Shown: positions 1 to 37,587 of the stretch, piece after piece
How positions within the stretch are numbered: the stretch's first letter is position 1
Layout: each line of letters begins with the position of its first letter
NCBI GenBank assembly: GCA_027310575.1
Contig: DAIDAO010000015.1
Location: 1-37,587 of the forward strand
Length of the DNA stretch: 37,587 bases
Origin: a bacterium
GTDB lineage: Archaea; Thermoproteota; Nitrososphaeria; Nitrososphaerales; Gagatemarchaeaceae
Direction: 5' to 3'
The notes under the pieces: generated by a model
The model's database searches: none
What the model saw: the letters and a program-made list of their open reading frames with translations, nothing else
Told to the model about the DNA's origin: nothing
Program-made: the position numbers and the translations under genes

Positions 1-496
1 CGTAGCACGCCCTCTCCACCATGGGGGCCAGGGCGGGGTGGACGCGCCTGCTGCCGAAGCTGAGCAGGAGCTTGTCCCGGGCGGCCACCCTGAACTTCGC
101 TGCGCGGGTCGACACGCTCGTCGAGGAAGAAAGCAGGCCCAGGAGCGGGTTCTCGTACTCCACGAAGTCGACGTACCTCCCCTCGATGGTCATCAGCGGC
201 TCGTAGAGCGCGGTGTTCCTGTCGGCGACGAAGACGGAGCCCTCGTCGAAGGCCCAGACGTCCACGGGGAGCCCCTCGAGGAGCTTCGCGACCTCGTAGA
301 CCCCGGTGAGCACCCCCCAGTTGTCTGGGTACGGGACGTCCCTGGCGAAGACCTCCATGACCACCCGCGCGTCAATGTTGTTCCTCTGGAGGACCTTCTT
401 CGTGTGGAGGAAGTAGGCGTCCGTGGTCTCGGCGCGCCTCACCTCCTTCTCGGTGGCCAGCCAGAAGAGCCTGTCCTCCAGGTCAGCGCGGGGCAT
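1..496 (-). CDS. pncB: Nicotinate phosphoribosyltransferase (archaeal type), 3' end cut by window edge
   Basis: Reading the minus strand from the ATG at 496 gives about 165 residues that run off the window start. The protein begins MPRADLEDRLFWLATEKE, continues with a GLPVDVWAFDEGSVF segment and an EGRYVDFVEYENPLLGLL segment, and ends in SFGSRRVHPALAPMVERA. This order matches archaeal nicotinate phosphoribosyltransferases, which make nicotinate mononucleotide from nicotinate and PRPP in NAD salvage. The SFG-RR-HPA-AP block is the family's phosphate-binding region. No strong Shine-Dalgarno is visible, and only a weak T-rich box lies about 30 bases upstream. The gene diverges from the TnpB gene that follows. 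The catalytic C-terminal part is outside the window, so activity cannot be judged. Confidence 0.85.
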   Translation of the reverse strand, partial: MPRADLEDRLFWLATEKEVRRAETTDAYFLHTKKVLQRNNIDARVVMEVFARDVPYPDNWGVLTGVYEVAKLLEGLPVDVWAFDEGSVFVADRNTALYEPLMTIEGRYVDFVEYENPLLGLLSSSTSVSTRAAKFRVAARDKLLLSFGSRRVHPALAPMVERACY

Positions 497-716
497 CCTG
501 AGACGCGCCACGGGGAGTCCGGCAAAAGGGTTTCCGTTTCTACGAATGTGTGCTTCGGTGTACTACATCCCCATTCGGAGTGCTGACAGCCTCGGTCCCC
601 TCCCGCAAAGGGAATAGAGGCGGCGTGATGACACTTTCACTCCACCCCCCTTCGTGTTCATCACAAACCCGCCTTTAACTCAAAAGGAAGTAAGCCAAAG
701 AACCAACGGGGAGACC

Positions 717-1958
717 ATGAAGGCCCTGAGGTTCAGGCTCTATCCAAATCCTGGGCAAGAGCAAAAGATGCTTGCGACACTAGAGGCGTGCCGCCATCTG
801 TGGAACGACGCCCTTGCACATAGGAAGCGGAGGTGGGAGGAGGAACGCATGTCTGTCACCTACAATCAGCAGCAATGGATTCTGACCGCAGTCAGGAGGG
901 CAGATCTGGATTTGCAGGCTGTCTACTCCCAGACGGCTCAAGACGTTCTCCACCGGCTCGATATCGCCTTCAGGAGTTTCTTCTCCCAAAAGGCTGGATG
1001 CCCGAAGTTCAAGAAGTTCTCCCGGTTTGGCTCGTTCACCTACCCCCAGGCCTACAATGGCTCAGTGAAACCCGACCCCCTGAGGAAGAGGCTCTATCTA
1101 TCAAAGGTAGGAAGCGTGAAGACTGTATTCCATCGGCCTCTCCCGCGGGACGCTCTGATGAAGACCTGCACGGTAGTGAGAGAGGCATGTGGCGAGTGGT
1201 ACGCATCCCTCGTGTACGAGGATGTGGTGCCCCTGCAGGGTGTTGCAATCCCCACAGTGATGGTCGAATCAGCCGTCGGCGTAGACCTTGGTCTCATGGC
1301 CATTATCACTATCAGCGACGGCAAAGACATCCCTCACCCAAAGTTCCTGAGAAGAGCTGAGAAGAAGCTGAAGCACCTTCAGAGGGAACTCTCAAGGAAG
1401 CAAGAAGGCTCAAGGAACAGAGAGAAGGCCAGAATCAGGCTGGCCAAACAGCACGCGAGGGTCGCGAGGCAGAGGGCGGACAATAATCACAAGCTGAGCA
1501 GGCGGCTCCTCTATGGTCACAGCCTAGTTGGTTTCGAGGATTTGAGGATAAGTAACATGGTGAGGAACCATGCACTTGCCAAGTCCATTCAGGACGCTGG
1601 GTGGGGGCAATTAATCAGGTTCACCGAGTACAAAGCAACGGAAAGTGGTGCACGTGTTGTGAGGGTCGAATCTGCTTACTCGACCCAGGAATGCTTCTGG
1701 TGCGGGGCCCTGAACGGAATCTCCCTCGACCAGAGAGAGTTTGCCTGCGTCGGATGCGGCAGGACCATCACGCGTGACGTCAACGCAGCAAGGGTTGTGC
1801 TGAAGCGAGCGCTCGCTCAGGTAGGGCAGGGTATGCCCGAACTCAAGCCTGTGGAGACGGAGCTTCTACGTGTTCAGACGACTGGACGCGCAAGCCCGGT
1901 CTTTGAAGCAGGAACTGAAGGCCCCGGCCGCATGGACGGGAAGGGTGTCACACAATGA
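717..1958 (+). CDS. tnpB: TnpB-family RNA-guided nuclease (IS200/IS605-type), no TnpA partner
   Basis: A 413-residue protein beginning MKALRFRLYPNPGQEQ, the typical TnpB start; I chose this ATG over one 63 bases upstream for that reason. It carries an N-terminal helix-turn-helix region (residues about 1-60), an OB-like middle, and a split RuvC nuclease: Asp190 in VGVDLGL, Glu274 in FEDLRI and Asp354 in RDVNAA. The zinc knuckle Cys326/Cys329 and Cys344/Cys347 sits between RuvC II and III. All catalytic residues are present, so the nuclease may be active. TnpB proteins are RNA-guided DNA nucleases of insertion sequences and the ancestors of Cas12. No transposase TnpA is adjacent, so the element is non-autonomous or domesticated. 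It lies between pncB and the tRNA-Ala promoter. Confidence 0.92.
   Translation: MKALRFRLYPNPGQEQKMLATLEACRHLWNDALAHRKRRWEEERMSVTYNQQQWILTAVRRADLDLQAVYSQTAQDVLHRLDIAFRSFFSQKAGCPKFKKFSRFGSFTYPQAYNGSVKPDPLRKRLYLSKVGSVKTVFHRPLPRDALMKTCTVVREACGEWYASLVYEDVVPLQGVAIPTVMVESAVGVDLGLMAIITISDGKDIPHPKFLRRAEKKLKHLQRELSRKQEGSRNREKARIRLAKQHARVARQRADNNHKLSRRLLYGHSLVGFEDLRISNMVRNHALAKSIQDAGWGQLIRFTEYKATESGARVVRVESAYSTQECFWCGALNGISLDQREFACVGCGRTITRDVNAARVVLKRALAQVGQGMPELKPVETELLRVQTTGRASPVFEAGTEGPGRMDGKGVTQ
1800..1915 (+). ncRNA. Putative reRNA (omega RNA) overlapping the tnpB 3' end
   Basis: In IS200/IS605 elements the guide RNA overlaps the 3' end of tnpB and stops at the element's right end. Here the last codons contain GTCTTTGAAGCAGGAACTG (about 1898-1916). 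It resembles CGTTGAAGCGGGAAGCC near the end of the second TnpB gene in this window, and also the conserved 3' scaffold of such RNAs as I know them. The boundaries are estimates, because I cannot fold or align the region. If correct, the guide would be read from the bases just downstream, before the tRNA promoter. Confidence 0.33.
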
Positions 1959-1979
1959 AGGACTCGTGTTTTCCCCGTG

Positions 1980-1986
1980 TTAAATA
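1980..1986 (+). promoter_or_regulatory. TATA box for tRNA-Ala
   Basis: TTAAATA centred about 31 bases before the mature tRNA 5' end, the expected archaeal box A spacing for a tRNA gene. It lies just 3' of the first tnpB gene. Confidence 0.6.
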
Positions 1987-2013
1987 CCCCGGCCGACGAG
2001 GGCGAAATCCGGT

Positions 2014-2086
2014 GGGCCGGTAGTTCAGCGGTACGAACGTCCGCCTCGCACGCGGAAGGTCGGGGGTTCAATTCCCCCCCGGTCCA
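2014..2086 (+). tRNA. tRNA-Ala (anticodon CGC)
   Basis: A complete cloverleaf can be folded by hand. The acceptor stem is GGGCCGG/CCGGTCC, including the G3:U70 wobble that is the alanine identity element. The D-arm is GTTC...GAAC, the anticodon stem is TCCGC/GCGGA around loop CTCGCAC (anticodon CGC), and the T-arm is GGGGG-TTCAATT-CCCCC. The discriminator is A. The 3' CCA is not encoded and there is no intron. The 3' end is only 6 bases from the stop codon of the convergent tfb gene. Confidence 0.96.
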
Positions 2087-2092
2087 CTTCCT

Positions 2093-3073
2093 CTACTGTA
2101 CCACGATCTGAGGCTCTGTCTCGAGGCCAAGCTGCTGGCCCAGGTCGGCCCGCAGCCCCTTGTACCTGTTGCGCACTGTGACCTCGGTCACCCCGGCTGC
2201 CTCTGCTATCTCCTTCTGGGTCTTGACCTCCCCCTCGATTACCCCGGCAAGGTAGAGGGACGCCGCGGCCAGCCCCATCGGGGACTTGCCTGCGGAGATC
2301 TCCTTCTCCTCGGTTATCCTGACGATCTCGATCGCCTTGCGCGCCACCCTCTCGGAGAGCCCGACACGCGACGCGATCCTGTTGACGTTGCGCGCTGCGT
2401 CCGCGACCGGCATGGTGAGGTCCATCTCCCGGAGGAGGATGCGGTAGTCGCGCGCCACAGCCTTCTTGTCGAGGTTGTTGGCAGCGGCTATGTCCTTCAG
2501 CGTCCTGGGGGTCTCGGTGTCGCGCATCGCAGCGTAGAGTGATGCGGCAGAGATCCCGATGATCGACCGTCCTCTGAGGAGCCCGCGCTCGAGGGCCTTC
2601 CTGTAGATGTAGGCTGCGCGCTCCTGCACCGCCTTCGACACGCCGAGCTTCTCGGCCATCTTCTCCAGCTCCAGGAGGGCCACGCTGAGGTTCTTCTCCT
2701 GCGAGCCGAAGGCGGGAGAGCGGTTGTCCCACTTCCTCAGCCTGTCAATCGCGTTGCGCATCGGGGAGTCGAAGGACCGGCCCGAAGCGTCCCTGTTGGA
2801 GCGCCCGATCATTGTCGAGAGCCCCATGTCCCTGAACGTGATTGACGTTGGGGCGCCCGCGCGCGCCTTGTCCTCGCCCTTCTCGTCCGCGAAGTTGCGC
2901 CACTCTGGGCCCTGGTCTACCGCACGCTCAGTGACCACGTAGCCGCAGTTGCTGCACGAAACCTCGCCCGTGTTCGCGTCTTCTACCAGCGTCCGCTTGC
3001 CGCACTGGGGGCACCTGTCCGAAACCTGAAGGGCAGATGTTCTAGGGTATCTCAATTCCAAATCATCCGGCAC
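2093..3073 (-). CDS. tfb: Transcription initiation factor B (TFB, TFIIB homologue)
   Basis: A 326-residue protein starting at GTG 3073. The N-terminal zinc ribbon has CPQC (residues about 21-24) and CSNC about 17 residues later. A B-reader/linker follows with RNFADEKGEDKARAG and the SITFRDMGLSTMIG stretch, then two cyclin folds (about 125-215 and 220-310) rich in Arg/Lys helices. TFB bridges TBP on the TATA box to RNA polymerase and recognises the BRE element. Length and domain order are normal for archaea. Its own TATA box lies 24 bases before the GTG, so the transcript is probably leaderless. It converges on tRNA-Ala with a 6-base gap. Other copies could exist elsewhere in the genome. Confidence 0.97.
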   Translation of the reverse strand: MPDDLELRYPRTSALQVSDRCPQCGKRTLVEDANTGEVSCSNCGYVVTERAVDQGPEWRNFADEKGEDKARAGAPTSITFRDMGLSTMIGRSNRDASGRSFDSPMRNAIDRLRKWDNRSPAFGSQEKNLSVALLELEKMAEKLGVSKAVQERAAYIYRKALERGLLRGRSIIGISAASLYAAMRDTETPRTLKDIAAANNLDKKAVARDYRILLREMDLTMPVADAARNVNRIASRVGLSERVARKAIEIVRITEEKEISAGKSPMGLAAASLYLAGVIEGEVKTQKEIAEAAGVTEVTVRNRYKGLRADLGQQLGLETEPQIVVQ

Positions 3074-3093
3074 CTCTGCTATACAACCTGAAG

Positions 3094-3101
3094 TATATAA
3101 G
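3094..3101 (-). promoter_or_regulatory. TATA box of tfb
   Basis: On the minus strand this reads TTATATAC, centred about 24 bases before the GTG start of tfb. That fits a leaderless transcript. Confidence 0.6.
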
Positions 3102-3219
3102 TGCGGTAGGCTTTCTGTAGCTAGTTAGTATAGTGGAGTTAACTCATAAAACAATGTTATTGGAGAATCGTTGGCGGCGGTACCAGGCGTCTCATGGTCA
3201 GCCGCCCCGAGAACCTCGC

Positions 3220-3540
3220 CTACCGCGGAAGGTAGGTGGAAAGGCACCCCAGGAAGCCGGTCTGATACAGGACGTAGAGCCATGCGATCACTGCCAGGTA
3301 CAGGACCGCGAGGAAGCTGAGCTTGGAAGACTTGTGATGGAATACCCCGCTCGCCGCGGCCATGCCAAGCGCTCCCCCTGCGAAGGCCAGCGCGAACAGG
3401 GTCTTCTCGGGGACCCGCCACTCGCTCCTGACGGCCCGCGCCTTGTCGATGCCCATGGCGATGAACCCGGCTACCCCGGCCAGCAGCAGCCATGCCCCGA
3501 CGGCTTCGAAGAACAGGTCGCTCTGCAGGCAGCCCAGCAT
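3220..3540 (-). CDS. DUF1294 family small membrane protein
   Basis: A 106-residue membrane protein with about four hydrophobic segments: residues about 10-30, 45-62, 74-92 and a short one near the C-terminus. The family signature is clear: MGIDKARA after the first segment, VPEKTLFALAFAGGALGM in the middle, and HHKSSKLSF before the last membrane span. This matches DUF1294 proteins (G-x-DK-x-x-A, PE, GG-x-x-G, HKT-x-K). Their function is unknown; some bacterial members are fused to cold-shock domains. A TATA-like box (TTATACGC, 3563-3570) lies 27 bases before the ATG, so the transcript is probably leaderless. Confidence 0.85.
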   Translation of the reverse strand: MLGCLQSDLFFEAVGAWLLLAGVAGFIAMGIDKARAVRSEWRVPEKTLFALAFAGGALGMAAASGVFHHKSSKLSFLAVLYLAVIAWLYVLYQTGFLGCLSTYLPR

Positions 3541-3600
3541 CGGCTGTCTAAGCTGGCGCGGGCGTATAAGGGCCCATGTCGCGCACGAGGCTCGGATCCT

Positions 3601-3726
3601 CTACAAGCGGAACCGGTTCAGCAGCCACCTGGTCGTCCTGAGTAGGGCCAGGACGCCTTCTTCGACCGCGCGGATGACGGTCCGGACGGCGCGGCCCATG
3701 AGGGAGAGCACGCCCAGCAGACCCAT
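3601..3726 (-). CDS. Possible 41-residue protein, unknown function
   Basis: In the otherwise empty 3541-3882 stretch, the minus strand carries ATG to TAG for MGLLGVLSLMGRAVRTVIRA followed by a Leu/Arg-rich tail (VLALLRTTRWLLNRF). Nearly every codon ends in G or C, as in the neighbouring genes, and the product would be an amphipathic cationic helix. I see no clear promoter or ribosome site and recognise no family. In a high-GC genome such frames can arise by chance, so this is only a candidate. I see nothing else in the interval. Confidence 0.3.
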   Translation of the reverse strand: MGLLGVLSLMGRAVRTVIRAVEEGVLALLRTTRWLLNRFRL

Positions 3727-3882
3727 GTGCCATGAGTTGCGGGGCCGTGTCTTAGCACGCTTGCTCGCAGAACGTTGACGCCTGCGTCAAACCCGAAGCC
3801 GGTCGGTCGCCGACGGGGAGTGAGCATACATTCAGGTCTCCGAATTGATAACGCGTAAGAATCTCCGCGGCCTTCAGACGCC

Positions 3883-4998
3883 GTGTCCGAGCCGGCTCCA
3901 GCCGAGCGCAGCAGGTCAGTGCGGTCAGAGCTCCTCATCCTCCTGGGCGCCCTGGGGGTCGGGAAGGCCGTGGTCCTGGCCTCGGTGTACGCCGCGCGCC
4001 CCGTCCCCGACTTCCTCTACCTGATGAGCACCAGGTGGGACGCCGCCTGGTTCGTCACCATAGCGAGGGTGGGGTACACGGACCTCAACGCGTTCGTCGC
4101 ATCCCCCACGACCGTGACCCCCCTCTTCCCGTACGCCTTCGCGTTTCCTCCGTTCTACCCCGCGGTGGTCAACGCGCTCTCGCACATGGCCATGCCCGAC
4201 TGGTTCGCAGCACTCCTCGCCGCGAACGTCCTGAGCGTCCTTGTCCCGGTAGTCGTGTACGTGACGTTCGGATTCAGGGCGGCCCTGCTGATGGAGCTCT
4301 TCCCCACCTATCTGGTCTACACCACGATTCCGTACTCCGAGGCCCTCACCCTGCTGTTCCTGTCGCTGGCTGTCCTCCTGGCTCTCAGAGGGAGGCTTTT
4401 CGCTTCCTCGGGGTCCCTGAGCCTCGCCTTCATCGGCGCCTACAGCATGGCGTGGGCAGGGCCCTCCTTTGCCCTGGCCTTCTGGAAGCGAATCCGCCGA
4501 AGGACCCTCCTCTTCTACCTGCTGCCCCTGCTGGCCGGGGGTCTCGTCCTCTACTGGTTCCAGTCGGCCGCAGGCTCGTACCTGTACTACTTCACAGTGG
4601 AGAATGTGCACTGGCACGTCAGCCTCAGCACCCCCTGGGATCAGGCGGTCTGGCTGGCTCAGAGGGACCATGTGGGATTCTGGCCCTTCCCCGGCACCTG
4701 GGTGACCCGGAACCTCCCCTTCGAGGCGTTCTACGCCTTCGGTGCTCTCTACCTTCTGGTTTCGAAGCTCGACAACCGCGTCTTCCTTTCGACCTACTCC
4801 CTGTCGGTGATCCTGCCGCTCTTCCTCATCATAGGCGGGCCGGCAGAGGCGATCCCGAGGCTCCTGATGCCCGCGTTCCCTGTGTTCGCAGCCTATGCCG
4901 TCCCGATCAGGGGGCGCCTCCTCTGGGGCTACGCCGTCGTGTGCCTGCTTCTCACCGTGTGGGTGGCGATGACGCAGACGCTCTTCTTCTTCAGCTGA
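3883..4998 (+). CDS. PIG-V-like GT-C mannosyltransferase family membrane protein
   Basis: A 371-residue integral membrane protein starting at GTG 3883, with about nine to ten hydrophobic segments. After the first span comes RWDAAWFVTIARVGYTD, the luminal or extracellular acidic loop typical of GT-C glycosyltransferases. FAFPPFYPAVVNAL and PYSEALTLLFLSLAVLLAL follow. The W-D-x-x-W/Y-x-x-I-A-x-x-G-Y, FP-x-YP and YSE motifs are those of PIG-V (GPI mannosyltransferase 2) relatives. Such enzymes transfer a sugar from a lipid-linked donor; in an archaeon the acceptor could be a surface glycolipid or glycoprotein, but that is inference. It stands alone and converges on nob1. Confidence 0.72.
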   Translation: MSEPAPAERSRSVRSELLILLGALGVGKAVVLASVYAARPVPDFLYLMSTRWDAAWFVTIARVGYTDLNAFVASPTTVTPLFPYAFAFPPFYPAVVNALSHMAMPDWFAALLAANVLSVLVPVVVYVTFGFRAALLMELFPTYLVYTTIPYSEALTLLFLSLAVLLALRGRLFASSGSLSLAFIGAYSMAWAGPSFALAFWKRIRRRTLLFYLLPLLAGGLVLYWFQSAAGSYLYYFTVENVHWHVSLSTPWDQAVWLAQRDHVGFWPFPGTWVTRNLPFEAFYAFGALYLLVSKLDNRVFLSTYSLSVILPLFLIIGGPAEAIPRLLMPAFPVFAAYAVPIRGRLLWGYAVVCLLLTVWVAMTQTLFFFS

Positions 4999-5008
4999 GC
5001 CCCTCGGC

Positions 5009-5503
5009 TCAGCCGTTCGACGCCTTCCTGATCAGCTGCGTCCCGCAGACCGGGCAGACCGTGAGCTTCGGGTTGGTGTACGTCTTTCCGCACCCGCGGC
5101 AGTAGATCTTCCAGGTGATGTTCTTCCACTCGCCCCCCTTCAGCGAGGTAGGGGCGAGGGGTATGGACAGGACGTCGGCGATGTTGCGCACGGCGAAGTC
5201 GTCCGAGACCAGGCTGACGCCCCCGCCGCTCCCCTTGAGGTCGAGGGCCAGAGCCAGAAGCGACATGTCTGTCTGTGAGAGGGCGCCGACGTCTCCCGTC
5301 TTCACAGCCGTGGTCTTCACCCTGTTGAGGGATTCGACTGTCGGCTCGGTGACCTGGACCCTGCTGTGGATGAGCGAAGAGCCCACGCTGTGGTGCTTGA
5401 CCTCCTCGAGCACGAGGTAGGTCGTATAGTATCTCCCGTTCCCCTGGTACGGTATCCCCGCGTAGAAGGCGGTGGAATCGAGGACGTATGCCGGCTCAGA
5501 CAA
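5009..5503 (-). CDS. nob1: Nob1-type rRNA endonuclease (PIN domain plus zinc ribbon)
   Basis: A 164-residue protein from TTG 5503. The N-terminal PIN domain shows YVLDSTAFYAG (Asp9), an acidic pair at Glu33/Glu34, TDMSLLALA (Asp79) and VSDDFAVRNIA (Asp101/Asp102). These are the metal-binding acidic residues of the nuclease. The C-terminal zinc ribbon has Cys135/Cys138 (CRGC) and Cys150/Cys153 (CPVC). PIN plus C-terminal ribbon is the archaeal Nob1 architecture. Nob1 cleaves the 3' end of pre-16S rRNA during small-subunit maturation. Length is normal for archaea. It has no close operon partner. An insertion-type tnpB lies upstream on the other strand. Confidence 0.93.
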   Translation of the reverse strand: MSEPAYVLDSTAFYAGIPYQGNGRYYTTYLVLEEVKHHSVGSSLIHSRVQVTEPTVESLNRVKTTAVKTGDVGALSQTDMSLLALALDLKGSGGGVSLVSDDFAVRNIADVLSIPLAPTSLKGGEWKNITWKIYCRGCGKTYTNPKLTVCPVCGTQLIRKASNG

Positions 5504-5735
5504 TTGGAGGTTCCTTCAAAGATTCATTCTTACCTGAGGAGGACGGGCCGGCAGATCTGTCGCGGAATCATTAACCTGTGCGATTTGGTCTCCAAGTGGC
5601 GCTTATTTAGTTATAGTCGCAGCCGGAACCGCACAACGTGGTGGTTGAAGATGATTAGATTCGCGCATCTCTCCCCCGTCATCTTTGTTCTATAGTGCCC
5701 GGAGGGTTAAGACCGACTAGGAAGAGCATTTCAGT

Positions 5736-6923
5736 GTGCTTTCGGCCTTCAAGTATCGAATATACCCCAAACCCGAGCAGGAGATGCGGCTCAAACGTAC
5801 CCTGCTTTCCCTGTGCGATCTCTACAACCTGCTGAGAGCCAAGAAAATAGAGGAATACAAACAAAACGGTGTCTCGCTGACAAAGACGAACCTCAGGGCA
5901 TTAGCATTGGCTGGACGAGGTCACGACTCGAAGCTTCGGCTGGTACATAGCCAAGTTGTCCAGAACGTCGCCGACAGAGTCCACATAGCCTTCGAGGCCT
6001 TCCTTGGAGGGAGAGCTAGGTTTCCCAAGAACAAACAGCCGAGAAAGTACCTTTCCCTCACATACCCGCAGTCAGGCTTTAGAGTCGATTCAGAAAGGGG
6101 TCTGTATCTTTCCGGCATCGGCTGCGTTAGAATCTTCATGCATCGTTCCCTGCTTGGCAAGGTCGAGAGGCTCACAGTCAAGCGAGAAGCGGACGAATGG
6201 TACGCCATATTCCTGACCGAACGGAAGACTCCGCCAAAGCAACCCATCTCCACAATACCTTTGGAACTAGTCAGCGGGGCGGACCTCGGGCTCGAGAAAT
6301 TCGCTGTGTTAGACAACGGGAAGAGCTTCGATTATCCGGAATATCTCAGACGGTCAGAGGAGAAACTCAAACAATTCCAGAGGAGACTCGGCCGTAAGAA
6401 GAGAGGTTCGAAACGTTGGAGTCAACTCTGCCTCTCTCTGGCAAAGCTTCATTTGCACATCAAAAGGCAGAGGGCGGACTGGCAGAACAAGCGAGTCAAG
6501 GAGATCTTTTCGGTCAACGAGGTGCTAGTTCTGGAGAAACTCAACATACGGGGGATGCTTGGGAACCATAGGATTGCCAAATCGATTTCAGATGCCGCCT
6601 GGGGCGAATTCGTCACGAAGGCCGTCTTCAAAGCCGAAATGCTCGGGAAGCATTTCGTCGCAGTCGATCCATGGGGAACAACACAATTCTGCTATAGCTG
6701 TCTTGCATGGGTACCCAAGGACCTTTCAATGAGGGTTCACAAGTGTCCCGAATGCGGGATTGAAATCCCACGCGACTTGAACTCGAGCCGACTCATCAAA
6801 AGGCTTGGCATCCAAAGCCGCCCGCCCTCGGACGGAGGGTCGTCACTCGCCGAGCCGAGGCCTCTACCATCCCTAATGGGAGTGGCAAGCCGAGGCGTTG
6901 AAGCGGGAAGCCATCAAGAGTGA
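5736..6923 (+). CDS. tnpB: Second TnpB-family RNA-guided nuclease, no TnpA partner
   Basis: A 395-residue protein from GTG 5736, beginning MLSAFKYRIYPKPEQE. RuvC residues are intact: Asp183 in GADLGLEKF, Glu267 in LEKLNI and Asp347 in RDLNSS. The zinc knuckle is Cys319/Cys322 and Cys337/Cys340. It is clearly diverged from the first TnpB in the window, so the two are not a recent duplication. There is no TnpA. The gene sits between nob1 and aif5A, and its downstream end is about 60 bases before the TATA box of aif5A. The DNA is less GC-rich than its neighbours, which suggests transfer. Confidence 0.92.
   Translation: MLSAFKYRIYPKPEQEMRLKRTLLSLCDLYNLLRAKKIEEYKQNGVSLTKTNLRALALAGRGHDSKLRLVHSQVVQNVADRVHIAFEAFLGGRARFPKNKQPRKYLSLTYPQSGFRVDSERGLYLSGIGCVRIFMHRSLLGKVERLTVKREADEWYAIFLTERKTPPKQPISTIPLELVSGADLGLEKFAVLDNGKSFDYPEYLRRSEEKLKQFQRRLGRKKRGSKRWSQLCLSLAKLHLHIKRQRADWQNKRVKEIFSVNEVLVLEKLNIRGMLGNHRIAKSISDAAWGEFVTKAVFKAEMLGKHFVAVDPWGTTQFCYSCLAWVPKDLSMRVHKCPECGIEIPRDLNSSRLIKRLGIQSRPPSDGGSSLAEPRPLPSLMGVASRGVEAGSHQE
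6790..6921 (+). ncRNA. Putative reRNA (omega RNA) at the 3' end of the second tnpB
   Basis: The last part of the gene becomes very GC-rich and self-complementary (around CGGACGGAGGG, GCCGAGCCGAGG and CCCTAATGGGAG). It finishes with GCGTTGAAGCGGGAAGCC followed by ATCAAGAG. This layout, and the shared TTGAAGC-GGAA motif with the first tnpB, is what the guide-RNA scaffold at the right end of IS200/IS605 elements looks like. Ends are estimates; folding or RNA data would decide. Confidence 0.38.
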
Positions 6924-7023
6924 TTGGTGGAGGACGTCACTTAGCTTACATGCGAGTTGTTCGCTTCTTCGTGTTTCCTGCTATTGTTTAATTACTATGG
7001 GTGAAAAGGCTCGCCCACTAATT

Positions 7024-7437
7024 TTGAGCAGTCGTCCCGCCGAACTCGGCAGCGTCAAAGAGGGCAGCTACATCATCATCGACGGCGAGCCGTGCAAGGT
7101 CGTGAGCCGGGAGCACTTCAAGCCCGGGAAGCACGGGAGCGCGAAGGTGAGGCTCGTGGCGATATCCCTCTTCACAGGCTCGAAGAAGAGCTACGTGTCG
7201 CCTGCGGAGTCGAGGGTCGACATCCCGATGATCGACAAGAGGTCGGGGCAGGTGACCTCGATCATGGACAACACCGTGCAGATCATGGACCTCGCCACCT
7301 TCGAGGTGCTCGAGACGCCGAAGCCGACCCCGGAGGAGATGGCCGACCTGAATGGGACCATAGCGGCGGGGGCCGAGGTCGAGTACTGGTCCATGATGGG
7401 CCGCAACAAGATCATGCGCGTGAAGGGCGGCGGCTAG
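7024..7437 (+). CDS. eif5A: Translation factor aIF5A (eIF5A homologue, hypusinated)
   Basis: With the TTG start at 7024 the protein has 137 residues and begins MSSRPAELGSVKEGSYIIID, the usual archaeal aIF5A N-terminus. The longer ATG start at 6997 would add nine residues (MGEKARPLI) but lies only a few bases after a TATA-like box (GTTTAATTA, 6987-6994), which argues against it. An SH3-like domain carries the hypusine loop KPGKHGSAK (Lys36 in this numbering), and an OB fold follows (DIPMIDKRSGQVTSIM). aIF5A relieves stalled ribosomes at polyproline and at termination; the lysine is modified by deoxyhypusine synthase. The second TnpB gene sits immediately upstream. Confidence 0.93.
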   Translation: MSSRPAELGSVKEGSYIIIDGEPCKVVSREHFKPGKHGSAKVRLVAISLFTGSKKSYVSPAESRVDIPMIDKRSGQVTSIMDNTVQIMDLATFEVLETPKPTPEEMADLNGTIAAGAEVEYWSMMGRNKIMRVKGGG

Positions 7438-7544
7438 GGACTTTCGGTCTGGAAAAGAGAACCTTCCAAGACGGACTGTTCGCCTGATATTCCCCGCGTT
7501 CAAAAGCATTGGTTTAACGCTCGAACTCCCGGTGACGCCAGCCA

Positions 7545-8501
7545 ATGAAGAATGCGACAGGAATCGTACCTCTAGCAATACTCGCAGTGCTCCTCATCGC
7601 GATCTCGCCGATGGCCAGCGCCTCCACGCTCACAGTGAACCTCAACCCGAAGACCGGGTTGGCCAAGATAGACAGCGTCAGCATCACCAAGATAGTCTTC
7701 ACCTACCCCTCGGGGTCCATGGTGTCCAACTACCTGAAGAACGTCAGCTCCTCGTTCAAGCTGAACGGGACTTTTGCGAGCACCGATTCGGGCGTCCAGG
7801 AGCTTCAGGGCGCCTTCGATCATGAAGGCGGCCGAGTCTCCGTAAGGAACGCGACGGTGTCGATAGACTACACGGCCAAGGGCAATGCCACAGCGCTCGT
7901 CGTGGACAAGATGACCAACGTCTCCGCCTGGGTCTCGAACGTCTTCAGGGTCGTCAACGGGACTGTGAAGGCCGACCTCGGATGGAGGGCGTTCGTCGTC
8001 ACGGGTCCGATGAACTTCGACATGGAAGACCGTTCGGTCGATGTCAACACAGTCGGCTCGACGATGCAGGATTCGCTCGCTTCGCATGAGATCGTGGCGG
8101 GCTTCCTGATGGGCGCCTTCGGCGGCGGCGCCATATGGAGCAGGCCCACACTCAACTTCTCAGCGCTCAGCACTCCGCTCAGCACCTGGACGAAGAACTA
8201 CGATGCCTCGACAAACACCACCACGTTCACCAAGACGATAACCGGGTCGTCCACCTTCACGGCGTCACTAGACTACAACGGACAGAAGTACTCGCTCTCG
8301 GCGACGTCAGACCCGACGGGCGTGGTCACAGTGCAAGGATACGCGAACGCGCAGAATGACTCGCTAGTCATGGCACCAGCGCCAGCGTCGACAGGAGCCG
8401 GACTACTGGCAGTCGGGGCCGTTGTGGCCGTCCTGCTGGGCCTCGTCGGCTACCTCGCAGTCAAGCGCGGCGTCAGACCAAAGACTCCACTGGCATACTG
8501 A
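7545..8501 (+). CDS. Exported, C-terminally membrane-anchored protein, unknown function
   Basis: A 318-residue protein with a signal peptide (residues about 1-27, ending in an Ala-rich MASAS site) and a C-terminal hydrophobic span (about 288-308) followed by the basic tail KRGVRPKTP. The middle is rich in Ser, Thr, Asn and Val with many N-x-S/T sites, as in glycosylated archaeal cell-surface proteins. I recognise no domain. A TTTAA box at 7513-7517 lies 30 bases before the ATG. It follows aif5A in the same direction but has its own promoter, and a strong hairpin terminator follows. Confidence 0.75.
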   Translation: MKNATGIVPLAILAVLLIAISPMASASTLTVNLNPKTGLAKIDSVSITKIVFTYPSGSMVSNYLKNVSSSFKLNGTFASTDSGVQELQGAFDHEGGRVSVRNATVSIDYTAKGNATALVVDKMTNVSAWVSNVFRVVNGTVKADLGWRAFVVTGPMNFDMEDRSVDVNTVGSTMQDSLASHEIVAGFLMGAFGGGAIWSRPTLNFSALSTPLSTWTKNYDASTNTTTFTKTITGSSTFTASLDYNGQKYSLSATSDPTGVVTVQGYANAQNDSLVMAPAPASTGAGLLAVGAVVAVLLGLVGYLAVKRGVRPKTPLAY

Positions 8502-8509
8502 CAACCCAC

Positions 8510-8539
8510 ACGAGGAGGGCTTCGGGCTCTCCTCCTCGT
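8510..8539 (+). terminator. Hairpin terminator after the exported protein gene
   Basis: ACGAGGAGG and CCTCCTCGT form a perfect 9-bp stem around a 12-base loop. It is followed by CTTGTTTT and begins 8 bases after the stop codon. Confidence 0.6.
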
Positions 8540-8646
8540 CTTGTTTTGCGGACCATGCCTCCGGTTAAAAGGGGTCCTTGCTGGAGCATTCAGGCATATT
8601 GAGCGCCCGCTCCCGTTTTTAATGGCCGACCGGGGGCAGCACCATC

Positions 8647-9162
8647 GTGTCAGGGAGGCTCCTCATCTTCTGCGGCATCCCGGGGAGTGGCAAGACGACC
8701 ATAGCCCGCCTGGTGGCCAAGGCCGACCCCGGCGCAGTCCATGTCCAGACGGACGCAGTCAGGGCCATGATCACAGCGCCGACGTTCGATGCGAAAGAGT
8801 CGGACTTTGTCTATGGGGTCGCCGTTGCCGCTGCCAGGGAGGCGCTCGACGCCGGCCGCCTGGTGATCCTCGATGCGACATTCGGTAGCAGCAGGCGCAG
8901 GGAGAAGACCCTGAAGAGCCTGGCCGGGCACTACTCCAGAGTCGATTTCGTGCTTGTCACCTGCGACCTGCAGACTGCGCTCAGACGGAACGCGGCAAGG
9001 ACCGGACAGTCGGTGGTCCCTGAGAGGAGCGTGGCTGACATCCTTGCGAACTTCGAGGAGCCAGAAAGGGCGTTCAGAGTGAACAGCTCAAGGGCTTCGC
9101 CCCAGGCCGCTGCGGGCGAAATCGTCCAGGCGCTTCTCTACCCGTCGGTTCCGCCTAAGTAG
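8647..9162 (+). CDS. P-loop kinase (AAA_33 / adenylylsulfate- or PSTK-like fold)
   Basis: A 171-residue protein from GTG 8647. Walker A is GIPGSGKTT (residues about 10-18). Then come a QTDAVRAM segment resembling the substrate site of small nucleotide or RNA kinases, LVILDATFGSSRRR as the Walker-B-like strand, and an Arg-rich lid (LRRNAARTGQ). This is the AAA_33 family of small ATP-dependent kinases, whose substrates vary widely (nucleosides, tRNA-linked serine, tRNA modification factors, antibiotics). The substrate cannot be told from sequence. A TTTTTAA box (8616-8622) lies 28 bases before the GTG, so the message is probably leaderless. It stands alone. Confidence 0.75.
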   Translation: MSGRLLIFCGIPGSGKTTIARLVAKADPGAVHVQTDAVRAMITAPTFDAKESDFVYGVAVAAAREALDAGRLVILDATFGSSRRREKTLKSLAGHYSRVDFVLVTCDLQTALRRNAARTGQSVVPERSVADILANFEEPERAFRVNSSRASPQAAAGEIVQALLYPSVPPK

Positions 9163-9265
9163 GATCATCCTGTCGATAATCAACTGCTGGCACGAGTTCC
9201 TCCTGACACTCATCCCAGGGCTCAACATCGGCGGCCTGACTCTGGGCGCAGTGAAAGGCTAGGCA

Positions 9266-9844
9266 TCAGCCGGCGGGCGAGCCGGGAGGGGTGGAATCCA
9301 GGGGGACGTCGAGCCTTCCCGCTCGTGTCAGGAAGTACGTGGCGAGAAAGAGGACCCCTCCGGCTGCGGCGATGTAGGCGCCGACGTCTGCGCTGACGGA
9401 GATCTGCACTGCGCGCCCCGTGAACCCCTGCCATCCTGCAAGGCGGTTCGCAGCCTCGTTGCCGATGCCAGAGATCCCGGCGACCCACAGCAGGGTCCCG
9501 ACCACCTCCAAGACTCCTGACGCGAGCGAGAGCGTCCATCTCGCGAACGAAGCGAAAGCGAGAACCAGCCCCGCTGTCAGGGCGATGATCGCGACGTCCA
9601 GCTCCCAGCTGCCTGTGATCAGGGGTGGCATGACTGACTGGACGTAGGCGGTGTAGTCCTGCTGCGTGTAGCTGGGTGGGTTGACCTGCTGCCCTCCGAT
9701 GAATCCTCCCACCATGCTTGCGACGTCGAAGGCGTTGTACCCGTCTGGGAAGGACTGGGGATTCCCGATGGTCATCCAGAACGCGCCCAGGGAGAGTATG
9801 ACTACGAAGATGTCCGCGACTATCACGATGCGCGTGTCTACCAT
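9266..9844 (-). CDS. Four-span membrane protein, unknown function
   Basis: A 192-residue protein with hydrophobic segments at about 7-25, 82-102, 106-125 and 150-168. A polar, Gln/Tyr-rich extracytoplasmic loop (NPPSYTQQDYTAYVQ) lies between the first two, and the tail is Pro/Gly-rich. I recognise no family. The long gap between spans one and two suggests an exposed domain of about 50 residues. The gene is followed downstream on the same strand by nothing, and it converges on the kinase. The surface protein gene at 10037-11206 lies upstream in the same orientation, 192 bases away. Confidence 0.65.
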   Translation of the reverse strand: MVDTRIVIVADIFVVILSLGAFWMTIGNPQSFPDGYNAFDVASMVGGFIGGQQVNPPSYTQQDYTAYVQSVMPPLITGSWELDVAIIALTAGLVLAFASFARWTLSLASGVLEVVGTLLWVAGISGIGNEAANRLAGWQGFTGRAVQISVSADVGAYIAAAGGVLFLATYFLTRAGRLDVPLDSTPPGSPAG

Positions 9845-10036
9845 GCGCCGACGTCCTCCGTGTGCGGCCTTGCCAAGCCCTGCCGTGGGATACTGGCGGA
9901 GCCCCGTTTATCCGTTCTGTAGAAAGACTCGAGGAGAACGCTTTGCGGTGGTCCATGTCCCTCATGCTCGGACCACCCAGAATGGGAGTCCGGTCGGATC
10001 TGAGCCGTCTCTCTTTGGGGTTCGACAGGGCGTCAA

Positions 10037-11206
10037 TCAAGCGACGCTGAAATGGAGCAGCACCAGATTGCCCCATTCGTCCCCGGTTACGACCGTGTAT
10101 GTTCCAGCCTCGAACTCGTGGAAAGTCGCCGGTGGGGATCCGGGCGGTGGATTCCAAAAGCCCGTCCAGTAGCCGCTGATCGTGATAGTCACGTTCATCT
10201 GGAGTTTCATATTGGAATTGACCTGCACATTGCTGCTCTCCGGTTGAAATACGAGGTATTGGAGATAGGTGACGGGGCACGTGGTCGGTGGACCAGGCTT
10301 GAACATATCGAGGGTCGTCCCAGCTGAGATGTTTTGCACTGTGTAGTACCCCCTAAGGACCGCCACTCCGAGCGGGTATTGTAGGCATGGGACTCCGCTC
10401 ACAAGACCCTTGACAGGCCACTGATATGCGAAGGTGACGTTGTTCAGAGTCGATAGCATGTTGGTCAGACTGGCGTTCATGGTGACGTATTCCCCCGGCT
10501 GGAACTCGGTGGAATTGAGAGTCAGACTCAGTCGCAGGTTCTGCTGAGTTGCTGCAGAAGCCTTTGCTGAAGCCACATTGAAGTGCGCGAGCGCCTGCTG
10601 ACCCCAGGCGTCGAAGACTACGACGGTGTATGTGCCAGCAGGAAATGGCTGGAAGGTGTATGCGAGGCCGTAGCCTATTCGCGTATAGTAGCCCCCCAGT
10701 ACGATAGTTTCATTGTTCGAATTGGCTCCATATGGCCTGAACACGTAGGTGTTCTGAATGGGGGCGATGCAGGATGGTGTCCAGTTAGAATCGTAAGGGT
10801 TTGGGCTGTTACGATTGTATTGGAGGAGAGGAGAATATTTCGAAATGTTTCCGAAAGCAAAGGTGTATGTTCCCTCGTAGATGTTCACGCCGAGGCCAGA
10901 CTGCACGGTGCAAGGAGCCTGCATGGGGTTGTCTACCCCGGACGTGCTCACCACAATCGTAGCAGATGTGGGATTGTAGACCCAAGCCCTGATGGTCACG
11001 TTCTGACCTTGGGTGAGGTCATCGGGCCCGACCTGAATGGCGAGCTGCAGACCATTGACGTAAGGAGGAGGGGCAGCCGGGGTTGTCAGAGTAGAGGTCG
11101 ACGTGGAGGTTACGGTGCGCTCGTTCGCATTGCCGGCAAGGTAACCTGCCCCTCCCCCTATCAGGATGGCTACTATCGCTATCACGGCTACGACTGCTCC
11201 CTTCAA
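10037..11206 (-). CDS. Membrane-anchored cell-surface protein with a duplicated domain
   Basis: A 389-residue protein from TTG 11206. It has an N-terminal hydrophobic anchor (about residues 2-25), a Thr/Ser-rich linker (TSTSTSTLTTPAAPPP), then two related beta-rich repeats. Each repeat ends alike: AGTYTVVVFDAWGQQALAHF (about residue 190) and AGTYTVVTGDEWGNLVLLHF (at the C-terminus). There are many N-x-S/T sites. The likely role is an extracellular structural or adhesion protein; no enzyme motif is seen. The TATA-like GTATATC at 11231-11237 lies 28 bases before the start. Codons are less GC-rich than in the purine genes, hinting at faster evolution or transfer. Confidence 0.72.
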   Translation of the reverse strand: MKGAVVAVIAIVAILIGGGAGYLAGNANERTVTSTSTSTLTTPAAPPPYVNGLQLAIQVGPDDLTQGQNVTIRAWVYNPTSATIVVSTSGVDNPMQAPCTVQSGLGVNIYEGTYTFAFGNISKYSPLLQYNRNSPNPYDSNWTPSCIAPIQNTYVFRPYGANSNNETIVLGGYYTRIGYGLAYTFQPFPAGTYTVVVFDAWGQQALAHFNVASAKASAATQQNLRLSLTLNSTEFQPGEYVTMNASLTNMLSTLNNVTFAYQWPVKGLVSGVPCLQYPLGVAVLRGYYTVQNISAGTTLDMFKPGPPTTCPVTYLQYLVFQPESSNVQVNSNMKLQMNVTITISGYWTGFWNPPPGSPPATFHEFEAGTYTVVTGDEWGNLVLLHFSVA

Positions 11207-11588
11207 AGTCGGAAAATGATGGCTACGACGGATATACGGCTAGTTACCAGAACGGACCTGGTAGCGGAATCATGCGTGTTTGATCATAGCTGGCAGCGCC
11301 CTATCGACGGGTGACGCTTCGGGCGTTTGACCGCACCTGTCTCATGCTGGCGCTCGGCTGGACCCGTCCGGGCTGGAGCACCCGAATCCCGTCGGACCGG
11401 CTCGGTCTCGAAAAGCTTATGACAAATTCTCAATCGTCGCCGGAGCAAAGAGTTGGACCGCCATTAGGCGCAGACAGTCTTCGGGGGCCTCCGGACGGAA
11501 GGACCTTTCCGCATGGTCCTACTATGCGGCTGTCGACGAGATATACCACGCCAAGTGGGCTGCCAACCAGCTGTCGCGCTTCGAAGTC
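11207..11588. other. Intergenic stretch between surface protein and folC
   Basis: It contains the minus-strand TATA box of the surface protein (11231-11237) and a plus-strand TATA-like AAGCTTATG (about 11414-11422). From about 11496 a clearly coding-like frame (DLSAWSYYAAVDEIYH) runs without a break into folC. Nothing else is recognisable. Confidence 0.5.
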
Positions 11589-12863
11589 GTGAGGGAGGCC
11601 GTCCGCCACTTCTGGCCCGACGGCTACCCAGTCAAGCTGATACAGGTAGCCGGCACCAGCGGGAAGGGGTCGACCAGCCAGTTCATCCAGGCCGGGCTTT
11701 CGAGCTTCGGGAAGGCGGGCGCCTATGTGAAGCCGCACGTCTTCGACTTCGCGGAAAGGTTCGTGCTCGACAGGGGGCTCGCGGATCACGGCGAGATAGT
11801 CAGGGTCTGGGAAGAAGACGTCAGACCCTACAGCGTCGAAAGCGCCATGCGAGGCGAGGCGTGGACGCTCGATCATTTCGAGGCCAGCCTGCTGATCGCG
11901 CTGAAGCTGTTCGAGAAACACCGTCTCCGCTGGGCCGTCGTCGAGACCGGGATGGGAGGACGCTACGACCCAGCCACAGCCCTCGAAGTGGTCGCCACGG
12001 TCGTGACCAACGTGGGGCAGGATCATGAAGAGGCCCTCGGGGCGGAGCATTGGCAGAGGGCGGTGGAGAAGGCCGGGATCTGCAGGCCCGGAGTCCCGCT
12101 GTTCAGCGCTGACCAGGACGAGAGGACCATAGGGGTGCTGAAAGATGTCTGCAGAGACGTCGGGGCCCCCTACCACCACCTGACAATGAAAGACGTCAAC
12201 CGCGTGAAGAGGCTGGTGGCCGGAAGGGGGAGGCCGAACAACCCCGACCGCCTGCTCTTCTCCGAGCACCAGATGGTGAACGCGGCCCTCGCAGCCAGGG
12301 TCGTGGACTTCCTCGTGGGCGGGGCGAGCCTGGAGCGGCTGGCCCGGAGCTTCCTTGTCACCAGATATGTCGGGAGGTTCTGGAAGATCGATAAGGACGT
12401 GTACGCCGACGTGGCCCACAACTCGAGCAAGACCAAGGCCCTGGCCAACGAGCTGAAAGCCCGTTTTCCAGGGACCAAGAAGGTGTTCGTAGTCGGTATA
12501 AGTGGCCCGAGGGACCCTGTCGCCGTGGTGGGCCCGATCGTACCCCAGGCCAAGGCCCTCGTGATCACCTCCGCCGGGTTCAAGGGGCAGGATCCAGGCA
12601 GAGTCTACGCGCGCCTCCGCGACGCGTTCCCCGAGACCCCGATACACCTGGCCCCGAACCCGGCGACGACCCTTTCCGTCGCCAGGAACATCCGCGGCCA
12701 GTCGGAAGTCATAGTGTTCACAGGGTCGACCTACATGATAGACCAGGCGCTCAACCAGGACGAGCACCTGCGTCATCTGAACGCCAGCGTAGGGTGGAGG
12801 GAAGAGAACCGGAAGCAGGTGTCTGGCTCTCCGAGCTCCTCGCTCCCGGAGGAGAAACGATGA
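11589..12863 (+). CDS. folC: FolC-type Mur ligase (folylpolyglutamate/dihydrofolate synthase-like)
   Basis: A 424-residue protein from GTG 11589. It shows the FolC P-loop QVAGTSGKGSTS, WAVVETGMGGRYDPATALE (the magnesium-site E-T-G-x-G-G-R-x-D motif), TNVGQDHEEALG, SEHQMVNAALAARV and the C-terminal domain strand VYADVAHNSSKTKALANEL. It adds glutamate to folates, which retains the one-carbon carriers used by PurN and PurH. The conserved N-terminal helix (YYAAVDEIYHAKWAANQLSR) lies upstream of this GTG in the same frame. No ATG, GTG or TTG is available there, so the true start is unresolved. It overlaps purB by four bases (ATGA), so the two are translationally coupled. Confidence 0.85.
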   Translation: MREAVRHFWPDGYPVKLIQVAGTSGKGSTSQFIQAGLSSFGKAGAYVKPHVFDFAERFVLDRGLADHGEIVRVWEEDVRPYSVESAMRGEAWTLDHFEASLLIALKLFEKHRLRWAVVETGMGGRYDPATALEVVATVVTNVGQDHEEALGAEHWQRAVEKAGICRPGVPLFSADQDERTIGVLKDVCRDVGAPYHHLTMKDVNRVKRLVAGRGRPNNPDRLLFSEHQMVNAALAARVVDFLVGGASLERLARSFLVTRYVGRFWKIDKDVYADVAHNSSKTKALANELKARFPGTKKVFVVGISGPRDPVAVVGPIVPQAKALVITSAGFKGQDPGRVYARLRDAFPETPIHLAPNPATTLSVARNIRGQSEVIVFTGSTYMIDQALNQDEHLRHLNASVGWREENRKQVSGSPSSSLPEEKR

Positions 12864-14323
12864 AGGCGAAAGGGGGGAAGAGAACGGAGAGAGGGTTCGG
12901 ATTCGACTCCTACCTGTCCCCGTTCACATGGAGGTACGGTTCCCCGGAGATGAGGGACCTCTTCTCGGAGGTCGGGAAGAGGGCCCGGTGGAGGAAGGTG
13001 TGGCTGGCGCTGGCGGAAGGCGAGCACAAGCTCGGTCTCGTCACGAAGGCAGAGCTGGACGGCATCCGCTCCAAGGCCGGCAGAGAAGACGTCGATGTCG
13101 AGGCAGCCCAGGAACTGGAGAAGACGATCCGGCACGACCTGATGGCTGAGCTCAGGACCTTTGCAGCGCAGGCTGGGAAGGGGGGCGGGAAGCTCCATCT
13201 GGGCGCCACGTCGATGGACATCGAGGACAACGCCGACGCCCTGATCTTCCTGGAGGCGATCGGGATCATCAAATCGAAGCTCGTCGGGTGCCTCGCTGAG
13301 TCGAGGAAGCTCGTTCTCAAGTACAAAGACACCGTCTGCATGGGCTGGACCCACCTGCAGCCGGCCGAGCCGACCACCCTGGGCTACAGGATCGCGAACT
13401 ACGCCCAGGACCTGGTGACAGACGTGGAGTTCCTTGACGCGGTGAAGGGATTCGTCCTCGGCAAAGGGGTCAAGGGCGCGGTCGGGACTTCGGCCAGCTT
13501 CAAGGCGCTTCTGGGGAGCGACGCCAGGGTGAGGGAGCTCGAGGACGACGTGATGATCAGGCTGCGGCTCCACGCCTTCGAGGTATCCTCGCAGACATAC
13601 CCGAGGAAGGTGGACTTCCTGATTCTGTCGGCCCTGGCATCGATCGCGCAGAGCTGCCACAAGTTCGGCCTGGACCTGAGGGTCATGCAGTCCCCCGCTT
13701 TCGGCGAGCTTTCGGAGCCTTACGGCAAGCTGCAGGTCGGATCCAGCGCAATGCCGTTCAAGAGGAATCCAGTCACAGCGGAAAGGATGTGCTCGCTCGC
13801 TCGGGTCGCGGCGACAGCGCCCCTGGTGGCGTTCACCTACGCCTCAAACAGCATCCTCGAGCGGACTTTGGACGATTCTGCGGCGAGGAGAATTGTGATC
13901 CCGGAGGCCTTCCTGGCCGTCGACGAGTGCCTGACAATCTACGAGTCGCTCGTCAGGGGGCTGTGCGTCTACCCCGTGATGATGGAGAGGAACCTGGAGA
14001 GGTTCGGCCCGTTCGCAGGCACGGAGGCGGTGATGATGAAGCTCGCGGAGAAGGGGATGGACAGACAGGAGATGCACGAGCTCCTCAGAAACAGGTCCAA
14101 CGAGGCCTGGGGCGAGGTGATGGCCGGGAGGCCGAACCCCCTGCTGAGCATACTCTCGGAGGACAGGACGATATCGTCCAAGCTTTCGGGCGCGGAGGTG
14201 CGCAGGCTGCTGGACCCGAGGGGCCACGTCGGCGACGCGAGCGAAAGGTGCGAGAGTTTCGTACGCAAGAAGGTTGACCCGATCCTGGCGAGGCACGCCA
14301 GGACTGGGAAGCACAGCCGATGA
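12860..14323 (+). CDS. purB: Adenylosuccinate lyase
   Basis: A 487-residue protein. The ATG at 12860 overlaps the folC stop and follows a good Shine-Dalgarno (GGAGGAG, 5 bases away), so the longer upstream frame is rejected. Motifs: LHLGATSMDIEDNADALIFL (substrate site), TVCMGWTHLQPAEPTTLGYR with the catalytic His, and the signature loop GSSAMPFKRNPVTAERM. PurB cleaves SAICAR to AICAR and adenylosuccinate to AMP, acting in both IMP and AMP synthesis. The length is typical, slightly long at the N-terminus (a basic MKAKGGKRTERG extension). It forms a two-gene unit with folC and converges on purM with a 4-base gap. Confidence 0.96.
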   Translation: MKAKGGKRTERGFGFDSYLSPFTWRYGSPEMRDLFSEVGKRARWRKVWLALAEGEHKLGLVTKAELDGIRSKAGREDVDVEAAQELEKTIRHDLMAELRTFAAQAGKGGGKLHLGATSMDIEDNADALIFLEAIGIIKSKLVGCLAESRKLVLKYKDTVCMGWTHLQPAEPTTLGYRIANYAQDLVTDVEFLDAVKGFVLGKGVKGAVGTSASFKALLGSDARVRELEDDVMIRLRLHAFEVSSQTYPRKVDFLILSALASIAQSCHKFGLDLRVMQSPAFGELSEPYGKLQVGSSAMPFKRNPVTAERMCSLARVAATAPLVAFTYASNSILERTLDDSAARRIVIPEAFLAVDECLTIYESLVRGLCVYPVMMERNLERFGPFAGTEAVMMKLAEKGMDRQEMHELLRNRSNEAWGEVMAGRPNPLLSILSEDRTISSKLSGAEVRRLLDPRGHVGDASERCESFVRKKVDPILARHARTGKHSR

Positions 14324-14327
14324 CCGG

Positions 14328-15371
14328 CTAGGCCAGCCTTTCTCCGTTGACCAGGACGCCAGTCCCCTTCTTGACCTTCCCTAGATGATGAGTCGTGAAC
14401 CCGTCCGACCTGAAGACGCGGGCGACCTTCTTCGTGTCCGAGGAGGGGACGCAGAGGCAGAGCCCGATCCCCATGTTGAAGGTCCTGTACATCTCGCGTG
14501 GCCTGATCCCCCCCTCTTTCATGAGAAGCTGGAAGATGGGAGGGACTGGGGGGAGGGTCAGGTCGAACTGCAGGTTCCTCCCGCCTACGAGCCTCGCGAG
14601 CTTGGAGAAGGAGCCCCCCGTTATGTGCCCGATGCCGTGGACTTCCGCCCCAGCGACGGCCTTGAGCGTCGGCCTGACGTAGATCAGGGTCGGCTCGAGC
14701 AGCGCGTCGCCCAGGGTCGAGCCGAGCTCCTCGACGTGGCGGGCGAGCCGCCGGCGTCTGAAGACCCTCCTGGCGAGAGTGAACCCGTTCGAGTGCAGCC
14801 CCGAGCTTGCGACCCCCAGCACCTCGTCCCCCTCGGCTATGGCCGAGCCGTCTATCAGAGCGTCCTTCCTCACGATCCCGACCCCCATCGAGACCAGGTC
14901 GAAGCCGCGGCCTCCTCTCCCCTTCACCACTTCTTTCATGATCGCAGTCTCCCCCCCTACGATCGCCACCGAAGCCTGCCTCGCTCCCTCGACCAGCCCC
15001 TTGGTGAGCTCGGCGACCAGCCCCTCGTCTTCCCTCTGCAGGGCGATGTAGTCCAGCAGCGCGATCGGCTCCGAGCCCAGGCAGATCAGGTCGTTGACAG
15101 TCATGGCGACGCAGTCGATGCCTACGGTGTCGAAGCGCCGCATCTCCTGCGCGACGAGGACCTTGGTCCCCACGCCGTCTGTGTGCAGCGTGAGCGCGGT
15201 GCCGCCGCCCAGGTCCACGACCCCGCCGTACAGCCCTATCCCTCTGAGAGGCGCCCCGACCATGCCCTCCCTGAGGGGGAAGGTCGCTTCGAGGCGCTGC
15301 GCCAGGGAGCGCTGGATGCGTCGGACGGTCCGGACGTCGACCCCTGCCCTGGCGTACGATTGATGCTGCAA
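14328..15371 (-). CDS. purM: Phosphoribosylformylglycinamidine cyclo-ligase (AIR synthetase)
   Basis: A 347-residue protein from TTG 15371 beginning MQHQSYARAGVDV, the normal PurM start. Motifs: LTLHTDGVGTKVLVA (ATP/substrate loop), DTVGIDCVAMTVNDLICLGS, AIVGGETAIM, and VASSGLHSNGFTLAR in the C-terminal domain, ending HITGGSF. PurM converts FGAM to AIR using ATP. It is the last gene of the long minus-strand purine operon, 13 bases after purC, and converges on purB. The length is normal. Confidence 0.96.
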   Translation of the reverse strand: MQHQSYARAGVDVRTVRRIQRSLAQRLEATFPLREGMVGAPLRGIGLYGGVVDLGGGTALTLHTDGVGTKVLVAQEMRRFDTVGIDCVAMTVNDLICLGSEPIALLDYIALQREDEGLVAELTKGLVEGARQASVAIVGGETAIMKEVVKGRGGRGFDLVSMGVGIVRKDALIDGSAIAEGDEVLGVASSGLHSNGFTLARRVFRRRRLARHVEELGSTLGDALLEPTLIYVRPTLKAVAGAEVHGIGHITGGSFSKLARLVGGRNLQFDLTLPPVPPIFQLLMKEGGIRPREMYRTFNMGIGLCLCVPSSDTKKVARVFRSDGFTTHHLGKVKKGTGVLVNGERLA

Positions 15372-15384
15372 GCGACCCGCCGGG

Positions 15385-16230
15385 CTAGAACGCCTTTCCA
15401 GTCAGCTTCTCGTACACCGCGATGTACCTCTGGCTCGTCTCCGCCACCAGAGCGGGCGGGAGCTCTGGAGGGGGCGGCGCCTTGGCCCCGGTCTTCCTGG
15501 CGGCGTCGAGCTTCGCCTTGTACCCGGCCGAGACCAGCCAGTCCCTCACAGGCTGCTTGTCGTAGCTGTCCTGCGGCTTCCCCGGCGAATAGGCGGACTT
15601 CGGCCACAGCCTGAACTCGTCCGGCCCGATCGAATCTCCGAGCAGGATGCGCCCTTCCTCGTCCTTCCCGAACTCGAGCTTGACGTCGGCCAGTATGAAG
15701 CCCGCGTCGGACGCGCGCCGCCGCAGGGCCTCGTAGACCCGGATGGAGGCCTCCTTCACGTCCCCGAGCTCGGCCTGGGTCATCCTGCCTTCCCTGACTA
15801 TCCCTTCTTCGGTGATGGGCTCGTCTTTCACGTCTGATTTGGTCGTGGGGTCGTAGTATGGCCGAGGGAGTTGTGCGGCCATGACCTTCTCGACCGGGAG
15901 GGAGACCTCCCCCTTCGTCAGCCTCTCCATCAGGCTCCCGTACAGGTACCCCCTGACCACGCATTCGACCGGGATCATCTTCATCTTCTTGACGACCATC
16001 ATGTCGTCCCCTTCGAGCCTCACCATGTGGTGGGGGACGTGCAGGGTCTCGAACAGGTGCGCCCCCAGCCTGCAGAGGACCTCCCCCTTGTGCGGGACCC
16101 TGGTCGGGAGGACGACGTCGAAGGCCGAGAGCCTGTCGGTGAAGTGGAAGAGGAGGTGGCCCTCGTCGAGCTCGTAGATGTCCTTCACCTTGCCGGAGCG
16201 GACGAACCTCCCAGGCGGGGTCATCTCCAT
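15385..16230 (-). CDS. purC: SAICAR synthetase
   Basis: A 281-residue ATP-grasp-like enzyme. It begins with [26 protein letters not shown], which is the diagnostic N-terminus. Later motifs are [10 protein letters not shown] (V-V-R-G-Y-x-x-G-S), [30 protein letters not shown] and [13 protein letters not shown]. It joins CAIR with aspartate to make SAICAR. The start overlaps the purE stop by about ten bases, showing tight coupling within the operon. A Pro/Ala-rich insert near the C-terminus ([18 protein letters not shown]) lies between the catalytic core and the last helix. Length fits the family of about 240-300 residues. Confidence 0.96.
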
Positions 16231-16664
16231 CCCTCCCTCATCTTGGCGATGTTCTCTGAGACGACTGGGTCGCCGAGGGCGAGGATTTCCGCTGCCAGTA
16301 TCCCCGCGTTCCGGGCGTTGTCGACGCCCACGCTGGCCACCGGGACGCCAGGGGGCATCTGGACGATTGACAGGAGGGAATCGAGGCCGTCTAGCTTCAC
16401 CTTCACCGGGACGCCGATCACCGGCTTCACAGTGAGAGAGGCCATCACCCCTGGGAGGTGCGCGGCCAGTCCTGCGACGCCTATGAAGACCCTGGCAGGA
16501 GACTTCGACATGTAGTCCCTGAGCTTCTCAGGGTTCCTGTGGGCGGAGATGAACTGGACTTCGTGGGCGACCCCCAACTCTGTGAGCACCTTGGACGCCT
16601 CCTCGACCACCGCCTGGTCGCTCCTGCTCCCTGCGACTATGGCCACGGCGATCGTGCCGCTCAT
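16221..16664 (-). CDS. purE: 5-(carboxyamino)imidazole ribonucleotide mutase / AIR carboxylase PurE
   Basis: A 147-residue PurE. Motifs are [18 protein letters not shown] (phosphate-binding G-S-x-S-D), [15 protein letters not shown] (the S-A-H-R catalytic motif), [18 protein letters not shown] and [24 protein letters not shown]. Class I PurE needs PurK, whereas class II PurE uses CO2 directly. No purK is in this otherwise complete cluster, so the class is open. PurE overlaps the MTHFS gene by four bases upstream and purC by ten downstream. Confidence 0.95.
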
Positions 16665-17236
16665 CCGGAGGCCTCCTGGAAGACGAGCGTCCTTCTCTCG
16701 GTCACGAACGCGTCGAGCGGGACGTCGGACCGCGTGGCTGGGACCTCTTCGATGCGTTGCGACTCGAACGCAAGCCCCACGCTGAGCGCCCCGCCCCGGT
16801 GCTTCAGCTCTCTGTCGAAGTACCCCTTGCCGTAGCCGATCCTCCCTCCTTTCTCGTCCCAGGCTACGACGGGCACGAGCACGAGCTGGGCGCTGCTGAG
16901 CGGGACGGGCCTGGACGTCGGAGGCGGCTCCAGTATCCCGAAGTATCCGGGGACCAGCTCGTCGAGGGCCCGGATCTCGCAGAAGTCGAGCCTCATGGAA
17001 GCGGCGTCGGTCCTTGGCACCAGGACCTTCTTTCCCGACGAAAGGGCCGAGCGGATGATCCCCTCAGTCTGGACCTCGTCCTTCTTGGCCACGTATGTCG
17101 CGATCACCCGCGCGCCCATGTACTGGGGGAGCGCCAGCAGCCTATCCCTGATCCGTCCGCTCAGGGACCCCACTTCTTCGGGCGCGAGCGAGCGCCTTGC
17201 CCTGAGGGCCTGCTGCCTTGCTTCCTTCTTGTCCAT
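16661..17236 (-). CDS. 5-formyltetrahydrofolate cyclo-ligase
   Basis: A 191-residue protein beginning with a basic helix ([21 protein letters not shown]), as in MTHFS enzymes. It then shows [50 protein letters not shown] (the last part is the family signature) and VGLAFESQR. It converts 5-formyl-THF to 5,10-methenyl-THF with ATP, recovering folate for formyl transfer. In this operon it follows folD with a one-base overlap and precedes purE with a four-base overlap. This supports a shared role in supplying 10-formyl-THF to PurN and PurH. Confidence 0.92.
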
Positions 17237-18114
17237 CAGCTGGTCACCGTCGGGACCAGGACGTGGCTCTGGTTTCGCGCCGCGATGATGGTGTTCTGCA
17301 TGAGCATCACGACGGTCATCGGACCGACCCCTCCAGGGACTGGCGTTATGTGCGAAGCCTTCTTCGACACTCCTTCGAAGTCGACGTCCCCCACGAGCTT
17401 CCCGTCGACCCTGTTCATCGCCACGTCGACCACGACCGCCCCTTCCTTCACCATCTCGGCGACGACAGTGAACGGGGGCCTCCTCCCCACTGCCGTGACG
17501 AGGATGTCAGCCTCCCTTGTTATCGAGCTGAGGTCGGCGGACTTCGAATGGCAGACGGTCACCGTCGCGTCTTCGTTGAGGAGAAGGTGGTAGAGCGGCC
17601 TCCCCACCAGAGGGCTCCTGTTCACTATCACTGCCCTGGATGAACGTATGGGGACGTCGTAGTGGTGGAGGAGCGCCATTATCCCCTTCGGGGTGCACGG
17701 GACAAGGTCGCTCTCGCCGTGGGCCAGCTTGCCGGCGTTCGCTGCTGTCAGCCCGTCGACGTCCTTCGCAGGGCTGAGGCGCTCGAGCATCGCCCGCTCG
17801 TCGAAGTTGGGCGGAAGCGGGAGCTGGAGGAGGATGCCGTTCACGTCCGGGTCAGCATTGAGGGAGGCGACCAGGGCGGCCAGCTCGCTCTCTGTGGATT
17901 CTTGGGGGAGGCTGTGGCTCCGGGTCGCTATGCCGATGCGCTCGGCCGCCTTGTGCTTGCTGGCGACGTAGACCTTCGAAGCGGGGTTGTCCCCGACCAG
18001 GATGGTGGCGAGCGTGGGCTGGACACCGGACGCCCTCATCCTTTCCACTTCGGCCTTCAGGCGGGCGCCAAGCTCTGAGGCCAGGGCCTTGCCGTCCATT
18101 ATGACCGCGGTCAT
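17236..18114 (-). CDS. folD: Bifunctional methylene-THF dehydrogenase / methenyl-THF cyclohydrolase
   Basis: A 292-residue protein starting MTAVIMDGKALASEL; longer upstream reading in this frame is a shadow of purN. Motifs: ILVGDNPASKVYVASKHKAAERIGI with the catalytic Tyr and Lys, DPDVNGILLQLPLP, KDVDGLTAAN, VPCTPKGIM, VIVNRSPLVGRPLYHLL (a variant of the usual V-x-G-R-S-x-x-V-G-x-P), DILVTAVGRR, and the C-terminal PVPGGVGPMTVVML. FolD makes 10-formyl-THF from 5,10-methylene-THF. The R-S-P-L-V-G-R-P loop begins with VNRS instead of the usual GRS, a small oddity in the dinucleotide site. It overlaps purN by four bases. Confidence 0.95.
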   Translation of the reverse strand: MTAVIMDGKALASELGARLKAEVERMRASGVQPTLATILVGDNPASKVYVASKHKAAERIGIATRSHSLPQESTESELAALVASLNADPDVNGILLQLPLPPNFDERAMLERLSPAKDVDGLTAANAGKLAHGESDLVPCTPKGIMALLHHYDVPIRSSRAVIVNRSPLVGRPLYHLLLNEDATVTVCHSKSADLSSITREADILVTAVGRRPPFTVVAEMVKEGAVVVDVAMNRVDGKLVGDVDFEGVSKKASHITPVPGGVGPMTVVMLMQNTIIAARNQSHVLVPTVTS

Positions 18115-18728
18115 CGCCTGACCTCCACCCTCCTCCCGTTGATCCTGAGCCTGCCTTCGACGAAGAGCCTGACCGCCTCCGGGTAGGCCCTGTGCTCCTG
18201 CCTCAGTATCCGCGACGACAGGGAGCCTTCGTCGTCCCCCTCCTCGACCGGGACTGCCCTCTGGACTATGATCGGCCCCGCGTCGACTTCGGGGACCACG
18301 AAGTGTACGGTGCACCCCGAGACTTTGACCCCGTGCGAAAGGGCCTGCCGCTGGGCCTCGAGGCCCGGGAACGACGGGAGGAGCGCCGGGTGGATGTTCA
18401 TCATCCTCCCTTCGTACATCTCGACGAAGCTCTTTGGAAGTATCTTCATGAAGCCGGCCAGCAGGACCAGCCCGCTCCCCGGCATCACGCCGTGCTCCCC
18501 GAGGGCGGCTGCGAGCTTCGCGCCGTAGTCCTCCCTCGCCAGCCCTTCGCTCGGAAGAGCGACGGCTTTGACGCCGTGACTGCGGGCCACCCGGAGCGCC
18601 CTGGCGGCCGGGTCGTTGCTTATCACGACAGAGACCCTGGCACCCCTGATCGAGCCCCGCTCGATCGAGGTCAGTATCGCCTCGAGGTTGGACCCGCGGC
18701 CTGAGACGAGGACGCCTATGTTGAGCAC
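18111..18728 (-). CDS. purN: Phosphoribosylglycinamide formyltransferase (folate-dependent)
   Basis: A 205-residue protein. MLNIGVLVSGRGSNLEAIL is the N-terminal substrate loop, VVISNDPAARAL follows, and the catalytic region is LVLLAGFMKILPKSF, MMNIHPALLPSFPGLEAQ (Asn and His of the active site), CTVHFVVPEVDAGPII (active-site Asp). It uses 10-formyl-THF to formylate GAR, so this archaeon relies on folate rather than only the formate-dependent PurT route for this step. The start is one base after the purF stop, and its end overlaps folD. Confidence 0.96.
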   Translation of the reverse strand: MLNIGVLVSGRGSNLEAILTSIERGSIRGARVSVVISNDPAARALRVARSHGVKAVALPSEGLAREDYGAKLAAALGEHGVMPGSGLVLLAGFMKILPKSFVEMYEGRMMNIHPALLPSFPGLEAQRQALSHGVKVSGCTVHFVVPEVDAGPIIVQRAVPVEEGDDEGSLSSRILRQEHRAYPEAVRLFVEGRLRINGRRVEVRR

Positions 18729-18729
18729 T

Positions 18730-20166
18730 TCAGGTCTTCACCTCTTCGTCGGAGAGCAGAGGGGGGGTGATTCCGAGCTTGGAGTAGTCCCCGGTCACGC
18801 AGGCTGTGCAGAGGCTGTCGGCAGGGAGGCCGATGCCCTCGCTCAGTCCTTCGATGTCGTTGTAGTGGAACTCGTCGACCCCGACCGCCTTGGCGACCTT
18901 CGACGCGGCATTCTTGCTGTCCTCTTCGTCCTTGGCCACCCTGTGCGCGATCAACTCTTCCTTGCTGGGGAAGTCGATGCCCATGAAGCAGGGATGCCTG
19001 ATTGGAGGGAAGGTCACTGCCATCTTGATGCTCTTGGCCCCCGCCTTCCTCAGCGCGTCGACGATTATCTTGGAGCTCGTCCCCCTGACTACGCTGTCGT
19101 CCACGAGCACGACGTCCTTCCCCTTGATCGTGTCTCCGATCGGGATTATCCTCTTCACTACCTCCTCCCTCCCGCCCTGCCCCGGTTCGATGAACGACCT
19201 GATGCTCCCCCTGCGCCTGTACCTGTCCTTCATCAGCCCCTCGTCCATGGGGATGCCGCTCTCGGTCGCGAAGCCGAGGGCGGCGGGCCTGGCCGAGTCC
19301 GGGACGGGTATCACGACGTCCGCGTTGACCCTGAACCGCTTCGCCAGCGTCCGGCCGATCCTCTTCCTAGCTTCATAGACGGAGATGCCGTTCACGCGGG
19401 ACGACGGGTGGGCGAAGTAGGTGTACTCGAAGGAGCAGTAAGCCGTGGGGGCCTTCGGTGCGAACCTGAACGACTCCAGCACGCCGCGCTGGCCGTCGAA
19501 CCTGACGATCTCCCCCGGTTGTATGTCCCTCACGAAGTCCGCTTCGACCGCCTCGAGGGCGCATGATTCCGACGCCGCGATGAAGGTCTTCGAGTCTTCG
19601 TGCCATCCCAGGGAAAGCGGCCTGTATCCTCGGGGGTCCCGGGCCGCGTAGACCTGCCCCTTGTGCAGTATGACGAAGCAGTAGGCGCCGACGAGCTCGG
19701 TGGAGAGCCTCTGGAAGGCGTGGAACAGGTCGTCCTCCTCGCCGAGGTGGTGGAGGAGCCTGTAGCCCGCTGCCTTGGTGTCCGACTCGCATGAGAGGTT
19801 GAACTCCTTCATGACCGGCGCAGACAGCTTGTCGACGTTCACTATGGTGCCGTTGTGGGCGATCGAGAATTCGGAGCCGATCTGGAGAGGCTGGGCGTTC
19901 TCCAGGACCGACCTCCCCTTCGTCGAGTACCTGACGTGCCCGATGGCCGAGCTCCCGGCGTAGGGCGCGAGCTCGTCGGAGTAGAGACGCCAGTCGGTCG
20001 CCAGGCCCATCTTCCGGAAGACCGGCTTGCCTTCGACTGATATCCCCCAGGATTCCTGGCCCCTGTGCTGAAGCGCCTCCAGGGACTGGAGGACCTTCGG
20101 GACGACGTCCGCCCCGTTGGCCGAGCAGGCGCCCACAAGGCCGCACTTCTCCTTCACGTCCGTCAT
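18730..20166 (-). CDS. purF: Amidophosphoribosyltransferase
   Basis: A 478-residue two-domain enzyme. The N-terminal glutaminase begins MTDVKEKCGLVGACS. Cys8 would be the Ntn nucleophile after removal of a seven-residue propeptide. LQHRGQESWGI, GHVRYSTKG and IAHNGTIVN follow. The C-terminal phosphoribosyltransferase domain has the PRPP loop VVLVDDSVVRGTSS and IGIPLP-like VIPVPDSARPAA. Late Cys residues (CFMGIDF and CTACVTG) resemble the iron-sulfur ligands of Bacillus-type PurF, an inference. It commits PRPP to purine synthesis. Its start overlaps the purL stop by four bases. Confidence 0.96.
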   Translation of the reverse strand: MTDVKEKCGLVGACSANGADVVPKVLQSLEALQHRGQESWGISVEGKPVFRKMGLATDWRLYSDELAPYAGSSAIGHVRYSTKGRSVLENAQPLQIGSEFSIAHNGTIVNVDKLSAPVMKEFNLSCESDTKAAGYRLLHHLGEEDDLFHAFQRLSTELVGAYCFVILHKGQVYAARDPRGYRPLSLGWHEDSKTFIAASESCALEAVEADFVRDIQPGEIVRFDGQRGVLESFRFAPKAPTAYCSFEYTYFAHPSSRVNGISVYEARKRIGRTLAKRFRVNADVVIPVPDSARPAALGFATESGIPMDEGLMKDRYRRRGSIRSFIEPGQGGREEVVKRIIPIGDTIKGKDVVLVDDSVVRGTSSKIIVDALRKAGAKSIKMAVTFPPIRHPCFMGIDFPSKEELIAHRVAKDEEDSKNAASKVAKAVGVDEFHYNDIEGLSEGIGLPADSLCTACVTGDYSKLGITPPLLSDEEVKT

Positions 20167-23100
20167 GCCATCAGCCTCCCGATGGGGCTCTCCCAGGTCT
20201 GCGCCAGCGAATCGAGGTCCAGCCTTGCCAGCTGCCTGCCCCGGTCCTTGAGCGCGAGGTCCGTCCCGCCCGTGCTTCCGAGCCGGGCGTATTCGACGCC
20301 GGCCGACTTCAGGGCCGCCTCGGTCTCCGCCGTACTTCTAGTCGAGACGACGAACCTGCCATGGGACTCGGAGAAGAGCGCTTCCTGCGGCGTCATCGCC
20401 TTCCTGACCGCCGCTATGTCGAGCTCCGCACCCATCCTCGAGGGGATGCACATCTCGGCGAGTGCGACCGCGAGGCCGCCCCGGGAGCAGTCGTGAACTG
20501 CGCTGACCGTCCCTGCGCGCACCAGTCTGATCATGGCGCGGAAGAGGACAGAGTCCTTGAGCGGGTCGGCCTTCGGGACCACGCCCGCAGACACCTTCAG
20601 CACTCTTTCGTAGTACTCGGAAGCGCCCATCTCCTTCCTCGTCCTCCCCAGCAGGTAGACCGACTCCCCCTCCGCCCGGAACCCGGCGCTCGCCCTGCGG
20701 GCGTCTCCTGGAGAGATCCCGACGACCATAGCGACGGGGGACGGCTTGATCGCGCGCTTGGTCGAAGCGTCTTCGTTGTAGAAGCTCACCTTGCCCCCCA
20801 CCACGGGTATCGGGAGGCCCCTGCAGTACTCCGCCATCCCTTCGACGGTCTCCCTGAAGGCCCAGTAGACCTCTGGGTCGGACGGGTCCCCGAACTGAAG
20901 ATGGTCCACGAGCGCCACCGGCTCTGCCCCCAGCGTCACGACGTTCCTGCAGGCCTCGGCGACGCAGCCCGCCGCGCCCCTCCGCGGGTCGAGGGAGCTG
21001 TGCCTGCTGTTCGCGTCCGCCTTCGCGGCGAGCATCGACCCGTTGGGGAGCCTCAGGAGGGCGGCGTCCCCTCCCCCCGGCTTCACCACTGTCCTCAGCC
21101 CGACTTCGTGGTCGTACTGCTCGTAGACCCACCTCCTGCTGGAGATGTTGGGGGAAGAGAGGAGCGCGAGGAGCGATTTCGAGATCTCGGGCTCCTTCGG
21201 GGATCCCGTCGGCGCGGGCGGGCGGGGCGGCCTCCGTGCGGGCCATGCGACGAGGGGCGCCTCGGCTACCAGCTGGGCAGGCAGGTCGGCTTCGACTGCG
21301 CCCTTCCAGCGGATTTTCAGGGAGCCGTCCCCTGTGACAGTTCCTATCACGGAGTGGGGGACGCCGTACTTGTCGAGGATCTTGACGACCGGGCCGGCGT
21401 CCTTCGGGTCGAGGACCAGGAGCATCCTTTCTTGGGATTCGGACGTCATGATCTCCCTGGGGCTCATGTCCCCCTCCCTCTGCCTGACGCGGCTCAGCTC
21501 GACGTCTACCCCTGTCCCGCCTTTGGCGGCTATCTCGGAGAGGCCTGTGGAGAGCCCGCCGCCCCCGAGGTCCTTCATCCCGTGGAGGAGGCCGGTCTCG
21601 ACGACTTCGAGCAGCGAGTCGAGGAGGAGCTTCTTCATGAACGGGTCTGGGACCTGGACTGACCTCCTCTCGGACTCTGGCCCCTTCGCCAGGTTCTTCG
21701 ATGCGAAGGAAGCGCCCCCTACCCCGTCCCTCCCCGTGCTCCCGCCGACCATGAGTATGGCGTCCCCCGGGCGCTTAGCCTCGCCGAGCGTGAGCAGCCC
21801 CTTCTTCCCTACGCCGACGCAGGCCACGTCCACGAGGCAGTTCTTCTCGAAGCTCTCGTCGAACTCGATGTCGCCTGCGACCGTGGGGACGCCGACGCAG
21901 TTGTGAGTGATGATCCCGCCAGAGGTGACGTAATTGTGCGTTCCCTCGACTTCAAAGTTGAAGACTGAGAAGTCCCCCTCGACTTCTTCGATTTGGACAA
22001 TCTTCACAGATGCAAAACGGCCCAAAGAGACGCTTCGGTAGTGCTCCATCGAAGGCATGGTGTAGAGAGCCAGGCGCCCGTTTGCCTTGGCGACGATCTC
22101 GCTCGAGAAATTGACCTTCAGGGCTTCGATGCGAGCCCTTCCACAGATAGTGAGTTCGTAGAAGGGGACACTCGAGCCAGTGTGAAATGAGACGGAACAA
22201 GACGGCACGTAGGACAAAGATTGGAGGAGAAGCAGGATTTGCTGAAAGAGGAGTTGGCTAGAACTTCCAAACCTCAAGTCGATTGAAGCGGAATTCGAGG
22301 TTCGTAGGGATCCATCGCCCCTGAGTACACCCTTGAGCAGCTCGAGATTCAGCTCCAGGGGATTACTGTAGAATATGCTGGGGATTACCTTATTGTAAGA
22401 ATTTTCCCCTGCACCGAGCACCTCACTGAAGAACCAGCCTAGTATTCGGGACGAGACCCTGACCTGCACGGAGTTTGTCTTCGTTGCGCGCTTGGTGTAC
22501 CTAATCCGTAGCCCGTCCAAGATGGAACAGACGTCATGGATGTACTCGGACTCGTCGCGCCGAAATGTCCAAACCACTCTGGAGGTCCTTCCCGACCCGC
22601 CTGCGCCTTCCTCATCGTGCACGCACCCTTCAGCCAAATAGTACCCGACGAGCCGAGAGAAGCCCTTGTCGAGATTGATGATTGCGGGTATCTTCGTGGC
22701 ATTCCCTCTCCGAGGGTATAGGAGTAGCTCCTCTCTAGGCAAGCGGAACGTCGAAAGCGATTCGACTGAAAGCAGCTCGTTCAGCGGCAGATAGTTCATC
22801 CCAAAATAGTGGCACCTTCGAGATGAGCTTACTCCAATCTGGCGAAGGAGCGGGTCGAGCTGCTCTTTGAACTCGCGCAGCTTGCGACCGTTCGATTTTA
22901 CCGTAATTCCCGCTACCGCACCTCTCTCCTTGAGTTCGTCGATGAGGTCGAATGCCGTCTGCTTCTCCTGCTCCTGTACCGGGTATGGGAAGTCGCAGGC
23001 AATCGGCAGGGAGTCGCCTGGTCTCAGAGACTTGGCTTGAATGGCCGTAACCTGCCCGTCCCTTACGAGGAACATTGGATGATCTGGAGTTACTTCGATT

Positions 23101-23822
23101 TCGCGGCCCAGACCGGTCTTGATCCTTACGAGCCTACTCGCCTTAGCTTCGTAGACTCTCGAGACTCTCCGGAATTGCGCCTCGGAGTTTCCAAAATCAA
23201 AGGATAGCAGCCGCAAGTCAGAGAGTGGCCTGCTTATCGTCAGGCCATCCGCGTTATATTCATGAGAAAGTCTGTTTTGAGAGGCGAGAGCCTCGACCAG
23301 TTCGCTCGCTTTCGCGACGCGGAACTTGCCCGATTCGGTGTAATACACACTCTCGTTCTCCGAAAGGCAGTTGCCGTAGTCTGCGATTCCCTTGACCACG
23401 TTGCGGAGGAGCCACCGCGAGTGGCCGCTCGCCTCCGGGTCGCCGAACCTGAGCACGTCCAGGAGCGCTATCGGCCTGGTCCCCATCGAGAGGATGTCCC
23501 GGAGGACCCCCCCTATCCCGGTCGACGCGCCGCCATAGGGGTCGACCGCTGACGGGTGGTTGTGGCTCTCGATGTGGAGGGTCACGACGTCCCCCTCCCC
23601 GACGTCGATCACCCCGGCGTCGTACCCCGGGCCGAGCAGGACCCGCTTCCCTGAGGTGGGGAAGAGCTTCAGCAGGGCTCTGGACGACTTGTAGGAGCTG
23701 TGCTCAGACCACTCGGCGTCTATGATCGCCCACTCTGTCTCGTTGGGCTCGCGGCCCAGCAGCCGCCTGACGGTGGCTGCCTCCTGGTGCGTCAGCCCCA
23801 GCACGAGTCCGGCTGTGATCAT
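20163..23822 (-). CDS. purL: FGAM synthase large subunit PurL, interrupted by an intein
   Basis: A 1219-residue precursor. Residues 1-151 and 642-1219 are the exteins; joined, they give a PurL of about 729 residues, normal for the small (PurS/PurQ-dependent) type. Motifs: AEWSEHSSYKSS, VTLHIESHNHPSAVDPYGGA (ATP site), ILSMGTRPIALLDVLRFGD, then GIADYGN joined to CVGVPTVAGDIEFDESF, and further MKDLGGGGLSTGLSEIA and SRGGLAVALAEM. PurL makes FGAM from FGAR with ammonia delivered by PurQ. The gene lies one base after purQ and overlaps purF by four. The insertion is between two invariant residues of a conserved loop, so activity requires splicing. Confidence 0.96.
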   Translation of the reverse strand: MITAGLVLGLTHQEAATVRRLLGREPNETEWAIIDAEWSEHSSYKSSRALLKLFPTSGKRVLLGPGYDAGVIDVGEGDVVTLHIESHNHPSAVDPYGGASTGIGGVLRDILSMGTRPIALLDVLRFGDPEASGHSRWLLRNVVKGIADYGNCLSENESVYYTESGKFRVAKASELVEALASQNRLSHEYNADGLTISRPLSDLRLLSFDFGNSEAQFRRVSRVYEAKASRLVRIKTGLGREIEVTPDHPMFLVRDGQVTAIQAKSLRPGDSLPIACDFPYPVQEQEKQTAFDLIDELKERGAVAGITVKSNGRKLREFKEQLDPLLRQIGVSSSRRCHYFGMNYLPLNELLSVESLSTFRLPREELLLYPRRGNATKIPAIINLDKGFSRLVGYYLAEGCVHDEEGAGGSGRTSRVVWTFRRDESEYIHDVCSILDGLRIRYTKRATKTNSVQVRVSSRILGWFFSEVLGAGENSYNKVIPSIFYSNPLELNLELLKGVLRGDGSLRTSNSASIDLRFGSSSQLLFQQILLLLQSLSYVPSCSVSFHTGSSVPFYELTICGRARIEALKVNFSSEIVAKANGRLALYTMPSMEHYRSVSLGRFASVKIVQIEEVEGDFSVFNFEVEGTHNYVTSGGIITHNCVGVPTVAGDIEFDESFEKNCLVDVACVGVGKKGLLTLGEAKRPGDAILMVGGSTGRDGVGGASFASKNLAKGPESERRSVQVPDPFMKKLLLDSLLEVVETGLLHGMKDLGGGGLSTGLSEIAAKGGTGVDVELSRVRQREGDMSPREIMTSESQERMLLVLDPKDAGPVVKILDKYGVPHSVIGTVTGDGSLKIRWKGAVEADLPAQLVAEAPLVAWPARRPPRPPAPTGSPKEPEISKSLLALLSSPNISSRRWVYEQYDHEVGLRTVVKPGGGDAALLRLPNGSMLAAKADANSRHSSLDPRRGAAGCVAEACRNVVTLGAEPVALVDHLQFGDPSDPEVYWAFRETVEGMAEYCRGLPIPVVGGKVSFYNEDASTKRAIKPSPVAMVVGISPGDARRASAGFRAEGESVYLLGRTRKEMGASEYYERVLKVSAGVVPKADPLKDSVLFRAMIRLVRAGTVSAVHDCSRGGLAVALAEMCIPSRMGAELDIAAVRKAMTPQEALFSESHGRFVVSTRSTAETEAALKSAGVEYARLGSTGGTDLALKDRGRQLARLDLDSLAQTWESPIGRLMA
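21900..23369 (-). mobile_element. Intein with LAGLIDADG homing endonuclease domain inside PurL
   Basis: A 490-residue class 1 intein covering precursor residues 152-641. Block A is CLSENESVYY, with Cys1 as nucleophile. Block B is TPDHPMFLV with the Thr and His. The end reads HNYVTSGGIITHN, giving the penultimate His and terminal Asn, followed by Cys as the +1 extein residue. Two LAGLIDADG-type helices are visible, LVGYYLAEGC (about residue 391) and LLKGVLRGDG (about 496), with one acidic residue each, so the homing nuclease may be active. The DNA is visibly less GC-rich than the exteins, which supports recent gain. Confidence 0.95.
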
Positions 23823-23823
23823 G

Positions 23824-24522
23824 TCAATCGCTCCTCAACAGGGAGCTGAAGATCAGGGCGCCGTCGGAAGAACCTGAAGGGCTGAGGATGGGTTCAGTGG
23901 CCCTTTCGGGGTGGGGCATCAACCCCACCACGTTCCCCGCCCTGTTGCAGATCCCGGCTATGTTCTCCAGAGTCCCGGTGGGGTTGGAGGAGGCGACCGG
24001 GTTCCCGCCGTCGTCGCAGTACCTGAAGACGACCCTCCCGCCTGTTTTCAGCTCGTGCAAACCCTCGTCCGGGGAGTAGTACCTCCCTTCGTTGTGGGCG
24101 ATGGGGAGGTGCAGGACCTGCCCCTTCTTCATGCCGCGCGTGAAGCTGGTGCTCTCGTTCTCCACGCGGACGGCGGTCCACTTGCAGACGAAGCGCAGCG
24201 AGGCGTTCCTCAGAAGCGCGCCGGGCAGCAGGCCGGCTTCGATCAGGATCTGGAAGCCGTTGCAGATGCCGAGGATTGGGACCCCCCTGTCGGCGAGCCT
24301 GCCGATCCGTTCGAGAGCCGGGCTCCTGGCGGCTATGGCGCCGGCCCTCAGGTAGTCCCCGAAGGAGAAGCCCCCAGGGACTACGACCGCGTCGTAGCCG
24401 GCGATGGCGTCCTCGTGCCAGACGAGGTCTGCGCTCATCCCCTTCAGCGTCCGGACCGCGGTCACAGCGTCGAGGTCGCAGTTGCTCCCCGGAAAGCGGA
24501 CCACCGCGACGCGTCTGTTCGT
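23824..24522 (-). CDS. purQ: FGAM synthase glutaminase subunit PurQ (probable ACG start)
   Basis: A class I glutamine amidotransferase. Motifs: RFPGSNCDLDAV, VVVPGGFSFGDYLRAGAIA, ILGICNGFQILIEAGLLPG with the nucleophilic Cys, VLHLPIAHNEGRY, and VVGLMPHPERA with the catalytic His and Glu. It supplies ammonia to PurL. The first canonical start, GTG 24504, would cut off most of the first beta strand (RRVAVV). A strong Shine-Dalgarno GGAGGTG lies six bases before an in-frame ACG at 24522, which restores the strand and is bounded by an in-frame stop just upstream (the purS stop). I therefore favour ACG. The conventional alternative is 24504. Confidence 0.93.
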   Translation of the reverse strand, partial: TNRRVAVVRFPGSNCDLDAVTAVRTLKGMSADLVWHEDAIAGYDAVVVPGGFSFGDYLRAGAIAARSPALERIGRLADRGVPILGICNGFQILIEAGLLPGALLRNASLRFVCKWTAVRVENESTSFTRGMKKGQVLHLPIAHNEGRYYSPDEGLHELKTGGRVVFRYCDDGGNPVASSNPTGTLENIAGICNRAGNVVGLMPHPERATEPILSPSGSSDGALIFSSLLRSD

Positions 24523-24525
24523 CTG

Positions 24526-24786
24526 CTACACCTCCACTGAGATCGAGTGGGCCGCAGGGTTGTAGATCCGCAGTTCGTCGCACATGCGCGTCACCAGGCT
24601 CTTGGCGCTCTCTGCGTCCCTGGCCTGGACCTCCACCCTGAGGAACTTCCCGCTTCTGATCGCCCTGACCTGCCTGAAGCCCGATTTGGAGACGAGGTTG
24701 TTGTAGATCACGTCCCCTTCCGGGTCGCTGGCGCCCTCGGTGTTCGAGATCACTACCTTGACGGAGAAGACGCGGGGCCCGGGCAC
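24526..24786 (-). CDS. purS: FGAM synthase small subunit PurS
   Basis: An 86-residue PurS from GTG 24786: VFSVKVVISNTEGASDPEGD, then FRQVRAIRSGKFLRVEV and a C-terminal strand ending SISVEV. PurS is a small dimer that connects PurL and PurQ in the archaeal and Gram-positive FGAM synthase complex. A longer start (TTG 24798) is possible, but the TATA box CTTAAATAC centred near 24813 is 27 bases before the GTG, which suits a leaderless message. It is the first gene of the ten-gene minus-strand operon and diverges from purH. Confidence 0.92.
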   Translation of the reverse strand: MPGPRVFSVKVVISNTEGASDPEGDVIYNNLVSKSGFRQVRAIRSGKFLRVEVQARDAESAKSLVTRMCDELRIYNPAAHSISVEV

Positions 24787-24810
24787 ATGAAGCCGCAATT
24801 TCTGAATCGT

Positions 24811-24874
24811 ATTTAAGATGGTTTTGGCACAGACTCCGCAATTACACCACTAAAGCGAAATTGGTGTTATTTAC
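24811..24874. promoter_or_regulatory. Divergent purS/purH promoters with an inverted repeat between them
   Basis: The minus-strand TATA box (24811-24816) serves purS and the plus-strand box TTATTTAC (24867-24874) serves purH; each is 26-27 bases from its start codon. Between them lie TTACACCA (24842-24849) and TGGTGTTA (24862-24869), inverted arms matching at 7 of 8 positions with a 12-base spacer. The right arm overlaps the purH TATA box, so a bound dimer could block purH and perhaps purS. The regulator is unknown. Confidence 0.5.
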
Positions 24875-24895
24875 GAGAAGGCAGCGACCTCGATC

Positions 24896-26503
24896 ATGCA
24901 GGGCGGCGGCCTAATCAAGGTGGAGACGGCTGTGCTGAGCGTCTCCGACAAGAAAGGGCTGGTAGAGTTTGCGGCCCGGCTGGCTGGGTTCAAGGTGGAG
25001 ATGCTCGCCACCGGCGGGACTTACAGCGCCCTGAAGGAGGCCGGCATCAAGGTCAGGAGCTTGCAGGAGGACATGAAGCTCCCGACGGCTGTCTCAGGGA
25101 GGGTCAAGACGCTGCACGCTCCGCTGCACGCCGCCATACTGGCGAGGCGGACAGACGAGCATCTGGCCGAACTCGGGTCGATGGGGGTGAAGCCCATGGA
25201 CATGGTCGTCTGCAACTTCTACCCGTTCGAAGAGGCGCTTCGCAAGAAGGGGGCGGGGGACGGCGAGCTGGTGGAGAGCATAGACATCGGCGGCCCCACG
25301 ATGGTGAGGGCCGCTTCGAAGAACTTCGAGAGGGTGACTGTGGTCCCGGCCCCGAGGTTCTACGGCTCGGTCTTGGACGAGCTGTCGAAGAACGGCGGCG
25401 CGACCACGCTCGAGTTCAGGAGAAGGATGGCGGTCGAGGCGTTCTCGATCACCGCTTCCTACGATTCGATGATCTTCAATGGCCTCAGGGAAGGAGGTCC
25501 GGCGGCGCTCCCGCAGAAGCTGCTGATCTCTGCGTCGAAAGTCCAGGACGCGAAATACGGGGAGAACCCTGACAGGAAGGCGGCAGTCTATTCGATCGAC
25601 GGCTGGTCCACGATGTCCGGCTGGAAGCAGCTCGCAGGGGACGTGCTCTCGTTCAACAACTTCCTCGACGTCGGCAGCGCCTACGACATAGTAGAGGGGT
25701 ATGAAGGCGCGGCGGCAGTGGCGACTGTCAAGCACGGCCAGATCAGCGGCTTCGCGTTCGCCCCCACGGTGGCGGAGGCCTATTCGCTTGCCCACTCGTG
25801 CGACCCCGAGGCAGACTTCGGCGGCACTGTGGTGACGAACGGGCGGGTGGGCCTCGAGGCCGCGAGGCTCATAGGGAGGAACGAAGGGGCGCACGACAAG
25901 TCGGTCTACACCGAAATCGTGATCGCGCCTGACTTCGACGGGGAGGCAGTGTCGCTCCTGGAAAGGAAACAGAAGAAGAAGATCAGGGTAGTGCAGACCG
26001 TAGGGAGGCCCGACTACCCGTTCGACCTGAAGGTGGTCGAGGGGACTGTCCTCGCCCAGAACGCTGTGGACTACAGGTCGAAGCTAGAACCGGCGGCCGT
26101 GACCGTCCCCACGAAGGAGAAGCCCGACGACCAGGAGCTCGCGAAATTGCTGGCCGCCTGGGAGGTGGTCAGGAAGGTCCAGTCGAACGGCATAGTGATC
26201 GCGGACGGGAGCTTCGAGAATGGGATCCTGAACCGCTTCTGGACCCTCGGGGTCGGCAGCTTCCGCAAGCGCAACGGCGCAGTGAAGATCGCCCTGGACA
26301 ACTCAGGGGGGAGGGCCGCGGGAGCGGTCTGCGCCTCGGATGGGTTCTTCCCGTTCAGGGACAGCGTCGACATGCTTGGGGATGCGAAGGTCTCAGCCAT
26401 CATCCAGCCTGGCGGGTCGGTGAGCGACGCGAAGGTGGTCGAGGCTGCCGACGAGTACGGCATCCCGATGGTGTTCACGCACACGCGGGCTTTCAAGCAC
26501 TAG
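24896..26503 (+). CDS. purH: Bifunctional AICAR formyltransferase / IMP cyclohydrolase
   Basis: A 535-residue protein. The N-terminal MGS-like cyclohydrolase domain (about 1-200) shows VSDKKGLVEFAARL, MLATGGTYSALKEAGI, SGRVKTLHAPLHAAIL, CNFYPFEEAL and ESIDIGGPTMVRAASKNF. The AICAR formyltransferase domain (about 200-535) shows AKYGENPDRKAA, LSFNNFLDV and, at the catalytic site, VKHGQISGFAF in place of the usual K-H-x-N-P-C-G. Lys and His are kept, but the N-P-C-G segment is changed. The end IPMVFTHTRAFKH matches the family's G-x-x-M-x-x-T-x-x-R-x-F-x-H end. It catalyses the last two IMP steps. It converges on purD with a 4-base overlap. Confidence 0.95.
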   Translation: MQGGGLIKVETAVLSVSDKKGLVEFAARLAGFKVEMLATGGTYSALKEAGIKVRSLQEDMKLPTAVSGRVKTLHAPLHAAILARRTDEHLAELGSMGVKPMDMVVCNFYPFEEALRKKGAGDGELVESIDIGGPTMVRAASKNFERVTVVPAPRFYGSVLDELSKNGGATTLEFRRRMAVEAFSITASYDSMIFNGLREGGPAALPQKLLISASKVQDAKYGENPDRKAAVYSIDGWSTMSGWKQLAGDVLSFNNFLDVGSAYDIVEGYEGAAAVATVKHGQISGFAFAPTVAEAYSLAHSCDPEADFGGTVVTNGRVGLEAARLIGRNEGAHDKSVYTEIVIAPDFDGEAVSLLERKQKKKIRVVQTVGRPDYPFDLKVVEGTVLAQNAVDYRSKLEPAAVTVPTKEKPDDQELAKLLAAWEVVRKVQSNGIVIADGSFENGILNRFWTLGVGSFRKRNGAVKIALDNSGGRAAGAVCASDGFFPFRDSVDMLGDAKVSAIIQPGGSVSDAKVVEAADEYGIPMVFTHTRAFKH

Positions 26504-27885
26504 CGGGCCGGCGGCCTGCGGAGGGAGCCGAGATGGGCGCGGCTCCTCCTGACGTCCTCGCCGCTTCCGATGTCGCTCCTCCACCGGAGCGGGCCGACCA
26601 GCGAGCCGACGCCCCTGAGCGAAGCCCTCCGGGCGGCCTCGAGGGTGGGGCCGAGTCCGGTCACTGCGACAGAACGGGAGGAGCCGATGAGACTGGCGCC
26701 CCCCTCCAGGCGGACGTCCATGGGGAAGACCCTCACGTTGGCCGCGCCTCGGGCCAGCGCGTAGGCCCCACCGAGGTCGAGCTCGTCCCCACCGTGCGGC
26801 TGGGCCCCTCTTGTGCCGTAGGAGAGGGGGACTGCGCAGGTCACGACAGAAGCCTGCCTCCTGAAGTTGATGCCCTTGAGCTTCCCTTCCAGGATGCGGA
26901 AGCAGACGTCGACCAGGTCGTCCGCGAGCGTGGCGTACAGGTTGATCGATTCCGTGTTCCCGCCTCTGCTGTTCCGCTCGAGGACCTTGAAGCCGCTCCC
27001 GGTATGCATGAGGGCGTCGTACAGGACGATTCCTCTGAGGCCCGGGTCGGACCCCCTTCCTTTCCACTTCCTGAAAGCCCGCTCTTCGGAGGCGACTACG
27101 GAGTCCCAATCGGACCTTCGCAGGAATGGGAGGAAGGGCTCTGGACCTCTGTAGCTCCCCATCCCTCCGGTGAGGCTCCCCCTGTCCGCGTCCAGGCTCC
27201 TCTTGTAGTCCCGGGTCAGCGGGGCCGGGACGAAATGCTTCCCGTCGCTGAAGCCGTGGAACGAGGATTCTTCGCCTTCGACCTTCTCCTCGACGACGAC
27301 CCTCCCTTTCGAGAGCAGGTTGAGAAAGAAGGTGGCCATCCCCTCCTCTGTGAAGTCGCTCCCCCAGACGCCGACCCCCGCGCCTCTGGCGGGCATGTCG
27401 GGCTTGATCACGGGCCGGGCGATGTCTGAAACGAATTCCCTCAGGTCGGACAGGGCGGCGTCCTTGTCGCGATATCTTGCCGGGTCGAAGACCTTGTAGC
27501 GCGGGTTTGCGTCGCTGAAGATTTCGTCGAAGAGAAACCTCTGGTCAGCCTTGCTCCTTTCCACCGCGTACTTCTTGGTCACGCAGACCATCGGGATCCC
27601 GGTCTCACCCTCGATGGTGTCGCGGCCCCCAGCGATCACGAAATCCTCCGTGTCTGTGAGTCCGAAGGCGATCTTGTCTCTGTGCTTGGAGGCGAACCTC
27701 GCGACGTCCCTGACGTTGAGGTCCGGGACCACGCTGTGGGACTCCGACCTCTCCAGGTTGAACGGGTTGGCCTGCTTCTCCACGACGTAGAACCGGGGGG
27801 CATACTTGCTGCTCCTGAGGAAGGTGTCTATCATCGCGGACCCGCTGAGGCACTTTGAGACTACCAGCACTCCTACCTTGTCCAA
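26500..27885 (-). CDS. purD: Phosphoribosylamine-glycine ligase-like ATP-grasp enzyme (divergent PurD)
   Basis: A 461-residue ATP-grasp protein from TTG 27885. The ATP-grasp parts are PVIKPDMPARGAGVGVWG, RVVVEEKVEGEESSFHGFSDG (the P-loop region and E-E-K-L-x-G-E-E-x-S motif of PurD), DADRGSLTGGMGSYRG, and VLERNSRGGNTESINLYATL. The N-terminal domain is unusual: the Rossmann glycine loop (G-x-G-G-R-E-H in typical PurD) reads VVSKCLSGSAM. PurD makes GAR from PRA, glycine and ATP; this is the only step otherwise missing from the cluster, which supports the assignment. A TATA-like box (27911-27917) lies 29 bases before the start. Confidence 0.85.
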   Translation of the reverse strand: MDKVGVLVVSKCLSGSAMIDTFLRSSKYAPRFYVVEKQANPFNLERSESHSVVPDLNVRDVARFASKHRDKIAFGLTDTEDFVIAGGRDTIEGETGIPMVCVTKKYAVERSKADQRFLFDEIFSDANPRYKVFDPARYRDKDAALSDLREFVSDIARPVIKPDMPARGAGVGVWGSDFTEEGMATFFLNLLSKGRVVVEEKVEGEESSFHGFSDGKHFVPAPLTRDYKRSLDADRGSLTGGMGSYRGPEPFLPFLRRSDWDSVVASEERAFRKWKGRGSDPGLRGIVLYDALMHTGSGFKVLERNSRGGNTESINLYATLADDLVDVCFRILEGKLKGINFRRQASVVTCAVPLSYGTRGAQPHGGDELDLGGAYALARGAANVRVFPMDVRLEGGASLIGSSRSVAVTGLGPTLEAARRASLRGVGSLVGPLRWRSDIGSGEDVRRSRAHLGSLRRPPAR

Positions 27886-27967
27886 TGGGGCGCCGTTCGC
27901 GCAAGAGCGGCATTATTCAGTTCTTGCAGCGAGCCACCCACCTTCGGCGTGGCGGGGTTGGAAAGAC

Positions 27968-28255
27968 ATGTCGTCGTCCTTCAGAACATTGTCTGAAAAT
28001 CTGAATAGCCAAAGAGCAGCGCTCTATGCTGAACGAGAGATGCGAAGAAGAAGCCAACTGCTTCTTGGCATATTGTTAGGCGTGATTGTGGGAGTCGCCG
28101 TCGCCGTTCCACTGATATCCGCTCCGCTTTGTGGTGGCTACAACATGTTGTGCATCCCTGATAGACACCAGTCGCTGACCAGATACCTCTTCGGCCTCGG
28201 AGGGGAGAGTTCCTTCGGATGGCCTATGTTTCAGCACTACGCCTTCTACTGGTGA
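27968..28255 (+). CDS. Small single-span membrane protein, unknown
   Basis: A 95-residue protein from the ATG at 27968; the reading further upstream is antisense to purD. A charged N-terminus (EREMRRRSQ) precedes one membrane span (LLLGILLGVIVGVAVAVPLI). Then comes a short Cys/Trp-containing external tail (CGGYNMLCIPD...). It broadly resembles the small protein at 29725-29961 in order: basic start, Gly/Val-rich span ending VP-I, two Cys, aromatic tail. A GCCAC/GTGGC hairpin lies in the upstream bases. No family recognised. Confidence 0.5.
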   Translation: MSSSFRTLSENLNSQRAALYAEREMRRRSQLLLGILLGVIVGVAVAVPLISAPLCGGYNMLCIPDRHQSLTRYLFGLGGESSFGWPMFQHYAFYW

Positions 28256-28302
28256 GAACGGCCCTACAGCGTCAACTGGGCGGTTCGAGTAAGGGAAACA
28301 AT

Positions 28303-28323
28303 GCTCTATCGATGGTTTGGCTC
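28303..28323. repeat. Left copy of a 21-bp exact direct repeat
   Basis: Begins GCTCTATCGATGG and ends TTTGGCTC; identical to 30240-30260, same orientation, 1937 bases apart. GGTTCGAGT also precedes both copies, 12 and 41 bases upstream. The pair encloses the secreted protease gene and a small membrane-protein gene. Confidence 0.85.
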
Positions 28324-28444
28324 CAGTTACTTGGGGCCAAACTCGGGACGGGAGGCCAATTCCACGCGATTGACCTCTAGTCGTAAACCGCGGAGCCACG
28401 CGAAGAGGAAGGTATGCGTCAAAGAACAGTATGCGAGATTCTCT

Positions 28445-29575
28445 TTAGCCGTAGATTGTATACGCAACCGCTCCAACATCGTTCTTCACTCCAGATTGCG
28501 GCGAGTAGAACGCGTAATTTACGCCTCCCACCGTGGCTCTTCCAGAGTGTATGCCGACTATCCCTCTCCCATACCCGCTCACCTCGATGAACACGGGCGC
28601 ACCACTGTCGCCACTTGCCGAGTTATAGGTGGCTAATGTCTGACAGTACAGCGTACCTCCGAAATAGCCAGAGAGGTCCATACAGACATAAGAAACAGTC
28701 CCCGTTTGTATGTCTGAAGCAAGACCGGACAATTCTATTGAGTTACCCACAGCTGCATCCTCATAGAAACTAATCGAGTACCCAATGTTGCTGACATAAA
28801 CTTGTGGTTTGACATTTGAGTAAGGTACCCAGGCTACATCAGCATCGATTCCACCATAACTCGAAACGGTACCCGTTGAACAGGGTGGATTCGAACAGGA
28901 TGTATCGGGTTGGTAGATCGTTAATCCGACAGGCGTTTTTGCTTCAGTCGTACAAGCGGTGTTAGCCCCAAGGTGTCCCGAAACGACGTAACCTTTCGTG
29001 CTTCCTACCTCCGCTGTATAACCCAGAGTCGAAGTGATCTGGCAGCTTGTCTGTGGATAGTCCCTGGCTTGAACTCCACTTATGATGGGCCGCCACTCGC
29101 TTGTCCTGCTGTCGAGGCTCAAACCGCCCCAAATTGCAAATTTCAGGGGGACGCCCGTCGCAAAAGAGTTCAGACTCTTGCCTGCTGAATCGACCTTGCC
29201 CTCAATCGCTTGCACTACGCTGCTGTTCAACGTTGCTCTGGGACTTACCATGAGCCAGAAGTACCCGTCGGCACCGGCGCCATGTGCTAGAACTACCGTT
29301 CCCCAATATGGGACTGCCGCCCCTCTTAGCTCATGAGCCAGCAAAGTTAGGTCGGACAGGTATGATGACTCGGCTGTTGCGTCGGGAAAGGTAGGGACTG
29401 TACCCACCTTGAGAATGTACGGGGCGAGTTGACCTTCTGGGACAAGTGTTGGTTTCAAAGGTGGCACTTGGGGCGAAGCGAAGCTCACTGGCAGGGGGAA
29501 CAGAAAAGCAAACAGGAGTAAACATACAATGAATGGGCTCAATCTGATTCCCAAGCCCCGATAGAAGGGTTTCAT
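28445..29575 (-). CDS. Secreted trypsin-like (S1-fold) serine protease
   Basis: A 376-residue protein with a basic start, a strong signal peptide (residues about 12-33, cleavage near SFAS) and a propeptide-like region to about 170. The chymotrypsin-fold domain carries VVSGHLGA (His201), DADVAWVP (Asp246) and SGDSGAPVF (Ser324), the full catalytic triad. Cys pairs suggest disulfides. The layout, with a pro-region before a small catalytic domain, resembles alpha-lytic protease/streptogrisin enzymes. It is likely exported to digest extracellular protein. The codons are A/T-richer than those of neighbouring housekeeping genes, suggesting transfer. It lies in the repeat-flanked patch and has a clear TATA box upstream. 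Confidence 0.88.
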   Translation of the reverse strand: MKPFYRGLGIRLSPFIVCLLLFAFLFPLPVSFASPQVPPLKPTLVPEGQLAPYILKVGTVPTFPDATAESSYLSDLTLLAHELRGAAVPYWGTVVLAHGAGADGYFWLMVSPRATLNSSVVQAIEGKVDSAGKSLNSFATGVPLKFAIWGGLSLDSRTSEWRPIISGVQARDYPQTSCQITSTLGYTAEVGSTKGYVVSGHLGANTACTTEAKTPVGLTIYQPDTSCSNPPCSTGTVSSYGGIDADVAWVPYSNVKPQVYVSNIGYSISFYEDAAVGNSIELSGLASDIQTGTVSYVCMDLSGYFGGTLYCQTLATYNSASGDSGAPVFIEVSGYGRGIVGIHSGRATVGGVNYAFYSPQSGVKNDVGAVAYTIYG

Positions 29576-29601
29576 TTCGATTGGTTAGAATAAACAACAA
29601 T

Positions 29602-29611
29602 AATATATATA
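29602..29611 (-). promoter_or_regulatory. TATA box of the protease gene
   Basis: On the minus strand TTATATATAT, centred about 32 bases before the ATG of the protease gene. It is one of the strongest TATA boxes in the window. Confidence 0.55.
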
Positions 29612-29724
29612 AGTCTTGTGTGATTACTCACGCCTGGTGCTATGAAGCTAGCTGGACAGGGGTTAGTTCGCGTAAGGTCTGAGGGTTCATCACAAGAGCT
29701 AAATTCGGACCGTGTGCTATAGCA

Positions 29725-29961
29725 TTGAGCTTGAGAAGGAAGAGAGCGGCTTTGGGATTCGGAATAGGCGTTATACTCTCACTCACCTTCCTAGTGCCCG
29801 TCATTCCCATGTGGATACTAGTTCCTAATCAGTGTGCCACTTCACCCACATGTGCGACGCCAATCCTCCACTCTTGGGGGCTTGGATCGATATCCTACTA
29901 TTTCTTGGGATATGGGGAAACAGTCCGCAACGGGACGTACGATTTCACGATAGGTCGATAG
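29725..29961 (+). CDS. Small single-span membrane protein, unknown
   Basis: A 78-residue reading from TTG 29725. A basic N-terminus (LRRKRAA) leads to a hydrophobic span (LGFGIGVILSLTFLVPVIPMW), then a Cys-containing segment (CATSPTCATP) and a Gly/Tyr tail. It resembles the 95-residue protein at 27968 in layout but only weakly in sequence. The TTG start and absence of a clear promoter keep confidence low. Confidence 0.4.
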   Translation: MSLRRKRAALGFGIGVILSLTFLVPVIPMWILVPNQCATSPTCATPILHSWGLGSISYYFLGYGETVRNGTYDFTIGR

Positions 29962-30334
29962 CCCCAAACCAAGAAGTGCCCAGCCAGTCAAAAAATGGGA
30001 TGATGTTTGAAAGATTGCGAAGCAACTGCAGAAGAACTACCCAACCATCTGATTTCTTGACAGCACCAAAAGAACGAACTTCCCTTACATAACGTCCCGG
30101 ATAAGACCCGTATTCCACATCGTGCCCTTTTGTCAAATGCAGCCGGGCACTAGTCGTCGTGCGTGATGGTGCTCCCGCCACTGAAACTAGGTTCGAGTTT
30201 CGGAATTTTGATGGAGCCTAGAAGTGTAGGCTCTATCCCGCTCTATCGATGGTTTGGCTCTTCATCGGATGCCTCAGACGGCTCTTCCCGAAACCCCTTC
30301 ATCTAGAGCAGGTTACTCGGCGGCGCTTCGGGAT
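29962..30334. other. Gene-free stretch with a hairpin and the right 21-bp repeat
   Basis: No credible coding frame. GAGCCTA (30214-30220) and TAGGCTC (30227-30233) form a perfect 7-bp stem with a 6-base loop. Seven bases later comes the right copy of the direct repeat (30240-30260). The remainder shows nothing recognisable. Confidence 0.5.
30240..30260. repeat. Right copy of a 21-bp exact direct repeat
   Basis: Identical to 28303-28323. It sits just after a short perfect hairpin (30214-30233) and 75 bases before the dph6 stop codon. Confidence 0.85.
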
Positions 30335-31030
30335 TTAGGCGTTCCGTCTGGCCTTCGGAGCGAGGCGCGCCTTTGAAATCTGCAGGTACCCCGAGTCCCC
30401 GCGCCAGTGCGTGGCCGATTCCAGGACTTCGACCCTGCTCTTGAAGAGAGGGCAGTCGAGGACGAAGGTCTCCCCCTCCCCGCCTTCCAGGCCGACGTGG
30501 AACCTGAACTTCCTGCCGAGCGCCACGAGTTCGTCCACCGCGCCCTCGTCCAGGATCCTGCCCAGCCAGCTCTGATCGAGACCGAGCGCAGACACGCTCA
30601 CCATCAGCACGACGAACCCGTCCCTGACCAGCCTGCGGAGGTGGCCCTCGGGGTCCGACCCCCAGAGCGGAGAGACGCAGCCGAGCCCCAGGCTCTTGCA
30701 GACCTTCTCCACCCTGCTCTTCTGGTAGACGCTGGCGAGCGCGCCTGTGTAGACACCCTCGAGCCCGAACCTCTCCTTGGCCCCGGCAAGGGCCCGCTCG
30801 AGGTCGCCCAGCTCCTCCTCCTTGACCCCTTCCGTCGTGGCCGTGACCTGGGGGACGCCCATCGCCTGCGCCTGCAGGCGGGTCCATTCGACGTTCGGGA
30901 AGTGGAACATGTAGGACGCTTCTGACTTCGGGAACAGGGTGACCACGCAGGTGAGTTCGTCCTTCTTCGTGGCGAGCCAGGCGGCATAGGTGCTGTCCTT
31001 GCCCCCGGAGAAGAGCGCCGCTACCCTCGT
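30335..31030 (-). CDS. dph6: Diphthine-ammonia ligase family ATP pyrophosphatase (probable ACG start)
   Basis: A protein of about 231 residues. Its start region RVAALFSGGKDSTYAAWLA holds the PP-loop S-G-G-K-D-S. Then come YMFHFPNVEW, EEELGDLERAL, GVYTGALASVYQKSRVEKVC, PLWGSDPEGHL, GLDQSWLGRILD, and GLEGGEGETFVLDCPLF, all typical of Dph6/MJ0570-like enzymes. They perform the last amidation in diphthamide synthesis on EF-2. No ATG, GTG or TTG is in frame before the PP-loop. The codon expected to encode Met is ACG (31028-31030), seven bases after AGGTGG. The first canonical codon (GTG 30946) would delete the active site. It diverges from the srp54 promoter. Confidence 0.87.
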   Translation of the reverse strand, partial: TRVAALFSGGKDSTYAAWLATKKDELTCVVTLFPKSEASYMFHFPNVEWTRLQAQAMGVPQVTATTEGVKEEELGDLERALAGAKERFGLEGVYTGALASVYQKSRVEKVCKSLGLGCVSPLWGSDPEGHLRRLVRDGFVVLMVSVSALGLDQSWLGRILDEGAVDELVALGRKFRFHVGLEGGEGETFVLDCPLFKSRVEVLESATHWRGDSGYLQISKARLAPKARRNA

Positions 31031-31065
31031 CTCAACCCACCTAGGGTCGGTCCCGTCTCGAGGTG

Positions 31066-31072
31066 TTAAATA
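31066..31072. promoter_or_regulatory. Bidirectional TATA box (dph6 and original srp54)
   Basis: TTAAATA reads as a TATA box on both strands. It is centred 27 bases before the ATG of the srp54 remnant (31096), ideal for a leaderless transcript, and about 40 bases before the proposed dph6 start. The srp54 side now drives only a 35-codon truncated frame. Confidence 0.55.
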
Positions 31073-31095
31073 GACGAAGCCGGGTCGCCGCTTCG

Positions 31096-31203
31096 ATGCT
31101 AGACTCGCTGAGAGAGGGCCTGCAGGCTGCAGTCAAGAAGCTCGTCGGAGCCGACTTGCGCAGAAACCGTGTGTGGGGTTCACTGCTCCTCCGTCGGGAA
31201 TGA
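31096..31203 (+). pseudogene. Truncated 5' end of srp54 (first 20 codons, then foreign sequence)
   Basis: The frame opens with MLDSLREGLQAAVKKLVGAD, which aligns residue for residue with the start of the intact SRP54 at 35958 (MLDSLREGLQNAISKVLKSN). It then becomes LRRNRVWGSLLLRRE and stops at 31201. Codons are GC-ending (GAC, CTG, AAG, CTC, GTC), like host genes. A proper TATA box precedes it at leaderless spacing. So this is the original promoter and start of srp54, cut off after about codon 20 by the island that follows. A short N-domain peptide might still be made. Confidence 0.85.
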
Positions 31204-31224
31204 CTCGACTTGCGTTGGGTATCA

Positions 31225-31500
31225 TTACTTGCTTTTTCCGACCTTGGTGACGGTTTCAACCCACCTATGACGGCAGTTCTCGCATTCGAAGGCCACTTCA
31301 AACGAGTCTCGCTCGATAGGAATATCTTCATACGTGACTTTGGCCACGTTCATGCCGTATCCTCTCGGGTCAGCGGCCTTGACGACAAAAGTGCGAGGGA
31401 TTCGCTCCGTTCCGCCCTCTGATTTCACGAGTTTCGTGCCCCGTGATTTTACCGCGAAGCGGTGACCACAACTCGGGCATCTACGCATGAACTCCCTCAA
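31225..31500 (-). CDS. Small double zinc-ribbon protein
   Basis: A 91-residue protein (start at residue 1 or at Met5). MRRCPSCGHRFAVKSRG near the N-terminus and FECENCRHRWVETVTKVG at the C-terminus each give a CxxC knuckle, together one four-Cys zinc site. Between them is a charged segment with DPRGYGMNVAKVTYEDIP. It resembles small zinc-binding proteins of archaeal mobile elements in layout. Nucleic-acid binding is plausible but unproven. It is the gene next to the left boundary of the island. Confidence 0.6.
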   Translation of the reverse strand: MREFMRRCPSCGHRFAVKSRGTKLVKSEGGTERIPRTFVVKAADPRGYGMNVAKVTYEDIPIERDSFEVAFECENCRHRWVETVTKVGKSK

Positions 31501-31611
31501 CTTGATTTAGGTTACCTGCCAAGTACTTGGGGCTTTGCTAACATTGCATATCGCCGGTGGAATTCCAAGGAAACCTTCGTCTGGGGTATCAGAAACTCCA
31601 AACATCAAGGG

Positions 31612-32172
31612 TCAACAGTTGGGGGTTGGGCAAACGTGACCTATACCTGTGCTCACAAAACTCTGAACGACGGTCACCTTAATCTGATTTACCGAATCTG
31701 GATTGTAGTAAATGACATAATAGCGGCCGGGATTCAGGTGGACATCCAGAGTTCCGTTCATCACTCCTTTGAGGACAAAATAGGGTGGGCACAGTTGGGG
31801 GCATACCTCGGGCTGGGGCGTCGTGTAAAGCGGGAAGTTGTCATACCCCGAGGCTGACAAGACATAAACTGAGATGTTTCCATCAGCCGTGAATTTCCCG
31901 GATATCGTTCCGTTCGTAGACAATAAGAATTCGACCCCGGTGGCGGTCCGAGGACGGACATCGGTAACGTTTCCTGTTTGCAAGATGGTGTATCCCATCG
32001 CGGAGGTAGACGATTGATCTTGATGGTTTCCTCCCGAAATCACTGACAGAGCTAGAACCACGACTAGAACAAATATCACTGCGCCGGCGACCAGCAACCT
32101 CTTCATTCTCGGGCCTGCCAAGCCGCTCCCATTCTTGGGAGACACCATGGTCATCGCTCGTTCCAATCCCAT
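31612..32172 (-). CDS. Exported or membrane-anchored protein, unknown
   Basis: Up to 186 residues; the Met at residue 23 (MKRLLVAGAVIFVLVVVLAL) may be the real start, giving an N-terminal signal anchor. The rest is a small beta-rich extracellular domain with N-x-S/T sites, a Cys pair (VCPQLCPPYF) and a C-terminal VCPTPNC. The phrase LNPGRYYVIYYNPDSVNQ resembles a beta-sandwich edge seen in archaeal surface proteins. No enzyme motif. It lies 15 bases downstream of the other exported gene, so the two probably form one operon. Confidence 0.6.
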   Translation of the reverse strand: MGLERAMTMVSPKNGSGLAGPRMKRLLVAGAVIFVLVVVLALSVISGGNHQDQSSTSAMGYTILQTGNVTDVRPRTATGVEFLLSTNGTISGKFTADGNISVYVLSASGYDNFPLYTTPQPEVCPQLCPPYFVLKGVMNGTLDVHLNPGRYYVIYYNPDSVNQIKVTVVQSFVSTGIGHVCPTPNC

Positions 32173-32187
32173 CGCTCGAACTCCGAC

Positions 32188-32637
32188 CTATGGAGTCGGG
32201 CTCTGCGGTCCGCTACACGAAGGGTCAGGAGCCATATCCGTGACAGATGCGTAGGCGTAGTTCACGCCTGAGGTTTGCGGATACGCTCCATCCCATGTAA
32301 TCATGACGTCCTTCGAATTGTCCTGATTTATTAGGCCGGAGTCCCAGCTTTGGCCGGTTGTCAGGTTGACCACCGGACCAAAGGCCCAGGCTCCGTTCCA
32401 ATACGCGGCAGCCTGTGCGTAACTGTCAGGCCCGTATGGGTGTATCATCTTTCCATAGAATTCCTCCTGAATGGCAAAGGAATCGCCTGTGACTTCGACC
32501 CAAGCGTAAGCTCCGCCATCAGAAGTGGTCTGACAAGACGCCACTGTTAGGCTGGCGTGAGCTTTCAGAGGCACAATCGAAAAGCTTGTCATCGGAAACA
32601 GGAAAAGCAACGCACCTGCGAACTTTTTCGGTGCCAT
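32188..32637 (-). CDS. Secreted protein, unknown
   Basis: A 149-residue protein with a clear signal peptide (KKFAGALLFLFPMTSFSIVP, cleavage near KAHAS). The mature part of about 120 residues is rich in Tyr, Trp, Ala and Gly, with one Cys near each end (VASCQTT, DPSCSGP) that could pair. The TATA-like TTTATTATG (about 32662-32670) is centred 29 bases before the ATG, so this is the first gene of the two-gene exported operon. No family recognised. It diverges from the HxlR regulator, whose operator is about 90 bases away. Confidence 0.6.
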   Translation of the reverse strand: MAPKKFAGALLFLFPMTSFSIVPLKAHASLTVASCQTTSDGGAYAWVEVTGDSFAIQEEFYGKMIHPYGPDSYAQAAAYWNGAWAFGPVVNLTTGQSWDSGLINQDNSKDVMITWDGAYPQTSGVNYAYASVTDMAPDPSCSGPQSPTP

Positions 32638-32727
32638 TGCGGGCTCAGAAATGACTTGGACATAATAAACTGAACTGACATCAGAGAAATCTTGTGATGC
32701 GTGAGAAACGATTTCCTCTCCAGGAGA

Positions 32728-32759
32728 TTACACAATAGAATTTATCTAGTATTGTGTAA
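32728..32759. promoter_or_regulatory. Perfect inverted repeat operator at the HxlR gene start
   Basis: TTACACAATA (32728-32737) and TATTGTGTAA (32750-32759) are exact inverted 10-bp arms around the spacer GAATTTATCTAG, which itself contains a TATA-like TTTAT. The right arm touches the ATG at 32760. This is the classic arrangement for autorepression by a dimeric winged-helix regulator. Confidence 0.75.
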
Positions 32760-33218
32760 ATGCTTGGGCTTGTGGGCGGTCAGGGAGTTCGCCATGATGA
32801 TCTGCAATTGAAAGAATACGCGTCCCTGAGCGGTCGCATTCATCAGCTGTGTCAAGATTTCAAGAAGGAATCCAAGCCCGCGCTTTCGAGAGAATCTATA
32901 TCGGAGACCGATAATAGAATTTCCCGGACGATACTGACGATGTGGATTATCGACATCATTCTTTTCCTCTCCGTTCGATCCTCTTCTCGTTTCGAAGAGA
33001 TTCGGAAAGAGCTACCCGGGATAAGCGGCAAAGTCCTTTCGCGCAAACTCACGCTCTTGGAAGGGAAGGGATTGATAACTAGACATGTGACAGGTTCGAA
33101 GCCAGCGAGGGTAGACTACCAACTCTCCTCAAGAGGTGTAGTCCTAGCGGAGTTGCTTGAGCCAACTATGATGTACCTTCGGCTCATCGAAGACTCCGTC
33201 AAACCTTGTGCTAAATGA
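32760..33218 (+). CDS. HxlR-family winged-helix transcriptional regulator
   Basis: 152 residues from the ATG at 32760. If the TATA in the operator is used, the real start may be the GTG at 32772 or the TTG at 32808. After a 60-residue helical N-terminus comes a winged helix: FEEIRKELPGISGKVLSRKLTLLEGKGLITRHV (recognition helix LSRKLTLLE) and the wing RVDYQLSSRGVVLAELLEP. This F-x-E-L-R-x-x-L-P-G-I-S-x-x-V-L-S-x-x-L pattern is typical of HxlR/DUF24 regulators. It probably binds the perfect inverted repeat just upstream. The gene ends 23 bases before the convergent LAGLIDADG gene. Confidence 0.8.
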   Translation: MLGLVGGQGVRHDDLQLKEYASLSGRIHQLCQDFKKESKPALSRESISETDNRISRTILTMWIIDIILFLSVRSSSRFEEIRKELPGISGKVLSRKLTLLEGKGLITRHVTGSKPARVDYQLSSRGVVLAELLEPTMMYLRLIEDSVKPCAK

Positions 33219-33241
33219 GACGTCGTAACCGCGCCTAGGGT

Positions 33242-34185
33242 TCATTGCGCGTCCTCTGGCACCACCTGGCAAATGCCCTCTGGTGGTATTCCCAGAAGAA
33301 GCCTGGCTCTAATGACCTTCTCTTCCAACCTCTTTCGCGGTTTCGCGATTTCCGCCCTGCAACGCGCTATCTGATTCCTCTTGTTCCGGGTTCTGATGTA
33401 AGGTTCTGTGTTCCGTATCACCTTCGCCAATCCGTCGGCCCCCATGTCACCAGCGCAAAACCGTGGCAGAGCTTCGAGGAATCCCGCGGGTTTGCATGCT
33501 TGGTCGGCACCACGGAGCATTCGACCCCGTTCGCGCGCAAGAAAGCGCAGATCCCGGCAAGTGGTAGTTTCTCCTTCTGGTAAATGCTCACGCGGTATGT
33601 GCTGTGTGATGCGTTAGCCTCGAAGCACCCTTCCGTGTCTATCCAGGCAGCGACCAATGCCCAGTCCCACGTAGCCCCCAACCTTGGTTCGGCCTCCGTC
33701 AGGACCATCTCTTTCTTGACGATGGCGCTTATGCCGATCTTGTACGTCTCCCCGTGCAAGAACCTTCCCCGCCATCTTTCTGGGACTTCGACGAGCACGT
33801 GCTGATTCGATTCTGTCTGCTGATGCTCCACTTCGAAGTCGCAGATCCCGATTATGGTCCCTCGAATGAGGTAGGTCGGCCCTACCTCGAAGTGAAATCC
33901 CGCCTTCGATTCGAAGGTCGGCAGCCAGAAGTCGAAGCGATAACGAACCCTCGTCCCCCTAACCCTGTAAACCCTCCCCACCAACGAAGCGGGCCCATGG
34001 AACGCCCCTTTTGGCCCGCTTACCGGAGGGTTCAACAACTGGCCCAGTCTCCACCAGTTGAATCCGGGCTTGGCCCTGCTCACCAGCTGTTCCAGCTCGG
34101 GGCTCATGGTTGCCTCTTTGACAGAGCTGAACTTGATTGTGTACAGCTGATTGGGCACGAACGTGCTTTGATGCTCTCTTGGCAC
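33242..34185 (-). pseudogene. LAGLIDADG homing-endonuclease-like gene with a one-base frameshift
   Basis: From GTG 34185, the frame shows three similar beta stretches (FVPNQLYTIKF, FEVGPTYLIRGTI, FLHGETYKIGISAI). The LAGLIDADG-type motif ALVAAWIDTEGCFEANASH follows, then VSIYQKEKLPLAGICAFLRANGVEC. The frame stops soon after FALVTW. A second frame continues with GADGLAKVIRNTEPYIRTRNKRNQ, the usual conclusion of this domain. The switch lies at five G's (33439-33443); one more G would restore the frame. It may be a sequencing error, a decayed gene, or frameshifting. Only one LAGLIDADG motif is seen, so a homodimer would be expected. It diverges from cas1 by 31 bases. Confidence 0.7.
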
Positions 34186-34216
34186 GTGGAGGGCAGGGGC
34201 CAGAGTCCCCGACAAG

Positions 34217-35890
34217 ATGCTGGCTGACCGAGCTCTTGAGGACGTCGGCAGGCACGGCTGGGTCACCGTTCCTCCTGAGGCGGCAGAACTCGCCGGGTGG
34301 CTACACGGCCTGAATCAGGAAGGGGATTCCCGTCTCCGTAACATCTACGAGTCGATGGAAGATATGTCCGATGAGCGGTGGGCCGCGGTCCTCAACCCCT
34401 CCGGAAGCGAAGTTAGGCGCATCTTGGACGTGCTCGCCGCCTCAGGTGGGCTTGACAAGACCGTTTGGTTCAGGGAACTCGGCCGCCCGGCAATTCCATA
34501 CGTCCTTCCAGGCAAGGCACCCTTCAAAGAGCAAAGGTGCGGCCAATGCGCGTTCTACGCCCCAGCGAAGCGGAGATGCGTGGTGTGGTGGCTGGCGAAC
34601 AAGCGCGGGAGATTCGTCCAGGAGCGGTCGAAGTGGCCAGGTTCAATCACGGAGTTCGAATTGCACAAGATGAAACATGCGTATCACATCGGGCCGCATT
34701 CCTCTGCCTGCCTCAGGTTCTTGGACAAGAAGAGGGACCACCTAAAGCCTGCAATCCCTAGGCTGTGCGAAATCTGCAGGAAGACCGTACGGCCTACAGG
34801 CAAGTCCGCAAGGTGCCGCAACTGTGGGACCCTGTATGAGAACTGGCACGGGAAGGTGAAGGTCCAGACAGCTTACCAACACAGATTCAACATGATCTAT
34901 CATGAAGTTACCGGGGGTGACTCGAAGGCAGACCTCGACGTGTGGAAGTCCAAGGTCAAGGAAGACCTTCAGGACAAGAGAGTCGTGTTCGGAATCGATG
35001 ACGACCTTGAAGATGCCTTGGCGGAGGAGCATCTGGAGCCAGAGCCGAAACTCCATTGGAAACGGCCAGCCTATGACGAAACCCTTCAGCAACGGGTCAA
35101 TACGCTGGCACGGAATACGGATATTGCGAGGCAACTCTCTATCGCGATGGCGCAAAGCGCCCTGAACGCGACCCGTAGGATTGCAAAGTTTGCCAAGGTG
35201 TACCAAGGCGACGCCAGCTCTCTCACTGCGAAGCAGGAGAGATACCTGGCTCTGATGAGTGGCGCCAATCCTGCCAAGCTGCTTCCGTACGAGGCGTTGG
35301 TGATGAAACAGTACTGGATTTGCTATGGGCTCGCCCTCAGAGAAGCTGTAGAATGGGTCGGTCCAAGAAAGAGATCGAGGTTTGTCCCCGAGTCCGTGGA
35401 GAGTCCAGCAGGAAGAGCCAGGGGATACTCACCGGTAGATGCGGCGATAAACTATCTCCATCAGAGGCGTCGGGGACGTGCGGAGCAGATTAACATGGAA
35501 GTGGGTTTCCATGGAACTTGTGACGGGTTCCTACACAAGAGAGCCAGTGGATCCAAGAAGACTGGTTTGATTTTCGACATGATTGATCCCTTCAAGTTCG
35601 CGGACAGAGAAGAGCTCCTGCTCGTGGTGCTCAATCGAGGTTTGACCTGGAGAGACTTCAAGATAGAGGCGGACAGGAGGGGGTCGAACTTCTACTACCC
35701 AGCGAACGCAGCCACGGCGAAGTTGGACCAGGCTGGGAAAGATGCAGATGGCCTTCTGGTGAGCTATAGGGGGCGGAATATCCACCTTGCTGAGGCATAC
35801 CGTGAGTTTGCGTCACGTCTGTTGGAGGTCTCAATGACATCTAAATCCGTGCCTTCGCCGGGAGATATGTTCGTCTTTCAGATGGACTAG
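34217..35890 (+). CDS. Solitary Cas1-family integrase-like protein with N-terminal Cys clusters
   Basis: 557 residues. The C-terminal half (about 285-535) matches the Cas1 catalytic domain: PYEALVMKQYW (Glu359), GYSPVDAAINYLHQ, then CDGFLHKR (His440) and LIFDMIDPFKFADREELL (Asp454, with Asp457). These are the E, H and D metal ligands of Cas1 integrases. The N-terminal half lacks the usual Cas1 beta domain. It carries CGQC...C (Cys108, 111, 121, perhaps 165) and a zinc ribbon CEIC...CRNC (Cys184, 187, 200, 203). No Cas2, Cas4, CRISPR repeats or PolB are nearby. A casposase-like integrase of a mobile element is the likely role. Confidence 0.85.
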   Translation: MLADRALEDVGRHGWVTVPPEAAELAGWLHGLNQEGDSRLRNIYESMEDMSDERWAAVLNPSGSEVRRILDVLAASGGLDKTVWFRELGRPAIPYVLPGKAPFKEQRCGQCAFYAPAKRRCVVWWLANKRGRFVQERSKWPGSITEFELHKMKHAYHIGPHSSACLRFLDKKRDHLKPAIPRLCEICRKTVRPTGKSARCRNCGTLYENWHGKVKVQTAYQHRFNMIYHEVTGGDSKADLDVWKSKVKEDLQDKRVVFGIDDDLEDALAEEHLEPEPKLHWKRPAYDETLQQRVNTLARNTDIARQLSIAMAQSALNATRRIAKFAKVYQGDASSLTAKQERYLALMSGANPAKLLPYEALVMKQYWICYGLALREAVEWVGPRKRSRFVPESVESPAGRARGYSPVDAAINYLHQRRRGRAEQINMEVGFHGTCDGFLHKRASGSKKTGLIFDMIDPFKFADREELLLVVLNRGLTWRDFKIEADRRGSNFYYPANAATAKLDQAGKDADGLLVSYRGRNIHLAEAYREFASRLLEVSMTSKSVPSPGDMFVFQMD

Positions 35891-35914
35891 CCTGGCAATT
35901 CGTATCGGCTAACC

Positions 35915-35923
35915 CTATTAAAC
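35915..35923 (+). promoter_or_regulatory. Island-borne TATA box now driving srp54
   Basis: CTATTAAAC is centred about 39 bases before the srp54 ATG, giving a leader of about 13 bases. A six-codon frame (ATG 35938 to TGA 35956) lies in the leader and its stop overlaps the srp54 ATG. Confidence 0.45.
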
Positions 35924-35957
35924 AACCGAGAATCCTGATGACCCTAGGATACATCTG

Positions 35958-37280
35958 ATGTTAGATTCACTCCGTGAAGGGCTCCAGAATGCAATATCCA
36001 AGGTGCTGAAGTCGAACGTGGTGGACGAGAAGGTCACCAAGGAGTTCGTCCGCGACCTGCAGAGGGCGCTCATCCAGTCTGACGTCAACGTCAGGATAGC
36101 CCTCGAGGTGACGGAGAGGGTCCAGAAGAGGGCCCTAGAGGAGAAGCCGCCGGGCGGCGTAACGAAGAAGGACCAGATAGTCTCCATCCTCTACGAGGAG
36201 CTCGCCAGGCTTCTGGGCGGCCAGGGAGGCCTGCAGCTGGGCAAGGACAGGACGAACGTGCTCGTGATGCTCGGGGTCCAGGGGTCGGGGAAGACCACGA
36301 CGACCGCGAAGCTGGCCCGCCTCTACTCCAAGCGCGGGTTCAAGGTGGGGGTCGTAGCGGCGGACACGTTCCGACCGGGCGCTGTGGCTCAGCTGAAGAC
36401 CCTGGTCGCGTCGTCGGGGGTGGAAGTGTACAGCGACGAGAAAGAGAAGGACTCTGTGAAGATAGCCAAGGAAGGCAGGAAGCGGTTCGAAGGCTCCAAG
36501 AACCTGGTGATAATAGACACCGCAGGGAGGCACAAGGAGGAGAAGGGGCTCCTCCAGGAGATGAAGGAGGTCGTGAACGGCGTGAAGCCCGACGCCACTG
36601 TGCTTGTGATCGACGGGACCATCGGTCAGCAGTGCTACAACCAGGCTCTCGCCTTCCACCAGGCCGCCCCTGTGGGCGGGATCATAGTGACGAAGCTCGA
36701 CGGAGCGGCGAAGGGGGGAGGGGCGCTGGCCGCGTCAGCCGCCACCGGGGCCAAGATATTCTTCATCGGCACAGGCGAGAGGATAGACGACCTCGAGGAG
36801 TTCGCCCCCACCAGGTTCGTGGGCCGCCTCCTCGGCATGGGGGACCTGAAGGCCCTCATGGAGATGGTGAAGGACGCGGAGGTCGTGGTCGACGAGAAGA
36901 TGACCCAGCGCATGATGTCTGGCAAGATGACGATGAACGATCTGCTCGCGCAGTTCGAGCAGATGAAGAAGTTCGGGTCTCTGAGGAAGGTCCTGGAGCA
37001 CATCCCAGGGTTCTCCGGCCAGGTCGACGCGAAGGAGCTCGACAAGGCCGAGGACAGGGTCAGGGTCTACAAGTCGATCATCCAGTCCATGACTGGAGAT
37101 GAGAAGGAGAACCCGGAGAGCATCAACGCGTCCAGGCTCAGGCGCATCGCGAAGGGGTCGGGGCGGGGCGAGAAGGACGTGCGGGAGCTTCTGACGAGGT
37201 ACAAGCAGATGAAGACGCTGGTGAAGACCAGCAAGGGCCGCGAGCTCAGGCAGATGATGCGGCGCCTGGGTGACCAGTAG
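35958..37280 (+). CDS. srp54: Signal recognition particle 54 kDa GTPase, with island-derived first codons
   Basis: 440 residues, full length. N domain (1-85), G domain with GVQGSGKT (106-113), VVAADTFRPGAVAQLK, LVIIDTAGRHKEE and TKLDGAAKGGGALAAS, then the methionine-rich M domain with MTMNDLLAQFEQMKKFGSL and SRLRRIAKGSGR for 7S RNA and signal-sequence binding. SRP54 targets ribosomes making membrane and exported proteins. The first about 14 codons use A/T-ending triplets unlike the rest of the gene, while a second, host-like copy of the start lies at 31096. So the 5' end and promoter appear to have been replaced by the island. The Pus10 gene follows directly. Confidence 0.97.
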   Translation: MLDSLREGLQNAISKVLKSNVVDEKVTKEFVRDLQRALIQSDVNVRIALEVTERVQKRALEEKPPGGVTKKDQIVSILYEELARLLGGQGGLQLGKDRTNVLVMLGVQGSGKTTTTAKLARLYSKRGFKVGVVAADTFRPGAVAQLKTLVASSGVEVYSDEKEKDSVKIAKEGRKRFEGSKNLVIIDTAGRHKEEKGLLQEMKEVVNGVKPDATVLVIDGTIGQQCYNQALAFHQAAPVGGIIVTKLDGAAKGGGALAASAATGAKIFFIGTGERIDDLEEFAPTRFVGRLLGMGDLKALMEMVKDAEVVVDEKMTQRMMSGKMTMNDLLAQFEQMKKFGSLRKVLEHIPGFSGQVDAKELDKAEDRVRVYKSIIQSMTGDEKENPESINASRLRRIAKGSGRGEKDVRELLTRYKQMKTLVKTSKGRELRQMMRRLGDQ

Positions 37281-37281
37281 G

Positions 37282-37587
37282 GTGCCGGCCGCCGCACAGG
37301 CATACAGGCTGTGCAGCAGGTGCGCCGAGCGCCAGGAAGGGGGGGATTCGGCCTTCGAGGTCGTCTCAGGGCCGGAGTGCTTCGTCTGCGAAGGGATGAC
37401 GGACAGCCTCGGGAACATGGCAGGCCTGGCCGCGAGCCGGGCGAGGCGCTACCACTTCCAGACGTTCGCCGTGGGGGTCACGGTCCCCGACGGCGTCCAG
37501 GAGAGGGAGGACGAGATGAGGTCGAATCTGCGCCTGAAGGGGAGGGAGACCATCAAGTCGCAGGCAGGGAGGCTGATCGCGGCCGAG
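37282..37587 (+). CDS. pus10: Pus10-type tRNA pseudouridine synthase, 3' end cut by window edge
   Basis: 102 codons to the window end, from GTG 37282 (GTG 37270, overlapping the srp54 stop, is in frame and also possible). RLCSRCAER and CFVCEGM supply the two CxxC pairs of the N-terminal zinc site. The THUMP-like start follows, with YHFQTFAVGVTVPDGVQERED, and then SNLRLKGRETIKSQAG. These match archaeal Pus10, which forms pseudouridine at positions 54 and 55 of tRNA. The catalytic C-terminal domain is outside the window. Placement right after srp54 suggests cotranscription. Confidence 0.88.
   Translation, partial: MPAAAQAYRLCSRCAERQEGGDSAFEVVSGPECFVCEGMTDSLGNMAGLAASRARRYHFQTFAVGVTVPDGVQEREDEMRSNLRLKGRETIKSQAGRLIAAE

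Follow-up and report, generated by a model that had tools for sequence, protein, structure and literature searches.

A duplicated RNA gene end marks the probable integration of a small cassette without an integrase in a Gagatemarchaeaceae genome

A conserved RNA gene of a Gagatemarchaeaceae archaeon has its 3' end duplicated. The genome contains one intact copy of the gene and, further left on contig DAIDAO010000015.1 (the 37,587-nt stretch analysed here is called the window), one copy that is 3'-only and consists of the last 21 nt. The two 21-bp copies bracket a patch with a candidate secreted protease gene (Table 1). They are probably the scars of a small cassette integrated site-specifically into the 3' end of the RNA gene, in the way that viruses elsewhere use tRNA genes. 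Judged by their homology to sequences in a related genome, G023, the ends of the patch belong to a mobile family, to which a second genome, G018, lends moderate support.

The integration may be pictured as follows. A circular molecule that contains the final 21 bp of the RNA gene would recombine with the chromosomal 3' end. On the right the RNA gene would remain complete, with a 3' end contributed by the element, and the original 3' end would be displaced leftward to become the orphan 21-bp fragment. The patch would then be a 1.94-kb integrated element without an integrase, and the enzyme would most likely be a tyrosine recombinase acting in trans, from a virus or plasmid since lost.

The direct repeat and the RNA gene

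An initial annotation of the window had described two identical 21-bp copies, and this is borne out by direct comparison within the window (21 of 21 bp, direct orientation), by dinucleotide shuffles (chance expectation for a 21-bp repeat 0.00) and by 60 Markov simulations, in which the longest exact direct repeat measured 14-18 bp, compared with 21 bp in the window. The genome-wide search that it had called for finds no dispersed copies: at up to three mismatches the 21-mer occurs at two places in the genome (1.58 Mb in 61 contigs, 97% complete), namely the window copies. Involvement of the tRNA-Ala gene at 2014-2087 is ruled out by distance.

The initial annotation did not recognise the right copy as the terminal part of a conserved RNA gene, its 3' end. 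A DNA search with positions 28000-30600 in 41 genomes revealed a stretch of about 72 bp, starting at 30240, with up to 99% identity, next to adjoining DNA with about 65-80%. This non-coding RNA gene of about 70 nt is present in 24 of the 31 genomes of the genus, including all 13 with completeness of at least 90% and contamination of at most 5%. In an alignment of the 24 sequences the mean column identity is 0.91 in the RNA versus 0.57 and 0.46 in the flanks (60 bp each). The conservation ends at the outer edge of the 21-mer, so that the repeat begins exactly at the 3' edge of the RNA, and the 3' flank is not conserved among relatives.

Table 1. Features of the candidate cassette and the adjacent RNA gene
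Feature	Position	Strand	Remarks
Left 21-bp copy	28303..28323	.	orphan fragment of the RNA gene 3' end; one candidate attachment site
Inverted repeat GTTTGGC...GCCAAAC	28315..28342	.	left end of the putative element; homologous to L080 11671-11715
Putative inserted cassette	28324..30239	.	1916 bp between the copies; 1937 bp start to start
Predicted secreted serine-protease-like protein	28445..29575	-	376 aa; hydrophobic N-terminus, GDSGAPV motif by eye
Predicted small membrane protein	29731..29961	+	76 aa, TTG start; weakly supported
Hairpin GAGCCTA/TAGGCTC	30214..30233	.	just inside the right end; same hairpin position occupied in two relatives
Right 21-bp copy	30240..30260	.	final 21 nt of the RNA gene; second candidate attachment site
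Box C/D-like RNA gene	30240..30309	-	intact, conserved (24-sequence alignment); putative integration target
TATA-like element CCTAAATC	30332..30339	-	about 23-30 nt upstream of the RNA

Read on the minus strand, the RNA has closing ends GCUCUA / UAGAGC, two GAUGA boxes, and GGAAGAGCCGU-CUGAG. Segment GGGAAGAGCCG can form 11 bp with the 23S rRNA of a congener (GATGTCGGCTCTTCCC), and CUGA follows the guide match. The target presumably lies near the peptidyl-transferase region. The 11-bp pairing alone is not significant, as about 7-8 of 40 shuffled RNAs give at least 11 pairs somewhere. The C/D motif of the window RNA is atypical, with a degenerate D box (NNGA) and no evident bulge, and Rfam contains no family for this RNA. 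The core pattern of the RNA occurs in 30 stretches of genome contigs. Of these, 24 carry the labels Thaumarchaeota, Nitrososphaerota/-ales, Ca. Gagatemarchaeum or "archaeon", one is from Methanomethylicia and five have bacterial labels. Candidatus Gagatemarchaeum stordalenia is among the records with this RNA, which suggests a host in or near the Gagatemarchaeaceae. In the Methanomethylicia sequence (L124), and in L120 with the same core, the same guide is surrounded by the boxes GTGATGA, CTGA, GATGA and CTGA. Thus the block of guide, CUGA and GAUGAAG recurs in a clear C/D RNA, and these textbook boxes are the best argument for reading the window RNA as a box C/D-like guide RNA. The bacterial-labelled matches other than L120 were dismissed as chance, as were two viral matches to the RNA pattern, in which the RNA architecture is absent.

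The 23S rRNA of one genome, G005 (L132), is about 3345 bases long against a model of 2987 positions. It looks interrupted just upstream of the guide target, perhaps by an rRNA intron.

The repeat corresponds to the terminal 3' part of a structural RNA gene, which is whole on one side and a fragment on the other. The initial annotation had proposed looking for relatives with a single copy and no insert. Indeed, the RNA gene is intact in 23 other genomes of the genus, and in the stretches compared no second copy lies beside it. The 21-mer, again at up to three mismatches, has matches in 18 of the 31 genomes, with extra copies in G023, G018 and G041 only; the one in G041 lies inside an apparent ABC-transporter frame and is taken as chance. 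None of the relatives shows an empty site whose outer flank matches that of the window copy; since the RNA 3' flank is not conserved, an exact empty site is not demonstrable. Compared with the RNA 3' flanks of the relatives, the DNA outside the left copy has a log-odds score of 0.19 (relatives -6.87 to 6.29). The DNA left of the right copy scores -6.02, near the bottom of the range and below 22 of 23 relatives. These scores faintly suggest that the left outer DNA is the old chromosomal flank.

Related inserts and the candidate crossover

In G023 (contig C99) the left end (28313-28358) and the right end (30193-30258) of the patch recur 2.3 kb apart, with 80% and 90% identity, respectively. The homology extends 34-39 bp past the 21-mer on each side, and with the 21-mer removed the score of the flanks is reached by 0 of 5000 shuffles at each end. 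The cargo differs, consisting of a PadR/methyltransferase-like protein and a membrane protein. Such matching ends around unrelated cargo tell against a non-mobile origin, that is, a local duplication of the RNA gene 3' end followed by a gathering of genes between the copies, with the likeness to G023 and G018 being chance or functional. This origin would be in line with two observations, the absence of known mobile-element functions among the genes of the insert and the AT-richness of the outer left flank, but we consider it improbable.

Integration at the RNA gene 3' end remains the preferred reading, and G023 provides candidate details of the crossover. The G023 insert lies away from the RNA gene, whose intact copy is on a different contig (C44). 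Its left junction contains only the right half of the 21-mer, TGGTTTGGCTC, and its right junction only the left half, GCTCTATCGATGGTTT; TGGTTT is common to both. Both junctions are precisely what results if a site GCTCTATCGATGGTTTGGCTC recombines with a foreign sequence that has only TGGTTT in common with it. Hence we deduce that the 21-mer travels with the element and that the crossover would fall within about 6 bp, TGGTTT. The G023 insert is also bracketed by an outer 26-bp direct repeat with 24 of 26 positions identical (L080 11560-11585 and 13993-14018).

In G018 (contig C17) the hairpin, the 21-mer (19 of 21) and a stretch resembling the left end are contiguous. On moderate similarity, this is the joined form predicted from the window and G023. 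The G018 flanks are equalled by 34 and 251 of 5000 shuffles in comparison with the window and by 2 and 110 of 5000 in comparison with G023. The insert, 1916 bp plus the duplication, carries two secreted-protein genes between two ordinary-looking genes and is bounded by an exact 13-bp duplication ATTTAACATTGAA (L134 135-147 and 2064-2076). Of 27 other loci, 15 show an uninterrupted site with the same 13-bp overlap, one of them on a near-identical contig from the bin of G018 itself. As the joined site is intact in G018, this copy did not enter through it. Given this and the outer repeat in G023, more than one mode of mobility is possible for the cassettes.

The 13-bp duplication and the empty sites in G018 suit a transposon-like insertion, in which the 21 bp in the window would be a target-site duplication, made by the staggered cut of a transposase or Cas1-type integrase that happened to hit the RNA gene end. 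So does the presence, at a distance of about 4 kb, of a Cas1-like gene (34217-35890), whose Pfam match (E 8.9e-5) narrowly misses the cut-off. A target duplication would, however, stay behind, yet in G023 halves of the 21-mer occur at the ends of an insert that is not located at the RNA gene, and in G018 19 of the 21 positions lie inside the element. Nor does any inverted pair join both ends among the 25 longest of 34 pairs. Overall, a transposon-like insertion seems unlikely, and a transposon with terminal inverted repeats was rejected on the same 25 pairs. A casposon was rejected as the Cas1-like frame lies outside 28303-30260, and an integron cassette as the core RYYYAAC / GTTRRRY is absent by eye from both strands of the joined site.

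The attachment region is framed by hairpins. The 7-bp hairpin noted earlier just before the right copy is real, and an additional inverted repeat, absent from the initial annotation, spans the left copy. In G018 two pairs are changed on both sides with the pairing kept, a pattern drawn from three sequences only. These features, together with the intact copy of the site inside the G018 insert, would also be expected if the main role of the hairpin-21-mer-hairpin region were to serve a rolling-circle element as its origin of replication or nick site, with integration as a by-product. No Rep-like gene was seen among the scanned main frames of the three inserts, and we regard a rolling-circle element as very improbable.

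Site-specific integration of a cassette is again the reading followed below. The three elements are the only ones found in 151 relatives, and all three belong to the training set of the attachment-site model R1. Applied to these relatives, R1 added one non-significant place (G103, E 0.096). A weak match in G049, from a sister genus, is that genome's own RNA gene copy with no element. A 20-base pattern gave no matches, and a 15-base core pattern gave 59 stretches in viral contigs, about as expected for so short a pattern. Tentatively, the three inserts could represent a family of integrase-less, integron-like cassettes that have in common only a hairpin-21-mer-hairpin site of about 95 bp, exchange their cargo (secreted protease-like in the window, other secreted proteins in G018, PadR/methyltransferase-like and membrane proteins in G023), are moved in trans and home to the 3' end of the C/D-like RNA gene; on present evidence this seems possible but doubtful.

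Cargo, surroundings and the recombinase

The initial annotation had named a secreted protease and a small membrane protein between the repeats. Both frames exist, and the larger has the hydrophobic N-terminus and the GDSGAPV motif; a protease assignment is confirmed neither by profiles (no Pfam family at E up to 1) nor by solved structures (VesB protease, E 0.31, is the sole match in PDB). The membrane protein frame has no independent support. The protease-like gene is found in one of the 41 genomes, its own, and in none of the 40 relatives. Conserved synteny of the whole patch, which the initial annotation had set against a mobile origin, is therefore not found. Relatives of the protease are likewise absent from viral contigs and plasmids. 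Gagatemarchaeaceae are reported in the available text of PMC10640624 to gain peptidases, including secreted ones and ones of S01 types.

A frame for a small membrane protein of 95 aa, weakly similar to the one inside, lies at 27968-28255, immediately beyond the left copy. It is possibly a remnant of an older cassette.

The enclosed DNA had been called A/T-richer. Its lower G+C is real (about 0.47-0.56 in the region) but not restricted to the insert, reaching left to about 27750 and recurring at 31250-33000. The suggestion that the repeats delimit a small mobile element or represent a site of recombination fared better, given that there are no dispersed copies, no conserved synteny, and homologous ends elsewhere in a relative. 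Loss of the cassette, also suggested, was not seen.

No recognisable recombinase or integrase frame is present in the insert. The genome itself (97% complete) has no match to the tyrosine recombinase family PF00589 and no Xer-like gene either. PF00589 has at least one match in 19 of the 31 genomes of the genus. Since neither the insert nor the genome contains a recognised recombinase, the cassette would have been mobilised in trans. A tyrosine recombinase is suggested by the shortness of the overlap, by the use of a secondary site in G023 and by the choice of an RNA gene as target. A search with R1 near 30 tyrosine-recombinase loci of the genus gave no match, and no autonomous partner was found there.

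The only other integrase-like gene near the cassette is the Cas1-like frame, which belongs to a neighbouring insert. This insert of about 4.9 kb (31098-35958) separates dph6 and srp54, which are close together in the relatives compared, and encodes the Cas1-like protein, secreted proteins and a regulator of HxlR type. At 31098, adjoining dph6, a truncated start of srp54 is left together with its promoter; in the intact srp54 at 35958 the start is coded differently and the promoter is of another type. It is possibly a solo-Cas1 integrated element at the srp54 5' end.

Comparison with known systems

According to the available text of PMC6563490, 39 of 68 integrated elements of Thaumarchaeota are in tRNA genes, 15 are intergenic and 14 are in protein genes. 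After the action of integrases that use tRNA genes, the element has the complete gene on one side and only a 3' fragment of it on the opposite side (PMC8371274, PMC6563490, available text). The window resembles the Thaumarchaeota elements with attL and attR (PMC6563490) in its short direct repeats that correspond to a gene 3' end, with the gene intact on one side. It differs in its target, a box C/D-like RNA, a class unnamed in the available text, in its size of 1.9 kb and in having no recognisable integrase. With the att systems of archaeal tyrosine recombinases (PMC8371274, available text) it shares the identity between element and chromosome, a short central overlap (about 7 bp there) and secondary sites, but no recombinase is present in the window case. 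The words "sRNA", "ncRNA" and "non-coding RNA" have no occurrences in the available text of PMC8371274, nor has "sRNA" in that of PMC6563490.

Integron cassettes and archaeal CALINs, as presented in the available text of PMC9668308, are likewise small integrase-less units with a hairpin-bearing site and exchangeable cargo. In contrast, the joined site here has no attC-type GTTRRRY core (by eye), the insertions are single rather than in arrays, and the identity with the RNA gene is long. Casposons (see also the available text of PMC6563490) share insertion at 3' ends of genes in Thaumarchaeota, and a Cas1-like gene is nearby here. However, this gene is outside the cassette, and neither inverted repeats nor a DNA polymerase were seen inside.

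Judged by titles and the beginnings of abstracts, searches of the open-access literature revealed no report of sRNA or C/D RNA genes as integration targets. The window suggests that conserved small-RNA genes other than tRNA genes serve as docks for integration in archaea, and att repeats classified as intergenic may conceal RNA genes. The candidate att site, for which a crossover has been deduced and a joined form occurs in nature, gives a concrete handle for seeking the helper recombinase of such tiny cassettes. Integration would also account for the gain of a secreted protease-like gene by this soil archaeon. What is known is integration at the 3' ends of RNA genes, as in tRNA genes; what would be new is a C/D-like RNA as the target and the exchange of cargo behind common ends.

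Follow-up and report, generated by a model that had tools for sequence, protein, structure and literature searches.

A split srp54 start flanking a small island with a Cas1-like gene in a Gagatemarchaeaceae archaeon

In a soil archaeon of or near the family Gagatemarchaeaceae (group I.1c; the name is from PMC10640624), the srp54 gene has two starts, one of them stranded beside dph6 and the other leading into the complete gene, with an island of 4.8 kb between them. We consider it probable that a mobile island entered the first 20 codons of srp54, its right end bringing in the promoter and initial codons of a relative's srp54. The split itself is real: the two starts lie at 31096 and 35958, 4862 bp apart, where the original prediction had placed them. 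The window analyzed here is a complete contig (37,587 bp) from a metagenome-assembled genome of 1.58 Mb (MAG; G000), which is 97% complete with 4.35% contamination, and the junctions at the island ends are those of this assembly. The best named matches of the srp54 locus were uncultured Thaumarchaeota such as REEA66, with Ca. Gagatemarchaeum stordalenia as a further relative.

Two srp54 starts of different classes

The left start consists of 20 codons on the forward strand (31096..31155; sequence MLDSLREGLQAAVKKLVGAD), 3' of which the sequence is unrelated to srp54 and runs into a stop. It retains the TATA-like box of the original srp54 promoter, TTAAATA (31066..31072, forward), about 30 bp 5' of the ATG, and it adjoins dph6 (diphthamide synthase; 30335..31033, reverse; Pfam Diphthami_syn_2, E 5.9e-68), the usual left neighbor of srp54 in congeners. 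Twelve island-free congeners have the same box class and dph6 spacing, and in them dph6 is followed by a left-type promoter and then srp54, with a gap that is usually 12–27 bp, as the original prediction had anticipated for the uninterrupted locus. The left start has up to 92% base identity to the real srp54 start of congener L018, was recovered by a genome search (E 1.1e-6), and shows a divergence from the majority start class that is normal relative to that of the srp54 body. Because its promoter box and dph6 spacing are of the congener type, its identity and search E value are those just given, and the same scan found no upstream duplicate srp54 start in 62 other, chiefly thaumarchaeal, loci, the left start is not a chance match. 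We infer that it is the ancestral start in the G000 lineage, a judgment made from dph6 adjacency and promoter class because the species and genus tree around G000 is weakly supported.

The right start opens the working gene (35958..37280, forward; 440 aa; Pfam SRP54, E 3.5e-68), which is the sole complete srp54 in the genome, the other genome match being an FtsY-like paralog. A substitute promoter and leader (35913..35957, forward; beginning CCCTATTAAACAACCGAGAAT) and a substitute N-terminus of 20 codons (35958..36017, forward; sequence MLDSLREGLQNAISKVLKSN) are present, as predicted, at 35913–36017, and srp54 is presumably expressed from this new promoter. The promoter, CCTATTAAACAACCGAGAAT, differs from the left one. 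The original prediction also held that the right start was specific to the element, and this part did not survive comparison: 20 of 21 bases of the promoter CCTATTAAA.AACCGAGAAT occur at an equal distance from the ATG in the island-free congener L004, and the SK..K.N residue pattern of the right start is common to L004 and two further island-free congeners, L003 and L009. Relative to divergence of the srp54 body, the right start was normal against the SK..K.N class and low against most others. Given the promoter match and the residue pattern in island-free congeners, the right start is a relative's srp54 5' end, not a purpose-built one. As the left and right starts each match different sets of congeners in promoter, residues and relative divergence, two classes of srp54 start circulate in the genus, and G000 has one of each, flanking the island.

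Codon use says less about origin. Third-position G+C is 0.43 in the first 14 codons of the right start, the lowest of the set, against about 0.90 downstream, so the A/T-richness first noted there is genuine; several relatives are also low at these codons (0.50–0.57), and the A/T-rich codons alone are therefore not diagnostic of foreign origin.

The two starts share 12 of 20 residues (60% over 20 residues) and 57% of bases, and their longest identical run in register is 4 bases; from 70 bp upstream to 100 bp downstream, no 8-base match between them was found in any register. With no longer stretch in common, the two starts show no attachment core, and neither a shared att core nor a target-site duplication was found at the window junctions. 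No terminal inverted repeat was noticed, and no repeat pairs the island ends. Windowed identities gave no clear recombination breakpoint within srp54, the drop being confined to the first 90 bases.

The island and its Cas1-like gene

The island (31156..35912) has a G+C content mostly of 0.47–0.58, against about 0.64 in the flanking host genes, and conjugation genes are absent from it. From left to right it carries four cargo genes and two others: a gene for a zinc-ribbon protein (31225..31500, reverse) of a family common in this archaeal family; genes for a predicted membrane-anchored or secreted protein with a hydrophobic N-terminal stretch (31612..32172, reverse) and for a predicted secreted protein (32188..32637, reverse), neither with a family match; a gene for an HxlR-type winged-helix regulator (32760..33218, forward; Pfam HxlR, E 6.4e-15); a LAGLIDADG-like open reading frame (ORF); and a Cas1-like gene. 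No known RNA was found in the island, and its main ORFs include no tyrosine or serine integrase family.

The LAGLIDADG-like ORF (33242..34266, reverse; WDWALVAAWIDTEGCF... / ...VIRNTEPYIRTRNKRNQIA) lies in two overlapping frames and is apparently frameshifted near a GGGGG run at about 33450; the intact homologs L166 and L167 hold both halves in one frame. It had no match among Pfam families or PDB sequences, and its putative naming follows the motif. The family is lineage-specific, with one or two upstream repeat modules, and occurs in 10 of the 46 genomes of the Gagatemarchaeaceae.

The Cas1-like gene (34217..35890, forward; 557 aa) ends 67 bp 5' of srp54 and is the only recombinase-like candidate in the island. 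Its product scored just under the Pfam cut-off (22.2 against 22.3; E 8.9e-5) and was matched by TIGR00287 of NCBIfam (2e-6), by the PADLOC Cas1 model (2.7e-7) and by hhalign (E 2.2e-6). An AlphaFold model, searched with Foldseek, matched AfCas1 (4n06; 4e-7) and a casposase (6opm; 1.2e-6); the mean pLDDT of the model is 62, and the fold match carries weight mainly because the top matches are all Cas1 or casposase. In the Cas1 domain (about residues 298–485), the invariant catalytic residues of canonical Cas1 correspond to E359, H440 and D454, and its fourth acidic position to D457. Pfam, NCBIfam, PADLOC, profile–profile and structural comparisons thus consistently point to a distant member of the Cas1 family, with extra N-terminal and zinc-binding regions. 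No cas2-like ORF or CRISPR array was seen in the island, which is not what a Cas1 of CRISPR adaptation would have, and the G000 genome gave no match to a canonical Cas1. We searched viral contigs, plasmids and phages and found no episomal or viral relatives of the protein. It may be this protein that carried out, or still carries out, the integration.

A second split and Cas1-like genes at other loci

The original prediction suggested searching other genomes for the same island between two srp54 starts. A split srp54 was found at locus L073 of a genome from another genus of the family (G035), with an insert that has no integrase. The locus reads dph6, the first 17 srp54 codons followed by a stop, an insert of 2.75 kb that encodes an ABC permease and carries the broken gene of a luciferase-like oxidoreductase, and a complete srp54; the insert also contains no LAGLIDADG-like ORF. 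A 60-bp exact repeat covers both starts from −16 to +44, synonymous differences follow it directly over codons 15–17, and the break lies at nearly the same srp54 codon as in the window. Such a layout is consistent with integration through a 60-bp core or with a long duplication of the target. When the whole family was searched with the N-terminus, G000 and G035 alone had an additional start next to srp54. Insertion at the srp54 start has thus occurred at least twice, the L073 event being independent.

Relatives of the Cas1-like protein are present in 7 of the family's 46 genomes; none of the remaining genomes in a 400-genome sample of the order has one. Three complete relatives of 824–891 aa lie upstream of rpl10e (G031 and G063) or PCNA (G033), accompanied by a small PD-(D/E)xK/Vsr-like ORF and a LAGLIDADG-like ORF. 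A partial copy lies upstream of rpl10e in G067, and remnants lie between dph6 and srp54 in G061, upstream of a NOB1/PIN gene in G033 and near a split-looking rpl10e in G066. No stranded 5' ends were found at the other Cas1-like loci (rpl10e, PCNA, NOB1). We also considered whether the rpl10e genes adjoining Cas1-like genes might be foreign, for which the tree gave no support.

The long Cas1-like genes at L044 (14242–16716), L046 (7931–10444) and L047 (8424–11099), encoding 824–891 aa with an unannotated N-terminal domain and CxxC zinc-binding regions, are divergent from the pair of Vsr-like and LAGLIDADG-like ORFs, directly upstream of rpl10e or PCNA, an arrangement that possibly represents an unnamed class of element. 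At the G066 locus (L051), an rpl10e C-terminal remnant beginning at about codon 78 and a complete copy about 3 kb away (1320–1586 and 4547–5032) are 81% identical in a codon alignment; cargo genes lie between them, and Vsr-like, LAGLIDADG-like and decayed Cas1-like genes lie on the other side of the pair.

Origin of the split and comparison with known elements

In the reading that we regard as the probable one, the host was a Gagatemarchaeaceae-like archaeon and a mobile island inserted among the first 20 codons of its srp54. The right end of the island would have supplied a relative's srp54 promoter and first codons, preserving the reading frame and expression of the gene, and the original start would have remained next to dph6. 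We take the insertion to have been one event. Of the original interpretation, an island inside srp54 with a substitute promoter and N-terminus stands, and a right start unique to the element does not. Insertion is supported by a left start of native type, a right start derived from srp54, the presence of a Cas1-family gene, the single complete srp54, the lower G+C of the island and the L073 split. The Cas1-like remnant at the srp54 locus of G061, the Cas1-like genes upstream of rpl10e, PCNA and NOB1/PIN, and the split-looking rpl10e of G066 also speak for it. Counting against it are the missing shared core, terminal inverted repeat and episomal form, the L073 insert without an integrase, the Cas1-like loci at rpl10e, PCNA and NOB1 without stranded 5' ends, and the weak tree around G000. 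The missing core suggests either that the event in the window is older and more complex or that there was recombination with a relative's locus.

The latter possibility is the strongest alternative, to which we give a minor but appreciable chance. It dispenses with a dedicated integrase: DNA from a relative of the other promoter class, in which the island lay next to srp54, would have entered by homologous recombination inside srp54 on the right and been end-joined at codon 20 of the resident gene on the left. Such an import accounts for the missing core and for the right start being a relative's ordinary start, and it agrees with the mixing of promoter and start classes across the genus tree, which points to frequent exchange at the srp54 locus. 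It sits poorly with L073, where srp54 is broken at almost the same codons and the 60-bp repeat looks site-specific or like a duplicated target, and with the recurrence of Cas1-family genes at the srp54 locus (G000 and G061).

Misassembly, in which a co-binned relative's contig with the island and srp54 was joined to the dph6 end of G000, is unlikely. The genome is a MAG with 4.35% contamination and the window is a whole contig that ends just 3' of srp54, as such a join might produce, but a 97%-complete genome with a single complete srp54, a left fragment that stops mid-gene in unrelated island DNA, and the same architecture in the independent assembly of L073 all argue against it. Still less likely is a home-and-rescue element, in which the srp54 start would have been cleaved by a LAGLIDADG nuclease and then mended by the element with a divergent version resistant to cutting. 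A LAGLIDADG-like ORF does adjoin the Cas1-like gene in the window, Vsr-like and LAGLIDADG-like ORFs lie beside the longer Cas1-like genes of G031, G033, G063, G067 and G066, and the start is recoded in the window, with synonymous differences at the L073 break; against this, the window ORF is frameshifted and has no Pfam or PDB match, its homologs are widespread away from srp54, and the L073 insert lacks such an ORF. The least probable account is that the left fragment arose by duplication of part of the gene's own start and diverged afterwards. The nearly identical copies of L073 would suit it, but in the window it is the non-functional left copy that is conserved and congener-like and has its own conserved promoter, and decay should have had the opposite effect.

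The anatomy for which we argue has a bacterial precedent. SXT/R391 integrative and conjugative elements insert at the 5' end of prfC (PMC2786100), and dusA-specific integrative elements, including IMEVchUSA3, show the same arrangement (PMC8409611); like these, the window has a stranded original start at one end and a substitute start in frame at the other. SXT/R391 elements are conjugative, of about 100 kb, with a tyrosine recombinase (PMC10866021), whereas the island here is 4.8 kb and has neither conjugation genes nor a tyrosine or serine integrase. The dusA elements, of 23–37 kb, have a dedicated integrase, a defined att core and bacterial hosts; the window, by contrast, shows no core, its sole candidate enzyme is Cas1-like, and its host is an archaeon. 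The shared att core that is absent from the window has a possible counterpart in the 60-bp repeat of L073.

Casposons, including thaumarchaeal ones, resemble the island in having a Cas1-family integrase, and the structural match to casposase 6opm is in keeping with this. They also encode PolB and are marked by terminal inverted repeats and short target-site duplications, none of which was found in the window island, including a search of its ORFs for PolB; on these three features the island is not a casposon, and it is not a CRISPR adaptation system. Thaumarchaeal casposons are located in the 3' regions of genes or between genes, and 68 mapped thaumarchaeal elements were distributed among tRNA genes (39), intergenic sites (15) and the 3' regions of protein genes (14), the conserved protein genes used as sites including a diphthamide biosynthesis gene (PMC6563490). 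All 14 listed protein-gene insertions are thus in 3'-distal regions, whereas the window island is in a 5' end; in the open-access literature we found no report of an archaeal protein-gene 5' end as an insertion site.

If our reading is right, mobile DNA can replace a gene's promoter and N-terminus in archaea too, as a few bacterial elements are known to do, and it has done so repeatedly and at nearly the same codons in an essential protein-targeting gene. The island would also point to a lineage of Cas1-family integrases whose target choice is directly testable. More tentatively, and we think this rather doubtful as a generalization, a Cas1-family integrase that is neither CRISPR-associated nor of the casposon type might drive elements into the starts of essential archaeal genes, carrying diverged 5' ends that rescue them, so that mobile DNA could swap the promoter and N-terminus of an essential gene within a lineage. 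Past visits by such elements may have left the two srp54 start classes of the genus behind as scars.

Other features of the window and of the dph6–srp54 interval were also recorded. The dph6 start codon near 31033 (31028–31036) is apparently ACG, with no in-frame ATG, GTG or TTG before the conserved N-terminus, and ACG rather than ATG is also the apparent dph6 start in congeners L004, L005, L009 and L010. Between dph6 and srp54, congeners L004, L007, L008, L010, L013 and L017 have a gene that we named by eye as SAM-dependent-methyltransferase-like, and L006, L012, L014, L015 and L016 have a partial one; it always accompanies the CCTATTAAA promoter class, and its presence and decay vary between sister lineages. 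Elsewhere in the window, two TnpB/OrfB genes (IS605-type, Cas12f-like; 654–1958 and 5736–6923) lie near the eIF5A and TFB genes, and a purine-biosynthesis cluster (purB, M, C, E, F, L, Q, S, H and D; 11430–27885) separates the TFB–PIN–eIF5A block from dph6, the block and dph6 being close together in most congeners.

Follow-up and report, generated by a model that had tools for sequence, protein, structure and literature searches.

The protein encoded at 34217-35890 of the window (the whole 37,587-nt stretch of archaeal DNA analysed here), which we call Cas1L, is a member of a new, deeply branching lineage within the Cas1 superfamily, so far found in only one family of soil Thaumarchaeota. We give an even chance to the reading that this branch is carried in cassettes associated with homing endonucleases (HEs) beside essential genes, and that the cassettes would move by HE cutting and Cas1L joining. 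The catalysis, the cutting and the mobility are all inferred.

A divergent member of the Cas1 superfamily

The window protein is a true but very divergent member of the Cas1 superfamily. Its features are as follows:

34217..35890, + strand: Cas1-like protein Cas1L, 557 aa, N-terminally truncated (profile and homology searches)
34538..34711, + strand: Cys cluster 1 (C108, C111, C121, C165), invariant in the four longest family members
34766..34825, + strand: Cys cluster 2, zinc-ribbon-like (C184, C187, C200, C203), invariant in the same four
35087..35848, + strand: Cas1 alpha-helical catalytic domain, residues 291-544 (Cas1 profiles, fold match, alignment)
inside 35087..35848, + strand: catalytic residues E359 (codon 35291-35293), H440, D454 and D457 (alignment)

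The open reading frame matched the PADLOC Cas1 profile (E 2.7e-7) and TIGR00287 (E 2e-6, yet far below its curated cut-off), and fell 0.1 bit short of the cut-off of Pfam PF01867 (22.2 bits, E 8.9e-5; cut-off 22.3 bits), which two relatives, L014 (30.8 bits) and L020 (30.6 bits), exceeded. The profiles covered residues 292-485. The predicted model is weak overall (pLDDT 49.6, and below 50 in the catalytic stretch 431-458); with it, the top Foldseek match was the Cas1 structure 4n06 (E 1.6e-6), and VIA-align gave Z-scores of 17.0 to the casposase 6opm over 220 residues and 16.4 to 4n06. The structural match corresponded to residues 289-544 of the model.

In an alignment of 46 Cas1 domains, 41 of them from other Cas1 proteins beside the Cas1L family, all 46 sequences carried E, H and D at the positions of E359, H440 and D454, and all had E or D at that of D457. 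A Cas1-family C-terminal domain with Glu359, His440 and Asp454/457 at the Cas1 positions had been proposed in a sequence-only reading, which had named a Cas1 profile search, comparison of a predicted structure with casposase and Cas1 structures, and a survey of homologues as ways of checking it; the profile matches, the alignment and, within the reach of the model, the fold match all bear the proposal out. Judged from its sequence, Cas1L may be active as an integrase or nuclease. It was the only Cas1 found in the genome from which the window comes, which is 97% complete.

Distribution and place in the Cas1 tree

Cas1L was present in 7 of the 46 genomes of the archaeal family (that of the window and six others), and was found in none of 400 genomes sampled from the class outside it. 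No relatives were found in viral contigs or in plasmids, and further contig scans returned three loci only, each an already known relative. Three relatives are full-length, at 824, 837 and 891 aa.

In the tree of the 46 Cas1 domains, the Cas1L family formed its own branch with 100/100 support and a stem of 3.6 changes per column, outside the casposase-like group. Stand-alone Cas1 proteins from the same genus clustered with casposase-like Cas1 from the order. The reference sequences are named only "casposase-like", because a neighbouring 944-aa protein considered as a possible PolB had no Pfam match. Canonical or casposase-like Cas1 genes also occur in other genomes of the archaeal family (L037-L041), and these were placed apart from Cas1L.

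One relative consists of a Cas1 domain alone. This 335-aa protein (L020, 8760-9767 on contig C11 of genome G033) is encoded in a same-strand row with Nob1-like (PIN_6) and TFIIB genes, with no HE beside it, and may be a domesticated copy.

Cysteine clusters and a missing N-terminus

Both Cys4 clusters precede the catalytic domain, and by their residue pattern they are metal-binding-like; the region of cluster 2 gave zinc-ribbon profile matches, all of them sub-threshold. The earlier observation of two N-terminal Cys clusters was confirmed, and the survey of homologues showed them to be a shared feature of the family. Less of the accompanying description stood: the clusters had been taken to make up the N-terminal half of the protein, and that half is just the middle part of the full family protein. 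The window copy lacks about 265 N-terminal residues that its relatives have, aligning with the 824-aa relative only from residue 256 or 261 of the latter onward, and homology begins just upstream of the ATG, at about 34205 and at the earliest 34190. No piece of the missing N-terminus was found in the window's own genome. Intact members begin with an N-terminal domain of some 265 aa, continue with a middle part that holds the two Cys4 clusters, and end in the Cas1 catalytic domain.

The N-terminal beta domain of Cas1 was not recognised: the region is of low confidence in both models, and sequence searches gave no match. We also considered the N-terminal domain as a remnant of an SF2 helicase, on the basis of a weak fold match (Z-score about 6.5) and a look-alike order of motifs, and rejected this assignment for want of sequence support.

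The truncation raises the possibility that the window copy has lost both its N-terminus and its partner and is a decaying, functionless remnant whose frame persists in GC-rich DNA. This reading, which concerns the window copy only, is a serious rival, if on balance less likely than not. It draws on the loss of some 265 residues, on a neighbouring HE-like frame that is frameshifted (see below) and on decayed Cas1L copies in two other genomes (G040 and G043), and has to contend with 557 open codons in which catalytic and Cys residues are intact. The branch length of the window copy (0.29) is also like that of full-length copies (0.26 and 0.33), and a relative-rate comparison gave no clear excess over intact copies; the rest of the protein evolves no faster than they do. 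Being truncated and next to a frameshifted HE-like frame, the window copy may be an immobile remnant, and such decay is compatible with the preferred reading of HE-associated cassettes for the family as a whole.

An insert between Dph6 and SRP54

The window copy lies at the end of an insert, which is flanked by host genes:

30338..30946, - strand: Dph6-type diphthamide synthase, left host neighbour (PF01902, E 1.1e-56)
31096..31155, + strand: 20 codons left over from an SRP54 5' end, aligning without a break to the Dph6-SRP54 region of genome G010
31156..35957, no strand: insert of about 4.8 kb ending with Cas1L, relative to genomes with Dph6 beside SRP54
31612..32172, - strand: short protein with a hydrophobic N-terminal stretch, no known family, in the insert
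32188..32637, - strand: short protein with a signal-like N-terminus, no known family, in the insert
32760..33218, + strand: HxlR-family regulator, in the insert (PF01638, E 6.3e-15)
33245..34107, - strand: LAGLIDADG-like HE open reading frame, frameshifted; putative assignment from a single motif, WALVAAWIDTEGCF, seen by eye
35958..37280, + strand: complete SRP54, whose promoter and 5' end are unlike those of the leftover copy

Dph6 directly adjoins SRP54 in two genomes (G010 and G023), while 4.8 kb separate them in the window. Aligned with G010, the window matches from Dph6 onward, over the promoter and the 20 initial codons of SRP54, beyond which the match ends. When the 5' ends were compared, using only sequences with a proper start, the first 60 nt of the leftover and the complete SRP54 were 57% identical, and this diverged 60-nt segment was the only repeated sequence flanking the insert. 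In several members of the genus, Dph6 and SRP54 are instead separated by a methyltransferase-like gene, and the promoter there resembles that of the complete SRP54. SRP54 5' ends of two different types thus lie on either side of the insert, a layout suggestive of recombination between SRP54 alleles.

The HE-like sequence in the insert consists of two overlapping frames (33421-34107 and 33245-33436) separated by a frameshift, and had no Pfam or PDB sequence match. A leftover piece of a target gene was also found in G043, where a 3' fragment of rpL10e remains beyond the complete gene. These two loci were the only ones with leftovers, as searches at L014, L015, L016 and L018 gave none above shuffles besides self and Dph6 matches.

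As the window comes from a single assembled genome in 61 contigs, and the Cas1L copy of G041 is broken at contig ends, the contig might join unrelated pieces, which would make both the truncation and the SRP54 duplicate false. We regard such an artefact as highly improbable: on the two sides of the insert lie the genes expected from synteny, Dph6 and SRP54, a pairing that a chance chimera would not recreate, and a decayed Cas1L occupies the same Dph6-SRP54 site in G040.

Other features of the window were noted in passing. Next to Dph6, about 72 nt (30239-30311) are 92-99% identical in eight relatives from the genus and fold with a z-score of -2.2; they have no Rfam match and are perhaps a small RNA. 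The window also encodes a PurL-like AIRS protein (20163-23822) with an intein that contains a LAGLIDADG_3 domain, and an IS605 OrfB/TnpB-like protein (5736-6923; PF01385, PF07282).

Partner genes beside essential genes

Cas1L had been described as solitary on the basis of the window, which did not hold for the family: intact relatives, besides being longer, usually stand divergent from a small gene, nuc, and near an HE gene, beside an essential gene. At five loci (L014, L015, L016, L017 and L019) Cas1L is followed in order by divergent nuc, an endonuclease gene and an essential gene; L015 has a broken nuc frame and L019 a decayed Cas1L. Cassettes at rpL10e carried an HE of LAGLIDADG type in four genomes (G031, G042, G041 and G043), among which G041 has a contig-edge copy and G043 a decayed one. 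In one genome (G033) the cassette lies at PCNA and carries an HNH-type endonuclease. The divergent Cas1L-nuc pair is therefore kept at two kinds of site that differ in their endonuclease.

The rpL10e-site HE family was assigned to LAGLIDADG from its motif, a PHROG endonuclease match and a homologue in the window's own genome; this homologue, beside PCNA, passes the Pfam LAGLIDADG_1 threshold. The product of nuc is nuclease-like by motif only. Its assignment as a PD-(D/E)XK nuclease was not retained, since the motif was seen by eye and a profile search against the PDB gave no match.

The endonucleases are more widely distributed than Cas1L. At the trm11-rpL10e site, an HE of this LAGLIDADG-type family was present in 9 genomes, with Cas1L nearby in only 4 of them. 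HEs of the family without Cas1L adjoin rpL10e, in the window's own genome as well, and also lie beside uS9 and enolase. Pairs of nuc and HE without Cas1L were found next to PCNA and also, in G033, next to rpL10e. Altogether, about four sites have nuc-HE but no Cas1L, so Cas1L is not required for the presence of these genes.

These counts bring up the possibility that Cas1L is a passenger, in which the HE alone would spread the cassette by "intronless homing" while Cas1L-nuc hitchhikes and serves an unrelated role, such as that of a defence or repair nuclease. The cassettes that lack Cas1L, the lone HE beside uS9 and enolase and the absence of clear terminal inverted repeats (TIRs) all fit such a role, which we hold unlikely but consider a serious rival. 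It is less easily reconciled with the divergent Cas1L-nuc pairing retained across sites with differing endonucleases, or with the conservation of every Cas1 active-site position.

Several loci illustrate the spread of the endonucleases in this archaeal family. Contig C17 of the window's own genome (L188) carries two free-standing LAGLIDADG-type genes (7121-8330 and 14424-15923), one directly upstream of rpL10e and one, with nuc, downstream of PCNA. In G033, which has an intact Cas1L at PCNA instead, the trm11-rpL10e gap (L120, 3064-9325) is about 6 kb and holds nuc and HE without Cas1L. Related HE genes lie between uS9 and enolase in L194 and L196, with a similar gene row in L195, which suggests that several conserved genes of this archaeal family are homing sites.

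Comparison with CRISPR systems and casposons

The window contained no tandem repeat resembling a CRISPR array, and no Cas2-like gene was noticed among the genes neighbouring any Cas1L copy. The earlier statement that the window lacks an array and PolB can be put more precisely, as there is no array-like repeat, and the stretches from Cas1L to the host genes on either side hold no other open reading frame large enough for PolB, the gene expected in casposons of families 1-4. Cas1L and CRISPR Cas1 (TIGR00287/PF01867) share a common fold and active-site positions; Cas1L differs in its array-less window, its standing as the sole Cas1 of its genome, its own N-terminal domains and the very long branch that separates it.

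TIRs above shuffles were absent from four of five Cas1L loci, and the fifth (L015) had one marginal 17-nt inverted match, barely above shuffles. Nothing solid emerged from a search for fresh target-site duplications or direct repeats at the same five loci. As neither was found, there is no direct sign of Cas1-type transposition.

Like casposases (PMC4046053; PMC9755687), Cas1L is a Cas1-family enzyme outside CRISPR that keeps the catalytic residues, and the two share extra zinc-binding domains in some casposon members, HNH nuclease genes nearby and insertion at conserved genes in Thaumarchaeota. Cas1L could accordingly be the casposase of a variant without PolB, with short or degenerate ends and staggered strand transfer. 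The best structural match is to a casposase, and a joint clade of Cas1L and casposase-like Cas1 was not rejected (p-AU 0.136), leaving room for a casposase origin; PolB-poor casposons have been reported as a proposed family 5 (PMC9755687), as has an N-terminal zinc domain in the casposase NitAL212-C1 (PMC4046053, Krupovic et al. 2014). Even so, this reading seems quite unlikely given the separate deep branch, the lack of convincing TIRs at the five loci and the unrecognised beta domain. The partners of Cas1L also differ from those of casposons, being a nuclease-like protein and HEs that correlate with the site. The tree, the TIR search and the missing PolB agree with the original suggestion of a distinct family, set apart from both CRISPR Cas1 and typical casposons.

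Two further systems bear comparison. Cas1-solo group 1 of Methanomicrobiales (PMC4046053) is likewise a stand-alone Cas1 homologue without an evident casposon, but it does not have the full set of active-site residues that Cas1L keeps. Free-standing HEs and T4-type intronless homing (PMC2988022) share the HE beside a conserved gene, the patchy distribution and allele differences around the site; in addition to the HE, some cassettes here contain a gene of the Cas1 family and another that is nuclease-like.

A possible route of mobility and its meaning

Under the preferred reading of HE-associated cassettes, the HE would cut the conserved gene in a genome lacking the cassette. The cassette, bearing a copy of the gene end that is either altered or complete, would then be copied or inserted at the cut gene, with Cas1L acting as an integrase or nuclease that joins DNA ends during this copying or insertion. 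We think it unlikely, though conceivable, that these are HE-guided Cas1 elements in the full sense, in which the HE would pick the essential gene, Cas1L and its partner nuclease would insert a cassette supplying the replacement gene end, and the choice of target would be exchanged by swapping the HE.

Most of what is known of Cas1 outside CRISPR comes from casposons, which have been proposed as the ancestors of CRISPR adaptation. We found no published description of Cas1 with homing endonucleases in the open-access literature, and Cas1L beside predicted site-specific DNA-cutting enzymes is, to that extent, an undescribed setting for Cas1. The loci offer defined empty and filled sites, along with full-length proteins, for testing. 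Cas1L would place another deep branch in the Cas1 tree. It would represent a second, apparently mobile Cas1 lineage outside CRISPR that keeps its active-site positions, differs at the N-terminus and has HE partners, a partnership that would offer a possible new way of aiming Cas1-type chemistry.
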